A DNA stretch of 64,000 nucleotides from Planctomycetales bacterium (GTDB taxonomy: Bacteria; Planctomycetota; Planctomycetia; Pirellulales; Lacipirellulaceae): assembly GCA_020427155.1 (NCBI GenBank), contig JAGQOW010000008.1:1-64000 (forward strand), read 5' to 3'. The position numbers were made by a program, and so were the translations under genes. Below, one piece after another: positions 1-64,000 of this stretch. The notes beneath the pieces were generated by a model, which did not search any database, was not told the origin of the DNA, and worked only from the letters and a program-made list of their open reading frames with translations. Each line of letters begins with the position of its first letter. The stretch's first letter is position 1.

Positions 1-1374
1 CAATCGCCGCTGCCACCGCCTTTTACATTGCGGCTCAAGTTGTCGCTCGAAAGCAACGAATCGGCGGAGCCCTGGAAGCTAGCTCTTGCTACCACCGAAA
101 CGGAATCCGACTTGCTGATCCCTGCGGAAATTGAGCGGCTTGTCCGCGCGAACAATGCCGAACGTACCGATCAAGCAAACCAAAAAGTTTCCGCCTACTT
201 TCGCGATAACCACCCCGAGCGAAATCGACTTGAAGCAATCAAGCAGACAACCGTCGACGAAATTGATGCCACCGATCTGCTCATCCCTACCACGCTAGTC
301 ATGGAAGAAATCGCGACAGCTCGCGAAACGTTCATCCTCAAGCGGGGCGATTATCGACACCTTGGCGAGCAAGTTACGGCGACGACGCCCGCGATACTCC
401 CCGAAATGCCTGCAGACGAACCTCGCAATCGCCTCGGCTTGGCGCGCTGGTTGGTCGATGCAGGTAATCCGCTGACGGCACGTGTTACGGTCAATCGGTT
501 TTGGCAGTCGCTCTTTGGGACAGGACTGGTGCGCACTGCCGATAACTTCGGCGCCCAGGGCGAAGCTCCTTCGCATGCCGAGCTACTCGACTGGCTGGCT
601 GTCGAGTTCGTCGAGAGCGGTTGGGACGTGAAGGCGATGCTGCGGTTGTTGCTGACAAGTGCGACTTATCGGCAGAGTTCTCGCCTGACGCCAACTCTCT
701 TGGCACGCGACGCGGAGAATCGGCTGTTGGCCCGAGGGCCTCGTTTTCGTTTGCAAGCAGAGTTTGTGCGCGACCAGGCATTGGCCTCAAGCGGTCTGTT
801 GGTCGACACTATTGGGGGGCCCTCTGTGCGTCCCTACCATCCTCCCGGACTCTACGAGCAGGTGGTGTCGGGCTCGAGTGCAGATACCTACCAGCTTGGC
901 CAAGGAGATGAATTGTATCGCCGCAGCCTGTACACCTACTGGAAACGATCGGTTCCAAACCCTGCGATGCTGATCTTCGACGCACCCTTCAGAGAAATGT
1001 GTACCGTGCGACGCTCGCGCACGAACACTCCGCTGCAAGCGCTGAATCTCATGAACGATCCGACCTACGTCGAGGCGGCTCGATGCTTGGCGCAGCGAAT
1101 GCTCCGTGAAGGGGGCGCGAGTCGAACCGAGCAACTCGAATTCGGTTTCCGGTTGTTGTTGGTGCGCTCACCTCGACCAGAAGAGATCGAGTCGCTCCTG
1201 GCAACCTGCACACGAATGCAAGACAGCTTTGCCGCCGACCCGGAAAGTGCAAAGCAATTGTTGCAAACGGGCGCGTCAAAGGCGGATACAGAACTCGATC
1301 CAGTCGAGCTGGCATCGATGACCGCAGTTGCGTGCGTTTTGCTGAATCTCGATGAGACCGTCACTAAAGAGTAG
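1..1374 (+). CDS. PSD1 / DUF1553-domain protein, C-terminal part (5' end outside window)
   Basis: The reading frame is open from base 1, so the gene begins before the window. What remains is about 457 residues. The segment with NRLGLARWLVDAGNPLTA and VNRFWQSLFGTGLV is the hallmark of the PSD1 (DUF1553) domain, and the MCTVRRSRTNTPLQALNL block is its usual C-terminal signature. Full-length relatives also carry a cytochrome c-like PSCyt1 domain and a DUF1549 domain upstream; those would lie outside the window. These proteins are abundant in planctomycetes, nearly always sit next to a DUF1501 gene as here, and are presumed exported. Their biochemical role is not established. The first possible start inside the window (TTG at 28) is unlikely to be real. 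Confidence 0.93.
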   Translation, partial: QSPLPPPFTLRLKLSLESNESAEPWKLALATTETESDLLIPAEIERLVRANNAERTDQANQKVSAYFRDNHPERNRLEAIKQTTVDEIDATDLLIPTTLVMEEIATARETFILKRGDYRHLGEQVTATTPAILPEMPADEPRNRLGLARWLVDAGNPLTARVTVNRFWQSLFGTGLVRTADNFGAQGEAPSHAELLDWLAVEFVESGWDVKAMLRLLLTSATYRQSSRLTPTLLARDAENRLLARGPRFRLQAEFVRDQALASSGLLVDTIGGPSVRPYHPPGLYEQVVSGSSADTYQLGQGDELYRRSLYTYWKRSVPNPAMLIFDAPFREMCTVRRSRTNTPLQALNLMNDPTYVEAARCLAQRMLREGGASRTEQLEFGFRLLLVRSPRPEEIESLLATCTRMQDSFAADPESAKQLLQTGASKADTELDPVELASMTAVACVLLNLDETVTKE

Positions 1375-1424
1375 CAAGCATTTACATCAACACTGTTCGA
1401 GGCGTTTCTTGCGAGTTTAAGCCA

Positions 1425-2861
1425 ATGCCGCGACGCGAAATACTAACCGAACTAACCCGCCGCCACTTCCTGGGGCGAAGTTCCGTAGGAATCGCCACGG
1501 CAGCGCTGGCGCTGCTGATCGAACGAGACGCCCAGGCCCACTCGGGCTTGGCGACTACCCCGCACTTCCGGCCGCGCGCTAAGCGGATCATTTGGCTTAC
1601 CCAAGCCGGGGCCCCATCGCAACTCGAATTGTTGGATTACAAGCCTGGATTGGCAAAGTACTTCAACACCGATCTCCCAGACTCGGTACGCCAAGGACAG
1701 CGGCTTACAGGGATGACGGCCAAGCAAGATCGATTGCCCGTGGCCCCGTCGATCTACCAGTTTCGGCAACATGGACAATCGGGGCTTTGGTTAAGCGAGC
1801 TGTTGCCACATACGGCACGCCTGGCCGACCGACTTTGCGTTATCCGCTCGGTCCATACCGAGGCGATCAACCACGATCCAGCCATGACCTTGCTGCAGAC
1901 CGGACACCAAGTTGCAGGCCGCCCGTCCCTGGGAGCTTGGCTCTCCTACGGGCTGGGCTCAGAAAACGACAATCTACCCGCCTATGTCGTCATGATTTCG
2001 CGTCCCACCGGGCCGACAAACGCGCAACCATTGCACGAGAGAATGTGGGGAGCTGGTTTCTTACCCGCTAACTACCAGGGAGTGAGATTCAATCCGGGCA
2101 ACGACCCCGTGCTCTTTCTCTCCAATCCTCCGGGGATCGACAATGGTCGGCGTCGAGAGTTGATCGACAGCATTTCTGCTATGAACCAACTTAAGCTGAA
2201 AGACTATCAAGACCCGGAGACGCGGACCCGCATCGAACAATACGAGTTGGCGTTTCGTATGCAGTCGGCAGTGCCCGACCTGGCAGACTTGTCGCGTGAA
2301 TCGTCCTCGGTATTCGAGAACTACGGCCCCGAGTCGCGAAAGCCAGGCTCTTATGCCGCCAATTGCATCCTTGCGCGCCGCCTGGTCGAGCGCGGAGTGC
2401 GGTTTGTCCAGCTCTATCATCGGGGGTGGGATCAACACAACAATCTGCCGGCCGGGATCAAGAGCCAGTGCTACGACGTCGACCAACCCACGACCGCCCT
2501 GGTCGAGGACTTGGAATCGCGAGGCCTTTTGGAAGACACGCTGGTTGTCTGGGGAGGCGAGTTTGGCCGTACCGTCTATTCGCAGGGCACCCTCACAACA
2601 GAGAACTATGGGCGCGACCATCATCCACGCTGCTTCTCCGTATGGCTGGCGGGTGCGGGGGTAAAACCCGGCGCTGTCATCGGAGAAACTGATGATTTTT
2701 CCTACAACATCGTTCAAGATCCGGTACATATCCACGATCTGAATGCGACCTTGCTGCACCTGATGGGCATCGACCACAAGCGCCTGACGTTCCGTCATCA
2801 GGGCCGAGAGTATCGGCTCACCGATATTCACGGCGAGCTGTTGAAGGCAGCGTTAGCCTGA
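1425..2861 (+). CDS. DUF1501 family protein, Tat-exported
   Basis: The product has 478 residues, normal for DUF1501. The N-terminus has a twin-arginine signal (RRHFLGRSS followed by a short hydrophobic stretch ending near AQAHS), so export of a folded protein is likely. The C-terminal half has the sulfatase/alkaline-phosphatase-superfamily features typical of the family: VWGGEFGRTVYSQ, then GRDHHPRCFSVWLAGAG. It starts 50 bases after the DUF1553 gene in the same direction, the standard planctomycete pairing, so the two are probably co-transcribed. The family's function is unknown; a role with the DUF1553 partner in handling sulfated or other polymers is often suggested but unproven. The ATG at 1425 is supported by its position directly before the Tat signal. 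Confidence 0.95.
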   Translation: MPRREILTELTRRHFLGRSSVGIATAALALLIERDAQAHSGLATTPHFRPRAKRIIWLTQAGAPSQLELLDYKPGLAKYFNTDLPDSVRQGQRLTGMTAKQDRLPVAPSIYQFRQHGQSGLWLSELLPHTARLADRLCVIRSVHTEAINHDPAMTLLQTGHQVAGRPSLGAWLSYGLGSENDNLPAYVVMISRPTGPTNAQPLHERMWGAGFLPANYQGVRFNPGNDPVLFLSNPPGIDNGRRRELIDSISAMNQLKLKDYQDPETRTRIEQYELAFRMQSAVPDLADLSRESSSVFENYGPESRKPGSYAANCILARRLVERGVRFVQLYHRGWDQHNNLPAGIKSQCYDVDQPTTALVEDLESRGLLEDTLVVWGGEFGRTVYSQGTLTTENYGRDHHPRCFSVWLAGAGVKPGAVIGETDDFSYNIVQDPVHIHDLNATLLHLMGIDHKRLTFRHQGREYRLTDIHGELLKAALA

Positions 2862-3266
2862 TCTTGCGCCATGCAATGCGACAATGGTGCGCTACGTCCA
2901 GCGGATGACGCTTTTAGCATTCTTGCAGCCGATACTGCCGCAACGGGACCGCCTTGCTGATCGCTGGCAAAGCCACAGCTCATAGCTGCAGAAAGGCGTT
3001 TTTTGCCCGCCACTTTTACTGCAGCTTACGATTGCATGGCATGGTTTCCCTCTCTGAGAATAATTGCTAGATTGCTTTACATTCGTGCAGTGGCTGAGAA
3101 AACAAATCGAAGCATCTCCAGGGCATACGCCGGACAGAGTAGGGAAGATTTGAGCCTCCCGATCCTCTGCCAGTAGCGGCTGCCAAAGCAGCGATCTGCT
3201 TCTTGCCGCCTGATTTGCCTAGGGCATCTTGACGAGACCTGCAGCCGAATTCTTTGAGTATGTGCC
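2862..3266. other. Intergenic region between DUF1501 and the URO-D-like gene
   Basis: About 400 bases with no convincing coding sequence on either strand. The only structure I can support is a possible terminator near 2950-3004. I looked for a cobalamin riboswitch here because the next genes are corrinoid-related and found no recognisable B12-box. Confidence 0.6.
2950..3004 (+). terminator. Possible intrinsic terminator after DUF1501
   Basis: CGCCTT at 2950-2955 can pair with AAGGCG at 2993-2998. An inner hairpin, CAGCT-CAT-AGCTG, lies between them, and TTTTTT follows at 2999-3004. The outer stem is short, so this is tentative. It would end the DUF1553-DUF1501 transcript. Confidence 0.4.
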
Positions 3267-4472
3267 ATGAACTCGCGTGAACGTGTACTCGCTGCTATCA
3301 ACCACCGTCAGCCCGACCGACTGCCGATCGACCTCGGGGGGACCCGGCAATCGGGCATCGCCGCTTCGACATATCACCGGCTCAAGCAGTGCCTGGGGAT
3401 CGACTCTCCGACGCGCGTTTACGATCTGTACCAGGTGCTTGCCGAGGTCGAACGCCCGGTGATGGATCGGTTCGGAGCCGACGTCGTAGGGCTCAATCGC
3501 CCCGAAGTCGCATTCGGAATTTGCAACGAGCGCTGGAAGCCCTGGCGGCTTTTTGACGGCACTCCGGTGGAAGTGCCTGGTGATTTTCTGCCTGAAACCG
3601 AGCCTAACGGCGACCTGATTCTGATTCAGAACGAACAGCCCATCGCACGCATGCCGAAAGACGGCTTCTACTTCGATCGCTTGGAAGTCTACCCGGGCGG
3701 GGCGCATACCCCGATTGAAGAGGTCAATCCACCGCTATTGAGCGATGAAGTATGTCAGCACTACCGGCTGCAGAGCCAAGCCCTCTACCAGAACACTGAC
3801 TTTGCCATTATCGCCCCTATGGGGCCGCCGTACGAACTGTTCTACGGCCTTGGCACAGGCGGGTTTACCGAGTGGATGATCACCTTGGCCACCGAGCCTG
3901 ATTACGTGAACGGTCTGCTCGAAAAACTGGTGGACATCTGGTTGCAGAACCTGAAACGGTTTGTCGATGCCGTAGGCGATCGTGTACAGATACTTCAATT
4001 CAACGACGACTTCGGTACCCAAAACGCGCCGTTTATTTCGCCCAAGATGTTCCGCGAATTGATCATGCCTCACTACCAGCGCGGACTTGACTGGATTCAT
4101 CGGAACACGCAGATGAAAGTCTTTCTGCACTGCGATGGCGCGATCTATCCTCTGATAGAATCTTTGATCGAGATGGGCGTCGATATTCTCAACCCGGTAC
4201 AAACCAGCGCCGTGGGGATGGACGCGCGACGGCTAAAAGATGAGTTCGGAGACCGGCTCGTGTTCTGGGGCGGCTCGCTCGATTGTCAAAAGACGCTGCC
4301 CTTCGGCACGCCCGAAGAGGTGGCCCATGAGGTGGAAGAGCACGTGCGAATTTTCTCTCCAGGGGGCGGGTATGTTTTTACCTCGGTACACAACATTCAA
4401 GCCAAGGTCCCGCCAGAAAACGTAATCGCTATGTTCGACACGGCACGGCGTTGCGAAGTCGTCCCGGCCTGA
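3267..4472 (+). CDS. URO-D superfamily methyltransferase, corrinoid-linked (MtaA/CmuA-N type)
   Basis: The 401-residue product has the uroporphyrinogen decarboxylase fold signature: an N-terminal RERVLAAINHRQPDRLP, ILQFNDDFGTQNAPFISP near 241-258, and VFLHCDGAIYPLIE near 285-298. It is not HemE: it lacks the HemE N-terminal pattern, and it lies near a corrinoid protein and an MtrH homologue, the setting of catabolic methyltransferases such as MtaA, MtbA and the N-terminal half of CmuA. His288 and Cys289 are candidates for the zinc site these enzymes use to activate thiols or substrates. The likely role, by inference, is transfer of a methyl group between a substrate or thiol and the corrinoid protein encoded at 4801. 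The methyl donor cannot be told from sequence. No strong ribosome binding site precedes the ATG. Confidence 0.88.
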   Translation: MNSRERVLAAINHRQPDRLPIDLGGTRQSGIAASTYHRLKQCLGIDSPTRVYDLYQVLAEVERPVMDRFGADVVGLNRPEVAFGICNERWKPWRLFDGTPVEVPGDFLPETEPNGDLILIQNEQPIARMPKDGFYFDRLEVYPGGAHTPIEEVNPPLLSDEVCQHYRLQSQALYQNTDFAIIAPMGPPYELFYGLGTGGFTEWMITLATEPDYVNGLLEKLVDIWLQNLKRFVDAVGDRVQILQFNDDFGTQNAPFISPKMFRELIMPHYQRGLDWIHRNTQMKVFLHCDGAIYPLIESLIEMGVDILNPVQTSAVGMDARRLKDEFGDRLVFWGGSLDCQKTLPFGTPEEVAHEVEEHVRIFSPGGGYVFTSVHNIQAKVPPENVIAMFDTARRCEVVPA

Positions 4473-4800
4473 GCATTGCCTGGCAGCGAGCCCATTTCTT
4501 TGCTTGGCTCAGGATTGCCTGGAATTTGCTCCCAAAGCCTCACTGGTTGGCGGCATTAACAAAACGCTACAATAAGGGCTGGCATCTCACATGCGATTCT
4601 TTGGTGCGGCGCCCCCCACTCCATGTTAAGAGCTTGGGATTCCAACTACTTTGTCCTAAGATATTTGCAGCAAGTGGCAGTTCGGCGATCCCTCTCGCCA
4701 GATAGGCGAGACTGATTAGCCCGACCATGCTAGTCTGGAGCGTGGCATACCCTAGTGGTTCCCGCTACAGGCCCCCGAGATACCGAGCGAAGGAGATGTC
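4473..4800. other. Intergenic region before the corrinoid protein gene
   Basis: About 330 bases without a credible gene. The last bases, AAGGAG at 4790-4795, form one of the best Shine-Dalgarno sequences in the window, 5 bases before the ATG at 4801. The long spacing suggests that the corrinoid gene has its own promoter. No B12-box was seen. Confidence 0.55.
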
Positions 4801-5424
4801 ATGGCCAGGAATGAAGCCCTGTTCCAGGCAGTTTACACCGGCGATCGAGACGCCGCCCGCGAAGCGGTCCAAGCTGCTCTGGATAATGGCGAGTCGGTGG
4901 AAAGCATCATGAACGATTCGCTCATTGCGGCGATGCGCCATATTGGCTCCTACTTTGAGTGTGGGGAGGCGTTTATTTCAGAAATGCTGATTGCCGCGCG
5001 GGCGATGGACACTGCTTTGCAAGTGATTGAGCCACTGCTGGTCAAGTCGGGCGTCGAACCCAAAGGTCGCGTCTGCATTGGCACGGTACAGGGTGACCTC
5101 CACGATATCGGTAAGAATCTCGTGGCGATGATGCTTAAAGGTGCGGGCTATCAGGTCGACGATCTGGGGGTGGATTGCTCGCTCGAGACGTATGTTTCCG
5201 CAGTGGAGCGAGGCGCCCAGGTGGTCTGCTTGAGTGCGCTGCTGACGACTACGATGCCAGCCATGCAAGATGTCGTAGCCCAATTGAAGCAGGCGGGATT
5301 CGATGTTCCAGTCATCGTCGGCGGCGCGCCGATCACGCAAGAGTATGCCGACCAGATCGGAGCGAGCGGTTTTTCCTCAACCGCCAGCGGCGCCGTCTCG
5401 GTCGTCGAACGCTGCCTCTCCTAG
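4801..5424 (+). CDS. Corrinoid (B12-binding) methyltransferase protein, MtbC/MttC/CmuA-C type
   Basis: The 207-residue product has the two-domain layout of free-standing corrinoid proteins: a helical B12-binding-2 cap (about 1-88) and a Rossmann-like cobalamin domain (about 90-207). The cobalt-ligand motif DxHxxG is intact as Asp99-x-His101-x-x-Gly104 in GDLHDIGKNL. It is followed by a conserved Ser/Leu segment (LSALLTTTMPAM) and the IVGGAP loop that holds the nucleotide tail. Such proteins shuttle a methyl group between a substrate methyltransferase and an acceptor methyltransferase. Here the candidates are the URO-D-like enzyme upstream and the MtrH-like enzyme at 6537-7466. A strong ribosome binding site supports the start. 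It ends 47 bases from the convergent Gfo/Idh gene. Confidence 0.95.
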   Translation: MARNEALFQAVYTGDRDAAREAVQAALDNGESVESIMNDSLIAAMRHIGSYFECGEAFISEMLIAARAMDTALQVIEPLLVKSGVEPKGRVCIGTVQGDLHDIGKNLVAMMLKGAGYQVDDLGVDCSLETYVSAVERGAQVVCLSALLTTTMPAMQDVVAQLKQAGFDVPVIVGGAPITQEYADQIGASGFSSTASGAVSVVERCLS

Positions 5425-5471
5425 AAGTCGAGAAGTAGATCGTTCAATAGATACGCACCGCAGACGACGTA

Positions 5472-6476
5472 TTACTGCTGTGCGGCTGTGGCGATCTGAA
5501 GAGCGATCTCCATTGCTCGGCGACCATCCTCTGGTTTCAAATCTGGCTCTTCCCCTTTTCTGATGCAGGCGATGAAGTATTCGTTCTGCTGCTGATGTCC
5601 CCACATCTTGGGGCCCGATTCTTTGACGTTCCAAACTGTCTTTTCGGGACTTTCGCCGAAAAGCGTCACCCGATCGTTATCTGCGGCGCTGAGTACGCAG
5701 GTCGAATCGCCGACTACCTCCAGATTGGAAGTCGAGACTGCGCGGTTCACCGATCCACTATACTGCAGACAGCCGACCATCCCGTTGGCAAGTCGCAACG
5801 CGACGTGGGCATCGTAACCGAGCGTTCCGCCAGTCTTTTCGAGCGGAGTATACTTGACTACGGGGTCGACACTCGCGATCTCGCTGTCGAAGAGCCAACG
5901 CACCAGATCAATCGACCAGACCGACAGCGTGAACAGCGGTCCGCCGCTTTTGTCAATTTGCCACATCCAGCAATCAGCCGGCCACTGGCTGGCCAGATCG
6001 GTAGCGGGAATGAATTCGCGGTAGATCACACTGGTAGGGTTTCCCAGCTTGCCTTGGGCTATCAGTTGCTTCGCCTTCACATAATTTGAGGTAAAGCGAA
6101 ACGTGAGGCTGGGCATCAGCAGCGCCCCTGCCCGGGCGGCAGCAGCGATAAGCTCGTCGGCTTCTGCCAATGACGGAGCCAGAGGCATTTCGCAAATCAC
6201 GTGCTTCCCCGCCTCCAACGCAGCAAGCGATGCAGCCACGTGCAGCGGAGTGGGCAGTGCTACGACGACTGCGTCTACGTTCGGGTCGTTCACCAGCTTG
6301 GCGTAGTCGTCGTAGCACGACTCGACCTGATGCTTTTGGGCGGCCTTGGTGCGACGTTTCTCATCGGCATCGGCGACAGCCACTAGCCGCGCTCCTTCGA
6401 TTGCGGCAAATGAAGGAACGTGCGCCCCACGTCCGACGAAACCACAGCCGATAACTCCCACTCCGATGTCCTTCAC
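5472..6476 (-). CDS. Gfo/Idh/MocA-fold protein with substituted catalytic residues
   Basis: The 334-residue product is a Gfo/Idh/MocA family oxidoreductase by fold: an N-terminal nucleotide-binding motif GVIGCGFVGRGAH, then ALPTPLHVAASLAALEAGKH, then a C-terminal alpha/beta domain. Two residues that usually define catalysis are changed. The EKP motif reads Glu96-Met97-Pro98, so the lysine is gone. The usual catalytic histidine of the GxHxxD-type motif is Trp187 in LSVWSIDLVRW, while Asp190 is kept. Both codons were checked on the DNA (6186-6188 and 5916-5918). It starts with GTG after an AAAGGAA ribosome binding site and lies 60 bases downstream of the MtrH-like gene on the same strand, so the two are probably co-transcribed. 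Its chemistry may differ from ordinary family dehydrogenases, or it may be catalytically inactive. Confidence 0.9.
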   Translation of the reverse strand: MKDIGVGVIGCGFVGRGAHVPSFAAIEGARLVAVADADEKRRTKAAQKHQVESCYDDYAKLVNDPNVDAVVVALPTPLHVAASLAALEAGKHVICEMPLAPSLAEADELIAAAARAGALLMPSLTFRFTSNYVKAKQLIAQGKLGNPTSVIYREFIPATDLASQWPADCWMWQIDKSGGPLFTLSVWSIDLVRWLFDSEIASVDPVVKYTPLEKTGGTLGYDAHVALRLANGMVGCLQYSGSVNRAVSTSNLEVVGDSTCVLSAADNDRVTLFGESPEKTVWNVKESGPKMWGHQQQNEYFIACIRKGEEPDLKPEDGRRAMEIALQIATAAQQ

Positions 6477-6536
6477 GATTCAGTTCCTTTCTGTCACACG
6501 GAATCGAGAGCTGCGAACGATCGTCGTCGCAAGCTG

Positions 6537-7466
6537 TCAGCCGATGCGAAAACGCGGGTGGCTTTTGTCGGGTTTGGCGCCTCTCTCGATGGAGAGTTGG
6601 CTCAGCGAAGTGTCGACCATGGCCACGGCAGGAAAGGCGGTTTCAGCGTCTTCAATTGGCCCGTAGAGTACAAAGTCGGCCCCGACCGCGACGGCCGCAG
6701 CCAGGGCAGAGGCCATGCAAGGCTTTTCTGCCTGCAGCCCCATCTTGGTTTTCAGACCCTTCCAAACCGCCACTGCATTGTGGAAGCCGCCGCCTACCGG
6801 TAAGCCAAATTCCTGCTTGATGTCGAACATTGCTCCAAAGGCTTGCCCCATGGTGGCTAGATCTAGCACACACGCGTCGACCATTAAATTGCAAATGCCC
6901 GCGTCGAGCAGCTTGGGCAACAATTCTCGCACAGCTTGAACGCGGCCCTGGGCAGTAAAATCTCTCATATAGTAGGTGAGCAAGATCGCGCTGGTAACAC
7001 CCGCGTCCTGAATCGCCTGCAGCTCTTCGTCGCGAATCTCCGGCTGGACCGAATTGTAGACGACTCGATCGGCCAGACCGGCTTGGGCAACATACTCCAG
7101 GCCAGCCAGTCTGACGGCAGAAGTCGTGCCGTCAATCAACAGCGGGGCCCTGGTGGCATCCTTGGCAAATTCCAAGTGCTTCTGCAGCGCGTCGGGGGTT
7201 GCGCCAACGACATCCAACATGCAAGGGTTGCCGGTCAGTGCAGCGAAATCATCCTGCGCGCGAATACGCTTTTCGGCCTCTTGCCGATCGAATTCTCCGC
7301 GTGCTTCATCGACACAGATCGAGTGGCCGTGATAGAAGCAGCTTCCGATCAGCACTGTCGGTCGTGCGCCGGGCACCCCTCCCACACACACGCCGCCGAT
7401 CTCAAACGACTGTTGCCTGGCCGCGAATTCCAGCAATCCGCCAGCGGTCCCTGGTTCCTCGGTCAT
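6537..7466 (-). CDS. MtrH-like methylcorrinoid:tetrahydropterin methyltransferase
   Basis: The 309-residue product matches the MtrH family (subunit H of tetrahydromethanopterin S-methyltransferase and its bacterial relatives). Signatures include VLIGSCFYHGHSI, LLIDGTTSAVRLAGLEYV, VYNSVQPEIRDEE, AILLTYYMRDFTAQGR and GGGFHNAVAVWKGLK. In methanogens MtrH moves the methyl group between tetrahydromethanopterin and the corrinoid subunit. In chloromethane degraders the related CmuB moves it from methylcorrinoid to tetrahydrofolate. No other Mtr subunit is present, so a soluble transfer from the corrinoid protein at 4801 to a pterin is the likely role. Planctomycetes are known to carry tetrahydromethanopterin-linked C1 enzymes, which makes that pterin a plausible acceptor. 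The ATG at 7466 is the natural start. Confidence 0.92.
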   Translation of the reverse strand: MTEEPGTAGGLLEFAARQQSFEIGGVCVGGVPGARPTVLIGSCFYHGHSICVDEARGEFDRQEAEKRIRAQDDFAALTGNPCMLDVVGATPDALQKHLEFAKDATRAPLLIDGTTSAVRLAGLEYVAQAGLADRVVYNSVQPEIRDEELQAIQDAGVTSAILLTYYMRDFTAQGRVQAVRELLPKLLDAGICNLMVDACVLDLATMGQAFGAMFDIKQEFGLPVGGGFHNAVAVWKGLKTKMGLQAEKPCMASALAAAVAVGADFVLYGPIEDAETAFPAVAMVDTSLSQLSIERGAKPDKSHPRFRIG

Positions 7467-7661
7467 CGCTACGCTCGCTCGTCCAAAGGCTCAATCAGGA
7501 GACCACGAGTTTAGCGTCCTTGTAAGCGTGGGACAAGCATGGCACTTGCCTTCCAGCACTTAAAGCCTGAGCTTATGACGAAGAGCTTCCTGCAACAGAG
7601 CGCGCCCCCAATCGTTGCCGGCAAATGCTGATGCAAATGCCGTCGAGAGTTTAAGGAAGCA

Positions 7662-9629
7662 CTACAATTCAATATCGCCTGCTGGTTTCTGCGAACGTTG
7701 ATACTCCGCCACGGCATCGAACACTGTCTGCGGAATGTTGAGACCCAAAACTAGCCAATTGTCCGATGTTTTCAGCCCCGCAAGTTCAATCTTGTTGAAG
7801 GCGCCAAGAAATCCCCCATCGGGAACGGCCACTCCGCCGGCATTGAGCAAAGGAGCGAAAAAGGCGTCGAGCTTTTCAGAGAGAAACTGCTGAGCATCGG
7901 TCGGCAGCGGCGTGTCCAACTCAACCTCGCCGTCTCGAACAAGTTCGTATTCATCAAAATCGTTCTTCAGCAACTTGTAGGTCGTCCTGGCCGTTGCTGC
8001 CGTTTCAAAACGCTCGCCGCCGATGTCGACGGCTGTGATTCTCATCGTAAACAGCAATTTATCGGGACTCGGCAACGAGATCTCCAAAGGCCGGTACTTC
8101 TCGGTCGTGACCGCCCAACGCGTCGATCGGGCATGCACCATCAGTGGCAATGGCAACTGCGGCTGCAGTATCTTGGCATAACGCATCAGGAATTCATCCG
8201 AGAGTGTCTTGCCGCCCAGAATCGTTTCGAGCGAGTTGTTGAAGAACGATAAATGCACGCGAACCTGGACGTCTCCCCCGACCAGATCTTCAGGGCAAGG
8301 CGTCAGAGCTCCGAATTGATCACGGCGGCTAGTGATCACGTTCGCCTTGATCTGCCGTGGATCGCTACAGAATCCCGCCAGCGTCGGCACCGCCCCTTCT
8401 CGACTGAGCGGAGCCAGGACGTCGGAGAATCCGCTGATCGATTGCTGGGTGTTTTTGATTTCCGCGCGGATCTCGGCCACAGCCTCGTTAACTTGCCGGT
8501 CCATGTTCTCAGTCAGCATTTTTGCCGTATGGGCCTTGGCCGTGGATCGCATATGAGATTGCGCCACCGGCCGTTTCGCCTGCCGGCGCGCGATGCCCTG
8601 CACGACTTGCCGATCTGCGGTGACTTTCCTCAGCCGGGTATTCACTGGCGTTTCTATCTTGGTTTCGCCAAGGGTCCAACCGGTGGTGCTGAAAAGCAGG
8701 GGCTTGGATGCCTGGACAGGACCAGACGTCATCACATGCAACTGCGCAGGGCCGGCATCCGCCTTGCAGCACGCCAGCACTTTGCCCTTAAAGACGAGTC
8801 GAACCTCCGCATTCACTTCATTGGCAACGATTTCCAATTCGGTCGAGCCAACGGTGTTGGCGGTCCCCCTCACTTGCAGAGTCCTGCCTTTGCGTCGAAT
8901 ACCACTGGGAGGTGCTTGATTCGTGTCTTTAATAGGAAAGTCCTGATCGATTTCGGTATCGAATATCTGGAGCAACCGCCGGGCCAAGTCGTCCGATACG
9001 GCAAGCTGGGCATTCGGCTGCGATAACAGTGAGCGAATGGCTGCGACTTCTTCAGTTAATTGGCCAGTCTGTTCAAACCAGCCGAGAGTACGAGCCAGGT
9101 CGACTGCACGTTCGTCGGTCGGCTCTGCAGCTATCGCGCGAAGTTCTTCCCGGGCGAGTGCTACTTTCTCTTCAAAGGCACTTTGAAGATTCGCTTGCTC
9201 GAAGGTATACGCGGCATCCAAATGGGCATCCATCTTGGTCCGCAGTTCGGCAAACACAGGACCTTCCAATCCTTCGCGATTCGAGTAGAGCCAGCGTCTG
9301 ACGATTGCCAGTTCTTCGTAGCGGGCCTCTCGCGATTGCAGATTCTCTTCGAGCAGGCGCCAGCGCAAATGCTCTCGCCATGCCGCCTGTTCACTGGCCT
9401 CCATGGAGGCCAATACGAGCTCGACCTGGGCGACCTCTTCTCGAAGCGCCTGTTGAGTAGAATGAAACCAGTGCTCCGCAGGTAATTCAAAGCGGTCTTC
9501 CGCCTCTGCCAACAGCTTCGCTGCCTGATCGACCCGGCTTTCCAGCGTGCTCTCGCCACTCACAGCCGGGTAGCAGATAAAGCCCAACGTACACGACAAC
9601 AGCCGTAGGATCTTCAGGGGGAGAGCCAT
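7662..9629 (-). CDS. Exported protein of unknown function
   Basis: The product has about 655 residues from the ATG at 9629. A GTG ten codons upstream (9659) is possible, but the ATG begins directly at a good signal peptide (MALPLKILRLLSCTLGFICY, cleavage near AVSGES). The first ~200 mature residues are rich in Glu, Ala and Leu and probably helical. The middle and C-terminal parts alternate beta-like segments and include FSDVLAPLSREGAVPTL and DNWLVLGLNIPQTVFDAVAEY. I recognise no catalytic motif or named family. Similar large exported proteins with the pattern 'helical start, then beta domain' are common in Pirellulales. It stands alone, divergent from the redoxin/monooxygenase gene. Confidence 0.8.
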   Translation of the reverse strand: MALPLKILRLLSCTLGFICYPAVSGESTLESRVDQAAKLLAEAEDRFELPAEHWFHSTQQALREEVAQVELVLASMEASEQAAWREHLRWRLLEENLQSREARYEELAIVRRWLYSNREGLEGPVFAELRTKMDAHLDAAYTFEQANLQSAFEEKVALAREELRAIAAEPTDERAVDLARTLGWFEQTGQLTEEVAAIRSLLSQPNAQLAVSDDLARRLLQIFDTEIDQDFPIKDTNQAPPSGIRRKGRTLQVRGTANTVGSTELEIVANEVNAEVRLVFKGKVLACCKADAGPAQLHVMTSGPVQASKPLLFSTTGWTLGETKIETPVNTRLRKVTADRQVVQGIARRQAKRPVAQSHMRSTAKAHTAKMLTENMDRQVNEAVAEIRAEIKNTQQSISGFSDVLAPLSREGAVPTLAGFCSDPRQIKANVITSRRDQFGALTPCPEDLVGGDVQVRVHLSFFNNSLETILGGKTLSDEFLMRYAKILQPQLPLPLMVHARSTRWAVTTEKYRPLEISLPSPDKLLFTMRITAVDIGGERFETAATARTTYKLLKNDFDEYELVRDGEVELDTPLPTDAQQFLSEKLDAFFAPLLNAGGVAVPDGGFLGAFNKIELAGLKTSDNWLVLGLNIPQTVFDAVAEYQRSQKPAGDIEL

Positions 9630-9796
9630 TGAATTCAAGGGGGAAATCGATGCAAACACTCAGATGTTGCTTTTTTGCGACCTACGCTTTGTAAGAGTGC
9701 GTTTTTTCCGGTCACTTGGTCGCCTCACCATAGGCTTGGCTCCCCAGATTCTTCAGTTTGGTTGCCGATTGTGCAACCTGGAGTGGTTATTAAGAC

Positions 9797-11635
9797 ATGG
9801 GCTACCAGAAGCATCCCCCGGCTTGGCTCGCTGTTTTGACAACAATGGCTTTTGCAGCGGCCACCGCCTCTGCTGCCGAGCTAACCGGTCGCTGGGGCGA
9901 TACCCGATTGCCGCAGCAGCTCGTCTACAAGTCCGATACCAGGCAAACCTCGGCGCTGGTGGTCGTCACCTTCTCGACCCGGTGCCCCTTGGCTCGGAGA
10001 ATCGTCCCGTTGCTCAATGAATTGCAAGCAAAGTACTATGCCGATGGCATTCAGTTCATCGCGCTCTTTCCCAACGGCATGGACGACCTGCGCGAGATTG
10101 CCGAGTACGCCATCGCCACCGAGTTGATCTTCCCAGTTTTCAAAGACGACCAAATTGCACCTTGGCATGTGGAGTTAGGCTTGAAGACCACGCCGCAAGT
10201 CGTCGTGCTCGACACGCGGCAAGGATTCGATCAACAACGAGTCGTCTATCGGGGGCAAATCAATGGCCGCTGGTTCGGCGGCGGCACGGCTAATGAAAAA
10301 CAGGAGTATTTGGCAGACGCCTTGGAGAGCTTTCTGCGCAACGAGGAACCTCCCCTTGCCGAAACCGCGGCTTCGGGTTGTCCGATTGCCAAAAGTGCTC
10401 CGATCGATCTCCAGCCATTTGCAGGTGTAACTTACTATCAAGAAATTGCCCGGCTGATTCAAAAGAGCTGCCTGGAGTGCCACCGCGAAGGGGAACCTGG
10501 CGCGGAACTGTTTGCGGCTTTCGATTCTTACGAAACGGTAGCGGGCATGAGCGGCGTGATGCTCAGCCGGATGGAGAATCGGCTCATGCCCCCCTGGCAC
10601 GGCTCGACGGCACACGACAACGGCCTCGAAGGATTTCAGAACGATGTGCGGTTGACCGAGGACGAGATCAATCTGTTTCGAGCATGGGTCGAGGCCGGCT
10701 GCCCGCCGGGAGACGCCAGCCAGGCTCCTGAGCCTCGCTCCTGGTTGCAGTCCGACCAGTGGAAGATTGGCACCCCCGACTTCGTCTTTGAAATGCCCGA
10801 ACCCTATGTGGTGCCCAAGTACCGCCTCGACGAGTATCAGTTCTACCGCGTGCGTGCCAATTTCCCTACAGATCGCTTTATCCAGGCAATCGAAATGAAG
10901 CCTGGCAACAAGGCTGTCGTTCACCACATGGGCGCAATTATTGGCCCTGCATCCGAAGAAAACCTGGCGGCCAACGAGGCGATGCTGAAACTTTACGGAC
11001 TCACCGGCGACAAGGTGAAGAAGATTGGCGACTATATTGCCGGCGATCCCTTCAACGCGCGCATTTACTCCAGCGGATCAGCTTTGGAACTGCCCGCCGG
11101 GCACGACCTCTTCTTCGAGATGCACTACACGCCGACCGGTCAGAGCGAAGAGCCCGACGTTTCGAAGATGGGGATCATTTGGGCCCCCTCGAAACCCGAC
11201 CATGTGATCCAGACCAGGGTATTCAACCGCAAAGATATCCGGCTTCGGCCCCACGATCAGCACTACGAAAAGCAGAGTTACTATCAGTTTCCGACCGATG
11301 TGCTGATTTACTCGCTCGGACCGCACATGCACTATCGCGGCAAGGATTTCACACTCTACAAGATCGAAAACCCAGGGACCGACCAAGAGCTTCGGACTTT
11401 GGTTTTATGCGTGGCTACTTACGACTTCAACTGGCAGCGAACTTACGAATTTGTCAAACCGCTGCAGCTCAAAGCTGGCGATGCCCTCTTGAGTATTGCC
11501 CACTTGGACAACTCGCACCTGAATCCTAACAATCCCGATCCCGAGGCGGCGATTCGCTTTGGACTCAAGAGCGAGCAAGAGATGCTCAATATGCGCGTGA
11601 AATACGAAGAAGTCGACTTTGGGTCGCTGGAATAA
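9797..11635 (+). CDS. Redoxin - cytochrome c - copper type II monooxygenase fusion, exported
   Basis: The 612-residue product has a signal peptide (cleavage near TASAAELT, about residue 27) and three domains. Residues ~30-185 form a thioredoxin-like domain with only one cysteine at the usual active-site position (STRCPLARR, Cys63). Residues ~210-310 form a cytochrome c-like domain with one CxxCH haem site (Cys225-Cys228-His229) and a possible axial Met in RLMPPWHG. The C-terminal ~290 residues resemble copper type II, ascorbate-dependent monooxygenases (PHM/DBH fold), with paired histidines 376-377, HY at 443 and HMH at 510-512 as probable copper ligands. The arrangement suggests an exported oxidative enzyme with its own electron-entry domain. 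The substrate is unknown. This domain order recurs in planctomycetes. Confidence 0.9.
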   Translation: MGYQKHPPAWLAVLTTMAFAAATASAAELTGRWGDTRLPQQLVYKSDTRQTSALVVVTFSTRCPLARRIVPLLNELQAKYYADGIQFIALFPNGMDDLREIAEYAIATELIFPVFKDDQIAPWHVELGLKTTPQVVVLDTRQGFDQQRVVYRGQINGRWFGGGTANEKQEYLADALESFLRNEEPPLAETAASGCPIAKSAPIDLQPFAGVTYYQEIARLIQKSCLECHREGEPGAELFAAFDSYETVAGMSGVMLSRMENRLMPPWHGSTAHDNGLEGFQNDVRLTEDEINLFRAWVEAGCPPGDASQAPEPRSWLQSDQWKIGTPDFVFEMPEPYVVPKYRLDEYQFYRVRANFPTDRFIQAIEMKPGNKAVVHHMGAIIGPASEENLAANEAMLKLYGLTGDKVKKIGDYIAGDPFNARIYSSGSALELPAGHDLFFEMHYTPTGQSEEPDVSKMGIIWAPSKPDHVIQTRVFNRKDIRLRPHDQHYEKQSYYQFPTDVLIYSLGPHMHYRGKDFTLYKIENPGTDQELRTLVLCVATYDFNWQRTYEFVKPLQLKAGDALLSIAHLDNSHLNPNNPDPEAAIRFGLKSEQEMLNMRVKYEEVDFGSLE

Positions 11636-11668
11636 CTTTCCGCGAATGGTCCCTACGGCACCTGTGGC

Positions 11669-12382
11669 TTAACGCCACTCCATCAGCGCTGTATTAAGTG
11701 CTTGCTGCACGCGGCGGCGGGGCTGATGAAAATAGATCATGCCGTGCCCAGGGAGCATGATATCGGTGTCGACTTGGGCGAATCGCTTGAGCGAATCCAG
11801 GTAGGCGACTTTATCGAAATCGATTGATCCGCTCCAGCCAAAATCGCCTGCCAGCAGAGTGCCTATGACATCGCCGCTTACCACCAGTTGGCGCCCCTCG
11901 TGCTCAAAGAAAAACGCAGTGCAGCCCCGACTGTGTCCAGGCAGGTGCATCACGCGGAAATTGACGCCGAACAGTTCAAACGATTCACCGTCGGCAACCA
12001 CCTGATCGACCTCAAACGGGGTAAACGTCTTGTGGTACAAATAGCCGCAGCAGCGGTCGTCGCCCGCAGCAACCGCCTCGGCAGTTTCGCCGACGGCGAT
12101 AAACTCGATCCCGTGGGCTTTCAGCAAATGCCCTGCCCCCGCGTGATCAAAATGGGCATGGGTCAGGATGCAGTACGCTACGTCCTTGAGTTCCAATCCC
12201 CAATACTGCATGTTGGCTTCAATCTGGTGGAGCGTATCCCCGCAGCCGCAGTCGAACAGAATGAGCCCCTCAGGCCTCTCGAGTACATAGGTATTGCCGT
12301 CATTGTACCCGGCATCGACGCCGTCCCACGTGACGCCGTTCATGTCGCCGCCAACCTGGAACAAATGTCGCAAAACTTGCAT
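11669..12382 (-). CDS. Metallo-beta-lactamase-fold hydrolase
   Basis: The product has 237 residues from the ATG at 12382 (MQVLRHLFQ). A start five codons upstream is possible but adds only MARLC. The metal-binding motif is complete: THAHFDHAG, then HLPGHSRGC, VSGDVIG and LPGHG near the C-terminus, the usual dinuclear zinc or iron ligands of the glyoxalase II-like branch. Substrates of this superfamily range from thioesters to lactones and cannot be assigned here. It has no signal peptide and is probably cytoplasmic. It converges on the monooxygenase-fusion gene with only 33 bases between them. Confidence 0.93.
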   Translation of the reverse strand: MQVLRHLFQVGGDMNGVTWDGVDAGYNDGNTYVLERPEGLILFDCGCGDTLHQIEANMQYWGLELKDVAYCILTHAHFDHAGAGHLLKAHGIEFIAVGETAEAVAAGDDRCCGYLYHKTFTPFEVDQVVADGESFELFGVNFRVMHLPGHSRGCTAFFFEHEGRQLVVSGDVIGTLLAGDFGWSGSIDFDKVAYLDSLKRFAQVDTDIMLPGHGMIYFHQPRRRVQQALNTALMEWR

Positions 12383-12472
12383 ACACAGCCTCGCCAATCT
12401 GTTATGGTTTTACTTTTACGGTACGATCACGGATTCTCTCCGAGTTCATTCTAACAACGCGAGGTGGAACTG

Positions 12473-13177
12473 ATGAACCTGCTCCGACGGTTTTCTTGCA
12501 CATTGTTGATGTTGATTCTGCTTATCGCACCTGGCAGTGCGCTGCGAGCCGAAAACGAGGGTTGCTGGCAAGATCTCTTTGACGGTAAAACGCTGGATGG
12601 TTGGATTCAAAAGAACGGCACGGCAACATACCGCGTTGTCGACGACACGATCGTCGGCCAGACGACCGAGGGAAGCCCCAATTCGTTTCTTTGCACCGAA
12701 AAAGACTACGGCGATTTCGAATTGGAGTTCTTTGTACGAGTTCACGATGAGCTGAATTCAGGCGTGCAGATCCGATCGACCACCAAGGAAGCGTCTGCCG
12801 CGGAAGAAAAGGCCGGCAACTTCGGCCGAGTCAATGGACCGCAGGTCGAGATCGAAGCCAGCGGGGCAGGGGGGGCCGAGGCAGGCTATGTTTATGGCGA
12901 AGCCACAGGCCGCGGTTGGCTCACGCCCGAAAAGCGGCTCATTCCGCACAAACACTTTCGCGATGGCCAGTGGAACCACTACCGCGTTGTTGCTCGCGGA
13001 CCTCGCATTCAAACGTGGATCAACGGCGAGCCGATTGAAGATCTCACCGACGAAGAGGCCTACCAAACGCATCCGAAAGGGTTTATTAGTTTGCAAGTCC
13101 ATGGCATCGGGGCAGGCAAAGGCCCGTTTGACGTAGCTTGGAAGCAAATTCGCATCAAAGAGCTGCCCACCCCGTGA
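12473..13177 (+). CDS. DUF1080 (3-keto-disaccharide hydrolase-like) exported protein
   Basis: The product has 234 residues. I prefer the ATG at 12473 to the GTG at 12464 because that GTG lies within the GAGG-type ribosome binding site of the ATG. The signal peptide is clear (LLRRFSCTLLMLILLIAPGS, cleavage near LRAEN). The mature part has the laminin-G/jelly-roll pattern of DUF1080: WQDLFDGKTLDGWIQKNG, then SGVQIRS, VYGEATGRGWL, WNHYRVVARGPRIQTWINGE and GFISLQVHG. Some DUF1080 members hydrolyse 3-keto-glycosides; most planctomycete copies are uncharacterised. The SGNH hydrolase gene follows in the same direction, so the pair may act together on glycans. Confidence 0.93.
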   Translation: MNLLRRFSCTLLMLILLIAPGSALRAENEGCWQDLFDGKTLDGWIQKNGTATYRVVDDTIVGQTTEGSPNSFLCTEKDYGDFELEFFVRVHDELNSGVQIRSTTKEASAAEEKAGNFGRVNGPQVEIEASGAGGAEAGYVYGEATGRGWLTPEKRLIPHKHFRDGQWNHYRVVARGPRIQTWINGEPIEDLTDEEAYQTHPKGFISLQVHGIGAGKGPFDVAWKQIRIKELPTP

Positions 13178-13230
13178 GCCGCATCCTTCCAAGACTCTCA
13201 ACGCCAGATTTCCCGCCGGGAATTACCGCG

Positions 13231-14001
13231 ATGGAATTGCAATTCATGCTGAAATCCTGTTGTCGCTACTTGTTGCTAGTGGCCATGCCGCTGATATGCT
13301 TCCCGGCGGAGCTCTTTGCGCAACCTTCCAGCGAAACGGAGTTGGCCCAGATCAAGGCCTTGTTCGACAAGCCGGACCCCATCACTTGGCTCATCACCGG
13401 CGATTCGATAACGCACGGGGCATTGCACACGCATGGCTTTCGTTCGTATCCCGAGCATTTTGCCGAGCGCATCCGCTGGGAAATGCGCCGGGTGCGCGAT
13501 GTGGTGATCAACACAGGAATCTCTGGCGATCGCGTGCCGGGGCTGGCAGGCGATCTGGAACATCGTCTGCTGCGGTTCAAGCCGACAGTCGTCTCGATCA
13601 TGATGGGCATGAACGACGCGACGGCCGGGCCAGAGGGCCGCGATGCGTTTCGCACCGGCTACCTCGAATTGATTGATCGGCTGCGCAAGGAATCCAATGC
13701 TTTGATCCTGCTGCATACGCCCAACCCGATTACGCCTGTAGCAGGCGAGCGGCGAGGCGATTTGCCAGCTTACGCTCAAATCATTCGCGAAGTCGCCGAG
13801 GACCGCGGCGTCGCCTTGTGCGATCAAGAAAAAAGATGGCAAGAATACATCGCTGCTAGAAAAACCGATATCAACTACCTGCTGAACGACGGCACGATCC
13901 ACCCCAACGGGCAAGGACATGTATTGTTCGCCCACGAAATGTGCAAGACCTTAGGAATCTACGATCCTGACTCCAATACCGGCAGGCTTTACTTGCCGTG
14001 A
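13231..14001 (+). CDS. SGNH/GDSL-type esterase, exported
   Basis: The product has 256 residues from the ATG at 13231; an earlier in-frame TTG at 13138 would overlap the DUF1080 gene and delay the signal peptide. The signal peptide is SCCRYLLLVAMPLICF, with cleavage near LFAQPS. The SGNH catalytic blocks are present: block I GDSITHG (nucleophile Ser), block II glycine in NTGISGDRV, block III GMND and block V DGTIHPNGQGH (Asp and His). These residues give an active hydrolase, perhaps deacetylating carbohydrates, although the substrate is not predictable. It follows DUF1080 by 53 bases on the same strand, so co-transcription is likely. Confidence 0.93.
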   Translation: MELQFMLKSCCRYLLLVAMPLICFPAELFAQPSSETELAQIKALFDKPDPITWLITGDSITHGALHTHGFRSYPEHFAERIRWEMRRVRDVVINTGISGDRVPGLAGDLEHRLLRFKPTVVSIMMGMNDATAGPEGRDAFRTGYLELIDRLRKESNALILLHTPNPITPVAGERRGDLPAYAQIIREVAEDRGVALCDQEKRWQEYIAARKTDINYLLNDGTIHPNGQGHVLFAHEMCKTLGIYDPDSNTGRLYLP

Positions 14002-14040
14002 ACTGCTGGAAGCTGCTTGGGGTTGGGGCAGCTCTGCCCG

Positions 14041-14967
14041 TTAAGCCTGGTAGCCACGAGCGATGGCGTCGAGCAGTTCGGGGACGTTTTGATACGGATT
14101 GTAAACAAGCAGATGGGCGCCGGCGTTGAGCAGACGCTGCTTTTTCTGCTCGACGGTGAAGTGCCCCAAATGCTCGTAGTGGCTCTCGTCGCGAGATAGC
14201 ACTCCTACGCCGACACCGCCGGCCCGATAGGTATAGAGCATCTCGGGAAAACCGTCGCCAAAGGTCAGCAACTCTGCGCCGGGGATTCCCATCTCGCCAA
14301 CCATTCTGTCGATGACCACCTCCTTGGCGTCGTCCTCCGGACCGAGCGAGCCGGCCGCCATGATTCTGTCTTTGGGAAAAAACTGGGAATAGCCCAAGTA
14401 TTCCACACTCTCAGAAACCGCGTCGAGGTCCGATCCGCTCGCCAGGTAGATCCCTCGCGACAGCCGCTGTTGCAACTCGGTTAGTACCTCCATGGCCCCA
14501 TCCATCCGCATGTCGTCCATAGTCATCTCGCCCGCCCTGAGTTTCGCGCGGCGGCTCTCGACCATACCGACCAGCGCATCGTTGTAGGAGTCCTTGAGCA
14601 TCATCGGATCAAGCGGCGGACCGGTGTAGCCGTGGTTTTCCAATATCTGGCAAAGTCGCTTCATCTGCATGTAGGTCGGGATGCCAATGGTCTCTTCAAT
14701 CTCTCTGACTACAATCTCCTCGGCTCGCTTGTGCTCCATGTGAGGCGAAGAGAGGGCGATCAGGTATGCCACGTTGTTGGGCACAGCCAGATTGGGCCAA
14801 CCCAGTCGTTCATCCGAAATCGTTCCGTCGAAATCAAACAGCCCCACCGACAACGATCGGCCAGAAAACTCGCGCACGATCTCTACATTACCATCGGTAT
14901 TGTCGACGACGACAGGTTTCTCGAGCAAACCTTCCTTATAAGGAAACAAATCGTTTTCCGGCGTCAC
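14041..14967 (-). CDS. HAD-superfamily phosphatase-like protein
   Basis: The product has 308 residues and a GTG start with a good ribosome binding site (AGAGGAG about 6 bases before it). The HAD motif I is intact in GLFDFDGTISDE (Asp45 and Asp47), motif II is probably YLASGSDLD, and motif III/IV is LLTFGDGFPEM with a conserved Asp. An extended cap region (about 70-170) is helical. No signal peptide is present, so it is cytoplasmic. It could act on a sugar phosphate or another small phosphoester; the sequence does not decide. It converges on the SGNH gene. A small GGGCAG-type hairpin (14026-14039) lies between the two genes but lacks a U-run. Confidence 0.85.
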   Translation of the reverse strand: MTPENDLFPYKEGLLEKPVVVDNTDGNVEIVREFSGRSLSVGLFDFDGTISDERLGWPNLAVPNNVAYLIALSSPHMEHKRAEEIVVREIEETIGIPTYMQMKRLCQILENHGYTGPPLDPMMLKDSYNDALVGMVESRRAKLRAGEMTMDDMRMDGAMEVLTELQQRLSRGIYLASGSDLDAVSESVEYLGYSQFFPKDRIMAAGSLGPEDDAKEVVIDRMVGEMGIPGAELLTFGDGFPEMLYTYRAGGVGVGVLSRDESHYEHLGHFTVEQKKQRLLNAGAHLLVYNPYQNVPELLDAIARGYQA

Positions 14968-15020
14968 AGAAACTCCTCTTTGAAATACGAGAACAAGAAG
15001 TGAGCGATGATACTAACGAT

Positions 15021-16403
15021 TTACTCGTGATCATCATAGTCCGTCACGAAGATCTGAGTGATCTCTCGACCTGCGGTCATAACACGTCGGTTGTAGGCAA
15101 TGGTTTTGCCGTCGTGGCTCCAAACGAGTGCAAAGGGCTGAGGGGCGCGGTCGCTGAGGATGCGACTCTCGCCAAACCGAGGCCCTGGCGCCACGTTTGT
15201 CACGACCATGCGCGTTCCCGCCACACACACCAAAGCGTTGCCGCTCGGATGCCAGCGTACTCCCGAGTCGACGCCGCCATCGAGAAACGTGGCCTGGCGA
15301 GGCGCGCCCCCCCGAGGCGAGATGAGAAAAACTTGCGAATCGCCCTCGTCGTCTTTCATCAAAAACGCGATCTGCTCGCCGTCGTGCGAAGCGCGGACAA
15401 TCCCCTCGCAACCCGGATGCACGCGTTCGCCTGAATGGGTGAGCCGTCGCTGCACTGCGCCTGCCGGGGGCGCGGGAAATGTTGTTTCAGTTCCTTCCAA
15501 CGGTCCCAAGGGGCCGGCCTGGGTGATGTCATTGGGAATGTCGACCACATAAAGTTCGTCAAGTTTCTCTCCGGCAGCAGTCCTCGTCGTACCTATGAAC
15601 GCACGGGCTAACTGGCGCGAGCCGTCGGGCCGCAGATACCCATTGCGCCCAATCCAACTGTCCCACGCCGCGCGCGAAATCTCATCGCTGCCTGGCCGGG
15701 GTTCAGGAACAACAGAGACGACTAGCGCAGAAAAACCCTCGGCAGTGCCGGGGAACTGCTGGCTTTCGGCAACTTGCAACGGCTGGCCTAGGTGCGTGAC
15801 GCCAATCGTCCGCAGGTCGAGATCCTTGCCGATTGATCGCCCATGAGCACGAACCACTTCGTCGTTGTAGGTGAAGCCGACCCACTCACCGTCGCCAGAG
15901 AACTCATGCCGATGGGTACCCCCACGCAGCGCGCCAGGCGTAAAAGGCGCTGCGGTGTCGCGAGCATCGGCCAATCGCGAAACCCCGCTGCCGTCTCCAG
16001 CGGCAATCACACCGACGCGACGAAACTGCTCGTACTGGTTTTCGGGGCCTGAGGGATGAAAGGGCCCATGGATGAAAATCACTTCATCTCGCACATGGCT
16101 GTACGACGCCGCCCCCGCGCCTGGTCCGAAAATTCCCGGATTCTCAGGTTGGTAAAGTGTTGTGATCTCGCCCGTGGCGATCTCCACCTTGGCAATCTGC
16201 TTCGAGGCGCCGATTCCTCCGTCGTCGGTACGGGTGTCGAAAACCAAGAACCGATCGTTTGGCGAAAAATTGTCGTTATTGTCCAACTCGTGGTGAAATG
16301 AAGTGCCGTGGGTAATCTGGCGCTCTGCGCTCTCGACGCTCCCTCTGGTTCCCATTGCAGCTTCCATCGCGATCAGCAATCCTACTAGGTATTTCAAATA
16401 CAT
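15021..16403 (-). CDS. DUF3748 (YidR-like) beta-propeller protein
   Basis: The 460-residue product resembles the DUF3748 family (E. coli YidR is the best-known member). Shared segments include SPNDRFLVFDTRTDDGG, VIFIHGPFHPSG, APFTPGALRGGTHRHEFS and WVGFTYNDEVV. WD40/TolB-like repeats continue to the end (SHDGEQIAFLMKDD, SHDGKTIAYNRR). A hydrophobic N-terminus (YLKYLVGLLIAMEAAMG) suggests export or anchoring. The function of the family is unknown; the six- or seven-blade propeller fold is inferred from the repeats. It is 53 bases upstream of the HAD gene on the same strand and may share its transcript. Confidence 0.88.
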   Translation of the reverse strand: MYLKYLVGLLIAMEAAMGTRGSVESAERQITHGTSFHHELDNNDNFSPNDRFLVFDTRTDDGGIGASKQIAKVEIATGEITTLYQPENPGIFGPGAGAASYSHVRDEVIFIHGPFHPSGPENQYEQFRRVGVIAAGDGSGVSRLADARDTAAPFTPGALRGGTHRHEFSGDGEWVGFTYNDEVVRAHGRSIGKDLDLRTIGVTHLGQPLQVAESQQFPGTAEGFSALVVSVVPEPRPGSDEISRAAWDSWIGRNGYLRPDGSRQLARAFIGTTRTAAGEKLDELYVVDIPNDITQAGPLGPLEGTETTFPAPPAGAVQRRLTHSGERVHPGCEGIVRASHDGEQIAFLMKDDEGDSQVFLISPRGGAPRQATFLDGGVDSGVRWHPSGNALVCVAGTRMVVTNVAPGPRFGESRILSDRAPQPFALVWSHDGKTIAYNRRVMTAGREITQIFVTDYDDHE

Positions 16404-16500
16404 GCCGGGTATTGTAGCAAATTCTTCTCGGCCGCGAGGCCGGGGATCTTAGGGCTTGTTGCTATTCAAAGCATGGGTGATCTGATAGGCTCAACTGGCA

Positions 16501-17631
16501 ATGTCGTTCGCTCCGCCTCGTAGCGCGTATATTCATGTTCCGTTCTGCGTACATCGCTGCGGCTACTGTAATTTCGCCTTGGTCGCCGGGCGCGAAGATC
16601 TGGTCGAGCCCTACCTGAACGCCCTGGAAACCGAACTCGCGTGGCTAGCTACGCCTCGCGAAGTCGACACCCTCTACTTTGGCGGCGGTACGCCCACGTT
16701 TCTCTCGCCTCGTCAGTTGGAACGACTTTGCCAATTGGCGATTCGCTGGCATCCGCTCGCCGCTGATTACGAGTGGACCGTCGAAGCGAATCCAGCGGAT
16801 CTCGATCTGGAGCGACTCGCGGTACTCGCCAACTTCGGCGTCAACCGACTCAGTCTTGGAGCCCAGTCGTTTCGCCAGCAGAAGCTGGAATTTCTAGAAC
16901 GCGATCATCTGGGACAGGATATCTGCGAAGCGTGCCGACTGGCGCGTGAGGCAAAAATGAACGTCTCGCTCGATCTGATCTTCGCTGCCGCCGACGAATC
17001 GCTTGCCGACTGGATCGCCGATCTGGAGCAAGCCGTGCTGCTCCGACCCGAACATGTTTCGACCTACGGTTTGACCTTCGAAAAGGGCACAACCTTCTGG
17101 AGTCGACTCCGGCAAGGCACGCTTCGCACAGTCTCCGAAGAATTGGAACGCGAGATGTATCTCGCAGCGATCGAACGACTCGGCGAAGCCGGATTCGAGC
17201 ACTACGAAATCTCCAACTTCGCCAGACCACGACATCGCAGCAGGCACAACGAAGTCTATTGGTCCGGCCTAGGCTACTATGCCGCAGGGCCTGGCGCCGC
17301 CAGGTATGTCGAGGGGGTTCGCGAAACCAATCACCGCAGCACATCGACCTACCTGAAACGAGTGCTGGCGGGCCAGTCGCCGGTGGCCGAACGTGAATGC
17401 CTCGATCTCCAGCAGCGCGCCCGCGAGTTGCTCGTCTTCGCGCTCCGTCGCTTGCAAGGGGTGACGCGCAGCGAGTTTCAAGAGCGGTCGGGAGTTGCTC
17501 TCGACCAATTGGCGGGCTGCCAGGTTGCACGCTTCGTCGAGTTGGGCCTGCTGTCAGACGACGGCCAGGTGGTGCGGCTGACCCGAGAAGGCCTGCTCGT
17601 TAGCGACGGCCTCTGGCCCGATCTGCTGTGA
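16501..17631 (+). CDS. hemW: HemW-like radical SAM haem chaperone
   Basis: The product has 376 residues, normal for HemW. The radical SAM cysteine cluster is HVPFCVHRCGYCNF (Cys16, Cys20 and Cys23; CxxxCxxC), followed by TLYFGGGTPTFLS and GVNRLSLGAQSF, which separate this family from most other radical SAM proteins. The EISNFARPRHRSRHNEVYW block and the C-terminal winged-helix-like region also match. HemW was long misannotated as coproporphyrinogen III dehydrogenase (HemN). It lacks the extra N-terminal region of HemN and is thought to bind and deliver haem. It starts with ATG and has no close co-directional neighbour. Confidence 0.93.
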   Translation: MSFAPPRSAYIHVPFCVHRCGYCNFALVAGREDLVEPYLNALETELAWLATPREVDTLYFGGGTPTFLSPRQLERLCQLAIRWHPLAADYEWTVEANPADLDLERLAVLANFGVNRLSLGAQSFRQQKLEFLERDHLGQDICEACRLAREAKMNVSLDLIFAAADESLADWIADLEQAVLLRPEHVSTYGLTFEKGTTFWSRLRQGTLRTVSEELEREMYLAAIERLGEAGFEHYEISNFARPRHRSRHNEVYWSGLGYYAAGPGAARYVEGVRETNHRSTSTYLKRVLAGQSPVAERECLDLQQRARELLVFALRRLQGVTRSEFQERSGVALDQLAGCQVARFVELGLLSDDGQVVRLTREGLLVSDGLWPDLL

Positions 17632-17723
17632 TTCACGGTTCAATCAAAAAGTATTTGCCGAATAAGGCGCCCAAAAACAACCATCGCCAGCTCAGCAGTC
17701 AACCGTCAGCAACCACACAAATC

Positions 17724-18293
17724 CTACATCGGCGCCCGAGGCAATTCGCGCTGGTAAGGAGGTACTTCGACGGGCGGCAGGTAACCGTCGGTTTCGGCTT
17801 CCCAAGCACTGCGATCTTCTTCGCTCGCGTAGTAGCGAAGCCAGGTATCAGGATCATTGCTAGTATTCGCACAGTCCCAGTGCAGGTAGTTGTTCCGGCC
17901 ACGAAGCATCTTTTCGTGTGCCGGCAGAATGTCGCGATACAACAGGCAGTAAAGCTGCCGATCTGACAAATGGTCGGTAAAGTCGAGCACGATGCGCTTG
18001 GAAAACAACTTCTCGATAACATTGTGCAGCGCTATTCGTAGCTGTTCGTCGTCCAACGTCTCGGGATGCTCTAGTTGCAATCGAGGTCGAAACCAATCGT
18101 AGATCGGCACAATCGGGGCTCGCTCCCACTCAAGCATCGACTCTAAGAATTCGTTCTCGCTTGTCGTCGACATCAACTCGACGTTCACGCGTCCAATTGA
18201 TTCATCGTACAATGGCTCGAGCGCATCTCGCAATTGAGCGTTGCGAAGCAAGTGATCTACTTCGTCGGACATAGGATTTTTGGGAGGAGTCAT
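17724..18293 (-). CDS. Hypothetical cytoplasmic protein
   Basis: The product has 189 residues, is acidic, and has no signal peptide or membrane segment. Noticeable segments are EWERAPIVPIYDWFRPRL, DRQLYCLLYRDILPAHEK and NYLHWDCANTSNDPDTWLRYY. The first ATG is 18293; a second ATG seven codons later is also possible. I do not recognise a family. The length, the clean start and stop, and the lack of any competing open frame support a real gene. It lies between hemW (convergent) and the uracil-DNA glycosylase gene (same strand, separated by 359 bases). Confidence 0.78.
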   Translation of the reverse strand: MTPPKNPMSDEVDHLLRNAQLRDALEPLYDESIGRVNVELMSTTSENEFLESMLEWERAPIVPIYDWFRPRLQLEHPETLDDEQLRIALHNVIEKLFSKRIVLDFTDHLSDRQLYCLLYRDILPAHEKMLRGRNNYLHWDCANTSNDPDTWLRYYASEEDRSAWEAETDGYLPPVEVPPYQRELPRAPM

Positions 18294-18652
18294 GTCAGAG
18301 TTCGGTCGCTAGTTTTCGTCACGATGTACTTCGTACTTCAAGGTGCCGCGGCTGATAAGCGGTCTTGTCCGTCTAAATTGCTACTGCTCTACAGAACTTT
18401 CTCATGCCCTGTGGCGAAAACAAACCATGGGGGCCAAACGCAACAGGCATAGTTCGACTTTATCAACAGGATGCACACCTGAGAACTGTTTCGAACCTTG
18501 AAAAACAGTAGTTTTAGAAATTGGTCGTTCACGATCGTTACGACCGGTAATCTCGACCCAGTCTGTGCCCGCACCGCTGTCACCGCCGGCAAATCGTCGG
18601 CCCCGTCGGCTGAGGAAGTACCTCGATCTTGTCGTCTCGGCGGCCTTCCTAA
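18294..18652. other. Intergenic region
   Basis: About 360 bases between the hypothetical gene and the uracil-DNA glycosylase gene, both on the minus strand. I see no gene, tRNA-like fold or strong inverted repeat. Confidence 0.5.
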
Positions 18653-19366
18653 TCAGTCGAGTGGGGAGCCCATCTCTCGCATCAGCAGCTTCATATCATC
18701 CCAGGTAAGCCGCTTGGCGGCCGGATTCCTGAGCAAATAGGCTGGGTGATACGTGCACACGACCTGCATACCCCGGTACTCATGAACCTTGCCCCGGAGT
18801 CGGCCAATCGCCGCCGTCGTGCCCAGCAGATTCTGAGCTGCCACGGCGCCGAGACAACAGATGAAATCGGGGCAGATCAGTTGCAGCTGGCGGTCGAGAA
18901 AGTGCCGGCAATTGTCGGCTTCTGCTGGCATTGGGTTGCGATTCCCCGGAGGGCGGCACTTCAGCACGTTAAGGATATAAACTTCCTCACGGCTCAGCCC
19001 ACAGGCGCCCAGGATCTTGTTGAGTAGCTGCCCGGCAGCCCCCACAAACGGCTCGCCGCGGCGATCTTCATCAGCTCCCGGCGCTTCGCCCAAAAAACAG
19101 AGTCGGGCCCGAGGATTGCCGACGCCAAATACCGTCTGGGTCCGAGTCTCGGCTAGCTCGCGGCAGCAGTCGCAGGCGGCCACTTCGAGTTGCAAGGACT
19201 CTAAGGTTTCGGGCTTCGAAGCAGGCTGAGTGTCCTCTCCTGCTTCCACCCGTTCTACTCCCAGCCCTGATCCAGGCCGGGCAATCTGCTCCATGCCAGC
19301 TGCTGCCATGCTCTCCAGCAATTGAACGATTGAACGCAGCGATGGATGATTGAGGTCAGAGGACAT
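18653..19366 (-). CDS. Uracil-DNA glycosylase, family 4 (iron-sulphur type)
   Basis: The product has 237 residues from the ATG at 19366, which has GGGGTG upstream; a start ten codons earlier is possible. The C-terminal ~170 residues are family 4 UDG: the catalytic motif [33 protein letters not shown], and the second motif TYHPAYLLR. Iron-sulphur cysteines are visible in ACDCC near the domain start, in LKCRPP, and in the DNCRHF segment. The enzyme removes uracil from DNA and starts base excision repair. The first ~65 residues are a variable extension, common in this family. The der gene is divergent, 299 bases away. Confidence 0.94.
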
Positions 19367-19665
19367 GAGTTTCACCCCGTGCTGCGCGGCGGCCAACAGG
19401 CCTTGCCAGTCTGGGCACGAACCCCTTGGCCGCGCCCTGCGTCTTAGAGGGTCTAGTTTACGGTTTGTCGTGATTCGTGGTAGGTCCGCCCTCCCCAGTT
19501 CGCCCGAATGGCACCTTTCTGACGCATGTCTGCTAGATTAGGATGGGGATTGGGCGAAAGCTGTCTGGCGGGCAGTTCTCTACACTGAGCCCTACCAATT
19601 GAATCTCCCCTGGCTTGTCCCTCGGCCGTTTGATGCTACTCGGCTGACGAAGAGGAAAGTGTTTG

Positions 19666-21045
19666 ATGGCAGTCCCCCAAGTCGTAATCATTGGCCGACC
19701 TAATGTTGGCAAAAGTAGCTTGCTTAACTGGCTGGCGGGATTGCGGCTGGCAATCGTCGAGGATCGGCCTGGTGTGACGCGCGATCGCATTGATTACCTC
19801 ATGGAATACAACGAGCGGTTTTTCGAACTCGTCGACACCGGCGGCATCGGCAATCGAGACGAAGATAACCTGACCCAGCATATCGAAGATCAGATTCAAA
19901 CGGCCATCGACTCGGCGGCCGTCATCCTGTTGGTCGTCGATATTCGCGACGGGCTCGTGCCGCTGGACGAAGAAGTGGCCCAGCGGCTTCGCCATCTCGA
20001 TATCCCGGTTATTTGCATTGCCAACAAGGCCGACGTGGCCAGCTTCGACCATCAGGCTGCTGATTTCTACCGCCTGGGGCGCGGCAAGATTATTCCGGTC
20101 AGCACCACGCAGAATCGCAACCGTGCGGTGCTGCTCAACATGATTCTCGAACGACTGCCGCCTCAAGAAACAGACGAGCAAGCCACCGCCAGCGCCGAGC
20201 CTGAAATGAGAGTGGCCATCGTCGGCAGACGCAACGTCGGCAAAAGTACTTTCTGCAATACCCTCGCTGAGGCCGAGCGGATGATTGTCAGCGAAGTCCC
20301 TGGTACGACTCGCGATAGCGTCGATATTCGCTTCGAACTCGACGGCAAGGGCTTCGTTGCAATCGACACCCCAGGAATTCGCCGCCGGCAAAGCCAAGGC
20401 GCCTCGATCGACTTCTACGGTACTCACCGCGCTCAGCGAAGTATTCGACGGGCGGACGTCGTGTTTCTCTTTCTTGACGCCACACAGCGAATCAGCAAAG
20501 TCGACAAGCAACTCTGCGATTACATCAGCCAGAACTACAAGCCCTGCGTACTGGTCGTCAATAAGTGGGATCTGCTGGTCAAAACCATGGTGACCGACAA
20601 ATGGGTTCGATACCTGCACGATCAGTTTCGCACGATGCGCTATGCTCCGATCGCATTCATCACGGGCCAAACCGGAAAAAACGTTAAGGCCCTGCTCAAC
20701 CACGGACAGATGCTGTTCAAGCAGTCTCGACAACGGGTCACGACCGGCCAACTGAACCGGCTGCTTCGCGAAGCGATTTTGCGCACTCCCCCGCCGCTCT
20801 ATCAAAACCGGCGTCCGAAGATCTACTACGCTACTCAAGTCGGCGTTCAGCCGCCTACGATTGTGCTCTTCTGCAACGATCCGGCAGCGATATCCAGACC
20901 TTATCAGCGGTACTTGCTCAGTGCGGTCCGCGAGCAACTCGGATTCGAAGAGATTCCGATCAAGCTCTACCTGCGAAAACGTCAGTCGAGCGACCAACGA
21001 AACGAGATCGAGGCGAACGAAGCGTCAGCGACTCAAGAACTGTAG
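19666..21045 (+). CDS. der: Ribosome-assembly GTPase Der (EngA)
   Basis: The product has 459 residues and is a tandem-GTPase Der protein. GTPase 1 has the P-loop GRPNVGKS (10-17), a GVTRDR switch, DTGG and NKAD. GTPase 2 has GRRNVGKST (about 192), GTTRDS, DTPG and NKWD. The C-terminal KH-like domain includes RTPPPLYQNRRPKIYYATQ. Der acts in assembly of the large ribosomal subunit. The ATG at 19666 is preceded by AGAGG at 19651-19655; a TTG one codon earlier is less likely. A 453-residue open frame on the opposite strand (19636-20997) is a shadow of this gene. Confidence 0.97.
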   Translation: MAVPQVVIIGRPNVGKSSLLNWLAGLRLAIVEDRPGVTRDRIDYLMEYNERFFELVDTGGIGNRDEDNLTQHIEDQIQTAIDSAAVILLVVDIRDGLVPLDEEVAQRLRHLDIPVICIANKADVASFDHQAADFYRLGRGKIIPVSTTQNRNRAVLLNMILERLPPQETDEQATASAEPEMRVAIVGRRNVGKSTFCNTLAEAERMIVSEVPGTTRDSVDIRFELDGKGFVAIDTPGIRRRQSQGASIDFYGTHRAQRSIRRADVVFLFLDATQRISKVDKQLCDYISQNYKPCVLVVNKWDLLVKTMVTDKWVRYLHDQFRTMRYAPIAFITGQTGKNVKALLNHGQMLFKQSRQRVTTGQLNRLLREAILRTPPPLYQNRRPKIYYATQVGVQPPTIVLFCNDPAAISRPYQRYLLSAVREQLGFEEIPIKLYLRKRQSSDQRNEIEANEASATQEL

Positions 21046-21750
21046 CGTCTGGCCACAGAGGCGACCGACGCGTCGACGCGGCAAGCCATGGCGGGTTATT
21101 CGAGCACTTCCGACACTTGCGAATAGCCGCCTGTCGCGGCAATGTCGTTGCCTGGGCTCGAATGCAATGGATCGCCGCGCAAAGCGACGGTAATGCCCAG
21201 CAACCATGCCAGGAGAAACACCGTCAACTCGCCCATCGCGAGGAACTCTTGCTTGTCCTTCCCCATCTTATTTAGCCCACTCTTGAAATCCTTTTGCCTC
21301 GATCCGACGTCCATGCTGCGACGCCGACCTGCTATTGCTGGGCAAACGTGCGGACTGCCTCTTCACGGCCTCTCAGGCAGTTGAGTAGAGCGAAAACGGC
21401 CAAGTTTGACAAGCAGACTGCCGAAAACCGCATTTTTAGCCTCTTTGAAACCGATTCCGCCTGCTAGCACAGCCAAGATGTATGTCCGATGTCACACAGG
21501 GAGTCAGTCCGTTGGGCTCAGCAAAAGACGGGGCTTCCGCTCCGACCGAGAAAAGTGAACTCCACTTTTCACTCACCTGGTTTTGCCGCCGACAATGGCG
21601 TATTACACACTGCGTCAACGGTTCAGTCACTTGGCAAACTCCAAAGAGACCCTACCCGACCGGCCCCCCAGGTGCTAAACTGCCCGGTCCAGAACCGACC
21701 GCCTGCCGGGCACGAAGCCCACAGCAAGGCGTCAAACAGCGGTTTCTTCA
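21046..21750. other. Intergenic region before the tRNA
   Basis: About 700 bases. The only coding candidate I would keep is the small membrane protein at 21096-21266 on the minus strand. The remainder, including several short open frames around 21480-21770 that run into the tRNA, looks non-coding. A tRNA promoter should lie in the last 100 bases, but I could not pick it with confidence. Confidence 0.5.
21096..21266 (-). CDS. Possible small single-span membrane protein
   Basis: From the ATG at 21266 the frame gives 56 residues with one membrane span (LTVFLLAWLLGITVAL) after a charged N-terminus (MGKDKQEFLAMGE). A longer version beginning at 21314 adds 16 residues. The ribosome binding site is weak. 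The hydrophobic pattern is more orderly than in neighbouring shadow frames, but with no known family this remains a candidate only. Confidence 0.35.
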   Translation of the reverse strand: MGKDKQEFLAMGELTVFLLAWLLGITVALRGDPLHSSPGNDIAATGGYSQVSEVLE

Positions 21751-21827
21751 GGGCGATTAGCTCAGTTGGTTAGAGCACTAGCTCGACAAGCTAGGGGTCA
21801 CTGGTTCGAGTCCAGTATCGCCCACCA
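21751..21827 (+). tRNA. tRNA-Val (anticodon GAC)
   Basis: A complete 77-base cloverleaf with encoded CCA. The acceptor arm is GGGCGAT with ATCGCCC, the D-arm is GCTC/GAGC, the anticodon stem is CTAGC/GCTAG, and the T-arm is ACTGG/CCAGT with TTCGAGT in its loop. The anticodon loop reads TCGACAA, giving anticodon GAC (valine, reading GUC and GUU). Position 33, almost always U, is C here. The rest of the structure has no mismatch, so the gene looks functional. A strong terminator follows at once. Confidence 0.95.
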
Positions 21828-21835
21828 TTAATTAC

Positions 21836-21873
21836 CCCCGTGCATCGCCATGCTGCTTTGCGCGGGGTTTTTT
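21836..21873 (+). terminator. Intrinsic terminator of the tRNA-Val transcript
   Basis: CCCCGTGCA (21836-21844) pairs with TGCGCGGGG (21859-21867), with one G-U pair, and TTTTTT follows at 21868-21873. It begins 9 bases after the CCA end of the tRNA, as expected for a single-tRNA unit. Confidence 0.85.
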
Positions 21874-22030
21874 CGTGTACCGATGCGACGCTGCGCGAGT
21901 TCCCGCTGGACGCTGAATGGCTACTTTTTGGCTCCATTCCTGAGTTGCCCTGTCATAGTGGTTCATCAGGGTCGAGGGCACTTCCCACGTCTAGCTTCAG
22001 AAGCTGGCTCAGAGTAACTATCGAGTGTTC

Positions 22031-23878
22031 TCAGTCGCCAACGCGGGCGAAGAGCTTAGCATCAAGGCCGTTGAGAAGTTTTTGGATCTCAGGGATGGCT
22101 GCTGTCGTAGTTTGCTCACCGATCGCTGCCAGTTCGTCGGTGCGGGTGAACTCAGTCAGCTCGAATCCCGTCACGTCAGGTTCGATTACTAAATCCGCCG
22201 GCTGTACACCGATGGCATTGACGCTGGTGCTCTGAACAAGGAAGCTGCGCAGCACGGTTTGAATCGTCGAAGCCGACCGCATGCGCTCATAAGGAGTATC
22301 GGGGCGATTCCGGGCAAACACATTCTCCATTTTCGCCGTGACGCTGACCGCTATGACAAAATTGCAGCCTTTCGAGACGAGCACATCGGCGGGAATGTTG
22401 TTAATGAGTCCACCGTCCACCAATGCTTGCCCAGGTCGATTAATGGGCTTGGAAAGCACCGGCAGATTAATGCTTTCGAGAATGGCATGTACTGCATCGC
22501 CGGTATCTCGTACCACGGATTGACCGCCGATGAGATCAACCGTGACCGTGTGCATCGGCAGTGACAGCTGTTCCAGACGTATGTCGCTGAGATACTTGCG
22601 TAACATGGGATCGAAACGACCCATGCGATACTTGTACAACAAGTACCATTGATCCCCTCGAGGCAGACAGCGGAAGAACCAGGACGGGCGCAAGTCGCTT
22701 ACAAAGCTTTCGACCAAATAGTCCGGATCGAGCCCAGCAGCATAAAGTGTGCCAGTCATGGCCCCTGCACTTGTGCCGGCAATCATGTCGACGACGATCC
22801 CGTTTTGTTCCAACGCCTTGAGGACGCCCAGATGCGCCATGCCCCGTGCAGCTCCGCCACCAAGTGCCACTCCGATTTTGATACCTCGCACCAAATGAAC
22901 CAGGCGTTCAAAGCCGTTGAACAAGACCTTGCCCTGATTCGATACCGGTGCGCCAAATACAATCTTGATGTCACGGTGGGCTAACTCTCGTAATTCGGTC
23001 GCTTGGGGAGCTTGCTCTCCAGGTTTCAGGAGCCAAAGAATGCGAATCTTGTCACGCCAGCCAGGCGACCTGGATTCGATCTCCTGCAGAAACTGTACTG
23101 AACACTCCCAGTTCTCAGAAGTCACACACCAGAACACCAATTGGCATCTTTCCAACACGATTGCAGCATGTTCCGGTCCTACTTGGCGGGAGTAGTCGAT
23201 GAAGAGTCTGCCTGACTCTAGCCACCTGGCTGCTTCGTGTATTGCCTCCTCTAGTGTCCAGTCACGTTCGCCACCCAAAGTTTGACGCTGGCGTATTCCT
23301 TCCACCGTTTCGAAGTCTGCTTGGTCCGTGAAAACACCAGGCATTTCTCCCAACTCAACCAAGCGTTTGAAAAGTCTCTGGCTCACAATCCGAGTCTCGT
23401 CGCTCTCGTGCAAGAAGGCGACTAACTGGGGCTGTGTCGGCAGACGATCATTGAAGACTGTCCGACGGACAGAATCGGCGAGAAGCCGCGTAAAATTCAA
23501 GCGAAACGCATCATGCTTCCTGGTTAGTTCCATCCCCTTCGCGTAGTCAATCCTGAGTAACGTAGAGGGGTCCTCGGCAACGCATGTGAGAGGAGATGGT
23601 TCGGTAAGCGCCGCAGCCACGCCGCCGAATTGGTCTCCTGCCCCGATATAACGTTGCATCACGGTGTTGCCTTGCCCGTCCACAGCAGCTACTCTCAAGC
23701 GACCGTGAACAATCAAATAAACGGAAGTGACAAGTTCGTCAGGGCGGTGAACCACCTGCCCAATCGAACAGCGGACGAGTTCCATGGCACTGGCAATTTC
23801 CCGCAAAGCTTCCTTGCTCAAATGTTTTGAACAGGGATGCATCTTAAACAATAGCTGCCGTTCGTCTGTTTCGCTCAC
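22031..23878 (-). CDS. Patatin-like phospholipase with cyclic-nucleotide-binding domain (NTE family)
   Basis: The 615-residue product has three parts. Residues ~1-130 form a cNMP-binding (Crp-type) domain (VYLIVHGRLRV, YIGAGDQFGG). Residues ~140-330 are a linker seen in NTE-type proteins. Residues ~333-540 form a patatin lipase with the oxyanion motif GGGAARG (340-346), nucleophile elbow GTSAG (Ser370) and catalytic Asp in VDGG (Asp488). The Ser-Asp dyad is complete, so it should hydrolyse (lyso)phospholipids at the membrane, perhaps gated by a nucleotide. The GTG start overlaps the stop of the DUF4105 gene (GTGA, 23875-23878), which implies coupled translation. Confidence 0.93.
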   Translation of the reverse strand: MSETDERQLLFKMHPCSKHLSKEALREIASAMELVRCSIGQVVHRPDELVTSVYLIVHGRLRVAAVDGQGNTVMQRYIGAGDQFGGVAAALTEPSPLTCVAEDPSTLLRIDYAKGMELTRKHDAFRLNFTRLLADSVRRTVFNDRLPTQPQLVAFLHESDETRIVSQRLFKRLVELGEMPGVFTDQADFETVEGIRQRQTLGGERDWTLEEAIHEAARWLESGRLFIDYSRQVGPEHAAIVLERCQLVFWCVTSENWECSVQFLQEIESRSPGWRDKIRILWLLKPGEQAPQATELRELAHRDIKIVFGAPVSNQGKVLFNGFERLVHLVRGIKIGVALGGGAARGMAHLGVLKALEQNGIVVDMIAGTSAGAMTGTLYAAGLDPDYLVESFVSDLRPSWFFRCLPRGDQWYLLYKYRMGRFDPMLRKYLSDIRLEQLSLPMHTVTVDLIGGQSVVRDTGDAVHAILESINLPVLSKPINRPGQALVDGGLINNIPADVLVSKGCNFVIAVSVTAKMENVFARNRPDTPYERMRSASTIQTVLRSFLVQSTSVNAIGVQPADLVIEPDVTGFELTEFTRTDELAAIGEQTTTAAIPEIQKLLNGLDAKLFARVGD

Positions 23879-24906
23879 GTTGCTCTTCCCTCAAACGCCG
23901 CTGACCGTTCTACGTCGCGATTGACCGATACACGGTAACCAGCCAATTCCCGGCGTATGTAGTCGCCAAAACCTTCTGCTGGCGCACGATTGGCGATCTC
24001 GTTAACCCAACTCTGTGCTTTTAATGTTTCGAAGGGCAGTTCTTGATCGAGAAAGCCGCGATCGTAAAGCAATCGATCTAGTGCACCATTGAAAAGCATT
24101 CGCCAGTCCCACTGCATACGCCCTCGACCCTGCGCGTAGATGCTGGTGGTGCAGTTGGTCGTCAGGCCATGATACCAGCGTGGTTGCTCAGCCAAAGCGT
24201 TGATGCTGTCGACGTACTCAAAGAAAAAACTTCTTAGACTCAAGGTATCCGTATCAAGATGATACAAATACAGATCATGCCCTCTCAGACACCTGGTGCG
24301 TCTGAGGATGGCGTCTCGCTCGTCACTTACCACATAAATGAGTTCCTGTTGTCGATATAGGCTGCGAAAGAAACTAAACCGCTGGCCCACTCGATACCGT
24401 ACTTCGATCGAGATACAGAATCGACCGTCGGAACCAAAATCAAATACAAACATCGGGTGGCTCATCCAGGCAGACCCCCAATACAGGAGCAAGGCGTCGA
24501 TGCCCTGGAGCTTTGAAAGCCGGTAGCTGCGAGTCTCGTATTGCACGGTGCAGTCTTCAATCGTGCGATATTCGGTGTTGCGAACGTTTTCGATAGTAAG
24601 CGTATCGCCTACCAACTTCACGACTGGCAACTGAGAGAAGCCTGGTGCCCAGTTTCGGTCATTCGATGGCTGTTGAGAAAGCCACCACCACAGAAAGCAG
24701 CAAAAAAAGATAAGTAAGGCCACGAATGGCTTCCAAAGAGGCTGCCAGAATATGATCGCCCCAATCGTTAATACAAGCCAACCAAGCGCAAGTGCACCGC
24801 CGAGTAAAGAAGCACGACCAACATCGTAGAAGAGCGCTCCGCAAGTCCAGATTGCAATGCCCAGGCCTGCGAAGCTGAACAAACTTGTGAGGAGCAGCCC
24901 GTCCAT
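23875..24906 (-). CDS. DUF4105 membrane protein
   Basis: The product has 343 residues from the ATG at 24906; an in-frame TTG at 24972 would add 22. Three hydrophobic segments fill the first ~75 residues (GLLLTSLFSFAGLGIAIW, LGGALALGWLVLTIGAI, PFVALLIFFCCFLWWWL). The rest is a DUF4105 domain, recognised by GLTTNCTTSIYAQ, in which the Cys is the probable nucleophile, by ELIYVVSDERDAI, and by LLYDRGFL. DUF4105 has a papain-like cysteine pattern, and a Bacteroides member was reported as a lipoprotein N-acyltransferase (from memory). The stop overlaps the start of the patatin gene by four bases. A role in membrane lipid or lipoprotein acyl chemistry would suit that partner but is inference. Confidence 0.85.
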   Translation of the reverse strand: MDGLLLTSLFSFAGLGIAIWTCGALFYDVGRASLLGGALALGWLVLTIGAIIFWQPLWKPFVALLIFFCCFLWWWLSQQPSNDRNWAPGFSQLPVVKLVGDTLTIENVRNTEYRTIEDCTVQYETRSYRLSKLQGIDALLLYWGSAWMSHPMFVFDFGSDGRFCISIEVRYRVGQRFSFFRSLYRQQELIYVVSDERDAILRRTRCLRGHDLYLYHLDTDTLSLRSFFFEYVDSINALAEQPRWYHGLTTNCTTSIYAQGRGRMQWDWRMLFNGALDRLLYDRGFLDQELPFETLKAQSWVNEIANRAPAEGFGDYIRRELAGYRVSVNRDVERSAAFEGRAT

Positions 24907-25495
24907 CTTGAAGTCCAAGCGGAGAGTGAGATCTTTTGACTCTTTATACTTCAATGAACAGCTACAGTGCAACTGAAATGAATTGGGGATACGTCAATCT
25001 CTACTCTTCGCCAAAGAGCTGCACTCTGTTGCAACGAACGCGCTTCAAAACTAGAAGCGGCCCTTGGATGAGCACACATTTCTGTAAGAGAACTGGTTTT
25101 TCACAGCTACCGTATGATGAGGGTTGATTAGCAAAGCGATGCGTTCCTTCGGTGCCTCTACAACGTAGGAACGTACACCCTGCAGCGATGTGAAATATCT
25201 TGAAAGACAGCCGGGGGTGCATCTGCTGACGCGAAGGGCTTCGCTCTGGGCGCAAGTCAGGTCAATTGGCCCAGCCGTATTTCTAAGTGATTTCGCAGAC
25301 GTGCTTCGGTCGGCTCTCCGAAGCGGCGTACAGAAATGCCGTTGGCACATCTGGAATACCATCTGTGTGACATCTGATGCCGAACGTTTGTGCACTCGAT
25401 TTGTACAATCAATTGTCTTAACAACTTAGACATCAGACATGGACCCTGGTGCAGAGTCGTATTGCCAATCGAAGGAGGCAATCTCTGCGCAATGC
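24907..25495. other. Intergenic region
   Basis: About 590 bases between the DUF4105 gene and the end of the ATP-grasp/transglutaminase operon. Short open frames on both strands lack family resemblance or ribosome binding sites. ATTGCC (25459) and GGCAAT (25475) form a small inverted repeat just downstream of the operon, without a U-run. Confidence 0.5.
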
Positions 25496-26371
25496 TCAGA
25501 GTGTGCTGACGTCGACGGAGACCGACATCGTGTGGCTGCCGCCGCCGACGAAGACGCCCTGAATCGGGCAGACGTCGCCGTAGTCTCGACCATACGCCAC
25601 GGTGACGTGATCCTGAGTCGGCAGGACGTTGTTGGTGGGATCGAAGTCGACCCAAACCGCGTTGCCAGCGAAGACTGACAACCATGCGTGCGACGCGTCG
25701 GCGCCTACAAGCTTTTCTTTTCCAGGCGGGGGGATGGTTCGCAGGTAGCCACTCACGTAGCGGGCTGCCAACCCTAGGGAACGCAAGCAAGCAATTTGAA
25801 GATGGGCAAAATCTTGACACACCCCCGCCTTTTGCGAAAGCACCACGTCCACCGGCGTGCTGATGTCGGTTGCCCGGGAATTGTAGTGGAACTGTTCGTT
25901 TATGCGTCGCGTCAGATCGGCAGCGGCCGCCAGGATAGGGCGCCCCGGCGTGAACGATGGTTTGGCGAATTCGGCCAGCGACGTGCTGATCGGAACAAAA
26001 TCAGATGCAAAGGAAAACATACATGCATCCCGCCAAGCATCGTTGGGGGGCTTAAGCAGTCCCTGCCGGAGTTCTTCCCACGGAGGTGAGTCATCAACGT
26101 CTACAGGTGCCGACGGTTCAAAGACTTCTACCGTACTAGTGGACGTCACCGAAAGGGTCCGAAGAGCATTGAGGATGCTGAAGTATTCAACGCGGTTTCC
26201 AAAGTAATCGGCGTGCGAGTCGATCCGCAACGGATCCGGCATCACCATCAAACGATAACTGCTGCAATGCTGGCATGCAGTCGTTCGCGGGGCGAGGTGC
26301 AACTTATTCTCAAAAACCGGCACCGGCTCGCTGTACGTGTATTTGGTTGTGTGAGTGATTCGGTATTGCAT
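25496..26371 (-). CDS. Transglutaminase-like (papain-fold) protein with bacterial transglutaminase N-domain
   Basis: The product has 291 residues. The N-terminal half is the Bact_transglu_N domain (MQYRITHTTKYTYSEPV, LAPRTT). The C-terminal half is a transglutaminase core with Cys in KAGVCQDFAH, His in DASHAWLSVF and Asp in WVDFDPTNN, so the catalytic triad is complete. It has no signal peptide. Such proteins are likely proteases or amide-transferring enzymes rather than true protein cross-linkers. It is the last gene of the five-gene minus-strand operon, 13 bases after the ATP-grasp/alpha-E fusion, and probably processes peptides made by the ligases upstream. Confidence 0.93.
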   Translation of the reverse strand: MQYRITHTTKYTYSEPVPVFENKLHLAPRTTACQHCSSYRLMVMPDPLRIDSHADYFGNRVEYFSILNALRTLSVTSTSTVEVFEPSAPVDVDDSPPWEELRQGLLKPPNDAWRDACMFSFASDFVPISTSLAEFAKPSFTPGRPILAAAADLTRRINEQFHYNSRATDISTPVDVVLSQKAGVCQDFAHLQIACLRSLGLAARYVSGYLRTIPPPGKEKLVGADASHAWLSVFAGNAVWVDFDPTNNVLPTQDHVTVAYGRDYGDVCPIQGVFVGGGSHTMSVSVDVSTL

Positions 26372-26384
26372 CGATTACAGTTTT

Positions 26385-28985
26385 TTAGGGAAGCACGGGT
26401 TTGGGCGCCCAGGTCCGCGTCGAAGAGGTGTGGACCAGATAGCGGTTCGCGAGTTCGTGAGATAGTGCGGGCAACTTGCGTTCCAGTCCTGCCAATAGCG
26501 ACTCTAGCTGATGCTGATCGTCTGAACCGTGCGGCTCGCAGAAGTGTTGAATCTCTAACATTCGTACGGAGTGGACCATCGACAGGATGAGCTTCTCGTG
26601 CTTCGCCAGCGTCACCTCCTTGTGGTGTCGAGGCAAACTTTCCGCATGCTGCCGGAGGGTGACGAGCTGAAAGGCAATACTGCGGGGGTTGGTTTCGTCG
26701 GTAATCAGCAGATCGAGTACTGCGGCGAGTTGGAGATTCAACAGATATCGCGAGCGATAAGTCATCACGCTGTCGGCAATTTCCAGCACTGCTTCCAAAA
26801 GATAGCCGGTGACGGCATGCTTGCCAACGAAACAACTTCGGAGCAGAGCGGTCATCTGATGTGCTCGTTCGAGCCGCCGACCGAAGTCCAGGAAACGGAA
26901 GACATGCGAACGCGTCATGCTTTCCATCACGAATCCTTCCATTGCTGCGAGATCAATGATCAAGCCGTTGACAAAGTTCAGCACGTCGGTCATGTCCAAC
27001 GAGTTGCTGGCGACCTGCATCGAGCGAAACCTCTGGTCGATGCGAACCAGCGTACGCCAGGAGTCAACTGACAGACGGTCGCGCACAACCGAGGCAACTC
27101 GACTGAGTTCTTCTAACACCGAACGGAGCGAACTGGGTTGGTGCTCGTCGAAAATCAGTTGGGGCATTGCCGACTCGATGTCCGGCAGGCCCCCTTTCAT
27201 GTTTTCCAGTGCATAGCCAGGATCAATTTGGCCTTGGCTTGCCAGCGCGCGTAAGAGTGGGGCCAACCTCGCCTGGCGGCTTTCCGGCGTTTCGCTGGTC
27301 GCCTGGAGAATGAAAGTTCGCAAGAGACGGGCCGCAGCGTCGGCTCGTTCGATCTGCCTCCCCAACCAGAAGATGTTGTCTGCCACACGACTGGGAAGAT
27401 CGGATCCTACTCGGCGAAGCTCAATGGCCGATTCGCTTTGCGTGAGCAGCGAAACATATTCAACGGGTTGGTCTCCCACAATCCACGTGTCTTTACATCC
27501 TCGTCCGAAAGGAGCACAGGAATCGCTCTTGACTGCGCTGTCGGTAGTTGTCGTACGAGTGAGTCCGCCCTCCATCACTTTGAAGCTACTCCTGTGGGCC
27601 ACAGAAAATGCACGAACTTCCAAACGCGCAGATACGAGTTGGTTGCCCTTCCAAAGTGGCGCAACCGACGATGCCAGTCGTTCTTGAGCGACAAATCGAT
27701 TGGGATCGCTCCGAATGAGGGCTTCCAACTTGTGCGGAGGAACTTGAGCAATGTCTTGCTCCGGCTGCATCTTCTGCCCGCGGTGTCGATAGGCTTCAGT
27801 GATCGTCAGTCGATCGAGTCGAGAAACGACGTACTCCAATGAATTTGGCTCTCCGCACCACCAGGTTGCGATGCCAGGCATCGCCAGATCCTGCTGTAGG
27901 AAGAACCGGCAGAGCCGCGGCATGAAGGCCATGAATATGGGTGATTCTACCAGGCCACTGCCCAGGGGGTTGGTAAGCGCTACCGATCCCGAACGCACCG
28001 CCTGCAACAACCCGGCGACACCGGCGGAACTATCCGCACTGAATTCCAATGGATCGCAATCTTCGCTGTTGGGGCGTCGCAGAATAACGTCGATCGGCAG
28101 CAGACCGTCAAGCGTCTTCAAGTACACTCGACCGTCTCGGAAAGCAAGGTCGGCGCCCTCCACCAATGTGTGGCCGAGATAGCGGGCAAGGTAGGCGTCT
28201 TCAAAATAGCATTCCTGTTGCGGGCCGCGGCTCAGAATGACCGCGCGGGTAACGCCGCTGTGCAAACCCGCCAATTCCTGCAGTGTTTCTTCAAACGCTA
28301 TAAAGAACGGCGCCAGCCGCCTCACATTGCACTTGCGGTAGATCTCAGGCAGCATCCGAGATATGACGATGCGATTCTCCAGAGCAAAGCCAATTCCCGA
28401 AGGTGCTTCACTGCGGTCGGCCAATACCCACCACTTGCCGTCCGGAGCCCGCGCCAGGTCGGCGGCGTAGTAGTGAAGCGGTAACGCTGAGTCCGGCTTC
28501 AGCCCATGATACGCCAGCTGAAAACCTGGATGGGCGTACAATACCGCCGGCGGTATCACCGCTTCCTTGAGCAACCGCTGCGGGCCGTAGAGATCGGACA
28601 GCACCAGTTGTAACAGTTCCGCTCTCTGGACGATGGCGGCCGAAACTTCGCGCCACTCCGTCTCATGGATCAACAGCGGCAGGGCGTCCAATTCCCACGG
28701 TCTGGCGTTTGCGTCGGGGTCGCCGTAGGGGCTATAGGTGATACCGTTCTCGCGGATCAGTCGTTGTGAATGGCGCCACCGGCGCTCGAATTCACCCTTC
28801 TGGAGTCGCTCGATCATGGGAATGAAACGATCCCAGAGCGGACGAACGCGACCGTCAGGAGTCAACAGTTCGTTGAATCCAGTGCGAACCGACTGGTATC
28901 CGGAAAGAAAGCCCGGCGAGGGGCCGACAGGCAAGGGGGCACTCCCTGCGGACGATTGCTGGCTTGTTTGTTGCTGGTCCTGCAT
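26385..28985 (-). CDS. Circularly permuted ATP-grasp / alpha-E fusion protein
   Basis: The 866-residue product joins a circularly permuted ATP-grasp domain (DUF404/DUF407; about 60-500) to an alpha-E domain (DUF403; from SRVADNIFWLGRQIERADA near 530 to about 840). Recognisable ATP-grasp segments are ITYSPYGDPDANARPWELD, ADRSEAPSGIGFALENR and LVEGADLAFRDGRVYLK. Where the shorter paralogue at 33485 has [12 protein letters not shown], this one reads TITEAYRHRGQK, so the usual nucleotide-contacting Lys and the Gly-rich loop are missing. It may therefore be a degenerate or regulatory copy. Family members are predicted amide ligases of peptide metabolism. It starts 23 bases after the DUF2126 stop and ends 13 bases before the transglutaminase gene. 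Confidence 0.92.
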   Translation of the reverse strand: MQDQQQTSQQSSAGSAPLPVGPSPGFLSGYQSVRTGFNELLTPDGRVRPLWDRFIPMIERLQKGEFERRWRHSQRLIRENGITYSPYGDPDANARPWELDALPLLIHETEWREVSAAIVQRAELLQLVLSDLYGPQRLLKEAVIPPAVLYAHPGFQLAYHGLKPDSALPLHYYAADLARAPDGKWWVLADRSEAPSGIGFALENRIVISRMLPEIYRKCNVRRLAPFFIAFEETLQELAGLHSGVTRAVILSRGPQQECYFEDAYLARYLGHTLVEGADLAFRDGRVYLKTLDGLLPIDVILRRPNSEDCDPLEFSADSSAGVAGLLQAVRSGSVALTNPLGSGLVESPIFMAFMPRLCRFFLQQDLAMPGIATWWCGEPNSLEYVVSRLDRLTITEAYRHRGQKMQPEQDIAQVPPHKLEALIRSDPNRFVAQERLASSVAPLWKGNQLVSARLEVRAFSVAHRSSFKVMEGGLTRTTTTDSAVKSDSCAPFGRGCKDTWIVGDQPVEYVSLLTQSESAIELRRVGSDLPSRVADNIFWLGRQIERADAAARLLRTFILQATSETPESRQARLAPLLRALASQGQIDPGYALENMKGGLPDIESAMPQLIFDEHQPSSLRSVLEELSRVASVVRDRLSVDSWRTLVRIDQRFRSMQVASNSLDMTDVLNFVNGLIIDLAAMEGFVMESMTRSHVFRFLDFGRRLERAHQMTALLRSCFVGKHAVTGYLLEAVLEIADSVMTYRSRYLLNLQLAAVLDLLITDETNPRSIAFQLVTLRQHAESLPRHHKEVTLAKHEKLILSMVHSVRMLEIQHFCEPHGSDDQHQLESLLAGLERKLPALSHELANRYLVHTSSTRTWAPKPVLP

Positions 28986-29008
28986 GTTTGTGAATCACCT
29001 GTGGCCAT

Positions 29009-31723
29009 TCAGTTGCGGTTGCGTCGCAGATCCAGCGTCAAGGGAAATTCTGGATTGGTCTCCGGTGTGGGCAGTGTAACCTGTCCAGGCGTATGCCCAA
29101 AGGCGAAGAAACGTGTCGCACGTCGACTTTCGGCTTCGAGAGCGTTGACGGGGAAAGTCGTCGGATTCAGTCCGCCGGGATGGCCCACGTGGTATTGGCA
29201 ACCGCCATCGGAGCGCCGGAACCACTGGTCGACTAGATCGAACACTAGTGGACCGTCCACGGGTATCGTGGGATGCAGACAACTGGGCGGCTGCCAGGCC
29301 CGATAGCGGACGCCGGCCACAAATTCGCCTTCCACGCCTGTCGGATGAAGCGGTACCCGACGACCATTGCATGTAAGAATGTGCCTGGGGTCGGTCATTC
29401 CCGATACTTTCACCTGCAGACGCTCCACCGACGAATCGACGTAACGCGCCGTGTAGCCTGCTCCCTGCTCCTCGCCAAGTACGTACCACGGTTCGATGGC
29501 GCGACGCAACTCGATAAATACGCCACGATGGGTGCAGCTGCCGATTCTCGGGAACCGGAATTCGTAGTGGGAGTCGAACCACTCCTGCTCCAACTCAAAA
29601 CCCGCGCTGCGCATCTCCTCGATCACTTCCCCGAAATCCTGCCAGATAAAGTGCGGCAACATCCAACGGTCGTGGATCGTCGTATTCCAGGTCACCAGTT
29701 TTTCTGTGTACGGCTGGTCCCAGAATCTCGCGGTCAGCGCCCGCAGTAAGAGTTGTTGAGTGAGGCTCATGCGCGCATGCGGCGGCATCTCAAAAGCGCG
29801 AAACTCGACCAGCCCCAGTCTGCCCGCAGAGGAATCGGGCGAAAACAACTTGTCGATGCAGAACTCGGCCCGATGGGTATTGCCGGTTCCATCGGCAAGC
29901 AGGTGGCGGAATACCCGGTCGACGAGCCAGGCGGGAACTTCATTACCGCGCTGAATCTGCTCGAACGCAATTTTCAATTCGTACAGCGAGTCGGACCGCG
30001 CCTCGTCGACGCGGGGAGCCTGGCTGGTAGGACCGATGAATTTGCCGGATAGCAGGTAAGAAAGCGACGGGCGGTTCTGCCAGTAGCCGAGAAAACTCTT
30101 CAGCAGATCGGGCCGGCGTAGCCAGGGACTGTCAGCGGGCGTGGGACCGCCCATCACTACGTGATTGCCTCCACCGGTACCGGTGTGAGAACCGTCCTGG
30201 TCGAATTTCTCAGTGCAGAGTCGAGTCTGGTGGGCATCTTCGTAGACCCCCGTTGTTAGGTTCACCAATTCGTCCCAACTGTGAGCCGGGTGAACGTTTA
30301 CTTCCAATACGCCGGGGTCGGGCGTTACCTTGATGTGTTCCAAGCGGCTGTCTTTCGGAGGCAGGTAGCCTTCGACGATCACCGGGAGTCCCGTCGAATC
30401 GGCGGTGGCCTCGACAGCGGCAATCAAGTCGACGTAGGTCTCCGTGCGGTCGATTGGCGGGATGAATACGTGAAGCCGGCCCTGCCGCGGTTCGACGCAG
30501 AGTGCCGTTCGAATGACATTCGACGGGTCATCGCACTGCGTGTCGACCTTGTAGAGCTGAGAGGACTCGGACGTCGTCTCGGGACTTAGCTCTTCCGTCT
30601 CATATCCTTTGTCGTCCCCCCCGAGGCTGTACCCGCTACTACCATTGACTCCTGCTGCAGCTACCTGCTTTACGATCCGCGATTCGTCGATGCAAGAATG
30701 TCCATTCCCGTAGGTTGCAGCGAATAGTCGCCGTCGCAAACGCTCGTGTTCCGGCAACTCCATCTCCGCAATCATTGGGTCTGCCTCGAAGAAGTGTCTT
30801 GGATACGCTTCCTTTCCCTCGTACAAAAGCGACTGGAGAGGCAGGCGAAAACCCATTGGTGAATCGCCCGGAATGAGGAACAACTCATCCGATCGCACGG
30901 CCCAGAGCCCGCTTTCCCAATGTGGACACGGCTCCCACCAGCGATACTGCAGGGGAAGAATCATGCCGACGGGGCTCGTGATTCCTTGCTCGAATACGCG
31001 AGCGATTCGGGATCGCTCCTCTTCGTCTTCCAGCTTGGGATCGCGTACATTCACGTTGGCCGGGAGGCGACGCTCCTTCCAGGTGTAGTAGATCACGTCT
31101 TCATAGCATTCGACAGTGTGATCGGGATTCACTCCGAGCACTTCGGCAAGTCTTGCGGCAAACAGCCCCGCCTCGCCGACTCCGAATCCGTAGTCTTTGT
31201 CCTGTTCCGCAAACAGATCCGGGTTGTTCCAAAGGGGCTGCCCGTCTTTCCGCCAGTAGCAGTGCATGGCCCAGCGGGGAAGTGACTCGCCCGGGTACCA
31301 CTTCCCTTGTCCGTAGTGTAGGAGCCCTTGGGGGGCGAATCGGTTTCGCAATCGCAGTAGGAGCCTATCCGCCAGGCGGCGTTTGTTAGGCCCCACGGCG
31401 GCGGTGTGCCACTCGTCGTCCTCCTTGTCGTCGATCGAGACAAAAGTCGGTTCGCCGCCCATCGTCAAGCGAACGTCCGAGGCTTTCAGTTTTTCGTCGA
31501 TCTCGTGGCCCAGTGCTTCAATCCGAGCCCACTGCTCCTCGGTGTACGGTTTCGTGACACGTGGGTCTTCGTGAATGCGATCGACCGACATCTCGAAGCC
31601 AAACTCCACTTCGCACTCCTCATGGGAGCCGGTAATCGGAGCCGCCGAGATCGGCATGGGCGTGCAAGCCAAGGGGATGTGCCCTTCGCCGGCCAGCAGG
31701 CCAGAGGTGGGATCGAGTCCCAC
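29009..31723 (-). CDS. DUF2126 protein, downstream fragment of a frameshifted transglutaminase-DUF2126 gene
   Basis: The 904-residue frame opens with GTG in [17 protein letters not shown], which in relatives is the interior of a ~1100-residue protein just after the transglutaminase core. DUF2126 signatures follow: [63 protein letters not shown] and [10 protein letters not shown]. The DUF2126 region is undamaged for its full length, so if the frameshift is real it occurred recently or is bypassed. DUF2126 resembles ATP-dependent carboxylate-amine (glutamine synthetase-like) ligases in older predictions, and it is regularly encoded beside alpha-E and ATP-grasp genes. On its own this frame lacks a natural start and ribosome binding site. 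It should be read together with the entry at 31620. Confidence 0.85.
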
Positions 31724-32447
31724 CCATCCCGCCCCGGGCAGAAAAAACCTCGGTCCAGGCGTGCAGATCGGTAAAGTCAGCCGACGGCCCTTCCGGCCCT
31801 TCCAGCGGCTTGACGTCGGCCACGAGTTGAATCAAGTATCCGGACACGAATCTCGCTGCGAAGCCCAAGTTGCGGAGCACCTGCGTCATTAGCCAGGCGG
31901 AATCCCGGCACGATCCGCTGCCCAGGGTAAGTGTTTCTTCGGGAGTCTGAACTCCCGGCTCCATTCGCACTAAGTAATCGATCTGCTGCTGGAGCTGCTG
32001 GTTAAGGTCGACCAGGAAATCGATCGTCTTGCGAGGCGTGCGATCTACGGCACCGAGGAGTTGATGCAACTTCGCTCCCGTCGGTTCGAGAGCGAAGTAG
32101 GGCTTTAGGTCGTGAGCCAGTTCGTCGGCATAGGTAAATGGGTAGGATTCTGCCTGAGGTTCCAGAAAGAAGTCGAAGGGGTTGATGGACGCTAGCTCCG
32201 CAATTAAGTCTATCGTAACCGATAGGCGGTCCACCTTTTCGGGAAAGACACAGCGTGCCAGATAGTTGCCATGCGGATCCTGCTGCCAGTTCAGAAAATG
32301 CCCGTCGGGCTGCACTGAGAGTGAATACGCCAAGACGGGAGTTCGCGCGTGGACTGCAGGGCGAAGACGAATCACCTGCGGGCCCAGCTCGATGGGCCGG
32401 TCGTACTGGTAGTTCGTCTTATGATGTAACGCAACGCGGATACTCAT
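31620..32447 (-). CDS. Transglutaminase-like fragment, upstream part of the frameshifted transglutaminase-DUF2126 gene
   Basis: From the ATG at 32447 ([19 protein letters not shown]) the frame has 275 residues; 43 codons upstream of it are open but non-homologous. It has the bacterial transglutaminase N-domain and the core with Cys in [12 protein letters not shown] and His in DLHAWTEVF. Directly after HAWTEVF the frame leaves the family pattern. Removing one T from the T6 run (minus strand; 31742-31747) restores [14 protein letters not shown], including the triad Asp, and joins this frame to the DUF2126 frame as one gene of about 1145 codons (29009-32447), the normal family length. The last ~40 residues of this frame are therefore not native. 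Sequencing error, mutation or recoding are all possible. Confidence 0.85.
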
Positions 32448-32484
32448 TCGGATACTTGCTGCAAAAAGGAACTGGAGGGGAGAA

Positions 32485-33474
32485 TCACGCCTCCTGCTGC
32501 ACGGGGGCAGTTGTTGCGTCCGTGCTCCCCTGGGGCAGGGTAAAGAAATCTTCGTGGATCGCGTTCCCGATCTCATTCAACCGCGTTTGGAACGCGTCGA
32601 TGTACTCGTGCATCCCTTGGCGAATGATGTCGTCGATGCTCGTATAGTCCAGTTCGGTACGCAGGCGACCCAAATGTTGCTCAGATCGACAACTAAAGGT
32701 GCCCCCATGGCTTCCCGTAATCTGCATCATGGAATCTTGTGCTTTCATGAGGCAGAATCTCATCGAGCGAGGGAAGTGCCGGTCCAGGATCAGAAAATTT
32801 GCCACTTGGTTGGGGGTGATCCTCCCGTGCTCTCGCCGGTACATCGCCAGGGCACTTGCCGAGCGAAGTAGTGCCGACCACCGCACGACGTCCAAAGTCG
32901 TGCCCACATCATCCGCCGATGGGAGTAACAGAAAGTACTGAACGTCGACAATGCGCGAGGTCTTATCAGCCCGCTCCATCAGGCGTCCCATGCGTTTGAA
33001 GTGCCACGGTTCGCCGTGCGACATCGTTGCATCGGTTATCCCCAACAACGTATGGCTGGCCCGCTTCACCGCATCGCAGAAGTCATTCGGTTCCGCCAGA
33101 CTGAGTCCCTGCCTGGCCGCGCGGTTGACCAAGAGATAGAACTCGTTGATTTGCTGCCACATCAGGGCGGTAATCGTCTCCCGAATACGCCGGGCGTTCT
33201 CTCTCGCAAACGAGATACACGAGAGGATGGAATTCGGGTTGCGCTGGTCAAAAGTCAGGAACTGAAGAACATTCTCGCGACTGGCATCCTGGTAGTGCTC
33301 AACAAAAAGCTCATCATCTCCCGTGATGGACACCAAAGGCGCCCATTGCTCGGCAATAGTGGTTCCTTCGCCAAGGGTCAAATTGTGATTGACGTCGATA
33401 AAGCGAGCCACGTTTTCGGCCCGTTCTACGTATCTTGCCATCCAGTAGACAGAGTCCGCCACCCTGCTGAGCAT
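32485..33474 (-). CDS. Alpha-E domain protein (DUF403)
   Basis: The product has 329 residues from the ATG at 33474, where the canonical opening [20 protein letters not shown] begins after a GAGGACGAG ribosome binding site; an earlier in-frame start at 33510 would overlap the preceding gene. It is all-helical, with the conserved [21 protein letters not shown] and [13 protein letters not shown] segments. Alpha-E proteins always occur with circularly permuted ATP-grasp and transglutaminase genes and are thought to be partners or substrates-handling units of a peptide-ligating system; the activity is unproven. It starts 10 bases after the ATP-grasp gene stop and is followed by the transglutaminase gene 37 bases later. 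Confidence 0.95.
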
Positions 33475-33484
33475 TGTCTCGTCC

Positions 33485-34945
33485 TCAATTCGAATGGCAA
33501 CAGGGGTCAAGGGGGGCGCCGCGATGGTGTTTGAGTACCCAGGTGTCCTTACTGCCGCCGCCTTGTGACGAATTGACCACCATCGAGCCTTCGTTCAAGG
33601 CCACCCGCGTCAATCCGCCCGGCATGACGTAGATCTCTTTTCCACAGAGCACAAACGGACGAAGGTCGACGTGCCTCGGCTGCAGGCTGTCGTCAATGAG
33701 CGTGGGAACCGTCGAAAGCCGCAGCATTGGCTGGGCTATGTAGTTTCGCGGATTGGAACAGATCAAGCCGACATAAGCGTCGCGCTCTTCCTGGGTTGCC
33801 TGCGGCCCCATCAGAATGCCGTAACCGCCGGATTCGTTGGTCGGCTTGACCACCAGCTCGTGCAGGTGAGAAAGCACGTATTCGCACTGTTTCTCATCCG
33901 AACAGAGATACGTAGGTACGTTGTCGAGTATGGCCTCTTCGTTCAGGTAATACTTGATAATCTGAGGCACGTAGGCGTACACGGCCTTGTCGTCCGCGAT
34001 TCCCGTGCCGGGCGCGTTCGCCAATGCGACGTTACCCAATCGATAGGCTTCCATCAGGCCCTTTACGCCCAGGCACGAATCCTCCCGGAAGCAGGCCGGA
34101 TCGAGAAAGTCGTCGTCGATACGACGATAGATCACGTCGACCCGTTTCAGTCCGTGGGTGGTCTTCATGTACACGAAGCCAGATTCGACGACCAAGTCGC
34201 TTCCCTGGACCAACTCCACGCCCATCTGTTGAGCGAGGAAAGTGTGCTCGAAATAGGCCGAGTTATAGATACCTGGCGTCAGCACAACGGCCGTTGCGCT
34301 ATCCGTGTTTGCCGGTGCGCAATCCAACAGCGTTTGCAGCAACTGTTCCGGGTACTCTTCGATGGGTGCAACCGATACGCCATCGAACACTTGCGCGAAG
34401 GCCCGTTTCATTAACTCGCGGTTTTCCAAAACGTAAGATACGCCCGACGGGCAGCGCAGGTTGTCTTCGAGGACGTAGATGGAACCGTCCTCATCGCGAA
34501 CCAGATCGACTCCGCTGACGTGACACCACACGCCCTCTGGCGGCGTGAAACCTTCCATCTGGCGGCGATAGGCCGAGGCAGTGCGCATCAATTCCGCCGG
34601 TACCACGCCGTCTTTGATGATCTTCTGGTCGTTGTAAACGTCGCTAATGAAAAGATTCAGTGCGTGGATCCGCTGCTTCAGTCCCTGTTCCACTCGCGAC
34701 CATTCTCGATCGTCGATGATCCTGGGGAGTAAATCAAACGGCCATACCTTCTCGGTGCCGTCTGCATGGCCGTACACATTGAATGTAATGCCCATATTGT
34801 GCAGATTCAGCTCCGCCGCCTGCTGGCGCGCGCGGAGTTCGGCATCGTCAATCAGGCTCAGTCGCTCGAAAAAATCCTTACAACTCGGACGCGGCTCACC
34901 CTCGGCGACGAACATCTCATCGTAGCCTGCCAGACAATAGTTCAT
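33485..34945 (-). CDS. Circularly permuted ATP-grasp ligase (DUF404/DUF407)
   Basis: The product has 486 residues from the ATG at 34945 ([13 protein letters not shown]), preceded by AAGG; the frame is open further upstream, but that part is not family-like. Family segments: [76 protein letters not shown], and [16 protein letters not shown], which carries the nucleotide-binding Lys and Gly-rich loop. These residues are intact, so this is the probable active ligase of the operon, forming an amide bond with ATP. It is the first gene of the minus-strand operon; a promoter should lie above 34945. Confidence 0.95.
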
Positions 34946-35549
34946 TGTTATACCTTGTTCTTTGCAATGGCCAACAAGCCTGAGGCACCAGCCCCACTCT
35001 TGCTTGCCCACTTTTCGCGCAGCCACGGCCACTTATTACAGCAGCCGGGACGTCGGTTGCAGGGTTTTCTCTGACAAAATGTGTAATTGAGGACTAGCGG
35101 GACTGAATCGCAACAACCATGCCAATGAGCGAATCCACTGCGAATCGTGGGACTCGGTGACCGCAGGCACATCGACCATGGACTGGGAACTAAACTCCAT
35201 CAATGTGGTGGACTACATCCATTGTTCACCGAGATTGAATGCCAAAGACGCAGAATCATTCGCAAATGGAAAAGTGAATGAGCGATAGAGATCCAAGGGT
35301 AGCGCCCGTCAAGTTGCGTACGTTCGGTATTGGGTTTGCCCTTGGCTGGCAGTAGTCGGCCCGCCGGCGTACTTCGGGGTAGCGCCGGTGCCCTGCTCAC
35401 GGAGAGCTGCCGAAGTGGGCATGTGAGGTGGCGACCCTGGGATTCCCACCCCAGCGGAGCGGTGTGGGTTTGCCGCCTGGCTCACAACATGATGATCTTC
35501 CGGTGCAGATAGGTTTACTACTGAGCAGTGCTGACCCGTTTTCTGACCC
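34946..35549. other. Intergenic region upstream of the ATP-grasp operon
   Basis: About 600 bases between two minus-strand genes. It should hold the operon promoter. Around 35410-35475 there are short G/C-rich fragments (GTGGGCATG, GGGATTCCCACCCC, GGTGTGGG) of the type scattered between planctomycete genes. No coding frame is convincing. Confidence 0.5.
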
Positions 35550-36326
35550 CTATCGCATGCTCTGCAAAAGGTCTTCGAGCAATTTGTGCGGAGTGTCCAG
35601 GGTAATCAGTCCGTAGCGCGGATACTCGATGTCCAGTATCACGTAGAGCGCCAACGAAGCCATAGCCGCGAAACCGAAGACGTGCGCGTAGCTCAGCCGT
35701 GCAGATTTTGCCATTCCGAAGCCGACGATCCAGGAAGCAGCCAGCGAAAGCAGTCCCAGCAACAGAAAGATGATCAGAGGTGGATGAGATTGAATGGCAA
35801 CTAGCCGGGTTGTCGTAATGTCGATCATCTCGTTCAGAGCTGGCAGGAGCAACTTCCGTGCATCTCCAAGCGTTTCTCCCCGAGTCGCGTCTACCGCATC
35901 TTCCCAGATGGCCTGCTGCCACTTCTCGCATCTTTCGTATGCCGCCAAAGCCGCATCGCGGCTGGGGAGCAGGCGCCACAATTCGGAACGCGACGCGACA
36001 TATTCACGAAACTTGTTGCGTAGGGCCGGCTGCCGGTCTTCGGGCAGGAGGTCCAGCCGCAAGTAGGCCGTACCGATCGCGTTTGCCTCCTCGACGATCA
36101 ACAGGCGCCGCGCATCGTAACGAGAATACGCGCTGGAAAACGTAAACGCAGTAAGCAGGCCCAACAGGCTGAGGATTGCCGCATCCACGGTGCCTGTACT
36201 GAGTTCCTTCGCATTTTCGTCGCAATGGAGCAAGCGTCGCCCAACCCGATGACCAAAACCGGCGATGACGGGCATAGAGACAAAGAGCAGAAGGCAGGCC
36301 AGCACCGAAATCAAGTATTGACTCAT
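35550..36326 (-). CDS. Bestrophin-like (DUF4239) membrane protein
   Basis: The 258-residue product has two membrane spans near the N-terminus (YLISVLACLLLFVSMPVIAG and AAILSLLGLLTAFTFSSAYS) and two near the C-terminus (LIIFLLLGLLSLAASWIVG and AHVFGFAAMASLALYVIL). Between them is a charged helical region with RYDARRLLIVEEANAIGTAY, the best family marker. DUF4239 is distantly related to bestrophin anion channels; a transport role is possible but unshown. It stands alone. Confidence 0.85.
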   Translation of the reverse strand: MSQYLISVLACLLLFVSMPVIAGFGHRVGRRLLHCDENAKELSTGTVDAAILSLLGLLTAFTFSSAYSRYDARRLLIVEEANAIGTAYLRLDLLPEDRQPALRNKFREYVASRSELWRLLPSRDAALAAYERCEKWQQAIWEDAVDATRGETLGDARKLLLPALNEMIDITTTRLVAIQSHPPLIIFLLLGLLSLAASWIVGFGMAKSARLSYAHVFGFAAMASLALYVILDIEYPRYGLITLDTPHKLLEDLLQSMR

Positions 36327-36611
36327 ACAGTTTACTTTTCAGCACGGAAGGTCACGGCAGGGATTGATCCGCTCACCTCTTTGACTGCCTAGAGAAAGCC
36401 CCATCGTATTGAATTCAGAACCGTTACGTCAGCTAGTTCACCGTACTTGGGAAAGCGGTATTTTCAACTGCCCATAGCATCTCCGCAACTAGCCAATCTC
36501 AGCGAAACGACGGCACTCCAAGATATCCACTCTGTCTCGGTCAACGCCAGCTTGAATTTGCCTTGTCCCAATCTATGTACCAGATTGAATGAGAGAACCT
36601 TAGTCGGATGG

Positions 36612-36694
36612 CATGCCCACCCCGGTCCGCCGCGGTGGGCATGAAGTGGACGGCCACCTTGCATGCCCACGTCGGCAGCCCTCCGTGAGCATGG
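36612..36694. repeat. Two tandem CATGCCCAC-type hairpin repeats
   Basis: CATGCCCACC (36612-36621) is the exact inverse of GGTGGGCATG (36633-36642). A second copy begins with CATGCCCACG (36662) and ends with CGTGAGCATG (about 36684-36693), pairing at nine of ten positions. Both have 11-12 base loops. Similar elements sit between genes in many planctomycete genomes. A related half copy (GTGGGCATG) is at about 35414. Confidence 0.6.
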
Positions 36695-36886
36695 CACCGG
36701 CGCTCACGGATTGCCACGGCTCTCCTCGGCGCTCGCCGCGACCTCCGCGTTTCAATCCGAATCACCAGTCGCGCGGCCAAAAAAGACAGGTGCCCCGCCC
36801 CTCCGCAATTGCGATAATCACCCCAGCACTCCCTTGCGCGCGTTCTTTGACATTTCAACTTTTCACTGCGATTGCACCTGCTGCAG

Positions 36887-37015
36887 TTTTGTCCCGCGCT
36901 CGCCGCGCGCAGAGACCAAAATTCAACACCTTTTGTCCCAGGCGATTCGCAAAACAGCCTTCACTACCAGGCCCAACCGCAAAGTCTGCGGGACAGAATA
37001 GCCTAGTTTTGTCCC
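36887..37015. repeat. Three direct copies of TTTTGTCCC
   Basis: The nonamer occurs at 36887-36895, 36931-36939 and 37007-37015, all in the same orientation and all outside genes. GGGACA occurs in the opposite sense at 36990. The spacing (44 and 76 bases) is irregular. Confidence 0.5.
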
Positions 37016-37279
37016 AAAAGTTGGGACCCCGGCACTTCGGTCAAAAACCAGCAGAGGGGGATGAATTGAAAGCCGAAAGGGGAAAGCGGAAAGCCGTAGT
37101 GTGAGGGCAAAAGCTTTTTGCTCAGGATGATCCGAAGACCTAAACGCCTGACTCGGCAGACAACGCCCCCCTGGCAGCTGCTGTGCTAGCAGAAAATCTC
37201 TCTGGCCGCGCGGGGGCAAACTTTCTATTCTGCCGCCCAATTTATTGCTCATTCCAATGAAAGCTTTCGAGGGCTTGCC

Positions 37280-37876
37280 ATGTCTCGTCTCTGCACCGTG
37301 CTCCTGTTTTTTACCCCATGCCTCTTGGTCGGTTGTGGCCAGCAATCGGGCGGCTCGACAGGCAACGTGGCAGTGGTCGACCTCGACAAAGTCGCCAATC
37401 AGCTCGGGCTCGGCAAACAATGGGCCGCGGAACTGACGGCCAAGCAATCCTCGGTCAATCAACAGCTGACCGGTTTTCAGCAGCAGCTCAACCAGCAGCT
37501 TCAGCAGAAACGCTCGCAAGTAACAGCCGGCGCCGAGGAGCCTCTGCCCGAGAGCCAGCAGGTGCAGCTGGTTTCCTATCAAGAAGAGCTAAACGAAAAG
37601 CTCCGGCTGGCGCAGGCCGAAGCCAAGAAGCATCTGCAGGGCGAACGCAGTCGCATCATCCAGACGTACCGCCGCCAGGCCGAGCAAATCAGTTCGCAGG
37701 TGGCCCGCGAAAAAGGATTTGATGTTGTACTGACGAAAAACGACTCCGTCGTACTGACGTTCGCACCGACGGCCGACATTACGCAAGAAGTCGCCGAGCA
37801 GCTCAAACTGGCGCTGGCTTCGACATCTGGCGCCAGTCGCCCTGCTACGCCAGCCAACTCTACTGCGCAGCCCTAG
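37280..37876 (+). CDS. OmpH/Skp-like lipoprotein
   Basis: The 198-residue product has a lipoprotein signal (LCTVLLFFTPCLLVGCGQ; lipidated Cys at about 19). NVAVVDLDKVANQLGLGKQW follows, the typical beta strand at the start of OmpH/Skp proteins, then about 100 residues of Gln/Lys/Glu-rich coiled coil, and a C-terminal DVVLTKNDSVVLTF strand. OmpH/Skp is a periplasmic chaperone for outer-membrane proteins. The family form here is membrane-tethered, whereas classical Skp is soluble. It overlaps the end of miaA by 17 bases, tail to tail. A proline/threonine-rich end follows the chaperone-like part. Confidence 0.88.
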   Translation: MSRLCTVLLFFTPCLLVGCGQQSGGSTGNVAVVDLDKVANQLGLGKQWAAELTAKQSSVNQQLTGFQQQLNQQLQQKRSQVTAGAEEPLPESQQVQLVSYQEELNEKLRLAQAEAKKHLQGERSRIIQTYRRQAEQISSQVAREKGFDVVLTKNDSVVLTFAPTADITQEVAEQLKLALASTSGASRPATPANSTAQP

Positions 37877-38798
37877 TCACGATCTGATCGGCAATCTCCT
37901 CCGGGGCAACTTCGCCGACTAAATCGACAAACCGACATTCGCCGAGGCTGCGAAACCAGGTGCCCTGCCGCTTGGCGAATCGCCGGGTACGCGTTTTGAC
38001 GTCGGCCACCATGGTTTCGCGATCTCCGCCGGCGAGATAGTCGAGTACCTCGCGATAGCCAACCGCCTGGCTGGCTGTCCTGCCAAGTTGGCTCCCGCCA
38101 GCGGTCAGCTGCCGTACTTCCTCCACCAGTCCCCGCTCGATCATCGCATCGACTCGCTGATTGATCCGCTGGTGTTGTTCCTCGCGATTTCGCCGCAAGA
38201 CAAACACGCGGCAATCCTCGGCAGCACGGCCCTCTTCGAATTGCAACTGATGATGGCTGATTGGCTCGCCAGTGATCCGAAACACCTCGACCGCACGGAT
38301 CAACCGCCGCGTGTCATGCGGATGAATCTGCGAAGCCGCCAACGGATCGAGCTGCTCTAACCGCTCGTACAAGCCCTGGGTGCCCACCTCGGCTACCTCC
38401 GCCTCGATTTCCTCGCGCAGCTGCCAATTGGCAGGCGGACCAGCAGAGAGCCCACGTAGCAGTGCTTTCAGGTAGAGCGGCGTTCCGCCCACAAACAGCA
38501 CCTGCCGGCCTCGCTCGGCAACCTCGGTGATCTTGGCATGTGCGGCTTTGAGATAACGTTCGATGCTGTAGTCTTCGTCGGGATCGGCGATATCGATCAA
38601 GTGGTGCGGCAGCACGGCTTGCTGTTCGGCGGTCGGCTTTGCGGTGCCGATGTCCATGCCGCGATAGATGGCCATCGAATCGAGCGAAAGGATCTCGGCC
38701 CCCAGCTTCTCGGCCAGCAGGAGCCCCACCTGGGTCTTCCCTACTGCCGTAGCCCCGGTCAGGAACCAACAATTCTCAACTGGCAAAGATTCTTCCAT
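37860..38798 (-). CDS. miaA: tRNA dimethylallyltransferase MiaA
   Basis: The product has 312 residues, normal for MiaA. The P-loop is GATAVGKT, followed by LDSMAIYRGMDIGTAKPT (DSxQ-type motif with Met in place of Gln), HHLIDIADPDEDYS and LFVGGTPLYLKALLRGL. The C-terminal SQAVGYREVLDYL and RTRRFAKRQGTWFR are the tRNA-contacting parts. The enzyme adds a dimethylallyl group to A37 of tRNAs that read U-starting codons. I chose the ATG at 38798 over the adjacent TTG at 38801. It converges with the OmpH-like gene and overlaps its end. Confidence 0.96.
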   Translation of the reverse strand: MEESLPVENCWFLTGATAVGKTQVGLLLAEKLGAEILSLDSMAIYRGMDIGTAKPTAEQQAVLPHHLIDIADPDEDYSIERYLKAAHAKITEVAERGRQVLFVGGTPLYLKALLRGLSAGPPANWQLREEIEAEVAEVGTQGLYERLEQLDPLAASQIHPHDTRRLIRAVEVFRITGEPISHHQLQFEEGRAAEDCRVFVLRRNREEQHQRINQRVDAMIERGLVEEVRQLTAGGSQLGRTASQAVGYREVLDYLAGGDRETMVADVKTRTRRFAKRQGTWFRSLGECRFVDLVGEVAPEEIADQIVTRAAQ

Positions 38799-38947
38799 CA
38801 ATTACTTCGAGTTTCGCAGCTCGCCCAGTTTGAGAGACGATTGCCACACCGTAGCCGGGCATCTAGACTACAGGATTGAATTCAATTGCCTTCCATTGTT
38901 ATACGCCCTCGGCAAACAGGGAAGGCTCCCAAGACCGCAAGAGATTG

Positions 38948-39292
38948 ATGCCTGACCAGCCACCCCGCCCTCTCGATCAGCTAGAGCAAACGATCCTTGC
39001 GCGCAAGGCGTCGGCCGATGAAAAGTCCTATACCGCCAGGCTGCTGGCAGGTGGCGTCGGGCAGATCGGCAGCAAAATAACCGAAGAGGCGGCCGAAGTT
39101 GTGGAAGCCGCCGGCGAACCGGGCGAAGACGGCCGACAACACACAATCCGCGAAGCGGGCGATCTAGTCTACCACCTGCTAGTGATGCTCGCCGCTCGCG
39201 AGGTAACGCTGCAGGAAGTCGAGGCTGAACTGGCTCGGCGGTTTGGTGTCTCCGGGTTGGAAGAAAAAGCGGCCCGAAAAGCGAAACCCTAG
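38948..39292 (+). CDS. hisE: Phosphoribosyl-ATP pyrophosphatase HisE
   Basis: The product has 114 residues, the normal size of a free-standing HisE. The family motif is in SYTARLLAGG, then KITEEAAEVVEAAGE (metal-binding Glu residues) and EAGDLVYHLLVMLA. It catalyses the second step of histidine synthesis, removal of pyrophosphate from phosphoribosyl-ATP. The ATG at 38948 begins the conserved region; the frame is open farther upstream without homology. It is followed 19 bases later by hisG, which catalyses the first step, so the two are surely co-transcribed. Confidence 0.95.
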   Translation: MPDQPPRPLDQLEQTILARKASADEKSYTARLLAGGVGQIGSKITEEAAEVVEAAGEPGEDGRQHTIREAGDLVYHLLVMLAAREVTLQEVEAELARRFGVSGLEEKAARKAKP

Positions 39293-39311
39293 GATCCCCG
39301 ACCAGCGCCCC

Positions 39312-40166
39312 ATGACTGAGAACCTCCGTATCGGCATCCCTAGCAAGGGACGACTTGCTGATTTATCGACGCAGCTGCTACAGGAAGCAGGGCTGCGCTT
39401 TCGGCGACAAGACCGGAGCCTGTTTGCCCGCGTACGCGAGATGCCGATCGACGTGACGTTCCTGCGGACCGACGACATCCCCGTTCTCTGCGCCGAAGGA
39501 GCGATTGACCTGGGGATCACGGGCGGCGATCTTGTCGCCGAGAGCGGCGCGCGACTAACGACTCGTTTGAACTTAGGTGTGGGCAACTGCCGGTTGGCGA
39601 TCTGCGTACCCGATGGTGGCGCGGTGACCAAGCCTGCAGATTTAGCCGGCAAGCGCATCGCGACGAGTTTTCCGCATGTAACTTGCGAGTATCTGGCAAA
39701 GCATGGCACGACAGCGCATACGGTCGATCTTACTGGGTCGGTGGAAGTGATGATCGCCCTCGGTGTGGCCGATGCGATCGTCGACTTGGTCGAAACCGGT
39801 AGCACTTTGGCCGCCAATCGGCTGCGAATTCTCGATGAAATTGGCAGCTACGAAACGGTGTTGGTTCAGAATCCCGACACGAAACATACGGTGCTTGCCG
39901 ACCGAGTGGTACGCCGCCTCGAAGGGGTGGTAATCGCCCGGGCCTACTCGTTGCTGGAGTACAATGTCCCTGCCGGCAAGCTCGCTGAAGCCGAGAAGAT
40001 TACCCCCGGTTTCAACTCGCCGACGGTCAACCGACTGGAGGATGAAGACTGGTACAGCGTCCGCGCCATGGTTCGCCGCAGTGAAGTGATCGAGATCATG
40101 GAACGGCTAGAGACGCTCGGCGCTACGGCAATTCTCGAAACGGCAATTGCCAATTGCAGACTCTAG
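39312..40166 (+). CDS. hisG: ATP phosphoribosyltransferase HisG, long form
   Basis: The product has 284 residues from the ATG at 39312, the length of the long form with a C-terminal regulatory (ACT-like) domain, so no HisZ partner is needed. Motifs: LRIGIPSKGRLAD at the start, EGAIDLGITGGDL, RIATSFPHVT and the PRPP-binding DLTGSVEVMIALGVADAIVD, ending VETGSTL. The C-terminal ~80 residues (GFNSPTVNRLEDEDWYSVRA) form the histidine feedback domain. An upstream in-frame start (39243) would overlap hisE. The gene forms a two-gene unit with hisE; no other his gene is in the window. Confidence 0.96.
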   Translation: MTENLRIGIPSKGRLADLSTQLLQEAGLRFRRQDRSLFARVREMPIDVTFLRTDDIPVLCAEGAIDLGITGGDLVAESGARLTTRLNLGVGNCRLAICVPDGGAVTKPADLAGKRIATSFPHVTCEYLAKHGTTAHTVDLTGSVEVMIALGVADAIVDLVETGSTLAANRLRILDEIGSYETVLVQNPDTKHTVLADRVVRRLEGVVIARAYSLLEYNVPAGKLAEAEKITPGFNSPTVNRLEDEDWYSVRAMVRRSEVIEIMERLETLGATAILETAIANCRL

Positions 40167-40224
40167 GTATCTCTGTATGTGTGAGCCTGGTTGCTGTTGC
40201 AGGGTCCACTCAGGCAAACCGACT

Positions 40225-41511
40225 TCACACATAAAAGGCCACGCTGGCAAAGCTTATACAAGAACTGAGATCCGCTGCCACTGCCTGGTCGTATCTCAGC
40301 ATTTCTCCCCGCTCGGGGCGAATCGTTTCGAGCAGGAGATAGGTCGGAGCCAGCCCACAGATGCGGTTACGATCTTGCTGAGCCGCGACATGGATGAACC
40401 AGGCTTCGGGGTCTCCTTCGCAAGCGGCGGCAAGCAACTGCTGGTCGTCGGTCCACTGTTCGGTGAGCCGCCCCTTGCTGAGGATCTCCTTATCTCCAAA
40501 CTGTTGGCCAATGTGAGCAAGATCGACGCCTGCAATAAAACAGACTTCCCCTGGGCAAGCGTCGATCGTTTTGCGAAGTGCTGATACAAACTCGGCAACC
40601 TCCGGCGCATTCCCTGGCGAGCGATTCGCGAGCACAAACGGATGAAACGAGCCCACCAAGATCGGCACAATCTTGTAGTCTCGTCGGCCCTCCAAGGCGT
40701 ACTGAAGCATGACGGTTTGAAACTCGATGGAGTGCTCTTGTCGGTGGGGGTATTCGTCGTCAAAGATTGCTTCGACCTTCTGCTTAGGCAGACGCGTCGA
40801 CAAATGATCGGCTAATGAATCGATGAAGTCTCGATCGGTGTTGACCGTCCCCAGCGGAGTCTCGAAGTGCTTTCGCGAGACACTAAATAACCCGCGCAAC
40901 AGGGTATGAGCGGTGCCGAGAATGACAAACAGTTTGGCATTGGATTCGGTCACCAGTCGATCGAAAGCCCACGCCGCGGTAGGTCCTCCGTGCTGAAAGT
41001 CGATATGCGGAGTCATCAAACCGCCGAGCCGACGTTCTGAGTCGAGAACATAGTCGGTTCTGGTGCTGCCTTCCCTGGGCAAGAGTCCAGGCCCCTCTTG
41101 GCAGACAAAAAGTTCTTCCAATTGCGTTCGGAGCGAGTCGGGCGAGTCGGCATAGGCAGCGCCAGCGTGAGCCGCCGGGCGGACATCAAGCTGCCGATAC
41201 TCGCTGATCATGTGGCTTTTGTGTCTGTCAAATCGATCGTTATCGAGAAAGTAGCCATCGTCGAGTTGGTTTGTAATGCGTTCGACATCTGTCAACGTGA
41301 GCGACTTGCCGAATGCACGCTCAAACTCCTGCCGCAATTGACCCAGCGAGCGTTTGCCATCCATCAGCGTGACTAACATCGCGGCCTCAGCTGGCAAGGC
41401 TGCCGAACCGGAATAGCCGTGCGGGTCGCGCAATACGTACATTCCCTCGTGGTCCTTCCCAAGGGGCACCAATTCAAGCTGGCGGACACGGGGATGGCTG
41501 GGAGTCGTCAT
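40225..41511 (-). CDS. MEMO-like protein (AmmeMemoRadiSam system B) with N-terminal extension
   Basis: The 428-residue product has a C-terminal MEMO domain (about 145-428). Its metal-site-like residues are GLMTPHIDFQHGG, LGTAHTLLRG, RQEHSIEFQ, GVDLAHIG and the Cys of RICGLAPTY. The first ~95 residues resemble a PqqD-type winged helix (MYVLRDPHGYSGSAAL, MDGKRSLGQLRQEFERAF). MEMO usually co-occurs with an AMMECR1 protein and a radical SAM enzyme; neither neighbour is present here. Function is unsettled: relatives resemble extradiol dioxygenases. It converges on hisG across 58 bases. Confidence 0.9.
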   Translation of the reverse strand: MTTPSHPRVRQLELVPLGKDHEGMYVLRDPHGYSGSAALPAEAAMLVTLMDGKRSLGQLRQEFERAFGKSLTLTDVERITNQLDDGYFLDNDRFDRHKSHMISEYRQLDVRPAAHAGAAYADSPDSLRTQLEELFVCQEGPGLLPREGSTRTDYVLDSERRLGGLMTPHIDFQHGGPTAAWAFDRLVTESNAKLFVILGTAHTLLRGLFSVSRKHFETPLGTVNTDRDFIDSLADHLSTRLPKQKVEAIFDDEYPHRQEHSIEFQTVMLQYALEGRRDYKIVPILVGSFHPFVLANRSPGNAPEVAEFVSALRKTIDACPGEVCFIAGVDLAHIGQQFGDKEILSKGRLTEQWTDDQQLLAAACEGDPEAWFIHVAAQQDRNRICGLAPTYLLLETIRPERGEMLRYDQAVAADLSSCISFASVAFYV

Positions 41512-41723
41512 GAAGCAACCATTTCGAAAACCGGGCGATCAATTTCTCTATCTTATCAGACATAGCGCAGACAGCCGCTAGCGATTCCACGGCCATCGAA
41601 TACCCGACCTTTTGGGCGGTGCTTGCGGCTCAGATAGCGATAGCTTCCCTTGCTGGATGTGCCCCGAGCCGCTAAGCTTCCCCCGCTTTTCTCAATCACC
41701 CATACCCTCATCACGAAGTTGCC

Positions 41724-42542
41724 ATGCGGGCAATCTGCCTGATGCTGCTCGTAGCCTGCTTGGGTTGCAGCAGTTTCACTAAGGTCCTTGCGCCGTCGAA
41801 TGTACGGAATTGGTCTGCCGACCAGTCTGTGTTGCCGTATGCGCAATTCCGAGGCCATCAGGTTGAAGTGCACAACATTCGGCATTGTCGCTATTTCCAA
41901 GACGATACCTATGTGGTCAACCACTTTGACAAGACCTACGATCTCGGCGACTTGCAGCACGTCGACTTCTTCGTCATTCCGTTTGAGAACATGCCGGCAA
42001 TTGCTCACACGATGCTGAGCTTTGAGTTTGTGCCGGAGAGCGGAGTCCCCGACTACCTGGTAGCCAGCGTGGAAATCCGCAAGGAAGAAGGAGAAACTTA
42101 TGCCGCCTGGAAAGGTACTGCCCGACAATACGAACTGATGTACGTTCTGGCCGACGAGCGCGATGCTGTGCAGGTGCGAGCTAACGATCGCAGTGAAAAC
42201 GTGTATCTCTACCGCACGACGGCGACTCCTGAGCAGGCTCGGCAGTTACTGGTCGATGTGCTGGGAAGGACCAACGAGCTGGCCAGTCGGCCAGAGTTTT
42301 ATAACACCGTTACTAATAACTGTACGACCAATATAGCCAGGCACATCAACCGTATTGTTCCCAATCGGCTGCGCTACGACTACCACATCTTGTTGCCAGG
42401 TTACTCTGACAAGCTGGCTTATCAAGAAGGCCTGATCGAGCATCACGGCACGTTCGAAGAGACGAAAGCCCGAGCCTACGTCACGCCCAAAGCAATCATG
42501 CACGCGGGGAAGGAAGATTTTTCACAACTCATTCGCCTCTAA
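41724..42542 (+). CDS. DUF4105 lipoprotein
   Basis: The 272-residue product starts with a lipoprotein signal (AICLMLLVACLGCSS, lipidated Cys near 15). The rest is a DUF4105 domain: QVEVHNIRHCRY, ELMYVLADERDAV and NTVTNNCTTNIARHI, which holds the probable nucleophilic Cys, then YSDKLAYQEGLI. It shares the NCTT and ERDA signatures with the membrane DUF4105 protein at 23875, so the two are distant paralogues with different anchors. The gene is divergent from the MEMO-like gene (212-base interval). A role in lipoprotein or lipid acylation is possible from reports on Bacteroides relatives, but not shown here. Confidence 0.87.
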   Translation: MRAICLMLLVACLGCSSFTKVLAPSNVRNWSADQSVLPYAQFRGHQVEVHNIRHCRYFQDDTYVVNHFDKTYDLGDLQHVDFFVIPFENMPAIAHTMLSFEFVPESGVPDYLVASVEIRKEEGETYAAWKGTARQYELMYVLADERDAVQVRANDRSENVYLYRTTATPEQARQLLVDVLGRTNELASRPEFYNTVTNNCTTNIARHINRIVPNRLRYDYHILLPGYSDKLAYQEGLIEHHGTFEETKARAYVTPKAIMHAGKEDFSQLIRL

Positions 42543-42554
42543 GCAGACACGGCG

Positions 42555-42977
42555 TTAGTCACCAATGATCTTCACGAGCACCCGTTTCTTGCGGCGGCCG
42601 TCGAATTCGTAGTAGAAGATGTGCTCCCAGGGGCCCAGATGCAGGGCGCCATTGGTAATGGCGACTACGACTTCGCGGCCCATAATCTGGCGCTTGTGAT
42701 GGGCGTCGGCGTTGTCTTCGCCGGTGCGATTATGGTGGTAGCGCTCGGGCGAAGCGTCAAACGGGGCCAGCTCTTCGAGCCACTTGTCGTAGTCGTGATG
42801 CAGTCCCGACTCATCGTCGTTGATGAACACACTGGCGGTGATATGCATGGCGTTCACCAGCACCAGGCCTTCTTGCACTCCGCTCTCGGCTACCAGTTGC
42901 TCGACTTCGCGGTGAATCGACACAATTGCGCGCCTCTGAGGGACGTTCATCCACAATTCTTTAGTAAGTGTTTTCAT
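42555..42977 (-). CDS. YjbQ / UPF0047 family protein
   Basis: The 140-residue product matches the secondary thiamine-phosphate synthase (YjbQ) family in length and motifs: [36 protein letters not shown] and [15 protein letters not shown]. Conserved His and Asp residues form a likely metal site. Some members can rescue thiamine-phosphate synthesis at low level; the main role is unsettled. It converges on the DUF4105 gene, 12 bases apart. Confidence 0.95.
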
Positions 42978-43102
42978 TTTGTGAAATCCATAAGAGACGA
43001 CAAAACCTTTCTCGATTGAAGTTGGTCCAGTCTATAGGGCAAGTGGCGCCCCCGCGAGACGAAGCGGACAACTCAGGTATGCCGGTCGCAGTAGTAAATA
43101 GC

Positions 43103-44107
43103 CTAAACGCAGCGAGAGACGGCAGCTTGGGAGAGTTGTAGGAGCGACTTTTTGGCTGGTGTGTCAGGTAGAAACTCTAATTGCTCTGCAGCACGGCTGG
43201 CGTGTACAAGCGCTTCTTCACGGGCCAGGCCGAGGATGCCAGCTTGTTTGAGCCAATCCAAAAGTGCGGTTCTGCTCGCTTGAGAGGGCAATTCGAATAA
43301 TGCGTGGAGTTCACATTGTTGAGGCTGCGGAAGTTGGTCGCGAAGGAGAATCAGCGGGAGGGTCATGCGGCGCTTGGTCAAATCGGTCCCAAGCGACTTT
43401 CCGACTGCATGCTCTTCGCCGGTGAGGTCGAGCAGGTCGTCAGCAATTTGGAATGCCATGCCGATGTGTTTGCCGAACGAATCGAAGCGAGAGACAGTGT
43501 GCTGATCGCCTTCCGCGTAGTGGGCTCCGAGCGCGCAGCAACAGGCACAGAGTTCTGCCGTCTTCGCATTGATAATACGATAGTACTGCTGGCAGCTAAG
43601 CTCGAAATCGCCGCTGGCGGCAGTCTGCAGGAGTTCGCCTTCGCAAACGATGTTGGTCGCACGTCCAAGCGTACGACAGCCAAAGGTGGTATCTAGCGAG
43701 CTGGCCAAGTAAAAGGCGTGAGTAAAAAGATAATCGCCTAGTAAGATACTGGTTTGATTGCTCCAGCGGGCGTTGATGGTTTCTTTGTGTCGCCGGATAT
43801 CGGCCTCGTCGATGACATCGTCGTGGACTAGCGTCGCGGTGTGGATCATCTCGACCACTGCAGCCAGAGTGAGGTGAGCGTCGTTGACGTCGCCAAGAGC
43901 ACTGGCAGTAAGCAGAAGCAGGGCAGGGCGGAGGCGTTTGCCGCCCAGGTTGAACGAGCGCTGGGCTAGTTCGTCGACAAACGGATCGGAGTGCCGCAAC
44001 TCCGCTTGGAGACGTCGCTCAACCTCAGCAAGCTGTGGCCCGATCGGAGCAAAAAGCCTTGCCCAAGCGGAGAGCGTAACCGGTTGCCTGAGGTTTGCGA
44101 TGCTCAT
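43103..44107 (-). CDS. Polyprenyl diphosphate synthase (isoprenoid chain elongation)
   Basis: The 334-residue product has both Asp-rich motifs of trans-prenyl transferases: the first as LVHDDVIDEADIRR and the second as FQIADDLLDLTGE. GGKRLRPALLLL and the KTAELCACCCALGA segment also match. The enzyme joins isopentenyl units into a long polyprenyl chain, used for menaquinone tails or the lipid carrier of wall synthesis; octaprenyl/nonaprenyl-type length is likely from the small residues before the first motif, but this is uncertain. The moaC gene lies 89 bases upstream on the same strand; the two may share a transcript. Confidence 0.94.
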   Translation of the reverse strand: MSIANLRQPVTLSAWARLFAPIGPQLAEVERRLQAELRHSDPFVDELAQRSFNLGGKRLRPALLLLTASALGDVNDAHLTLAAVVEMIHTATLVHDDVIDEADIRRHKETINARWSNQTSILLGDYLFTHAFYLASSLDTTFGCRTLGRATNIVCEGELLQTAASGDFELSCQQYYRIINAKTAELCACCCALGAHYAEGDQHTVSRFDSFGKHIGMAFQIADDLLDLTGEEHAVGKSLGTDLTKRRMTLPLILLRDQLPQPQQCELHALFELPSQASRTALLDWLKQAGILGLAREEALVHASRAAEQLEFLPDTPAKKSLLQLSQAAVSRCV

Positions 44108-44196
44108 GTTCTATGCTGAAAGCTTTACACGGTGGACAAGAAGGTGATGGGAAAAAACCGGGGTTTTTACTGTGGAGGGCTGTTCTGGGCTCCTGG

Positions 44197-44679
44197 CTAC
44201 TCCGGCGCTGAGCGTAAAAAGTGGCCACTGGCGCCACCAGCTTTCTCTTCGAGTTGCACTTCTTGGATGGTCATGGCGCGGTCGACTGATTTACACATGT
44301 CGTAAATGGTAAGAGCAGCGACGCTGACGGCAGTAAGTGCTTCCATTTCGACGCCCGTCTTGGCGGAGACGCTTACCGTAGCTTCGATACGGATGGCATT
44401 GTCGGCCTGGGGCTGCAGGTCGATCGTTATCGTTTCGAGCGAGAGCGGATGACAGAGGGGGATCAGGTAGGCCGTGTGCTTGGCGGCCATAATGCCAGCA
44501 AGTCGGGCGACTTCGAGAACATCGCCCTTGGAGTGCTCTCGATTGAGTATCATCGCCCGAGTTGCAGGCTGCATGAGCACCCGTCCGCTGGCCCGTGCGC
44601 TCCGTTGGGTGACCGGCTTAGCGCCCACATCGACCATACGGCTAGCTCCCTGCTCGTCGAAGTGGCTAAATTCGCTCAT
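44197..44679 (-). CDS. moaC: Cyclic pyranopterin monophosphate synthase MoaC
   Basis: The product has 160 residues, normal for MoaC. Opening [19 protein letters not shown], central [18 protein letters not shown] and [20 protein letters not shown] are diagnostic; the KxxDM active-site block is visible as [11 protein letters not shown]. It acts early in molybdenum cofactor synthesis. No other moa gene is in the window. It starts with ATG at 44679 and is followed by the polyprenyl synthase gene. Confidence 0.97.
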
Positions 44680-45076
44680 GGTGTGCTGGGTCTCGAAACT
44701 CCTCGAACTGAACCGCTATTGTATGCGGGAAACTCGGCTCGTCGAGGTGGGCATTCGAACAACGCGGATTGCCCGCATGCAGTCGGGGGTCCACACAAAG
44801 ATGCTAACCGAGGCTGCGCGTCGGTTTGAACCAGAAGCGGGCCCGTAGCCCACAGTGTACGAAAAAAGCCTCGTTGCCGAGTTGGCAACGAGGCTCATTG
44901 AGCGGGGAAGTAGCGACTGTCCGGGAGAGAACAGCCGCCGCGCAGTTGAATCGTTCAACAGCCCCTGACTTGATATGATTATCCGCTGGCAACAATACAT
45001 TCAGCGGTTTGGGTCACCAAGGGAAGTGGGTAGTCGCGAGCACCATCGACGGGTCGCTCGCCGCCGCTCACATTTC
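44680..45076. other. Intergenic region holding a strong terminator
   Basis: About 400 bases between moaC and the HTH-receiver gene, both on the minus strand. The terminator at 44862-44894 separates the two transcripts. Short open frames (for example 44716-45000) lack any recognisable feature. Confidence 0.55.
44862..44894 (-). terminator. Intrinsic terminator of the HTH-receiver gene transcript
   Basis: GCCTCGTTGCC (44868-44878) is perfectly inverted at 44884-44894 around a 5-base loop. On the minus strand the 11-bp stem is followed by TTTTTT (44867-44862). It lies about 180 bases past the stop of the gene at 45077, leaving a long 3' untranslated region. Confidence 0.88.
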
Positions 45077-45649
45077 CTAGACTAACTCTTTCTTGTTGCC
45101 AATGAGAGTTCGTAGTCGCTCGGCAAGCAGGGCCGCGTCGAATGGTTTCTTGAACGTCTCGTTGATGCTGGAACGATCGAAGCTGGCAGTGGTGCCGTCA
45201 TCGGGTAGCAGCGCGATCAGGATGGTTTCGGCAAAATCGCTGCTGCGACGCAGATTCTGGCAGATCTGCAATGCTTCTACCTGTCCGATCGAGAAGTCGA
45301 CGATGATGCAGTCGGGGTGGAAGCTTTCGGCTTGAATGCCTGCTTCGAACCCACTGGCAGCCATCGAGGTGCGGAACGATTTGGCTGGCGGCAGCTCTCG
45401 CTTGAGGTTTTCGATCAAGACCTGGTCTTGAGCGACAATGAGAACCTTGGCCATGGCCTCGTCCTCAAGATCTCCCAGCGGCATGCCATGCTCTTTGAGG
45501 AACTTAATCAAGTATTCACGGGGGATTCGCCGGTCCTGGGAACCGGGAATGCGATAGCCCTTCAAACGCCCTGAGTCAAACCACTTGCTGACCGTGCGGG
45601 GGGCCACCTTGCAGATCTTAGCGACCTGACCAGTAGTAAAGACCTTCAT
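45077..45649 (-). CDS. Excisionase-type HTH fused to a receiver domain
   Basis: The product has 190 residues from the ATG at 45649 (MKVFTTGQVAKICKVAPRTV). Residues 1-60 form a MerR/excisionase-like winged helix with RTVSKWFDSGRLKGYRIPGS and RRIPREYLIKFL. Residues ~68-185 resemble a response-regulator receiver: AKVLIVAQDQVL, phosphoacceptor Asp in IIVDFSIG, and a late Lys in ETFKKPFDA. The acidic pocket is weak (a Gln-Asp at the first position instead of Asp-Asp). DNA binding at the N-terminus with a C-terminal receiver reverses the usual order, and no kinase is nearby. Genes of this shape are frequent in planctomycetes. It ends at the terminator at 44862. Confidence 0.87.
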   Translation of the reverse strand: MKVFTTGQVAKICKVAPRTVSKWFDSGRLKGYRIPGSQDRRIPREYLIKFLKEHGMPLGDLEDEAMAKVLIVAQDQVLIENLKRELPPAKSFRTSMAASGFEAGIQAESFHPDCIIVDFSIGQVEALQICQNLRRSSDFAETILIALLPDDGTTASFDRSSINETFKKPFDAALLAERLRTLIGNKKELV

Positions 45650-46558
45650 CACGGGTACTCCAAAAATTGTCTTGCGTTGACGCTGGTCAAGCTCCAGGCC
45701 TTGTGGCCCAGTAGCTTGGGTGTCCCTTTGTAAGTGCAATAGCTGACCAATTGCTTCCCTTCGTCAGCGAGTATTGCTTCCTAGTCTCCGAGGCTTTTGC
45801 CTTCCACGACCCCTTAGGCCGTGACGGAATTCAAAAGACATTCACCTCCTTCTGACAGATACCGAATGCACTCCTGGGTCGGGTCACCCAAAAAATCGCA
45901 TGTAGGTTTGGCTCAGGTCCTTCTGATCCACTCCGTCCATGTAAAACCTATCGGCAATGCAAGCATTGGAAGATTGGCAAAAGTCGTTAAATTGGAGACT
46001 CTAGGTGCAAGTCGTCCTAATCACTACTATCCAACCTATCCATTGCGCCCATTGCCTCGTGCTTTGCCTGCATTCCAATGCGAAATACGAGACAATGCAC
46101 GAAGGTGTTGCAACATTGGTTGCGTACTGAGAGCGAGCTGAAAGAACGTACAACACCGCACAAGCAGCGGCGCGTCCTTAACTTCTGGCAGGCTCCCCCC
46201 TTGGAAAGTTCGTCTCAACAGCTGTGGGAACCAAGGAAACAATCGCTGTGGCCGTGCTGCTGAGAACAATCCTTCCGAAAGATAGTTTCGATTCAAATGG
46301 GGTATCGACTTTAGAAACTTTCCCTATTCGGGGAGACTCGTCCGGTTGTAATGCTTCGCCCCAATGTTCTGTTTTCGACGATCGTCGCGATTCTCGCTCT
46401 TAGCAGGGAATCGAAATGCCACCACGAGGGCCCATTCGCTGAGACCCAGGGGAAACTGGCAATCTGCTCGACCCCACGTATAATGGGCCGCTGCTGGCAA
46501 TTTGGCAGCAGTCTGCTGCCAAGTCGTTCCGTTACCCGGTGATTGTGCGAGGCATACC
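45650..46558. other. Divergent intergenic region
   Basis: About 900 bases between the minus-strand HTH-receiver gene and the plus-strand FAD oxidoreductase gene. Promoters for both must lie here. I see a 21-base palindrome at 46502-46522. No open frame is convincing, and I recognise no 6S, tmRNA or RNase P RNA motif. Confidence 0.5.
46502..46522. promoter_or_regulatory. Palindromic operator candidate before the FAD oxidoreductase gene
   Basis: TTGGCAGCAG (46502-46511) and CTGCTGCCAA (46513-46522) are perfect inverses around one central T. The centre lies 47 bases before the ATG at 46559, where a repressor or activator could act. Many LacI- or GntR-like sites look like this, but no regulator gene is nearby. 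Confidence 0.5.
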
Positions 46559-48829
46559 ATGAGTCTTGGCAGAATATTGAGCGCCGCCCTGTTTTTGTCA
46601 TGCTCCGCGAGTTTGTCGATTGCGCAGGAGGTATTGATCGAGGCCGAGAGCTTCGAAACATCAGGCGGCTGGAAGCTTGATACCCAATCGATTGGAGCAA
46701 TGGGGTCTCCTTACCTGCTAGCACATGGTCTGGGCCAACCTGTAGAAGATGCGACTACGACGGTTCAATTTCCTGCAGCGGGCGAATACCGGGTTTACGT
46801 GCGAACTAAAGATTGGGTTGCGCGCTGGCAGGCCGAGGGCGCCCCAGGAAAGTTCCAACTGCTGGTCAATGGGCAGCCGCTGGGCGAAACCTTTGGCACT
46901 CGAGGAGCTGAGTGGTTTTGGCACGACGGGGGTATTGTTCAGATTGCCGACACGCGAGTGGAGCTGGCGTTACACGATCTTACCGGTTTCGAAGGACGCT
47001 GCGATGCGATTCTGTTTACCAAGTCGGGGCGAGCTCCGCCCAGCAATTCAGAAGTATTACCCCGATGGCGCCAACTATTGCTAGGCCTGGCGGAAGTGCC
47101 TTCGGAGAAAAACGGGTACGATCTGGTCGTGGTGGGAGGAGGATACTCGGGAATGGGGGCCGCGATCTCAGCTGCGCGCATGGGTTGCAAAGTGGCATTG
47201 ATCCAGAATCGCGGGGTGCTGGGTGGCAACGGGTCGAGCGAGGTGCGAGTCTGGGCACAAGGGCTGATACGCCGGGGCATCTATCCGCGTGTCGGCGAGA
47301 TCATCGAAGAAATCTGTGACCATGCCACTAAATCGCCCGGAACGTACGAAGAGTTTGAAGACGCCAAGAAAGAGCGAATTGTGCGAGCAGAAAAGAACAT
47401 CGACTTGTTTCTGAATCATCATGCCTACCAAGTGGAAACCAAAGAGCATGCAATCGCAGCAGTCCTAACGTTTGATACCAAGACCAGCGAGCGGAAGCGT
47501 TTTGTTGGCCGCAACTATGTTGATTGCACGGGGCATGGGACAATCGGGTTCTTGGCAGGAGCCGAGTGGGATATGACGCCCAAGGGCCGCATGGGAATGA
47601 GCAACATGTGGGCATGGGGCGAGGGGGAGAATGCCGTCGGATTTCCGGAGACGCCTTGGGCACTCGATCTTGAGATGGAAGATTTTCCGTATCCGCGCGA
47701 TCATCATGGCCAATGGTTCTGGGAAGGAGGCTTTGATAAGGATCCGATAGGCGATGCCGAGGGCATTCGCGATTGGAATTTGCGGGCAGTGTACGGAGCT
47801 TTTAACGCGATGAAGAATCGCGGTGGCTCTGAGCAGCACAAGAAGGCATATCTCACCTGGATTGCCTACATTGGCGGCCCGCGCGAGTCGCGGCGCTTAA
47901 TGGGCGACGTGGTTCTGACCCAGAAAGACATCGTTGACAAGCGAGCGTTTGCCGATGGATGTGTCCCCAGCACTTGGTCGATTGATCTTCACTATCCCAA
48001 GAATCAATATGCGAAGAAGTTTCCCGACAATCCTTTTATTTCGGTCGCAAAGTTCGATACCAGGGTCGATCGGGCCTTTGGATATCCGCTGCCTTATCGC
48101 TGTTTCTATTCGCGAAATATCGAAAACTTGTTCATGGCTGGTCGCTGTGCGAGCGTGACGCACGAAGCGCTGGGAACGGTACGTGTGATGAAGACCTGCG
48201 GCATGATGGGAGAGGTGGTTGGCCGGGCTGCCAGTTTGTGTGTGCTGCACAATTGCTCTCCTCGGGAAGTTTATTACCACCACTGGCCCGAGATGGCAGA
48301 GTTGCTCAGGCTGCCAGGCAAGGCCTGGCGCGAAACGGTTGACGGCGAATTGCACGTACCTGCAGATTCGCTGCCGCTAGCTGGCAGATACGGTGTGCCG
48401 ACAGGTGTTGCTCCGGATCAACTCGCCGGTACGGTGGTAGACGACCGCGAGGCAGAATGGTCGGGCAAGTGGACTGAATCGTCGAACTTGAAGGGGTACG
48501 TGGGATGGGGATACCACTATGCCAGCAGCGATTCGGGAGCGGTGATGCGATTTCATGTCAGCGCGCCCAGCAGCGGGAAGTACGAAGTGCGTCTGGCATA
48601 TCGCGAACACGAGAATCGCGGGAATGCGGTTCCCGTTTCTGTGGAAGTTGAAGACAAGGTAACGAAGCGGATCGTAAATATGCGAGAGCGACCACCGCTA
48701 GAGCATGGTTTCGTCTCACTGGGACAGTTTGAATTGCAGCGAGAGGGCCGCGTGACGGTCGTGCTGGAAACCGACGACGCGGGCGGGGCAATAAGCGCCG
48801 ACGCGGTGCAAATGCTCCGGATCGAGTGA
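46559..48829 (+). CDS. Exported FAD-dependent oxidoreductase with flanking beta-sandwich domains
   Basis: The product has 756 residues from the ATG at 46559, which has GCGAGG six bases before it. It begins with a signal peptide (LGRILSAALFLSCSASLSIA). Residues ~25-165 form a carbohydrate-binding-like module (YRVYVRTKDWVARWQ). Residues ~185-620 form an FAD-dependent oxidoreductase (PF12831 type) with the Rossmann motif VVVGGGYSGMGAAISAARMG, GGNGSSEVRVWAQG and MAGRCASVTHEALGTVRV near its end. A C-terminal golvesin/xanthan-lyase-like beta domain (YEVRLAYREHENRGNAVPV) follows. The reaction is unknown, and a sugar-linked substrate is a guess. The stop overlaps the start of the next gene (TGATG). 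Confidence 0.9.
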   Translation: MSLGRILSAALFLSCSASLSIAQEVLIEAESFETSGGWKLDTQSIGAMGSPYLLAHGLGQPVEDATTTVQFPAAGEYRVYVRTKDWVARWQAEGAPGKFQLLVNGQPLGETFGTRGAEWFWHDGGIVQIADTRVELALHDLTGFEGRCDAILFTKSGRAPPSNSEVLPRWRQLLLGLAEVPSEKNGYDLVVVGGGYSGMGAAISAARMGCKVALIQNRGVLGGNGSSEVRVWAQGLIRRGIYPRVGEIIEEICDHATKSPGTYEEFEDAKKERIVRAEKNIDLFLNHHAYQVETKEHAIAAVLTFDTKTSERKRFVGRNYVDCTGHGTIGFLAGAEWDMTPKGRMGMSNMWAWGEGENAVGFPETPWALDLEMEDFPYPRDHHGQWFWEGGFDKDPIGDAEGIRDWNLRAVYGAFNAMKNRGGSEQHKKAYLTWIAYIGGPRESRRLMGDVVLTQKDIVDKRAFADGCVPSTWSIDLHYPKNQYAKKFPDNPFISVAKFDTRVDRAFGYPLPYRCFYSRNIENLFMAGRCASVTHEALGTVRVMKTCGMMGEVVGRAASLCVLHNCSPREVYYHHWPEMAELLRLPGKAWRETVDGELHVPADSLPLAGRYGVPTGVAPDQLAGTVVDDREAEWSGKWTESSNLKGYVGWGYHYASSDSGAVMRFHVSAPSSGKYEVRLAYREHENRGNAVPVSVEVEDKVTKRIVNMRERPPLEHGFVSLGQFELQREGRVTVVLETDDAGGAISADAVQMLRIE

Positions 48830-50514
48830 TGACCGCCTCTCGCCCTTCGCGCACGCGGCTGGTTGTGCTGCACAGCTTTCGGATAGTAGTCTTTGCTACG
48901 GTCTTGCTGCTCATTCACCGACAGGCGGAGGACCGAATTGCTCGCCGGACAGAGGAAAGTCAGCCGCCGGTTGAGTGGGACGTCTTGCAGTCGATTTATC
49001 CCGAGGCAACCAGGTTGGGGAGTGCCACGGAAGAAGGCGGAATTGGGGTCTTTGATAGCGCTGGAAGGAGATTGGGCTACTATCTGCAAACTGCACCGGC
49101 AGGCGATCGCTTTGTCGGTTTTTCTGGACCGACGAATGTTCTGGTTGCGTTTGATGCTAACGACCAGATTCTTAGCCTCAGGATTCTTAGCAGTCGCGAT
49201 ACAAAAGAGCATGTGCGGCAAGTGATCGAGGACGAACGATTCCTGCCATCTTTCAGCGGGCTTTCGAGAGCGGACGCCATCGAGAATCGTAGAGTCGACG
49301 CAGTTTCCGGAGCAACACTGACGAGCCATGCGATCCAGGAGGCAGTAGCCTTTCGCTTGGGGGGCACAATAAGATCGCTACGGTTTCCTGACCCACTCGC
49401 GCTAATTGAAGTGCAGTCGCTGTTTCCCGCAGCTGAGGCAATTGAGCAGATTGAGGACGTGCCATCCCGCTGGAACGTGCTCGGCGCAAACCGCGAGGAG
49501 TTGGGCCAGGTGCTGAGAACCGCTCCCGCGGCGGACAACCTAGTAGGCTATCAAGGTCCCAGCGAAACGCTGATTGGCGTGGGGACAGACGATCAGATTT
49601 CCGGGCTTATATTGCGGGGCAGCTTCGACAACGAGCCCTACGTGACTTATGTGCGCGAAGACAGCTATTTCCTGAATCGGTTTAACGGGCTGTCCCTGGC
49701 CGAGCTTGGCGGGCTCGATCTGCAAGCTGCCGAGATCGAAGGCGTGTCGGGTGCAACCATGACGAGCATGTCGGTTGCCCGCGGGATAGTGCTGGCTGCG
49801 AGAGAGCTTTCTCGAAGTAGGTCAATAGAGCCTCAACAGCATTTGCGTTGGTCGTTGCACGACATGGGGACTGCAGCGATGATTGTCGCTGGCTGTACCA
49901 TTGGTTTCACCTCGCTTCGAGCAGTTCGGCTTTTGAAGCTAGGTTATCAGCTGCTGTTGGTAGCCTACCTGGGCCTGATGAACGGCGACATGGTTTCGCT
50001 AGCGATGATGGCTGGCTGGGCACAATATGGAATTCCGTGGCGCAGTGCGGGGAGCCTGCTGCTGTTGTCGGCAACCGCCCTTATCGTTCCGATAACCACT
50101 CGGCGGAACATCTACTGCACGCATCTTTGCCCACACGGAGCGGTTCAACAATTGTTGAAGAATCGGATTGGCCGGCGACTTCACATGCCGCGTGGCTTGT
50201 CAAAGCTGCTGCGGTCCGTACCGTTCTTGCTGCTAGTCTGGACTCTGTTGGTCGTAATGTGGCCATTGCCGTACAGCCTGGTCGACATCGAGCCGTTTGA
50301 TGCCTGGGTCTTCCGAGTTGCAGGCTGGGCTACCGTTGGCGTGGCGATAGTGGGGCTTGCTGCCTCGTTGTTTGTGCCCATGGCTTACTGTCGATACGGC
50401 TGCCCGACGGGAGCGATATTGAGTTTCTTGCGTCTTAATGCCCACAGCGAACGTTGGTCGCCACGTGATTGGGCGGCGGTGTTGTTGCTGTTGCTGGCCG
50501 TAGTCCTTGGTTAG
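48829..50514 (+). CDS. Membrane FMN-binding / 4Fe-4S protein (NosR/RnfG-like)
   Basis: The product has 561 residues; its ATG (48829) overlaps the FAD oxidoreductase stop as TGATG. It has an N-terminal anchor (VLHSFRIVVFATVLLLI), then two FMN-binding domains, each with the flavinylation motif SGAT (DAVSGATLTS near 158-167 and GVSGATMTS near 305-313). Five to six membrane spans follow. Ferredoxin-like cysteine clusters are CTHLCPHGA and CRYGCPTGA, both shorter than a full 4Fe-4S CxxCxxCxxxCP motif. NosR and related proteins move electrons across the membrane to periplasmic enzymes. Coupling to the exported flavoenzyme suggests it supplies or takes electrons from it. Flavin attachment would need an ApbE elsewhere. 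Confidence 0.9.
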   Translation: MTASRPSRTRLVVLHSFRIVVFATVLLLIHRQAEDRIARRTEESQPPVEWDVLQSIYPEATRLGSATEEGGIGVFDSAGRRLGYYLQTAPAGDRFVGFSGPTNVLVAFDANDQILSLRILSSRDTKEHVRQVIEDERFLPSFSGLSRADAIENRRVDAVSGATLTSHAIQEAVAFRLGGTIRSLRFPDPLALIEVQSLFPAAEAIEQIEDVPSRWNVLGANREELGQVLRTAPAADNLVGYQGPSETLIGVGTDDQISGLILRGSFDNEPYVTYVREDSYFLNRFNGLSLAELGGLDLQAAEIEGVSGATMTSMSVARGIVLAARELSRSRSIEPQQHLRWSLHDMGTAAMIVAGCTIGFTSLRAVRLLKLGYQLLLVAYLGLMNGDMVSLAMMAGWAQYGIPWRSAGSLLLLSATALIVPITTRRNIYCTHLCPHGAVQQLLKNRIGRRLHMPRGLSKLLRSVPFLLLVWTLLVVMWPLPYSLVDIEPFDAWVFRVAGWATVGVAIVGLAASLFVPMAYCRYGCPTGAILSFLRLNAHSERWSPRDWAAVLLLLLAVVLG

Positions 50515-50626
50515 AGACTAGTCGCAGACGACGCATGGCCCTGTAACTGCTGCGATCCGATAGAATCGCTAGCCATAGATTCGCTGAGATTGCAATGACG
50601 TCGTGCAAAGCAAGTGCGCGGCTTTT

Positions 50627-53600
50627 TCATGCCGCTTTCGTTTCTCCGGCGTCTGCTCGAATGTGACCTTCGGCAGACACGTCTTCAAAGCGGACTGAGA
50701 CCCGTTTGGAGACGCCCGACTCCTGCATGGTGATGCCGTAGAGCGTGTCGGCGCAGGCCATCGTTCGTTTGGAGTGCGTGACGACGAGAAACTGAGTGGA
50801 TGTCATGAATTGCTTCAGAACCTCTGCAAATCGATCGATGTTCGCTTCGTCCAAGGCTGCGTCGACCTCGTCCAGAACGCAGAACGGGCTGGGACGGCTA
50901 CGGAAGATGGCCAACAGCAAAGCGACGCAAGTGAGAGTGCGTTCGCCGCCAGAGAGCAGTGAGATGCTGCGCGGCTGTTTGCCGGGCGGGCGGGCGATGA
51001 TTTCTATTCCACATTCCAAGACGTCGCCGCCGTCGCTCTCGTCTATAATGATATCGGCCTCTCCGCCGCCAAACAGGTTGCTATAGAGTTCTTGAAAGTG
51101 CCCGCGGATGACATCCAGGGCTTTGACAAAGAGTTCCCGGCTTTCGACATTGATTTTTGTGACAAGTTGCTCAAGTCGAGCCTTGGCGTTGCGAAGATCT
51201 TGATATTGTTCGGAAAGCGCGGAGTGGCGCTGCTCGATCGCTTCGAGTTCAGAGAGTGCTTCGAGATTGACAGGGCCAATGTTTTGCAGCTGGGCACGTA
51301 GCGTTTGGATTTCGCTCTCTGCAGCCTCGAAGTCCTGTAGCTCGCAGGGTGCGTCGGTTGTGGCTAGCACCGCCAAGTCAACTCCGTAGTCGTCGGCCAA
51401 GCGAGCTGCTGCGTCGTCCCGTTGCTGCTTCAACTGTTGAACCCGAATCTCAGTCTGCTGCAGAATACCCTGACAGTTCAAGAGCCGCTGGCGCAACTGG
51501 TCACAATTCTTGCTCAATCGCACCTTTTGATGACGAAGGGCTTCTTGCCTTTGCGCGAGGCCTTGCGACTGGCTAGCCAGATGTTCTTTGAGGCGATAGA
51601 GTTCTGCAAGCTCGCTGCTCAGATCGAGGACCGATTGTTCGAGTTGGCGACCTTGCTCGTGGCATTGCGCCACTCGTTCGCGGGTTTCGAAAAGCGCCCG
51701 ATCGTGCTCTTCACGATCGCGATGGAGTTGGTCCATCTGCCGGCGCAGACCGTCGCGCCGCTGTTCGCTACGTGCCAAGGCAACCCGATAGTCGGTCACG
51801 CTGCGTTGCAACTGGGCAACCTGTTGTTCCAGTTTGCACGCCTGTTCGCTACGAGTCTTTAGCAAGTCAGCTAGCTTTCCAAGCCCTGCTTGTCGCTCGG
51901 AAAGTTTTTTTCGGTCACGATCGAGGTCGTGAGCGGCAGTGGTGTGCTTGCTTTCGGTGGCGAGGAAATCTGTGCTGGCCGACGCCTGACGTCGGTTCGC
52001 CTGATCAAGACGCTCTCGGAGCGAAGCAACCTGAAGTTGAACAGCACTAAGTTGCTTGGAGAGCTTTTGATGTTGCTTCGAAGATTCGCTTTGCTCATCT
52101 TCTTCTACAAGAATCGACTCCTCCAGACTAATGCAAACGGCGTTCTGAAGCTCGATTCGGCTTTCCATATCACGGATTTCATCGACAAGTGCTCGCAGTT
52201 CACTACGTCGAGAGAGCAAACCCGTGGTCGATTGTCGCGGCCCAACGACGAGGGTCCCGTCGGCTCCGACGACTTCGCCGACGACCGTTACAAAGTTGAG
52301 ACCGCGGCCAATGCCGCTAGCCAGGCGGAGCGCAGTCTCGAGGGATTCCACAAACCAAGTACGTCCGAGCAGACGCCGTGGAAGGGCCGCGAGTTCGGCA
52401 GCGGTTTCTACAAACTGATCGGCGCGGCCCATAACGCCCGGCTCGGCCGATAGATCGATTCGATCGACCGCACTGGCTGGCAGAGGAACATCCATCCGCA
52501 GGAAACTTGTCCGCCCCGGCCATTCGTCGCTGGCCAACGTAAACATGGCGGGGTGCGTATGTTCGACGAGCAAGTGGTTTGCTTTCTCGCCAAGCGCAAT
52601 TTCTACTAGCGAGGCAGTATCGGCATCGACATTGAGCAAATCGGCCACAACGCCGCGGACGCTGCCAAAAGGCCCCTGAGGCTCGTCGTGAGCAAGCCGC
52701 AAAACTTCTTTTGTCCCGGCGCTCAAACCGTCGAGACGTCGTTCGAGTTCTTCCAGAACCACCGCGCGCTCTTTGGCGCCGGTGAGTCGTCCGCGCAGAT
52801 CGGCGAGTTGTTTCTGGGCTTGCGAGAGCGAGATACGATCTGCTCGCAACTTCTCTTCGACTTCGTCGAGGCGTTGCTGCGATTGATAGACTTCGTCTTC
52901 TAGTCTCAGGAGCGCTTGCTCTGCTGTAGCGAACTGTTCGGTAACCTCGGTCAGAGCCTGTTCGGCATGCTCCAGCTCACTACGAAAGCGCACACTGGCC
53001 GCCAAAGCGGCGGTGTGCTCGGAATCGAGCACATGGATTTGTTTTTCCAATTGCGTCGCTTCGCGAATAGCCTCGTTCTGTTGGTGTCGCAGCGCGTCAG
53101 CCTCGGAACGACACTGACTCAGCTCGGTTGCTACTCTGTCGAGTTGTGTCTGCAGCTGTTCGACTTGAGAGTGCGAAGTATCGTATTGTCTTTCGGCCGA
53201 GTGAAGTTCGTCAACAGTCTCAGCAACTAGCTGTTGAGCGTTTCCGGCACGCGAAGTCATGGTCAGCAACTGACACTGCATTCGCTGTGACTCTTGGCGA
53301 AGCTCGTCGTGGCGGGCCAATTGGCTGCGGCGCGTCGACTCGGATTGTGCTATTTGCTCTCGTGCAACAGTTACTCGATTGACAATATCGTGGGTCTGCT
53401 GGAGGAGTTGGTCGATCGATTGTTCGAGCAGGTTGAGTTTCTGGTCACTTCCTGACAGCAAATCGCTCAACTGCTCGGTTGACTGTCGTTGCTGGTCTGC
53501 CTGTCGCTGGAAGTGCTGCAGCTTGGCCGTTTGGGATCGCCACTCGGAGAGCGCCACTTGGATGCGCAGATACTTCAAACGATCAGCTTGATCTTTATAC

Positions 53601-54238
53601 TTGCGTGCTCGTCCTGCCTGAGACCGTACGCTTCGTAATCGTGAGTCGAGTTCTTCGACGATGTCGGAAAGCCGCAACAGATTCTGGTCAACGCGCTGTA
53701 AACGACGGTCGGCCTCTTGACGTTTCAACTTAAAGCGACTGACGCCGGCAGCTTCTTCGAACATTAACCGGCGTTCGCGCGGCGACGACTGTAGCAAGGC
53801 GTCGACTTTTCCTTGCTCGATAATGCTGTAGGCGCCGGTGGCAACTCCGGTGCCGGCAAAAACGTCTCGGATGTCTCGCAATCGACAAGGCTGGCGATTG
53901 ATGAGGTACTCGCCTTCCCCGCTTCGATAGACACGTCGCGAGATTTGCACCTCTCCGGCATCGACGTCCAGAGTGCCTTCGGTGTTGTCGAAGATAAGTG
54001 TGACTTCCGCGGCATTGGTTTGGCTACGACCTTGCGCTCCGCTGAAAATGACGTCCGTCATCTCCTTGCCGCGCAACGCTTTAACGCTTTGGGTGCCGAG
54101 TACCCACTTGATCGCGTCGACAATGTTGGACTTTCCCGATCCGTTGGGACCGACAACGGCTGTGATACCTGCCGGAAACTCGAACCGCGTACGATCAGCA
54201 AAGCTCTTGAAGCCGTTGAGTTCCAGCGCTTTGAGCAT
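50627..54238 (-). CDS. smc: Chromosome segregation ATPase SMC
   Basis: The product has 1203 residues, normal for bacterial SMC. The head has Walker [11 protein letters not shown] and the C-terminal signature [17 protein letters not shown] with Walker [17 protein letters not shown]. Two long coiled coils flank a hinge of about 170 residues ([14 protein letters not shown] through [10 protein letters not shown]-like region). A conserved [11 protein letters not shown] arm is present near 165. With ScpA/ScpB (not here) it compacts and separates chromosomes. It begins with ATG and the next gene upstream (FlgI-like) is 267 bases away on the same strand. Confidence 0.98.
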
Positions 54239-54505
54239 AAGAGGGTTGTCGTCGCGAGTAACAGGTTTTGAGACTTAGAAGTGACCTCGCAACTCGCAAC
54301 TCACGACTCGCGGCTCCTCCTAAAAATAGCGGCGAATCGTAGCAAACTAACCGATTGGCATGGAGGGCAGAACCTGAGTGCTAGCAGCGAGACTCTGAAG
54401 CCCTGGCGGCTCGCGGATCCAGGAATGGGTGCAAGGCCAGAACTGGGGCAATGGACAAGACGCAGGCACCAGGAGCTTTGAGCCATCCTTTAGTCAGCAG
54501 GCTCA

Positions 54506-56221
54506 TTATTGATGATTGCCGAATAGCTCGGGCTCGGGCGTCGCGACTTCGTGGGACGCGGTCTGAACGTCCGATGGTGCAGAGTCGGGCGCCTCGTCGT
54601 CGGACCTAAGCAGCTCTCGGCCTCCTTCAGGAAGGGCATTGACCCGGAATCGGCTCGCCAGAGCTCCTGAGTCTTTTGCTTGCTGCAACATTTGGACGAC
54701 ATCGGGATACGTGCCCCCGAGTTCGACGACCGCGCGAATGGTCTCGTCGACGCTTGTAGAAACAACCCGCTGCAACGTGATTTCGCCAAAACGGCTAATC
54801 TTGATTTGGCCTCCACTGAGCCCATTGACAAGTATCTTTGGACCCGCGTCGAGCACGAGTGGCAATTTCAGGTGATGCTCTGAACCGAAGAGCACGATCT
54901 CTGGACGGTGGCTGCTGGTGACATGAATCATCGGCTGACCAGTCACGTTTAGCACATGATATGTAAACTTGCCGTCCATGTCTTCGCCGCGTACTAACGG
55001 GTCGCCTGGCGACATGGCGGTCATGGCACGAAAAGCGCCATAGCGAGTCTCGGCGCTTTTCACTTCTAAGAGCGCGCGCAGTTCTTCGAACGCGGCGCCA
55101 TCGTCCATAGCACTGAGCGCGGCCAGCGCATGGACCCGATAGGCAGGTTCCTCGCGTGCCGCCTGCGCTAACAAAGGAACCGCCTCGGTGACGTCGAGAT
55201 AGGCTAACGCCTCGGCGGAGTAGAAGCGAACCTCCGGATCATCGGCCGATAAAGCGTCCTTGAGAATAGCAATAGCCTCTTCGCCAGCGATCGCTTCGAG
55301 CCGCAACGCGGCGGTTGAGGCGGTCACCGGATCGAGCAATTGGTTTTTCAGCAACAGAAGCCGAGCTTGCCGCTGCGCAGGAGTTTCGTCGATCGCGATG
55401 TTGCGCACCACACGCATGAATCTCCCAACGTTGTCTTTGTAGCGGGGATGAAGTTCGAGTTCAACGAATTCATCGGTTTTGGGAGTGGCCACCCCCTGCT
55501 TGCGGCCTTCGATATAGCTGTGAAATCGCTGATTGACGGCTTTGCCAACCTGCTGGCTGAGACGTACTGACTGGCGTTCGTGGTCAAGAATCAGTCCCAA
55601 GTTGCGCGACTTGGTAGCCACGCCACCGCTCAGAACACGACCTTGACGAGCCAGTGCCGCATCATCCTGCAGGTCCGCATTAGGATCGACTAGTACCGGC
55701 CCCTGCGAAACAGCCATGAGGTGTCCCTTGCGGATTTGGCTGCCAAGCACTGCCAGTTCGGTGAGGCGGGTCTCCAGCAAATGGCCGCCGCGCAAGCTGG
55801 TAGTATTGCTTCGCGAAGGAGTTCGAACTTCGATATCGAATCGATCGCCAGCTTGAATGCCAGGACGCAGGAAACCGCGCACCAGCACCAAGGCCGTATC
55901 TGGCGATGCAAGAACCTGATTGGGATTCTCTACTTCGCGGCGATTCATTTCGCTCATCATCGAGGCGCGTTGCGGCGAGGGAGCGGGGTCTTCGCCTGTG
56001 CCGGCCAAACCGGTAACCAAACCAACTGCCTCTAACTTCACGTAGTTGAGACCATAAGGGTGAGTGACATTACCGACCAAGGTGGTGCCAGGTGAATCTT
56101 GATCAGCAAGCGCGGTTTCAGGGCTTTGTTGTCGTAGAATTGGCCCCATGCATCCTAGCGATGCCGTCATGCATGTCGCCAGCAGCGCAGGCCACAGCAG
56201 GTATCTAGCCTCAGAGATCAT
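54506..56221 (-). CDS. FlgI-like P-ring lipoprotein with HEAT-like repeats
   Basis: The 571-residue product has a lipoprotein signal (LLATCMTASLGCMG, lipidated Cys near 24). Residues ~45-270 and ~400-500 resemble FlgI: AVGLVTGLAGTGED, NPNQVLASPDTALVLVRGFL, QAGDRFDIEVRTPSRSNTTSLRGGHLL, and later TYPDVVQMLQQAKDSGAL. Between them, at ~280-400, lie HEAT/PBS-lyase-like repeats (SADDPEVRFYSAEALAYLD, REEPAYRVHALAALSAMDD). Ordinary FlgI has about 370 residues, no lipid anchor and no such repeats. Flagellar genes are absent from the window. It may be a non-flagellar relative that binds the outer wall or a partner through the repeats. Confidence 0.83.
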   Translation of the reverse strand: MISEARYLLWPALLATCMTASLGCMGPILRQQSPETALADQDSPGTTLVGNVTHPYGLNYVKLEAVGLVTGLAGTGEDPAPSPQRASMMSEMNRREVENPNQVLASPDTALVLVRGFLRPGIQAGDRFDIEVRTPSRSNTTSLRGGHLLETRLTELAVLGSQIRKGHLMAVSQGPVLVDPNADLQDDAALARQGRVLSGGVATKSRNLGLILDHERQSVRLSQQVGKAVNQRFHSYIEGRKQGVATPKTDEFVELELHPRYKDNVGRFMRVVRNIAIDETPAQRQARLLLLKNQLLDPVTASTAALRLEAIAGEEAIAILKDALSADDPEVRFYSAEALAYLDVTEAVPLLAQAAREEPAYRVHALAALSAMDDGAAFEELRALLEVKSAETRYGAFRAMTAMSPGDPLVRGEDMDGKFTYHVLNVTGQPMIHVTSSHRPEIVLFGSEHHLKLPLVLDAGPKILVNGLSGGQIKISRFGEITLQRVVSTSVDETIRAVVELGGTYPDVVQMLQQAKDSGALASRFRVNALPEGGRELLRSDDEAPDSAPSDVQTASHEVATPEPELFGNHQ

Positions 56222-56610
56222 TTGTCACTACCACCCAACACGAATGAGAGGAGAAAACGAGGGGCAGAAGTCTAGGTAGTGCTGAGATGGCGGTCAAGAT
56301 AAACGGCCGAGCTTGCAGGAGCTTACAGCACACATCGAACGGCAAGTCGTGCTAGCACGACTTGCCTGTCAGGGAGGATCAAATCCGCCAGGATTCCAAG
56401 GATGACAGCGACAAATCCGCTTGATCCCCTTGATGCTGCCGCGCAGAGCTCAGTATTTGGTCACCGACTGGGAAAAGTAATTGCTACAAGTGGGATAAAA
56501 CCGGCAACGAGGTCCCAGCCAAGGGCTGATGAGCCACTGATAGCAGCGGACAGCAATGAGCAGTATCCAATGAGGAAGGCCGATGCAGGCTTGCCAGAGA
56601 AAGCTCATAG
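56222..56610. other. Intergenic region with a long palindrome
   Basis: About 390 bases between the FlgI-like gene and rnpA, both on the minus strand. A 26-base perfect palindrome lies at 56341-56366. No open frame is convincing. Confidence 0.55.
56341..56366. repeat. 26-base perfect palindrome
   Basis: The arm GGCAAGTCGTGCT (56341-56353) is followed at once by its inverse, with no spacer. No U-run follows on either strand, so it is not a typical terminator. It could be a protein-binding site, an RNA hairpin downstream of rnpA, or one copy of a genome repeat. Confidence 0.7.
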
Positions 56611-56991
56611 TTAGGGAAGAGCCGAATTCGGGGGTCGGAGGCTAGGCATTCGGTCGGCCAGTTTGGCGGATAGCTCAATCAGTGACTTTCGCAAGCGTGA
56701 GACGTCTGGCACCGCGCCCTGCACAGGCAAGACAACGATATCTAGATAGCGGGGCAACTCGTGTTGCGCCAGGCGAAAGGCCTCGCGCAGTGAGCGTTTC
56801 CAGCGATTGCGCAAGACAGCATTCCCGCATTTTCGAGAAACAGTCAGGCCCAATCTTGGTTGTTCACCGTCGCCGTGGGCAACGTAGACGATGACGAGAC
56901 CATCGGAAGCTGACCTGCGAAATCGGAAAACGCGATCGAACTCGGAAGACCTGAGCAAACGAACAGATTTGGAAAACTTATATCGATGCAT
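56611..56991 (-). CDS. rnpA: Ribonuclease P protein component
   Basis: The product has 126 residues. The hallmark RNR motif is intact in LRNRWKRSLREAFRLA, preceded by GLTVSRKCGNAVLRN; the N-terminal FSKSVRLLRSSEFDRVFRF also matches. It assists the RNA subunit in 5' processing of pre-tRNA. In most bacteria rnpA follows rpmH. Here it follows a small membrane protein gene (57 bases upstream) and a DnaJ-family gene, with no rpmH in the interval. The final ~15 residues are Pro/Arg-rich. Confidence 0.95.
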   Translation of the reverse strand: MHRYKFSKSVRLLRSSEFDRVFRFRRSASDGLVIVYVAHGDGEQPRLGLTVSRKCGNAVLRNRWKRSLREAFRLAQHELPRYLDIVVLPVQGAVPDVSRLRKSLIELSAKLADRMPSLRPPNSALP

Positions 56992-57048
56992 GGCAGGTCA
57001 TTGCAGTATCCAGGTTCCCGCATCGAGAAGCTGGCATTGAAGAATTTG

Positions 57049-57363
57049 CTAACACTTGGTGTCGTCAGGAATCATCGTCTCGCCATCGCCCGGCTCCCCA
57101 CGGGGAGGTCGCGAGAGAGATTTCGGTTGATCGCCTCTGGAAGGCTTACCAAGAATCATATCGGGAGGGACCGCGGGTCCGCGCCGGTGCGATCCTAAGC
57201 GTCTGACCCAGTGGCCGCCTAGCAACACAAAGACCACCAGCAACATGCCTAAGAGTAGGATTCCCAGCAATGCCATCTGCACCGCTGCCCGAGTAGGCGG
57301 CGGCAGTTTGGCCGAGTTGTCAGCCGCTTGGGCCAGAAGCCAAAAGCTACGAGCAGTTACCAT
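57049..57363 (-). CDS. Small single-span membrane protein
   Basis: The 104-residue product has one strong membrane span ([20 protein letters not shown], about 28-47) and a basic, Pro/Arg-rich tail ([18 protein letters not shown]...). No known family is recognised. Its ATG at 57363 overlaps the end of the DnaJ-family gene by 7 bases (57357-57363), and rnpA follows 57 bases downstream, so the three genes probably form an operon. An inner-membrane protein with a cytoplasmic basic tail is the simplest reading. Confidence 0.75.
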
Positions 57364-58298
57364 CGCAAATCTGCCCTGGGATTGTCGCCATATTTCTCCA
57401 AGACGCTTTGCAGCTGTTGTCGGTCGCCGCTATCGATCGACTTGGGCAAGACGATCAACAATTCGGCGAAGAGATCTCCCGGCGTACCGCCGGGCACTTT
57501 GACCCCCTGCCCCTTTACTCGCAATTTGGCTCCGCTGGACGAGCCGGGAGGCACGGTCAATGTAATCGTGCCATGAGGAGTAGGTACATCAATCTTGGCT
57601 CCAGAGAGGGCCTCGACAAGGGTAATGGGCACGCGGACGTCGAGTCGGTTTCCCTGACGACGAAAATGTGGATGGGAACCTGTTCTTACTTTGATAAGTA
57701 TATCTCCTGCAGGCCCGCCATCAGGACTAGGCTCCCCTTGACCACGAAGCCGGATCTTTTTGCCATCCTCGATGCCTGGCGGAATCTTTACCTGCAACGT
57801 TTCGGTCGCCCCGCTCCCGCGCCGGACGGCGACCTGGGCCTCGCCGCCGAGAACGGCCGTAGTGAAGGAAACCGTCAGCTCATGTTCGAGATTCGCACCA
57901 CGGGTCGGTACCGTAGGACGCGTTGGCTGCCGCTTGCCGCGCTGCTTGAATTGTTTGAAAAGATCAGAGAATCCCCCGCCCGCAGAGCCGCCGAAAAGGT
58001 CCTCGAGGTTAATATCAAAGTTGGCGCCACCGCCTGCGCCAGCCCAAGGATGAGGGCCAGGGCCACCCGCACCGACGGATTCGTAGGCACTGCCATATCG
58101 GTCGTACATTTCGCGTTTCTTCGCGTCGTTCAATACGTCGAACGCAGCTTGAACTTCTTGGAACTTTTGCTTGGCTTGTTTGTCGTCTGGATTCAGGTCG
58201 GGATGGTACTTGCGGGCCAGCTTTCGGTAGGCCGACTGAATCTCCTCGGGCGAAGCATTGCGACCTACGCTAAGTGTTTCGTAATAGTCTTTGGCCAT
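57357..58298 (-). CDS. DnaJ-family chaperone without zinc finger (CbpA/DnaJ type II-like)
   Basis: The 313-residue product has a J domain at 1-70 with the HPD motif in YHPDLNPDD, a Gly/Phe-rich linker (about 75-120), and the C-terminal substrate-binding domains ([59 protein letters not shown]). The CxxCxGxG zinc-finger repeats of classical DnaJ are absent, as in CbpA. It should stimulate a DnaK ATPase. It is the first gene of the probable operon with the small membrane protein and rnpA. Confidence 0.95.
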
Positions 58299-58376
58299 AC
58301 TGTCAATCTATCAGACTGAGATCGACTAAGCGAGACGCCGGAGCGAAGGGTAGAAAGCCAGTCGAGGGAAGCCGCT

Positions 58377-59822
58377 TTACTCCGCATCGGCATCGGGCTG
58401 ACGTTCGAGTTCCAGCGGTTCGCGAGCATCCAGGAGTTGCAAATCGACCTCCTGGACATTGGTTCCGAGTACAACGCGAGGCTCGCCAGGACCTGCGACC
58501 GTAATCTGCCCTTTCACGTTGCGTAGTCCGAGTTCGCTATTCTCAAGTTCAAGCACCATCACCGGACGAGCCTTTGAATCGTAGACATAGCAGTTCTCGA
58601 AGACGATCCCGCCAAGGTCTCGAGAGACGTGAGGCCGACGCACTTGAAAGTGAATGGGCACGCGAGATTGCCAGTGGTCGGGATGAGCGGTGAGCCAAGG
58701 GTTGCGAAAGTGGCAGTTGGCGAACCGCAGTTCTGCCTTGCTTGCCGACTTGTCGAATACGCGAACGCTCTCCTTGCCAGTGTTTTCGACCAGGCAATCG
58801 ACAAACTCGATGAGGCCTGACGGACCATCGTCGCAAACTGCGGCCACGGAGATTCCGGACCAGCCGTGGCCTTGGTCGTTTCGTCCGATCCCCTGGGCAA
58901 CGCCGTCGGGCTTACCGTCGGTAAGCGTCTTGCGGGCAATACAGTTCTCGAAGCGAATCGATATATTTGGCGCTTTCTCGTGGAGGTTCTTCGGGTAGAC
59001 CAAGATCTCATGGCCTTCGTTGTTCTCGAACAGGCAATCACGAATAAGTATTTCTACCAGACTCTGCTCCTCTCCGTCGGGTTCGAGGTCGATCCCGGCG
59101 CCGGGAGCCGTTCCCCAAGTGTTGGCAAAGACTGATCGTTCGACCAGCAATCCTTTGGCGCTGATTACGCTCATGCCCTGCCGATGGTTGTCGAAACAAG
59201 TAACATCGCGAATGGTTACGTCCTCGCAGTAGCGCCGGTTTGCTCCCCCGTCGATGTAGATGCCGTCGCCTCCAGAGCTCTCGATACGTAGCCCCTCGAC
59301 CAACACGCCTTTGCACCCTCGCAAGGAAAGCCCCATCCGCCATTCTGCCTTTTCGTACGGTGGAGCCATATAGTCCGTTTTACGCATCCGCAGAGTTGCG
59401 CCGTATCCGTGCATCGACAGGTTTTCGGCACCGTTGGCTGTGAAGAGCGAGTCGCCCCTGCCCAAGTACTCGCCGCGCTTGGCCAAAAGAACTACCCCCG
59501 GCTCGAAGTGCACTTCTTGGTTGCCGCGAAGCTGCAGCGGCCTGACGATCCAGGGCTTGCCCATGTAAGGAATGATGACTTTCTTCGCTCCGGAATCGAA
59601 AGCACTTTGAATCGAATCGGTAGCGTCCTCTGGATTGAATCCCCACCAGGCAGCATTTGCATCATTGCGATTGCCGGCGAGCACTTCCTCGACCTTCTCT
59701 AGACTTGCCCGATCGCTTGAAAGGGCAGCCGCATTCTCGGCGTTAACCTGCGAAGGGTGTATTGCGATCAGGACAACAGCCCATATAAGGGCGACTGTGA
59801 ACGTCTTCCGATTTCTAAACAT
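58377..59822 (-). CDS. Exported right-handed parallel beta-helix protein
   Basis: The 481-residue product has a signal peptide (TFTVALIWAVVLIAIHPSQV) and pectate-lyase-like beta-helix repeats: LHGC-type turns such as GVLVEGLRIESSGGDGIYID, VTIRDVTCFDNHRQGMSVIS, and FENNEGHEILVY, FENCIARKT. It starts with an exposed catalytic-like region IQSAFDSGAKKVIIPYMGKP, as in 'pectin lyase fold' proteins that act on polysaccharides. No clear catalytic residues are identified. Neighbours are the DnaJ-family gene (78 bases) and, divergent, the CehA-like gene. Confidence 0.88.
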   Translation of the reverse strand: MFRNRKTFTVALIWAVVLIAIHPSQVNAENAAALSSDRASLEKVEEVLAGNRNDANAAWWGFNPEDATDSIQSAFDSGAKKVIIPYMGKPWIVRPLQLRGNQEVHFEPGVVLLAKRGEYLGRGDSLFTANGAENLSMHGYGATLRMRKTDYMAPPYEKAEWRMGLSLRGCKGVLVEGLRIESSGGDGIYIDGGANRRYCEDVTIRDVTCFDNHRQGMSVISAKGLLVERSVFANTWGTAPGAGIDLEPDGEEQSLVEILIRDCLFENNEGHEILVYPKNLHEKAPNISIRFENCIARKTLTDGKPDGVAQGIGRNDQGHGWSGISVAAVCDDGPSGLIEFVDCLVENTGKESVRVFDKSASKAELRFANCHFRNPWLTAHPDHWQSRVPIHFQVRRPHVSRDLGGIVFENCYVYDSKARPVMVLELENSELGLRNVKGQITVAGPGEPRVVLGTNVQEVDLQLLDAREPLELERQPDADAE

Positions 59823-60136
59823 CGAATTCCTCAGCGCAGATTCTAGGCTTCCTCTTATCGACCACAGCGCGGCAAGCGAGCCCCGCTATATCGGTTTCTG
59901 GTTCATGATAACGCACAGAATGGGGCAAGCGAAGGGTGTCGCAACCGACCGTGTACTTTGCATGCTAGAATAGTAGGCAGGGTGGTTCACTCGCATCGAG
60001 TTCGTTAGAACCAAGCACCTTGCTGAACGGCGCCAGATGAAGAATCGACTGATGCTATCTCGGTTCGGTCGGAGACTTCGGACCGTGACTGTGGCAATGG
60101 GCCTTTTATAGCCTGAAGGTTAGTGGGAGTCGTCGC
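59823..60136. other. Divergent intergenic region
   Basis: About 310 bases between the beta-helix gene (minus) and the CehA-like gene (plus). It must contain both promoters. No distinctive motif was recognised; a GGGAG at 60125-60129 is the ribosome binding site of the plus-strand gene. Confidence 0.5.
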
Positions 60137-61654
60137 TTGTTAGAAAGTTTTTTTCTGCGTATTGCGATCGCCGTTGTTGCGCTGACCATTGCCGTCGGGT
60201 GGCTGCCCTGCCCGGCGTTTGCCGCCCGGTACGATGGGAAGCTGACGATTGTTGCGCTCGATGCCGAGACGCGAGAACGCATTGCCGTGCGGATGGAACT
60301 GCGCGATGGCCGAGGCCGGCCTGTGCGGGTGAAGTCGGACGACGTGATCTCGCATGGCAACTATTTCGTATTTGATGGCGAGGTGACATTGGAACTGCGA
60401 AAAGGCTCCTATGAGTTTCTGATCGAGGCCGGGCCCGAATACCAAACCCGGCCTGGACATTTTACGATCGAGCGCCATGCCGAAGACGAGACCGAAGTCG
60501 TACTGCAACGTCGAGTCAATATGCAAGCTGAGGGTTGGTGGGCAGGTGACCTCGACGTGCAGCAAGGATTTCACGATTTACCCTTGTTGATGCGAGCGAT
60601 TGGAGTCGATTTGGTTCCAGTTTTCAACCAGGAGAATACGCTCGGTAAATGCCGCGAAGCAAAAGTCCCTAAGTCGGTAGACGTAGCATCGCAAAGCTGG
60701 CTGGATAATCGACGAGGCGGAGGGCTACTCTATTTGAATGCCGATCAGCCAGTGGAAGTTTGCCAGGCCAAGGCGGATGAATCGACGATGCCAATGCTCG
60801 CCAGGGCAACTGAGGCTGGCGCTGAAGTGATTGCTTTGACGCCATTTGCCTGGGAGCTCCCGATTTGGATTGCAGCAGGCAAGCTGGATGCGATCCAGGT
60901 GATTCACCGTCACGCATTGGGCGACAGCGTCGTCGATAATGAAGGTTGGGGACGGCCTCGGGATAAGGCTTTCTTTCCAGGAAAGACCGGAAACGGACGT
61001 TGGAGCGAAGCGATCTACCACCATGTGCTCAATTGTGGGCTGCGAATCCCACCCGCTGCCGGCAGCGGGTCGGGTATGAATGACAACCCCGTAGGCACGA
61101 ATCGCGTCTATGTGCACTGCGACGATCAGTTCTCGCAGCAATCGTGGTTCGATGGCTTGCTTGCCGGCCAGGTTGTGGTTACCAATGGCCCCCTGCTCCG
61201 AACCCACGTCGAAGGGCAACCCCCAGGACACGTGTTTCATGTCGATCGGGGAGACAAGCGGGAGTTTCAAATTGGATTGAGTCTGACTTTCTATGAAATG
61301 GCTCCTGTAGAGTACTTGGAGATTATCCGCAATGGCCAGGTTGAACATACGATTCGGCTCGACGAACTAGCAAAGCAACAGGGACGTTTACCGCCTGTCG
61401 AATTCGATGCAAGCGGCTGGTTTGCGGTCCGCGCGCGAACCAGCAAGTCGCAGGTTTACCAGTTCGCTACGACTGGTCCCTACTATGTCGAAGCGAACTA
61501 CCAGCGTCGAATCAGCCGCCAAAGCGTACAGTTCTTTCTCGATTGGCTCGACGAAGCCCGGCACGAGTTTGCGGAGAATGAAGAAGTATTGGCCGATATC
61601 GCCGCGGCTCAACCTTTTTGGGAGGAGTTGCTGAGCAAGGCGAACGCTGAGTAA
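60137..61654 (+). CDS. Exported CehA/McbA-like protein lacking the metal-binding HxH
   Basis: The 505-residue product has a TTG start with GGGAG upstream and a signal peptide (LRIAIAVVALTIAVGWLP, cleavage near AFAARY). Residues 31-130 form a beta domain. From GWWAGDLDVQQG (133-144) the sequence follows the CehA/McbA metallohydrolase (PHP-like) pattern, but the usual HxH is Asp140-x-Gln142. Later segments, IGVDLVPVFNQ, ALTPFAWELPIWIAAGKLDAIQ and GRWSEAIYHHVLNCGLRIP with GSGSGMNDNPVGTNRVYV, match the family. The loss of both metal ligands makes classical hydrolase activity doubtful. It may bind a ligand instead. Confidence 0.85.
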   Translation: MLESFFLRIAIAVVALTIAVGWLPCPAFAARYDGKLTIVALDAETRERIAVRMELRDGRGRPVRVKSDDVISHGNYFVFDGEVTLELRKGSYEFLIEAGPEYQTRPGHFTIERHAEDETEVVLQRRVNMQAEGWWAGDLDVQQGFHDLPLLMRAIGVDLVPVFNQENTLGKCREAKVPKSVDVASQSWLDNRRGGGLLYLNADQPVEVCQAKADESTMPMLARATEAGAEVIALTPFAWELPIWIAAGKLDAIQVIHRHALGDSVVDNEGWGRPRDKAFFPGKTGNGRWSEAIYHHVLNCGLRIPPAAGSGSGMNDNPVGTNRVYVHCDDQFSQQSWFDGLLAGQVVVTNGPLLRTHVEGQPPGHVFHVDRGDKREFQIGLSLTFYEMAPVEYLEIIRNGQVEHTIRLDELAKQQGRLPPVEFDASGWFAVRARTSKSQVYQFATTGPYYVEANYQRRISRQSVQFFLDWLDEARHEFAENEEVLADIAAAQPFWEELLSKANAE

Positions 61655-61744
61655 GCAATTGGCTAATACTCGATGCCCCACCCTGGATTGCTATAGAAGG
61701 GAGAGCCGACTGGCTCGCCTGCTTGAGTAGTGCCTGGGAGTTGC

Positions 61745-63871
61745 CTACAACGATGCAGGTGGCGCCCGCTTGAAGCTTTCGCTGGCGACCAGCAGCAGTT
61801 CTTGTTGCGAACGATGCGATTCTTGACCTTCCATGGGAGTAGCCCGTTCATAGGAACCGTCGGGCAACAGTACTCGTGCGCGTGCGTCATCTGCGAGATA
61901 GACGGGGACGATCTCTTCGCAGATACGGCGCTGTAGTTCGGGCGCCTCGACAGGAAACATCACTTCGACACGGCGAGCAAAGTTACGAGGCATCCAGTCG
62001 GCACTGGAAAGAAAAACCTGTTTCTTCGACCCCTCGCCGAACACGAAGATCCGGCTGTGTTCCAGAAAACGGTCGACGATACTGCGAACGCGGATATTGT
62101 CGGAAATCCCTTGGAGCCCTGGACGGAGACAGCAAATCCCCCGGACTAACAGGTCGATTGGAACTCCAGCCTGGCTCGCTTGGTAGAGCGCCTCGATCGT
62201 ATTTCTATCGACCAACGAATTGAGCTTGGCAAAGATGCGAGCTTTCTTTCCATCTTTCGCGCGCTCTGTCTGAGCGTTAATCAATTCGATGGTCTTGCGC
62301 TGCAGGTCCTGAGGGGCAACGATCAACTTTTTCCACTCATGGCCTTGGGAGTAACCGGTAAGAAAGTTGAAAAGTGCCGAAGTATCGTCGGCCATTGCCT
62401 TATTCGAAGTGAAGAGGCCGAGATCGGTGTAAAGCATCGCCGTGTTAGGGTTGTAGTTTCCGGTGCCCAAATGCACGTAGCGGCGTACCTTCTTCCCTTC
62501 TTGGCGGACCACCATCGCCAGTTTGCAGTGGGTTTTCAAATCCATGAATCCATAAACGACATGAACGCCAGCACGTTCCATTTGCCGAGCCCAGACGATG
62601 TTGTTCGCTTCGTCGAAACGAGCTTTGAGTTCGACCAGCGCGGTCACATGCTTGCCATTCTCGGCAGCTTCAATCAAAGCTTGCACAATCGGGCTGTCGC
62701 CACTGGTGCGATAGAGCGTTTGCTTGATAGCCAACACATTGGGATCTTCAGCGGCTGACTCGATGAAGTGCACCACCGGGTCGAAGGAGTCAAAAGGATG
62801 GTGCAGCAGAATATCGCGGTCGGCGATTTCGGCAAAAATGTCGTCCTTAGCCCGCAAACCGAGCGGCAATCTGGGCGTAAAAGGGGTTTCGCGGAGGCTA
62901 TCGAAAGTCACTGACCGAGTAAGTTCCCAGAGCCCGGTCATGTCGAGCATGCTATCGATATAATAGGCCTCGCTGTAGGTTTCTCCTTCGACATCGAGCT
63001 TGAGATGAAGCTCTTCTTCCTCGACGAGCATGCTCAGGAGATCGCGCCCGATGTCAGCTTGAACCTCCAGCCGAACTGCTTCGGAATGCTGGCGGGCGCG
63101 CAGGCGAGACTCGATCGCCCGCAACATATCGTCCGACTCTCGTTCCAACAGGTCGACGTCCATATCACGAGTTATGCGAAACGCGGCGTGGTGGGCAATC
63201 TCGTAGCCCCCCAACAACTCTGGAAGCTTGGCCGCCAGGATTTCTTCCAGCAACACAAAGTGCTGCTCACCCGGTTGGCCTACATGGATAAAACGGGGCA
63301 GTACCTGGGGCAACTGAACGACGGCAAACAGATCGGCAGGGCCTAGCCCGCTCGTCCGGTGCAGCAAGGCGACAAGATAGAGCCCGCGGTTATGAAACCG
63401 AGGGCTAGGATGACTCGGATCGATAGCCATCGGGGTAAGAATCGGAAACGCGCGCTGATGGAAAAAGTCGTCGACGATCCTTTGTTGGCTCTTGTCGAGT
63501 TCGTCTTCGCAAAGGATGCGAATGTCATGTTGGGCCAGGGCCGGCAAGACCGAATTGTTGAAGCACTGGCATTGCTCGTCGACAAGCTGCCGGGTACGGC
63601 GCGAGATCTCGACCAGTTGCCCTAATGAGCGGATGCCATCGGCAGCAATATCTTGGGGCGCAACTCCCCCAAAGGCCTGCTCGCGAAGCCCTGCCACCCG
63701 TACCATGAAAAACTCATCGAGATTCGAACTAAAGATAGCCAGGAATTTGAGCCGCTCGAGCAGTGGGTTACTGGGGTCCTGCGCTTCTTCCAAAACCCGC
63801 GCATTAAACTCCAACCAACTCAACTCGCGGTTGATGAAATGCTCGGGCAGGAATTGTTGTTCGTCTGGCAT
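61745..63871 (-). CDS. ppk1: Polyphosphate kinase (Ppk1)
   Basis: The product has 708 residues from the ATG at 63871; a TTG at 63895 gives 716, and neither has an ideal ribosome binding site. The N-terminal NRELSWLEFNARVLEEA and FFMVRVAGLREQ are typical. Catalytic parts include AIKQTLYRTSGDSPIV, ALVELKARFDEANNI, the phosphorylated His region MDLKTHCKLAMVV, and YVHLGTGNYNP. Both phospholipase D-like halves are complete. It builds inorganic polyphosphate from ATP. No ppx or PhoU-type gene is next to it inside the window. The 105 bases beyond it contain no further gene. Confidence 0.97.
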   Translation of the reverse strand: MPDEQQFLPEHFINRELSWLEFNARVLEEAQDPSNPLLERLKFLAIFSSNLDEFFMVRVAGLREQAFGGVAPQDIAADGIRSLGQLVEISRRTRQLVDEQCQCFNNSVLPALAQHDIRILCEDELDKSQQRIVDDFFHQRAFPILTPMAIDPSHPSPRFHNRGLYLVALLHRTSGLGPADLFAVVQLPQVLPRFIHVGQPGEQHFVLLEEILAAKLPELLGGYEIAHHAAFRITRDMDVDLLERESDDMLRAIESRLRARQHSEAVRLEVQADIGRDLLSMLVEEEELHLKLDVEGETYSEAYYIDSMLDMTGLWELTRSVTFDSLRETPFTPRLPLGLRAKDDIFAEIADRDILLHHPFDSFDPVVHFIESAAEDPNVLAIKQTLYRTSGDSPIVQALIEAAENGKHVTALVELKARFDEANNIVWARQMERAGVHVVYGFMDLKTHCKLAMVVRQEGKKVRRYVHLGTGNYNPNTAMLYTDLGLFTSNKAMADDTSALFNFLTGYSQGHEWKKLIVAPQDLQRKTIELINAQTERAKDGKKARIFAKLNSLVDRNTIEALYQASQAGVPIDLLVRGICCLRPGLQGISDNIRVRSIVDRFLEHSRIFVFGEGSKKQVFLSSADWMPRNFARRVEVMFPVEAPELQRRICEEIVPVYLADDARARVLLPDGSYERATPMEGQESHRSQQELLLVASESFKRAPPASL

Positions 63872-63895
63872 GGTACAGCTAGCTTCCTCACTCAA

Positions 63896-64000
63896 TTATA
63901 ATCTCTCCCAATCGGACGGCATGAATCGACAGGGGTGGCAGGAAACACCCAAAGCTTTCGCGCAGCCGGTTTTATCGTCAGAACCGACAGTATAGAGAAG
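63896..64000. other. Window end, no gene seen
   Basis: About 100 bases upstream of the polyphosphate kinase gene; probably its promoter. Too short to annotate further. Confidence 0.4.

Follow-up and report, generated by a model that had tools for sequence, protein, structure and literature searches.

Between positions 3267 and 7466 of the window (the whole stretch of 64,000 nucleotides that was analyzed), ORF and domain searches place a protein of the UroD type (PF01208), a stand-alone corrinoid protein (PF02310 and PF02607) and a protein of the MtrH type (PF02007). The initial annotation had described them as a split three-component corrinoid methyl-transfer set of separate ORFs on both strands, and this account of the components and their layout is borne out. 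UroD1 (3267..4472, plus strand, 401 aa; PF01208, E 1.5e-28), a candidate methyl-donor:corrinoid methyltransferase (MT1), shares its strand with the corrinoid protein (4801..5424, plus strand, 207 aa; PF02607 and PF02310), the putative methyl carrier. On the opposite strand lie the MtrH-type protein (6537..7466, minus strand, 309 aa; PF02007, E 3.2e-81), a putative methyl-corrinoid:pterin methyltransferase (MT2), and, starting 60 bp downstream of its gene, an ORF encoding a Gfo/Idh/MocA-fold protein (5472..6476, minus strand, 334 aa; PF01408/PF02894), so that the set consists of two convergent gene pairs.

The four-gene set is not a chance cluster, because a genome of the same order and a different family (G678) again has MtrH, corrinoid and Gfo/Idh genes side by side in one module. 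Since the Gfo/Idh gene is grouped there with the other two, it is a member of the set, and the initial annotation, right about its three proteins, had left this fourth one out. The G678 module reads UroD-act-MtrH-corrinoid-Gfo/Idh on a single strand, where act is a MetH-activation-domain protein; its identities to the set are 73% for MtrH, 51% for the corrinoid protein and 77% for Gfo/Idh, and its MT1 belongs to another UroD subfamily than UroD1. Scans for promoter and terminator consensus sequences gave matches no richer than those in shuffled sequence, and the set holds no transporter or substrate enzyme that would indicate the methyl donor.

The corrinoid and MtrH-type proteins

The DxHxxG motif of the corrinoid protein, initially reported as intact, is present as D99LHDIG104, together with S145AL and a GG near position 174. 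The protein has both this motif and both B12-binding domains, as membership of the Mto/Mtv O-demethylase kind requires. Its nearest NCBIfam models are MtgC (the best, with 187 bits against a cut-off of 370) and pyl_corrinoid, both matched below cut-off, and in a tree it groups with corrinoid proteins that adjoin UroD1 or MtrH (support 97/97).

The MtrH-type protein belongs to the MtrH family by its scores of 273 bits against PF02007 (cut-off 22.8) and 305.5 bits against NF002142 (cut-off 287). It stays under the cut-offs of the methanogen MtrH equivalog TIGR01114 (230.8 against 271.4 bits) and, by far, of the MtgA equivalog NF047990 (211.7 against 550 bits). The nearest solved relative of its structure model is MtxA/MtoA (8z9u; Z 35.1, 266 residues, 42% identity), whose PDB title names MtxA of Methermicoccus shengliensis as a 2-methoxybenzoic acid methyltransferase, with MtgA a close second (Z 33.4). 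Furthermore, D112 and N230 align with D102 and N227 of MtgA, the residues chosen there for mutation; CmuB carries Asn at the position of D112. Two CmuB proteins are 29-32% identical to the MtrH-type protein and are set apart by a long branch with support of 100/100 in a tree of 11 rows, which gives the planctomycete clade no settled sister. MtrH is rare in the phylum and present in few relatives, and a scan of genome contigs with MtrH as query returned two loci only.

UroD1 and the Gfo/Idh/MocA-fold protein

UroD1 forms a clade of its own in the tree, with orthologues at 70-77% identity and no characterized member. Its identification as HemE is ruled out, as it scores 29 bits against the HemE model TIGR01464 (cut-off 303) and does not group with HemE in the tree; the HemE-like gene of the genome is a distinct one on contig C111. 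Against the MtaA/CmuA model it reaches 46 bits (cut-off 235.4; control CmuA, 507.8 bits), and its identity to CmuA is 22%. Viral contigs searched with the UroD alignment gave no loci. For a placement in the O-demethylase clade of MtoB, MtvB, OdmB and VdmB, the comparison covered the UroD type found in a Bipolaricaulota contig (see below), to which UroD1 gave no match beyond 30% over 91 residues.

The predicted metal ligands of UroD1, read from the ligand columns of an alignment, are His288-Asp290-His375, where MtaA and CmuA have His-Cys-Cys. The third ligand is uncertain, because the UroD1-MtaA alignment has only about 22% identity, and HemE likewise has His in the H375 column. PMC10418091 reports that UroD-family methyltransferases not specific for sulfur have carboxylates or non-ligands in place of the Cys residues, a carboxylate favoring oxygen. 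The ligand argument is nevertheless a weak one, since CdmB and the Moorella enzyme do not require zinc.

The Gfo/Idh protein keeps the Rossmann GxGxxG motif as G10CGFVG. Its alignment to solved dehydrogenases indicates that the canonical catalytic Lys, Asp and His, which in IolG of Bacillus subtilis are Lys97, Asp172 and His176 (PMC9603128), have all been replaced, by M97, T183 and W187, and the 77% orthologue in the G678 module has identical substitutions. A single-sequence structure model was too poor for use (mean pLDDT 41). The association with MtrH occurs in two planctomycete families, and such a protein could represent a new kind of redox enzyme in a methyl-transfer path, a proposal that we consider rather improbable. 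One example would be a methyl-/methylene-H4MPT oxidoreductase that depends on NAD(P), has no flavin and feeds the methyl group into the bacterial H4MPT oxidation route; another would be an enzyme that oxidizes the substrate beside an aliphatic methyl ether and thereby makes the methyl group removable by Co(I).

Related loci and the rest of the genome

The UroD1 orthologue has a corrinoid gene no more than two genes away in three genomes (G405, G415 and G423), as does a 37-40% relative in a fourth (G320); in G413, UroD1 is present and the stretch examined holds no corrinoid gene. In G405, G415 and G423 a PF02574 homocysteine methyltransferase directly precedes the UroD1 orthologue, and MtrH was not found in these genomes; the acceptor module beside UroD1 therefore appears exchangeable between homocysteine methyltransferase and MtrH. 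Two of the three (G415 and G423) also hold a UroD2 with H-C-C ligands next to UroD1. In G417, a RACo gene directly follows MtrH and the corrinoid gene stands apart, and the Bipolaricaulota contig JACIWM010000045.1 (L031) reads corrinoid-UroD-MtrH-RACo.

The absence of a RamA-type gene, as initially stated, holds for the window, in which none was seen, but not for the genome, which has one RACo gene (PF14574, 241 bits on contig C136). This gene is divided between contigs C649 and C136, with an overlap of 148 bp (98.6%) at the contig ends, and sits in a separate corrinoid cluster, a corrinoid-RACo-activation-homocysteine methyltransferase-UroD locus whose corrinoid protein is of a different clade from that at 4801-5424. 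The genome also has a gene for a MetH-length protein and, on contig C630, the methenyl-H4MPT cyclohydrolase gene mch (PF02289, 405 bits); this contig carries CitG- and PTPS-family genes as well. Because the genome carries this H4MPT-type gene, the pterin acceptor suggested in the initial annotation is plausible. None of the contrary results which that annotation had named appeared, as UroD1 does not group with HemE, the MtrH-type protein is a true PF02007 member and a C1-pterin gene is present.

Interpretation and known systems

Our preferred reading, held with about even confidence, is that the four genes form an Mto/Mtv-like module of the O-demethylase kind, in which methyl groups pass by way of a corrinoid to a pterin acceptor. 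UroD1 would bind the methyl donor, probably an O-methyl compound, and Co(I) of the corrinoid protein would accept its methyl group; the MtrH-type protein would then pass this group to H4MPT or H4F, and RACo, encoded elsewhere in the genome, would restore Co(I) whenever the corrinoid is oxidized by accident. The Gfo/Idh-fold protein would be a redox partner with a non-canonical mechanism, and its target would be the substrate, the product left after demethylation or the C1-pterin. We favor this because the MtrH model best matches MtxA and MtgA with D102/N227 kept, because UroD1 reads H-D-H and not H-C-C, and because of the protein families, the arrangements in G678, G417 and L031, the corrinoid neighbors of UroD1 and the presence of RACo and mch.

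Several observations count against an O-demethylase. The UroD1 clade lacks a characterized member, its ligand argument is weak and the set has no donor-indicating gene. The MT1 of G678 is of another subfamily, the corrinoid gene of G417 is alone and UroD1 of G413 is without one; RACo belongs to another corrinoid cluster, and the halves of the set lie on opposite strands.

Methyl halide dehalogenation, with UroD1 and the corrinoid protein acting as CmuA and MtrH as CmuB, would employ the same three domain types, and the cmu regions of CM4 and Hyphomicrobium contain MtrH-type and UroD-type genes. It is highly improbable, given the distance of MtrH from CmuB across a long, fully supported branch, the UroD1 score far under the MtaA/CmuA cut-off and its different predicted metal site, and given that no cmuC-like gene was recognized among the four and that the window's listed ORFs include none for cobalamin. 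Cmu membership is rejected on models, tree and ligands, and the initially proposed Cmu likeness is not supported; because UroD-type haloalkane enzymes are scattered across the UroD superfamily (PMC13222342), dehalogenation nevertheless keeps a small probability. It is also very unlikely that the set is of the type 1 mlp kind, whose core is UroD paralogues beside a corrinoid protein (PMC10418091): the UroD1-UroD2 pairs of G415 and G423 fit it, but UroD1 lacks the H-C-C ligands that are almost invariable in these clusters, which need Mlp2 and Mlp3 and have no pterin methyltransferase, whereas the set has MtrH.

Demethylation of quaternary or tertiary amines such as glycine betaine, in which MtrH and the corrinoid protein would take the parts of MtgA and MtgC and another locus of the genome would supply an MttB-type MT1, has a similarly small probability. 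MtgC is indeed the best model of the corrinoid protein and MtrH matches MtgA too, yet both scores are far below the curated cut-offs (187/370 and 212/550), and neither the set nor any of the three MtrH neighborhoods examined (G678, G417 and the Bipolaricaulota contig) contains an MttB gene. Methionine synthesis, in which MtrH in reverse would load the corrinoid from methyl-pterin and the C136 homocysteine methyltransferase would take the methyl group, is unlikely. The homocysteine methyltransferases preceding UroD1 orthologues and the second corrinoid locus speak for it; the MetH-length protein and the separate corrinoid protein of that locus speak against it, as do the lack of a role for UroD1 and the restriction of MtrH to few relatives, which would be odd for an essential amino-acid pathway.

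As an O-demethylase-like module, the planctomycete set would give methyl groups direct entry into the H4MPT pathway. Planctomycetes have long been known for H4MPT-linked C1 genes, usually discussed as formaldehyde handling (PMC5020050), and a limited search of open papers found no description of planctomycete MtrH-corrinoid sets. The apparent swap of homocysteine methyltransferase and MtrH suggests that the methyl acceptor can change while donor enzyme and carrier are kept, and the Gfo/Idh partner would add an odd dehydrogenase-like component not known from O-demethylase systems.

The set more closely resembles the lignin-demethylating systems of anaerobes than the chloromethane system. In the Mto system of M. 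shengliensis and Archaeoglobus fulgidus, MtoB is the UroD-type O-demethylase, MtoC the corrinoid protein, MtoA/MtxA the MtrH-type protein and MtoD the activase (PMC8630106, PMC8359953), and M. shengliensis MtoA, a relative of MtrH, removes the methyl group of methyl-MtoC with H4F standing in for H4MPT (PMC8630106). Shared with it are three components as separate proteins, an MT2 nearest to MtxA among solved structures, a pterin acceptor, here a predicted one, and a RACo-type activase in the genome. The planctomycete set differs in its bacterial host, its two strands, its distant activase gene, its extra Gfo/Idh-fold protein and its UroD1, which forms a separate clade among the sequences compared. 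The Bipolaricaulota contig likewise has corrinoid, UroD and MtrH (42%) genes side by side, but its RACo lies inside the operon, it has no Gfo/Idh gene, and its UroD is similar not to UroD1 but to the one in G678 (26%, E 2e-43). The glycine betaine system of Desulfitobacterium hafniense has an MtrH-type MT2 with the conserved D102/N227 and a corrinoid protein, MtgC, like that of the set, and differs in its MttB-type MT1. In the type 1 mlp clusters, UroD paralogues likewise accompany a corrinoid protein and an activase, but the ligands are H-C-C and there is no pterin methyltransferase (PMC10418091). CmuA/CmuB of Methylorubrum extorquens CM4 and the Hyphomicrobium type combine UroD, corrinoid and MtrH-type domains as well; in CmuA, however, the UroD and corrinoid domains are fused and the ligands are H-C-C, whereas UroD1 and the planctomycete corrinoid protein are separate ORFs, and CmuB, which has Asn at the position of D112, branches far from the MtrH-type protein of the set.

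Gene set and its recurrence

Within the window, four open reading frames form two convergent pairs whose stop codons lie 47 bp apart. On the plus strand, UroD1 (3267-4472), a clear family match and a candidate methyl-donor:corrinoid methyltransferase, precedes a corrinoid protein (4801-5424) with DLHDIG at positions 99-104 and Ser and Gly-Gly downstream. The minus strand carries MtrH (6537-7466), equally clear in its family and a candidate methyl-corrinoid:pterin methyltransferase, and, 60 bp downstream of it, the gene for a Gfo/Idh/MocA-type protein (5472-6476). The split three-part corrinoid methyl-transfer set proposed in the initial annotation is real by families and gene arrangement, although only three of the four genes had been named, the Gfo/Idh/MocA-type gene being missed. 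Adjoining the set is a 665-aa frame lacking any Pfam match (7662-9659, minus). Farther along, six minus-strand frames (25496-35032) resemble by eye what we take to be a transglutaminase-like, circularly permuted ATP-grasp and alpha-E cluster, apparently in two rounds.

Overlapping samples of 392, 59, 43 and 397 genomes yielded four planctomycetes with a true MtrH match: the window's genome (G000), G320, G417 and G678. In G678, six genes share one strand of L114, namely UroD (7134-8354), a MetH-activation-type protein (8629-9348; PF02965, E 2.8e-10), MtrH (9433-10365), corrinoid protein (10444-11088), Gfo/Idh (11182-12183) and a short-chain dehydrogenase (12209-13024). A corrinoid-activating RACo gene directly follows MtrH in G417, where the window-type corrinoid gene is solitary on a different contig. 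In G320, MtrH sits at the edge of its contig; elsewhere, on another contig, 60 bp separate a UroD1 relative (37-40%) from the corrinoid gene that follows it. A stand-alone corrinoid gene within three genes of MtrH, expected by chance in about 0.003 per genome (rough estimate), was seen in two of the genomes where visible. A plasmid of the haloarchaeon Halomicrococcus gelatinilyticus (L110 3215-7921) carries a corrinoid protein, an ASKHA-type activase, a DUF1638 protein and an MtrH (38%), with no UroD gene annotated between corrinoid and MtrH.

Inositol dehydrogenases use Lys97, Asp172 and His176 (PMC9603128). In the window's Gfo/Idh protein GxGxxG is unbroken, and alignment places Met97 at the EKP lysine and Thr183 and Trp187 at Asp and His; other Gfo/Idh genes of the loci retain EKP. 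The 77% orthologue of G678 carries identical substitutions. With these residues replaced, an ordinary sugar dehydrogenase is unlikely.

Acceptors and reactivation

UroD1 orthologues (70-77%) occur in G413, G405, G415 and G423. In the latter three, a PF02574 homocysteine methyltransferase directly precedes UroD1, a corrinoid gene lies at most two genes away and MtrH was not found in these genomes; the acceptor enzyme therefore appears to vary while UroD1 and the corrinoid protein persist. In G415 and G423 the neighbourhood also includes an MtaA-like UroD2 and a protein of the MetH-activation type. At L103 (5468-11733) and L104 (3395-8371), UroD2 (H-C-C), activation-type protein, corrinoid protein, UroD1 and homocysteine methyltransferase are grouped without MtrH, a set by which the methyl group of a donor might reach methionine through a corrinoid. 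A 105-aa remnant in G399, of the same genus (L105 11676-11993; 72% to the UroD1 C-terminal part), suggests loss of the gene.

The window's genome (5.5 Mb, 665 contigs, 87% complete) holds one copy each of MtrH, metF, mch (for which a search had been proposed) and RACo, and six UroD matches, the top one HemE-like with PVWLMRQAGR. Of its three B12-binding_2 proteins, one is that of the window, another lies on C649 and the last is a frame of MetH length. CitG-, PTPS- and RimK-family genes share the mch contig, in keeping with a pterin pathway, and the methyl acceptor of the set is likely a pterin. The RACo gene, of the RamA type earlier noted as missing from the set, sits in a second corrinoid locus spanning C649 (L014 16941-18333), C136 (L013 1-4746) and C646 (L016 1-280), joined by overlaps of 148 and 153 bp (98.7%). 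This locus encodes a corrinoid protein of a different clade, RACo, a MetH-activation-related protein, homocysteine methyltransferase, a 109-aa protein without a Pfam family and an H-C UroD. By inference, this RACo would reactivate the corrinoid protein of the window as well. Upstream, a GH38-type glycosidase, a sodium symporter and a UroD-DUF4037 pair hint at methylated sugars. The locus is conserved in G404, G392, G422 and G320, the first two adding a MetF/DUF5981 protein and an amidohydrolase.

Relation to known methyltransferases

The UroD1 clade is separate from HemE, as had been queried, and from CmuA and the H-C-C paralogues, with deep branches weak. Alignment to MtaA predicts H288, D290 and H375 as metal ligands, columns that read H-C-C in MtaA, CmuA, UroD2 and the C387 paralogue. 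PMC10418091 links the H-C-C set to substrates with S or Se, and its replacement by carboxylate to a preference for oxygen. Since CmuA, too, has H-C-C and zinc is dispensable for some enzymes of the UroD type, these columns give only a hint of an O-methyl donor.

The four planctomycete MtrH proteins form a single clade (100/99), distant from two CmuB proteins (100/100), its branching order relative to MtxA, MtgA and methanogen MtrH being unsettled. The MtrH model (mean pLDDT 74) best matches MtxA of Methermicoccus shengliensis (Z 35.1, rmsd 1.9, 266 residues, 42%), followed by MtgA of the glycine betaine system (Z 33). D112 and N230 align with D102 and N227, mutated in the solved MtgA series, whereas CmuB has Asn at the position of D112. 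The chloromethane (Cmu) likeness first proposed finds no support in either tree or in the predicted H-D-H versus H-C-C ligands; the set is best read as a three-part methyl-transfer system like those of O-demethylation, with its donor, its pterin and the role of the Gfo/Idh protein putative.
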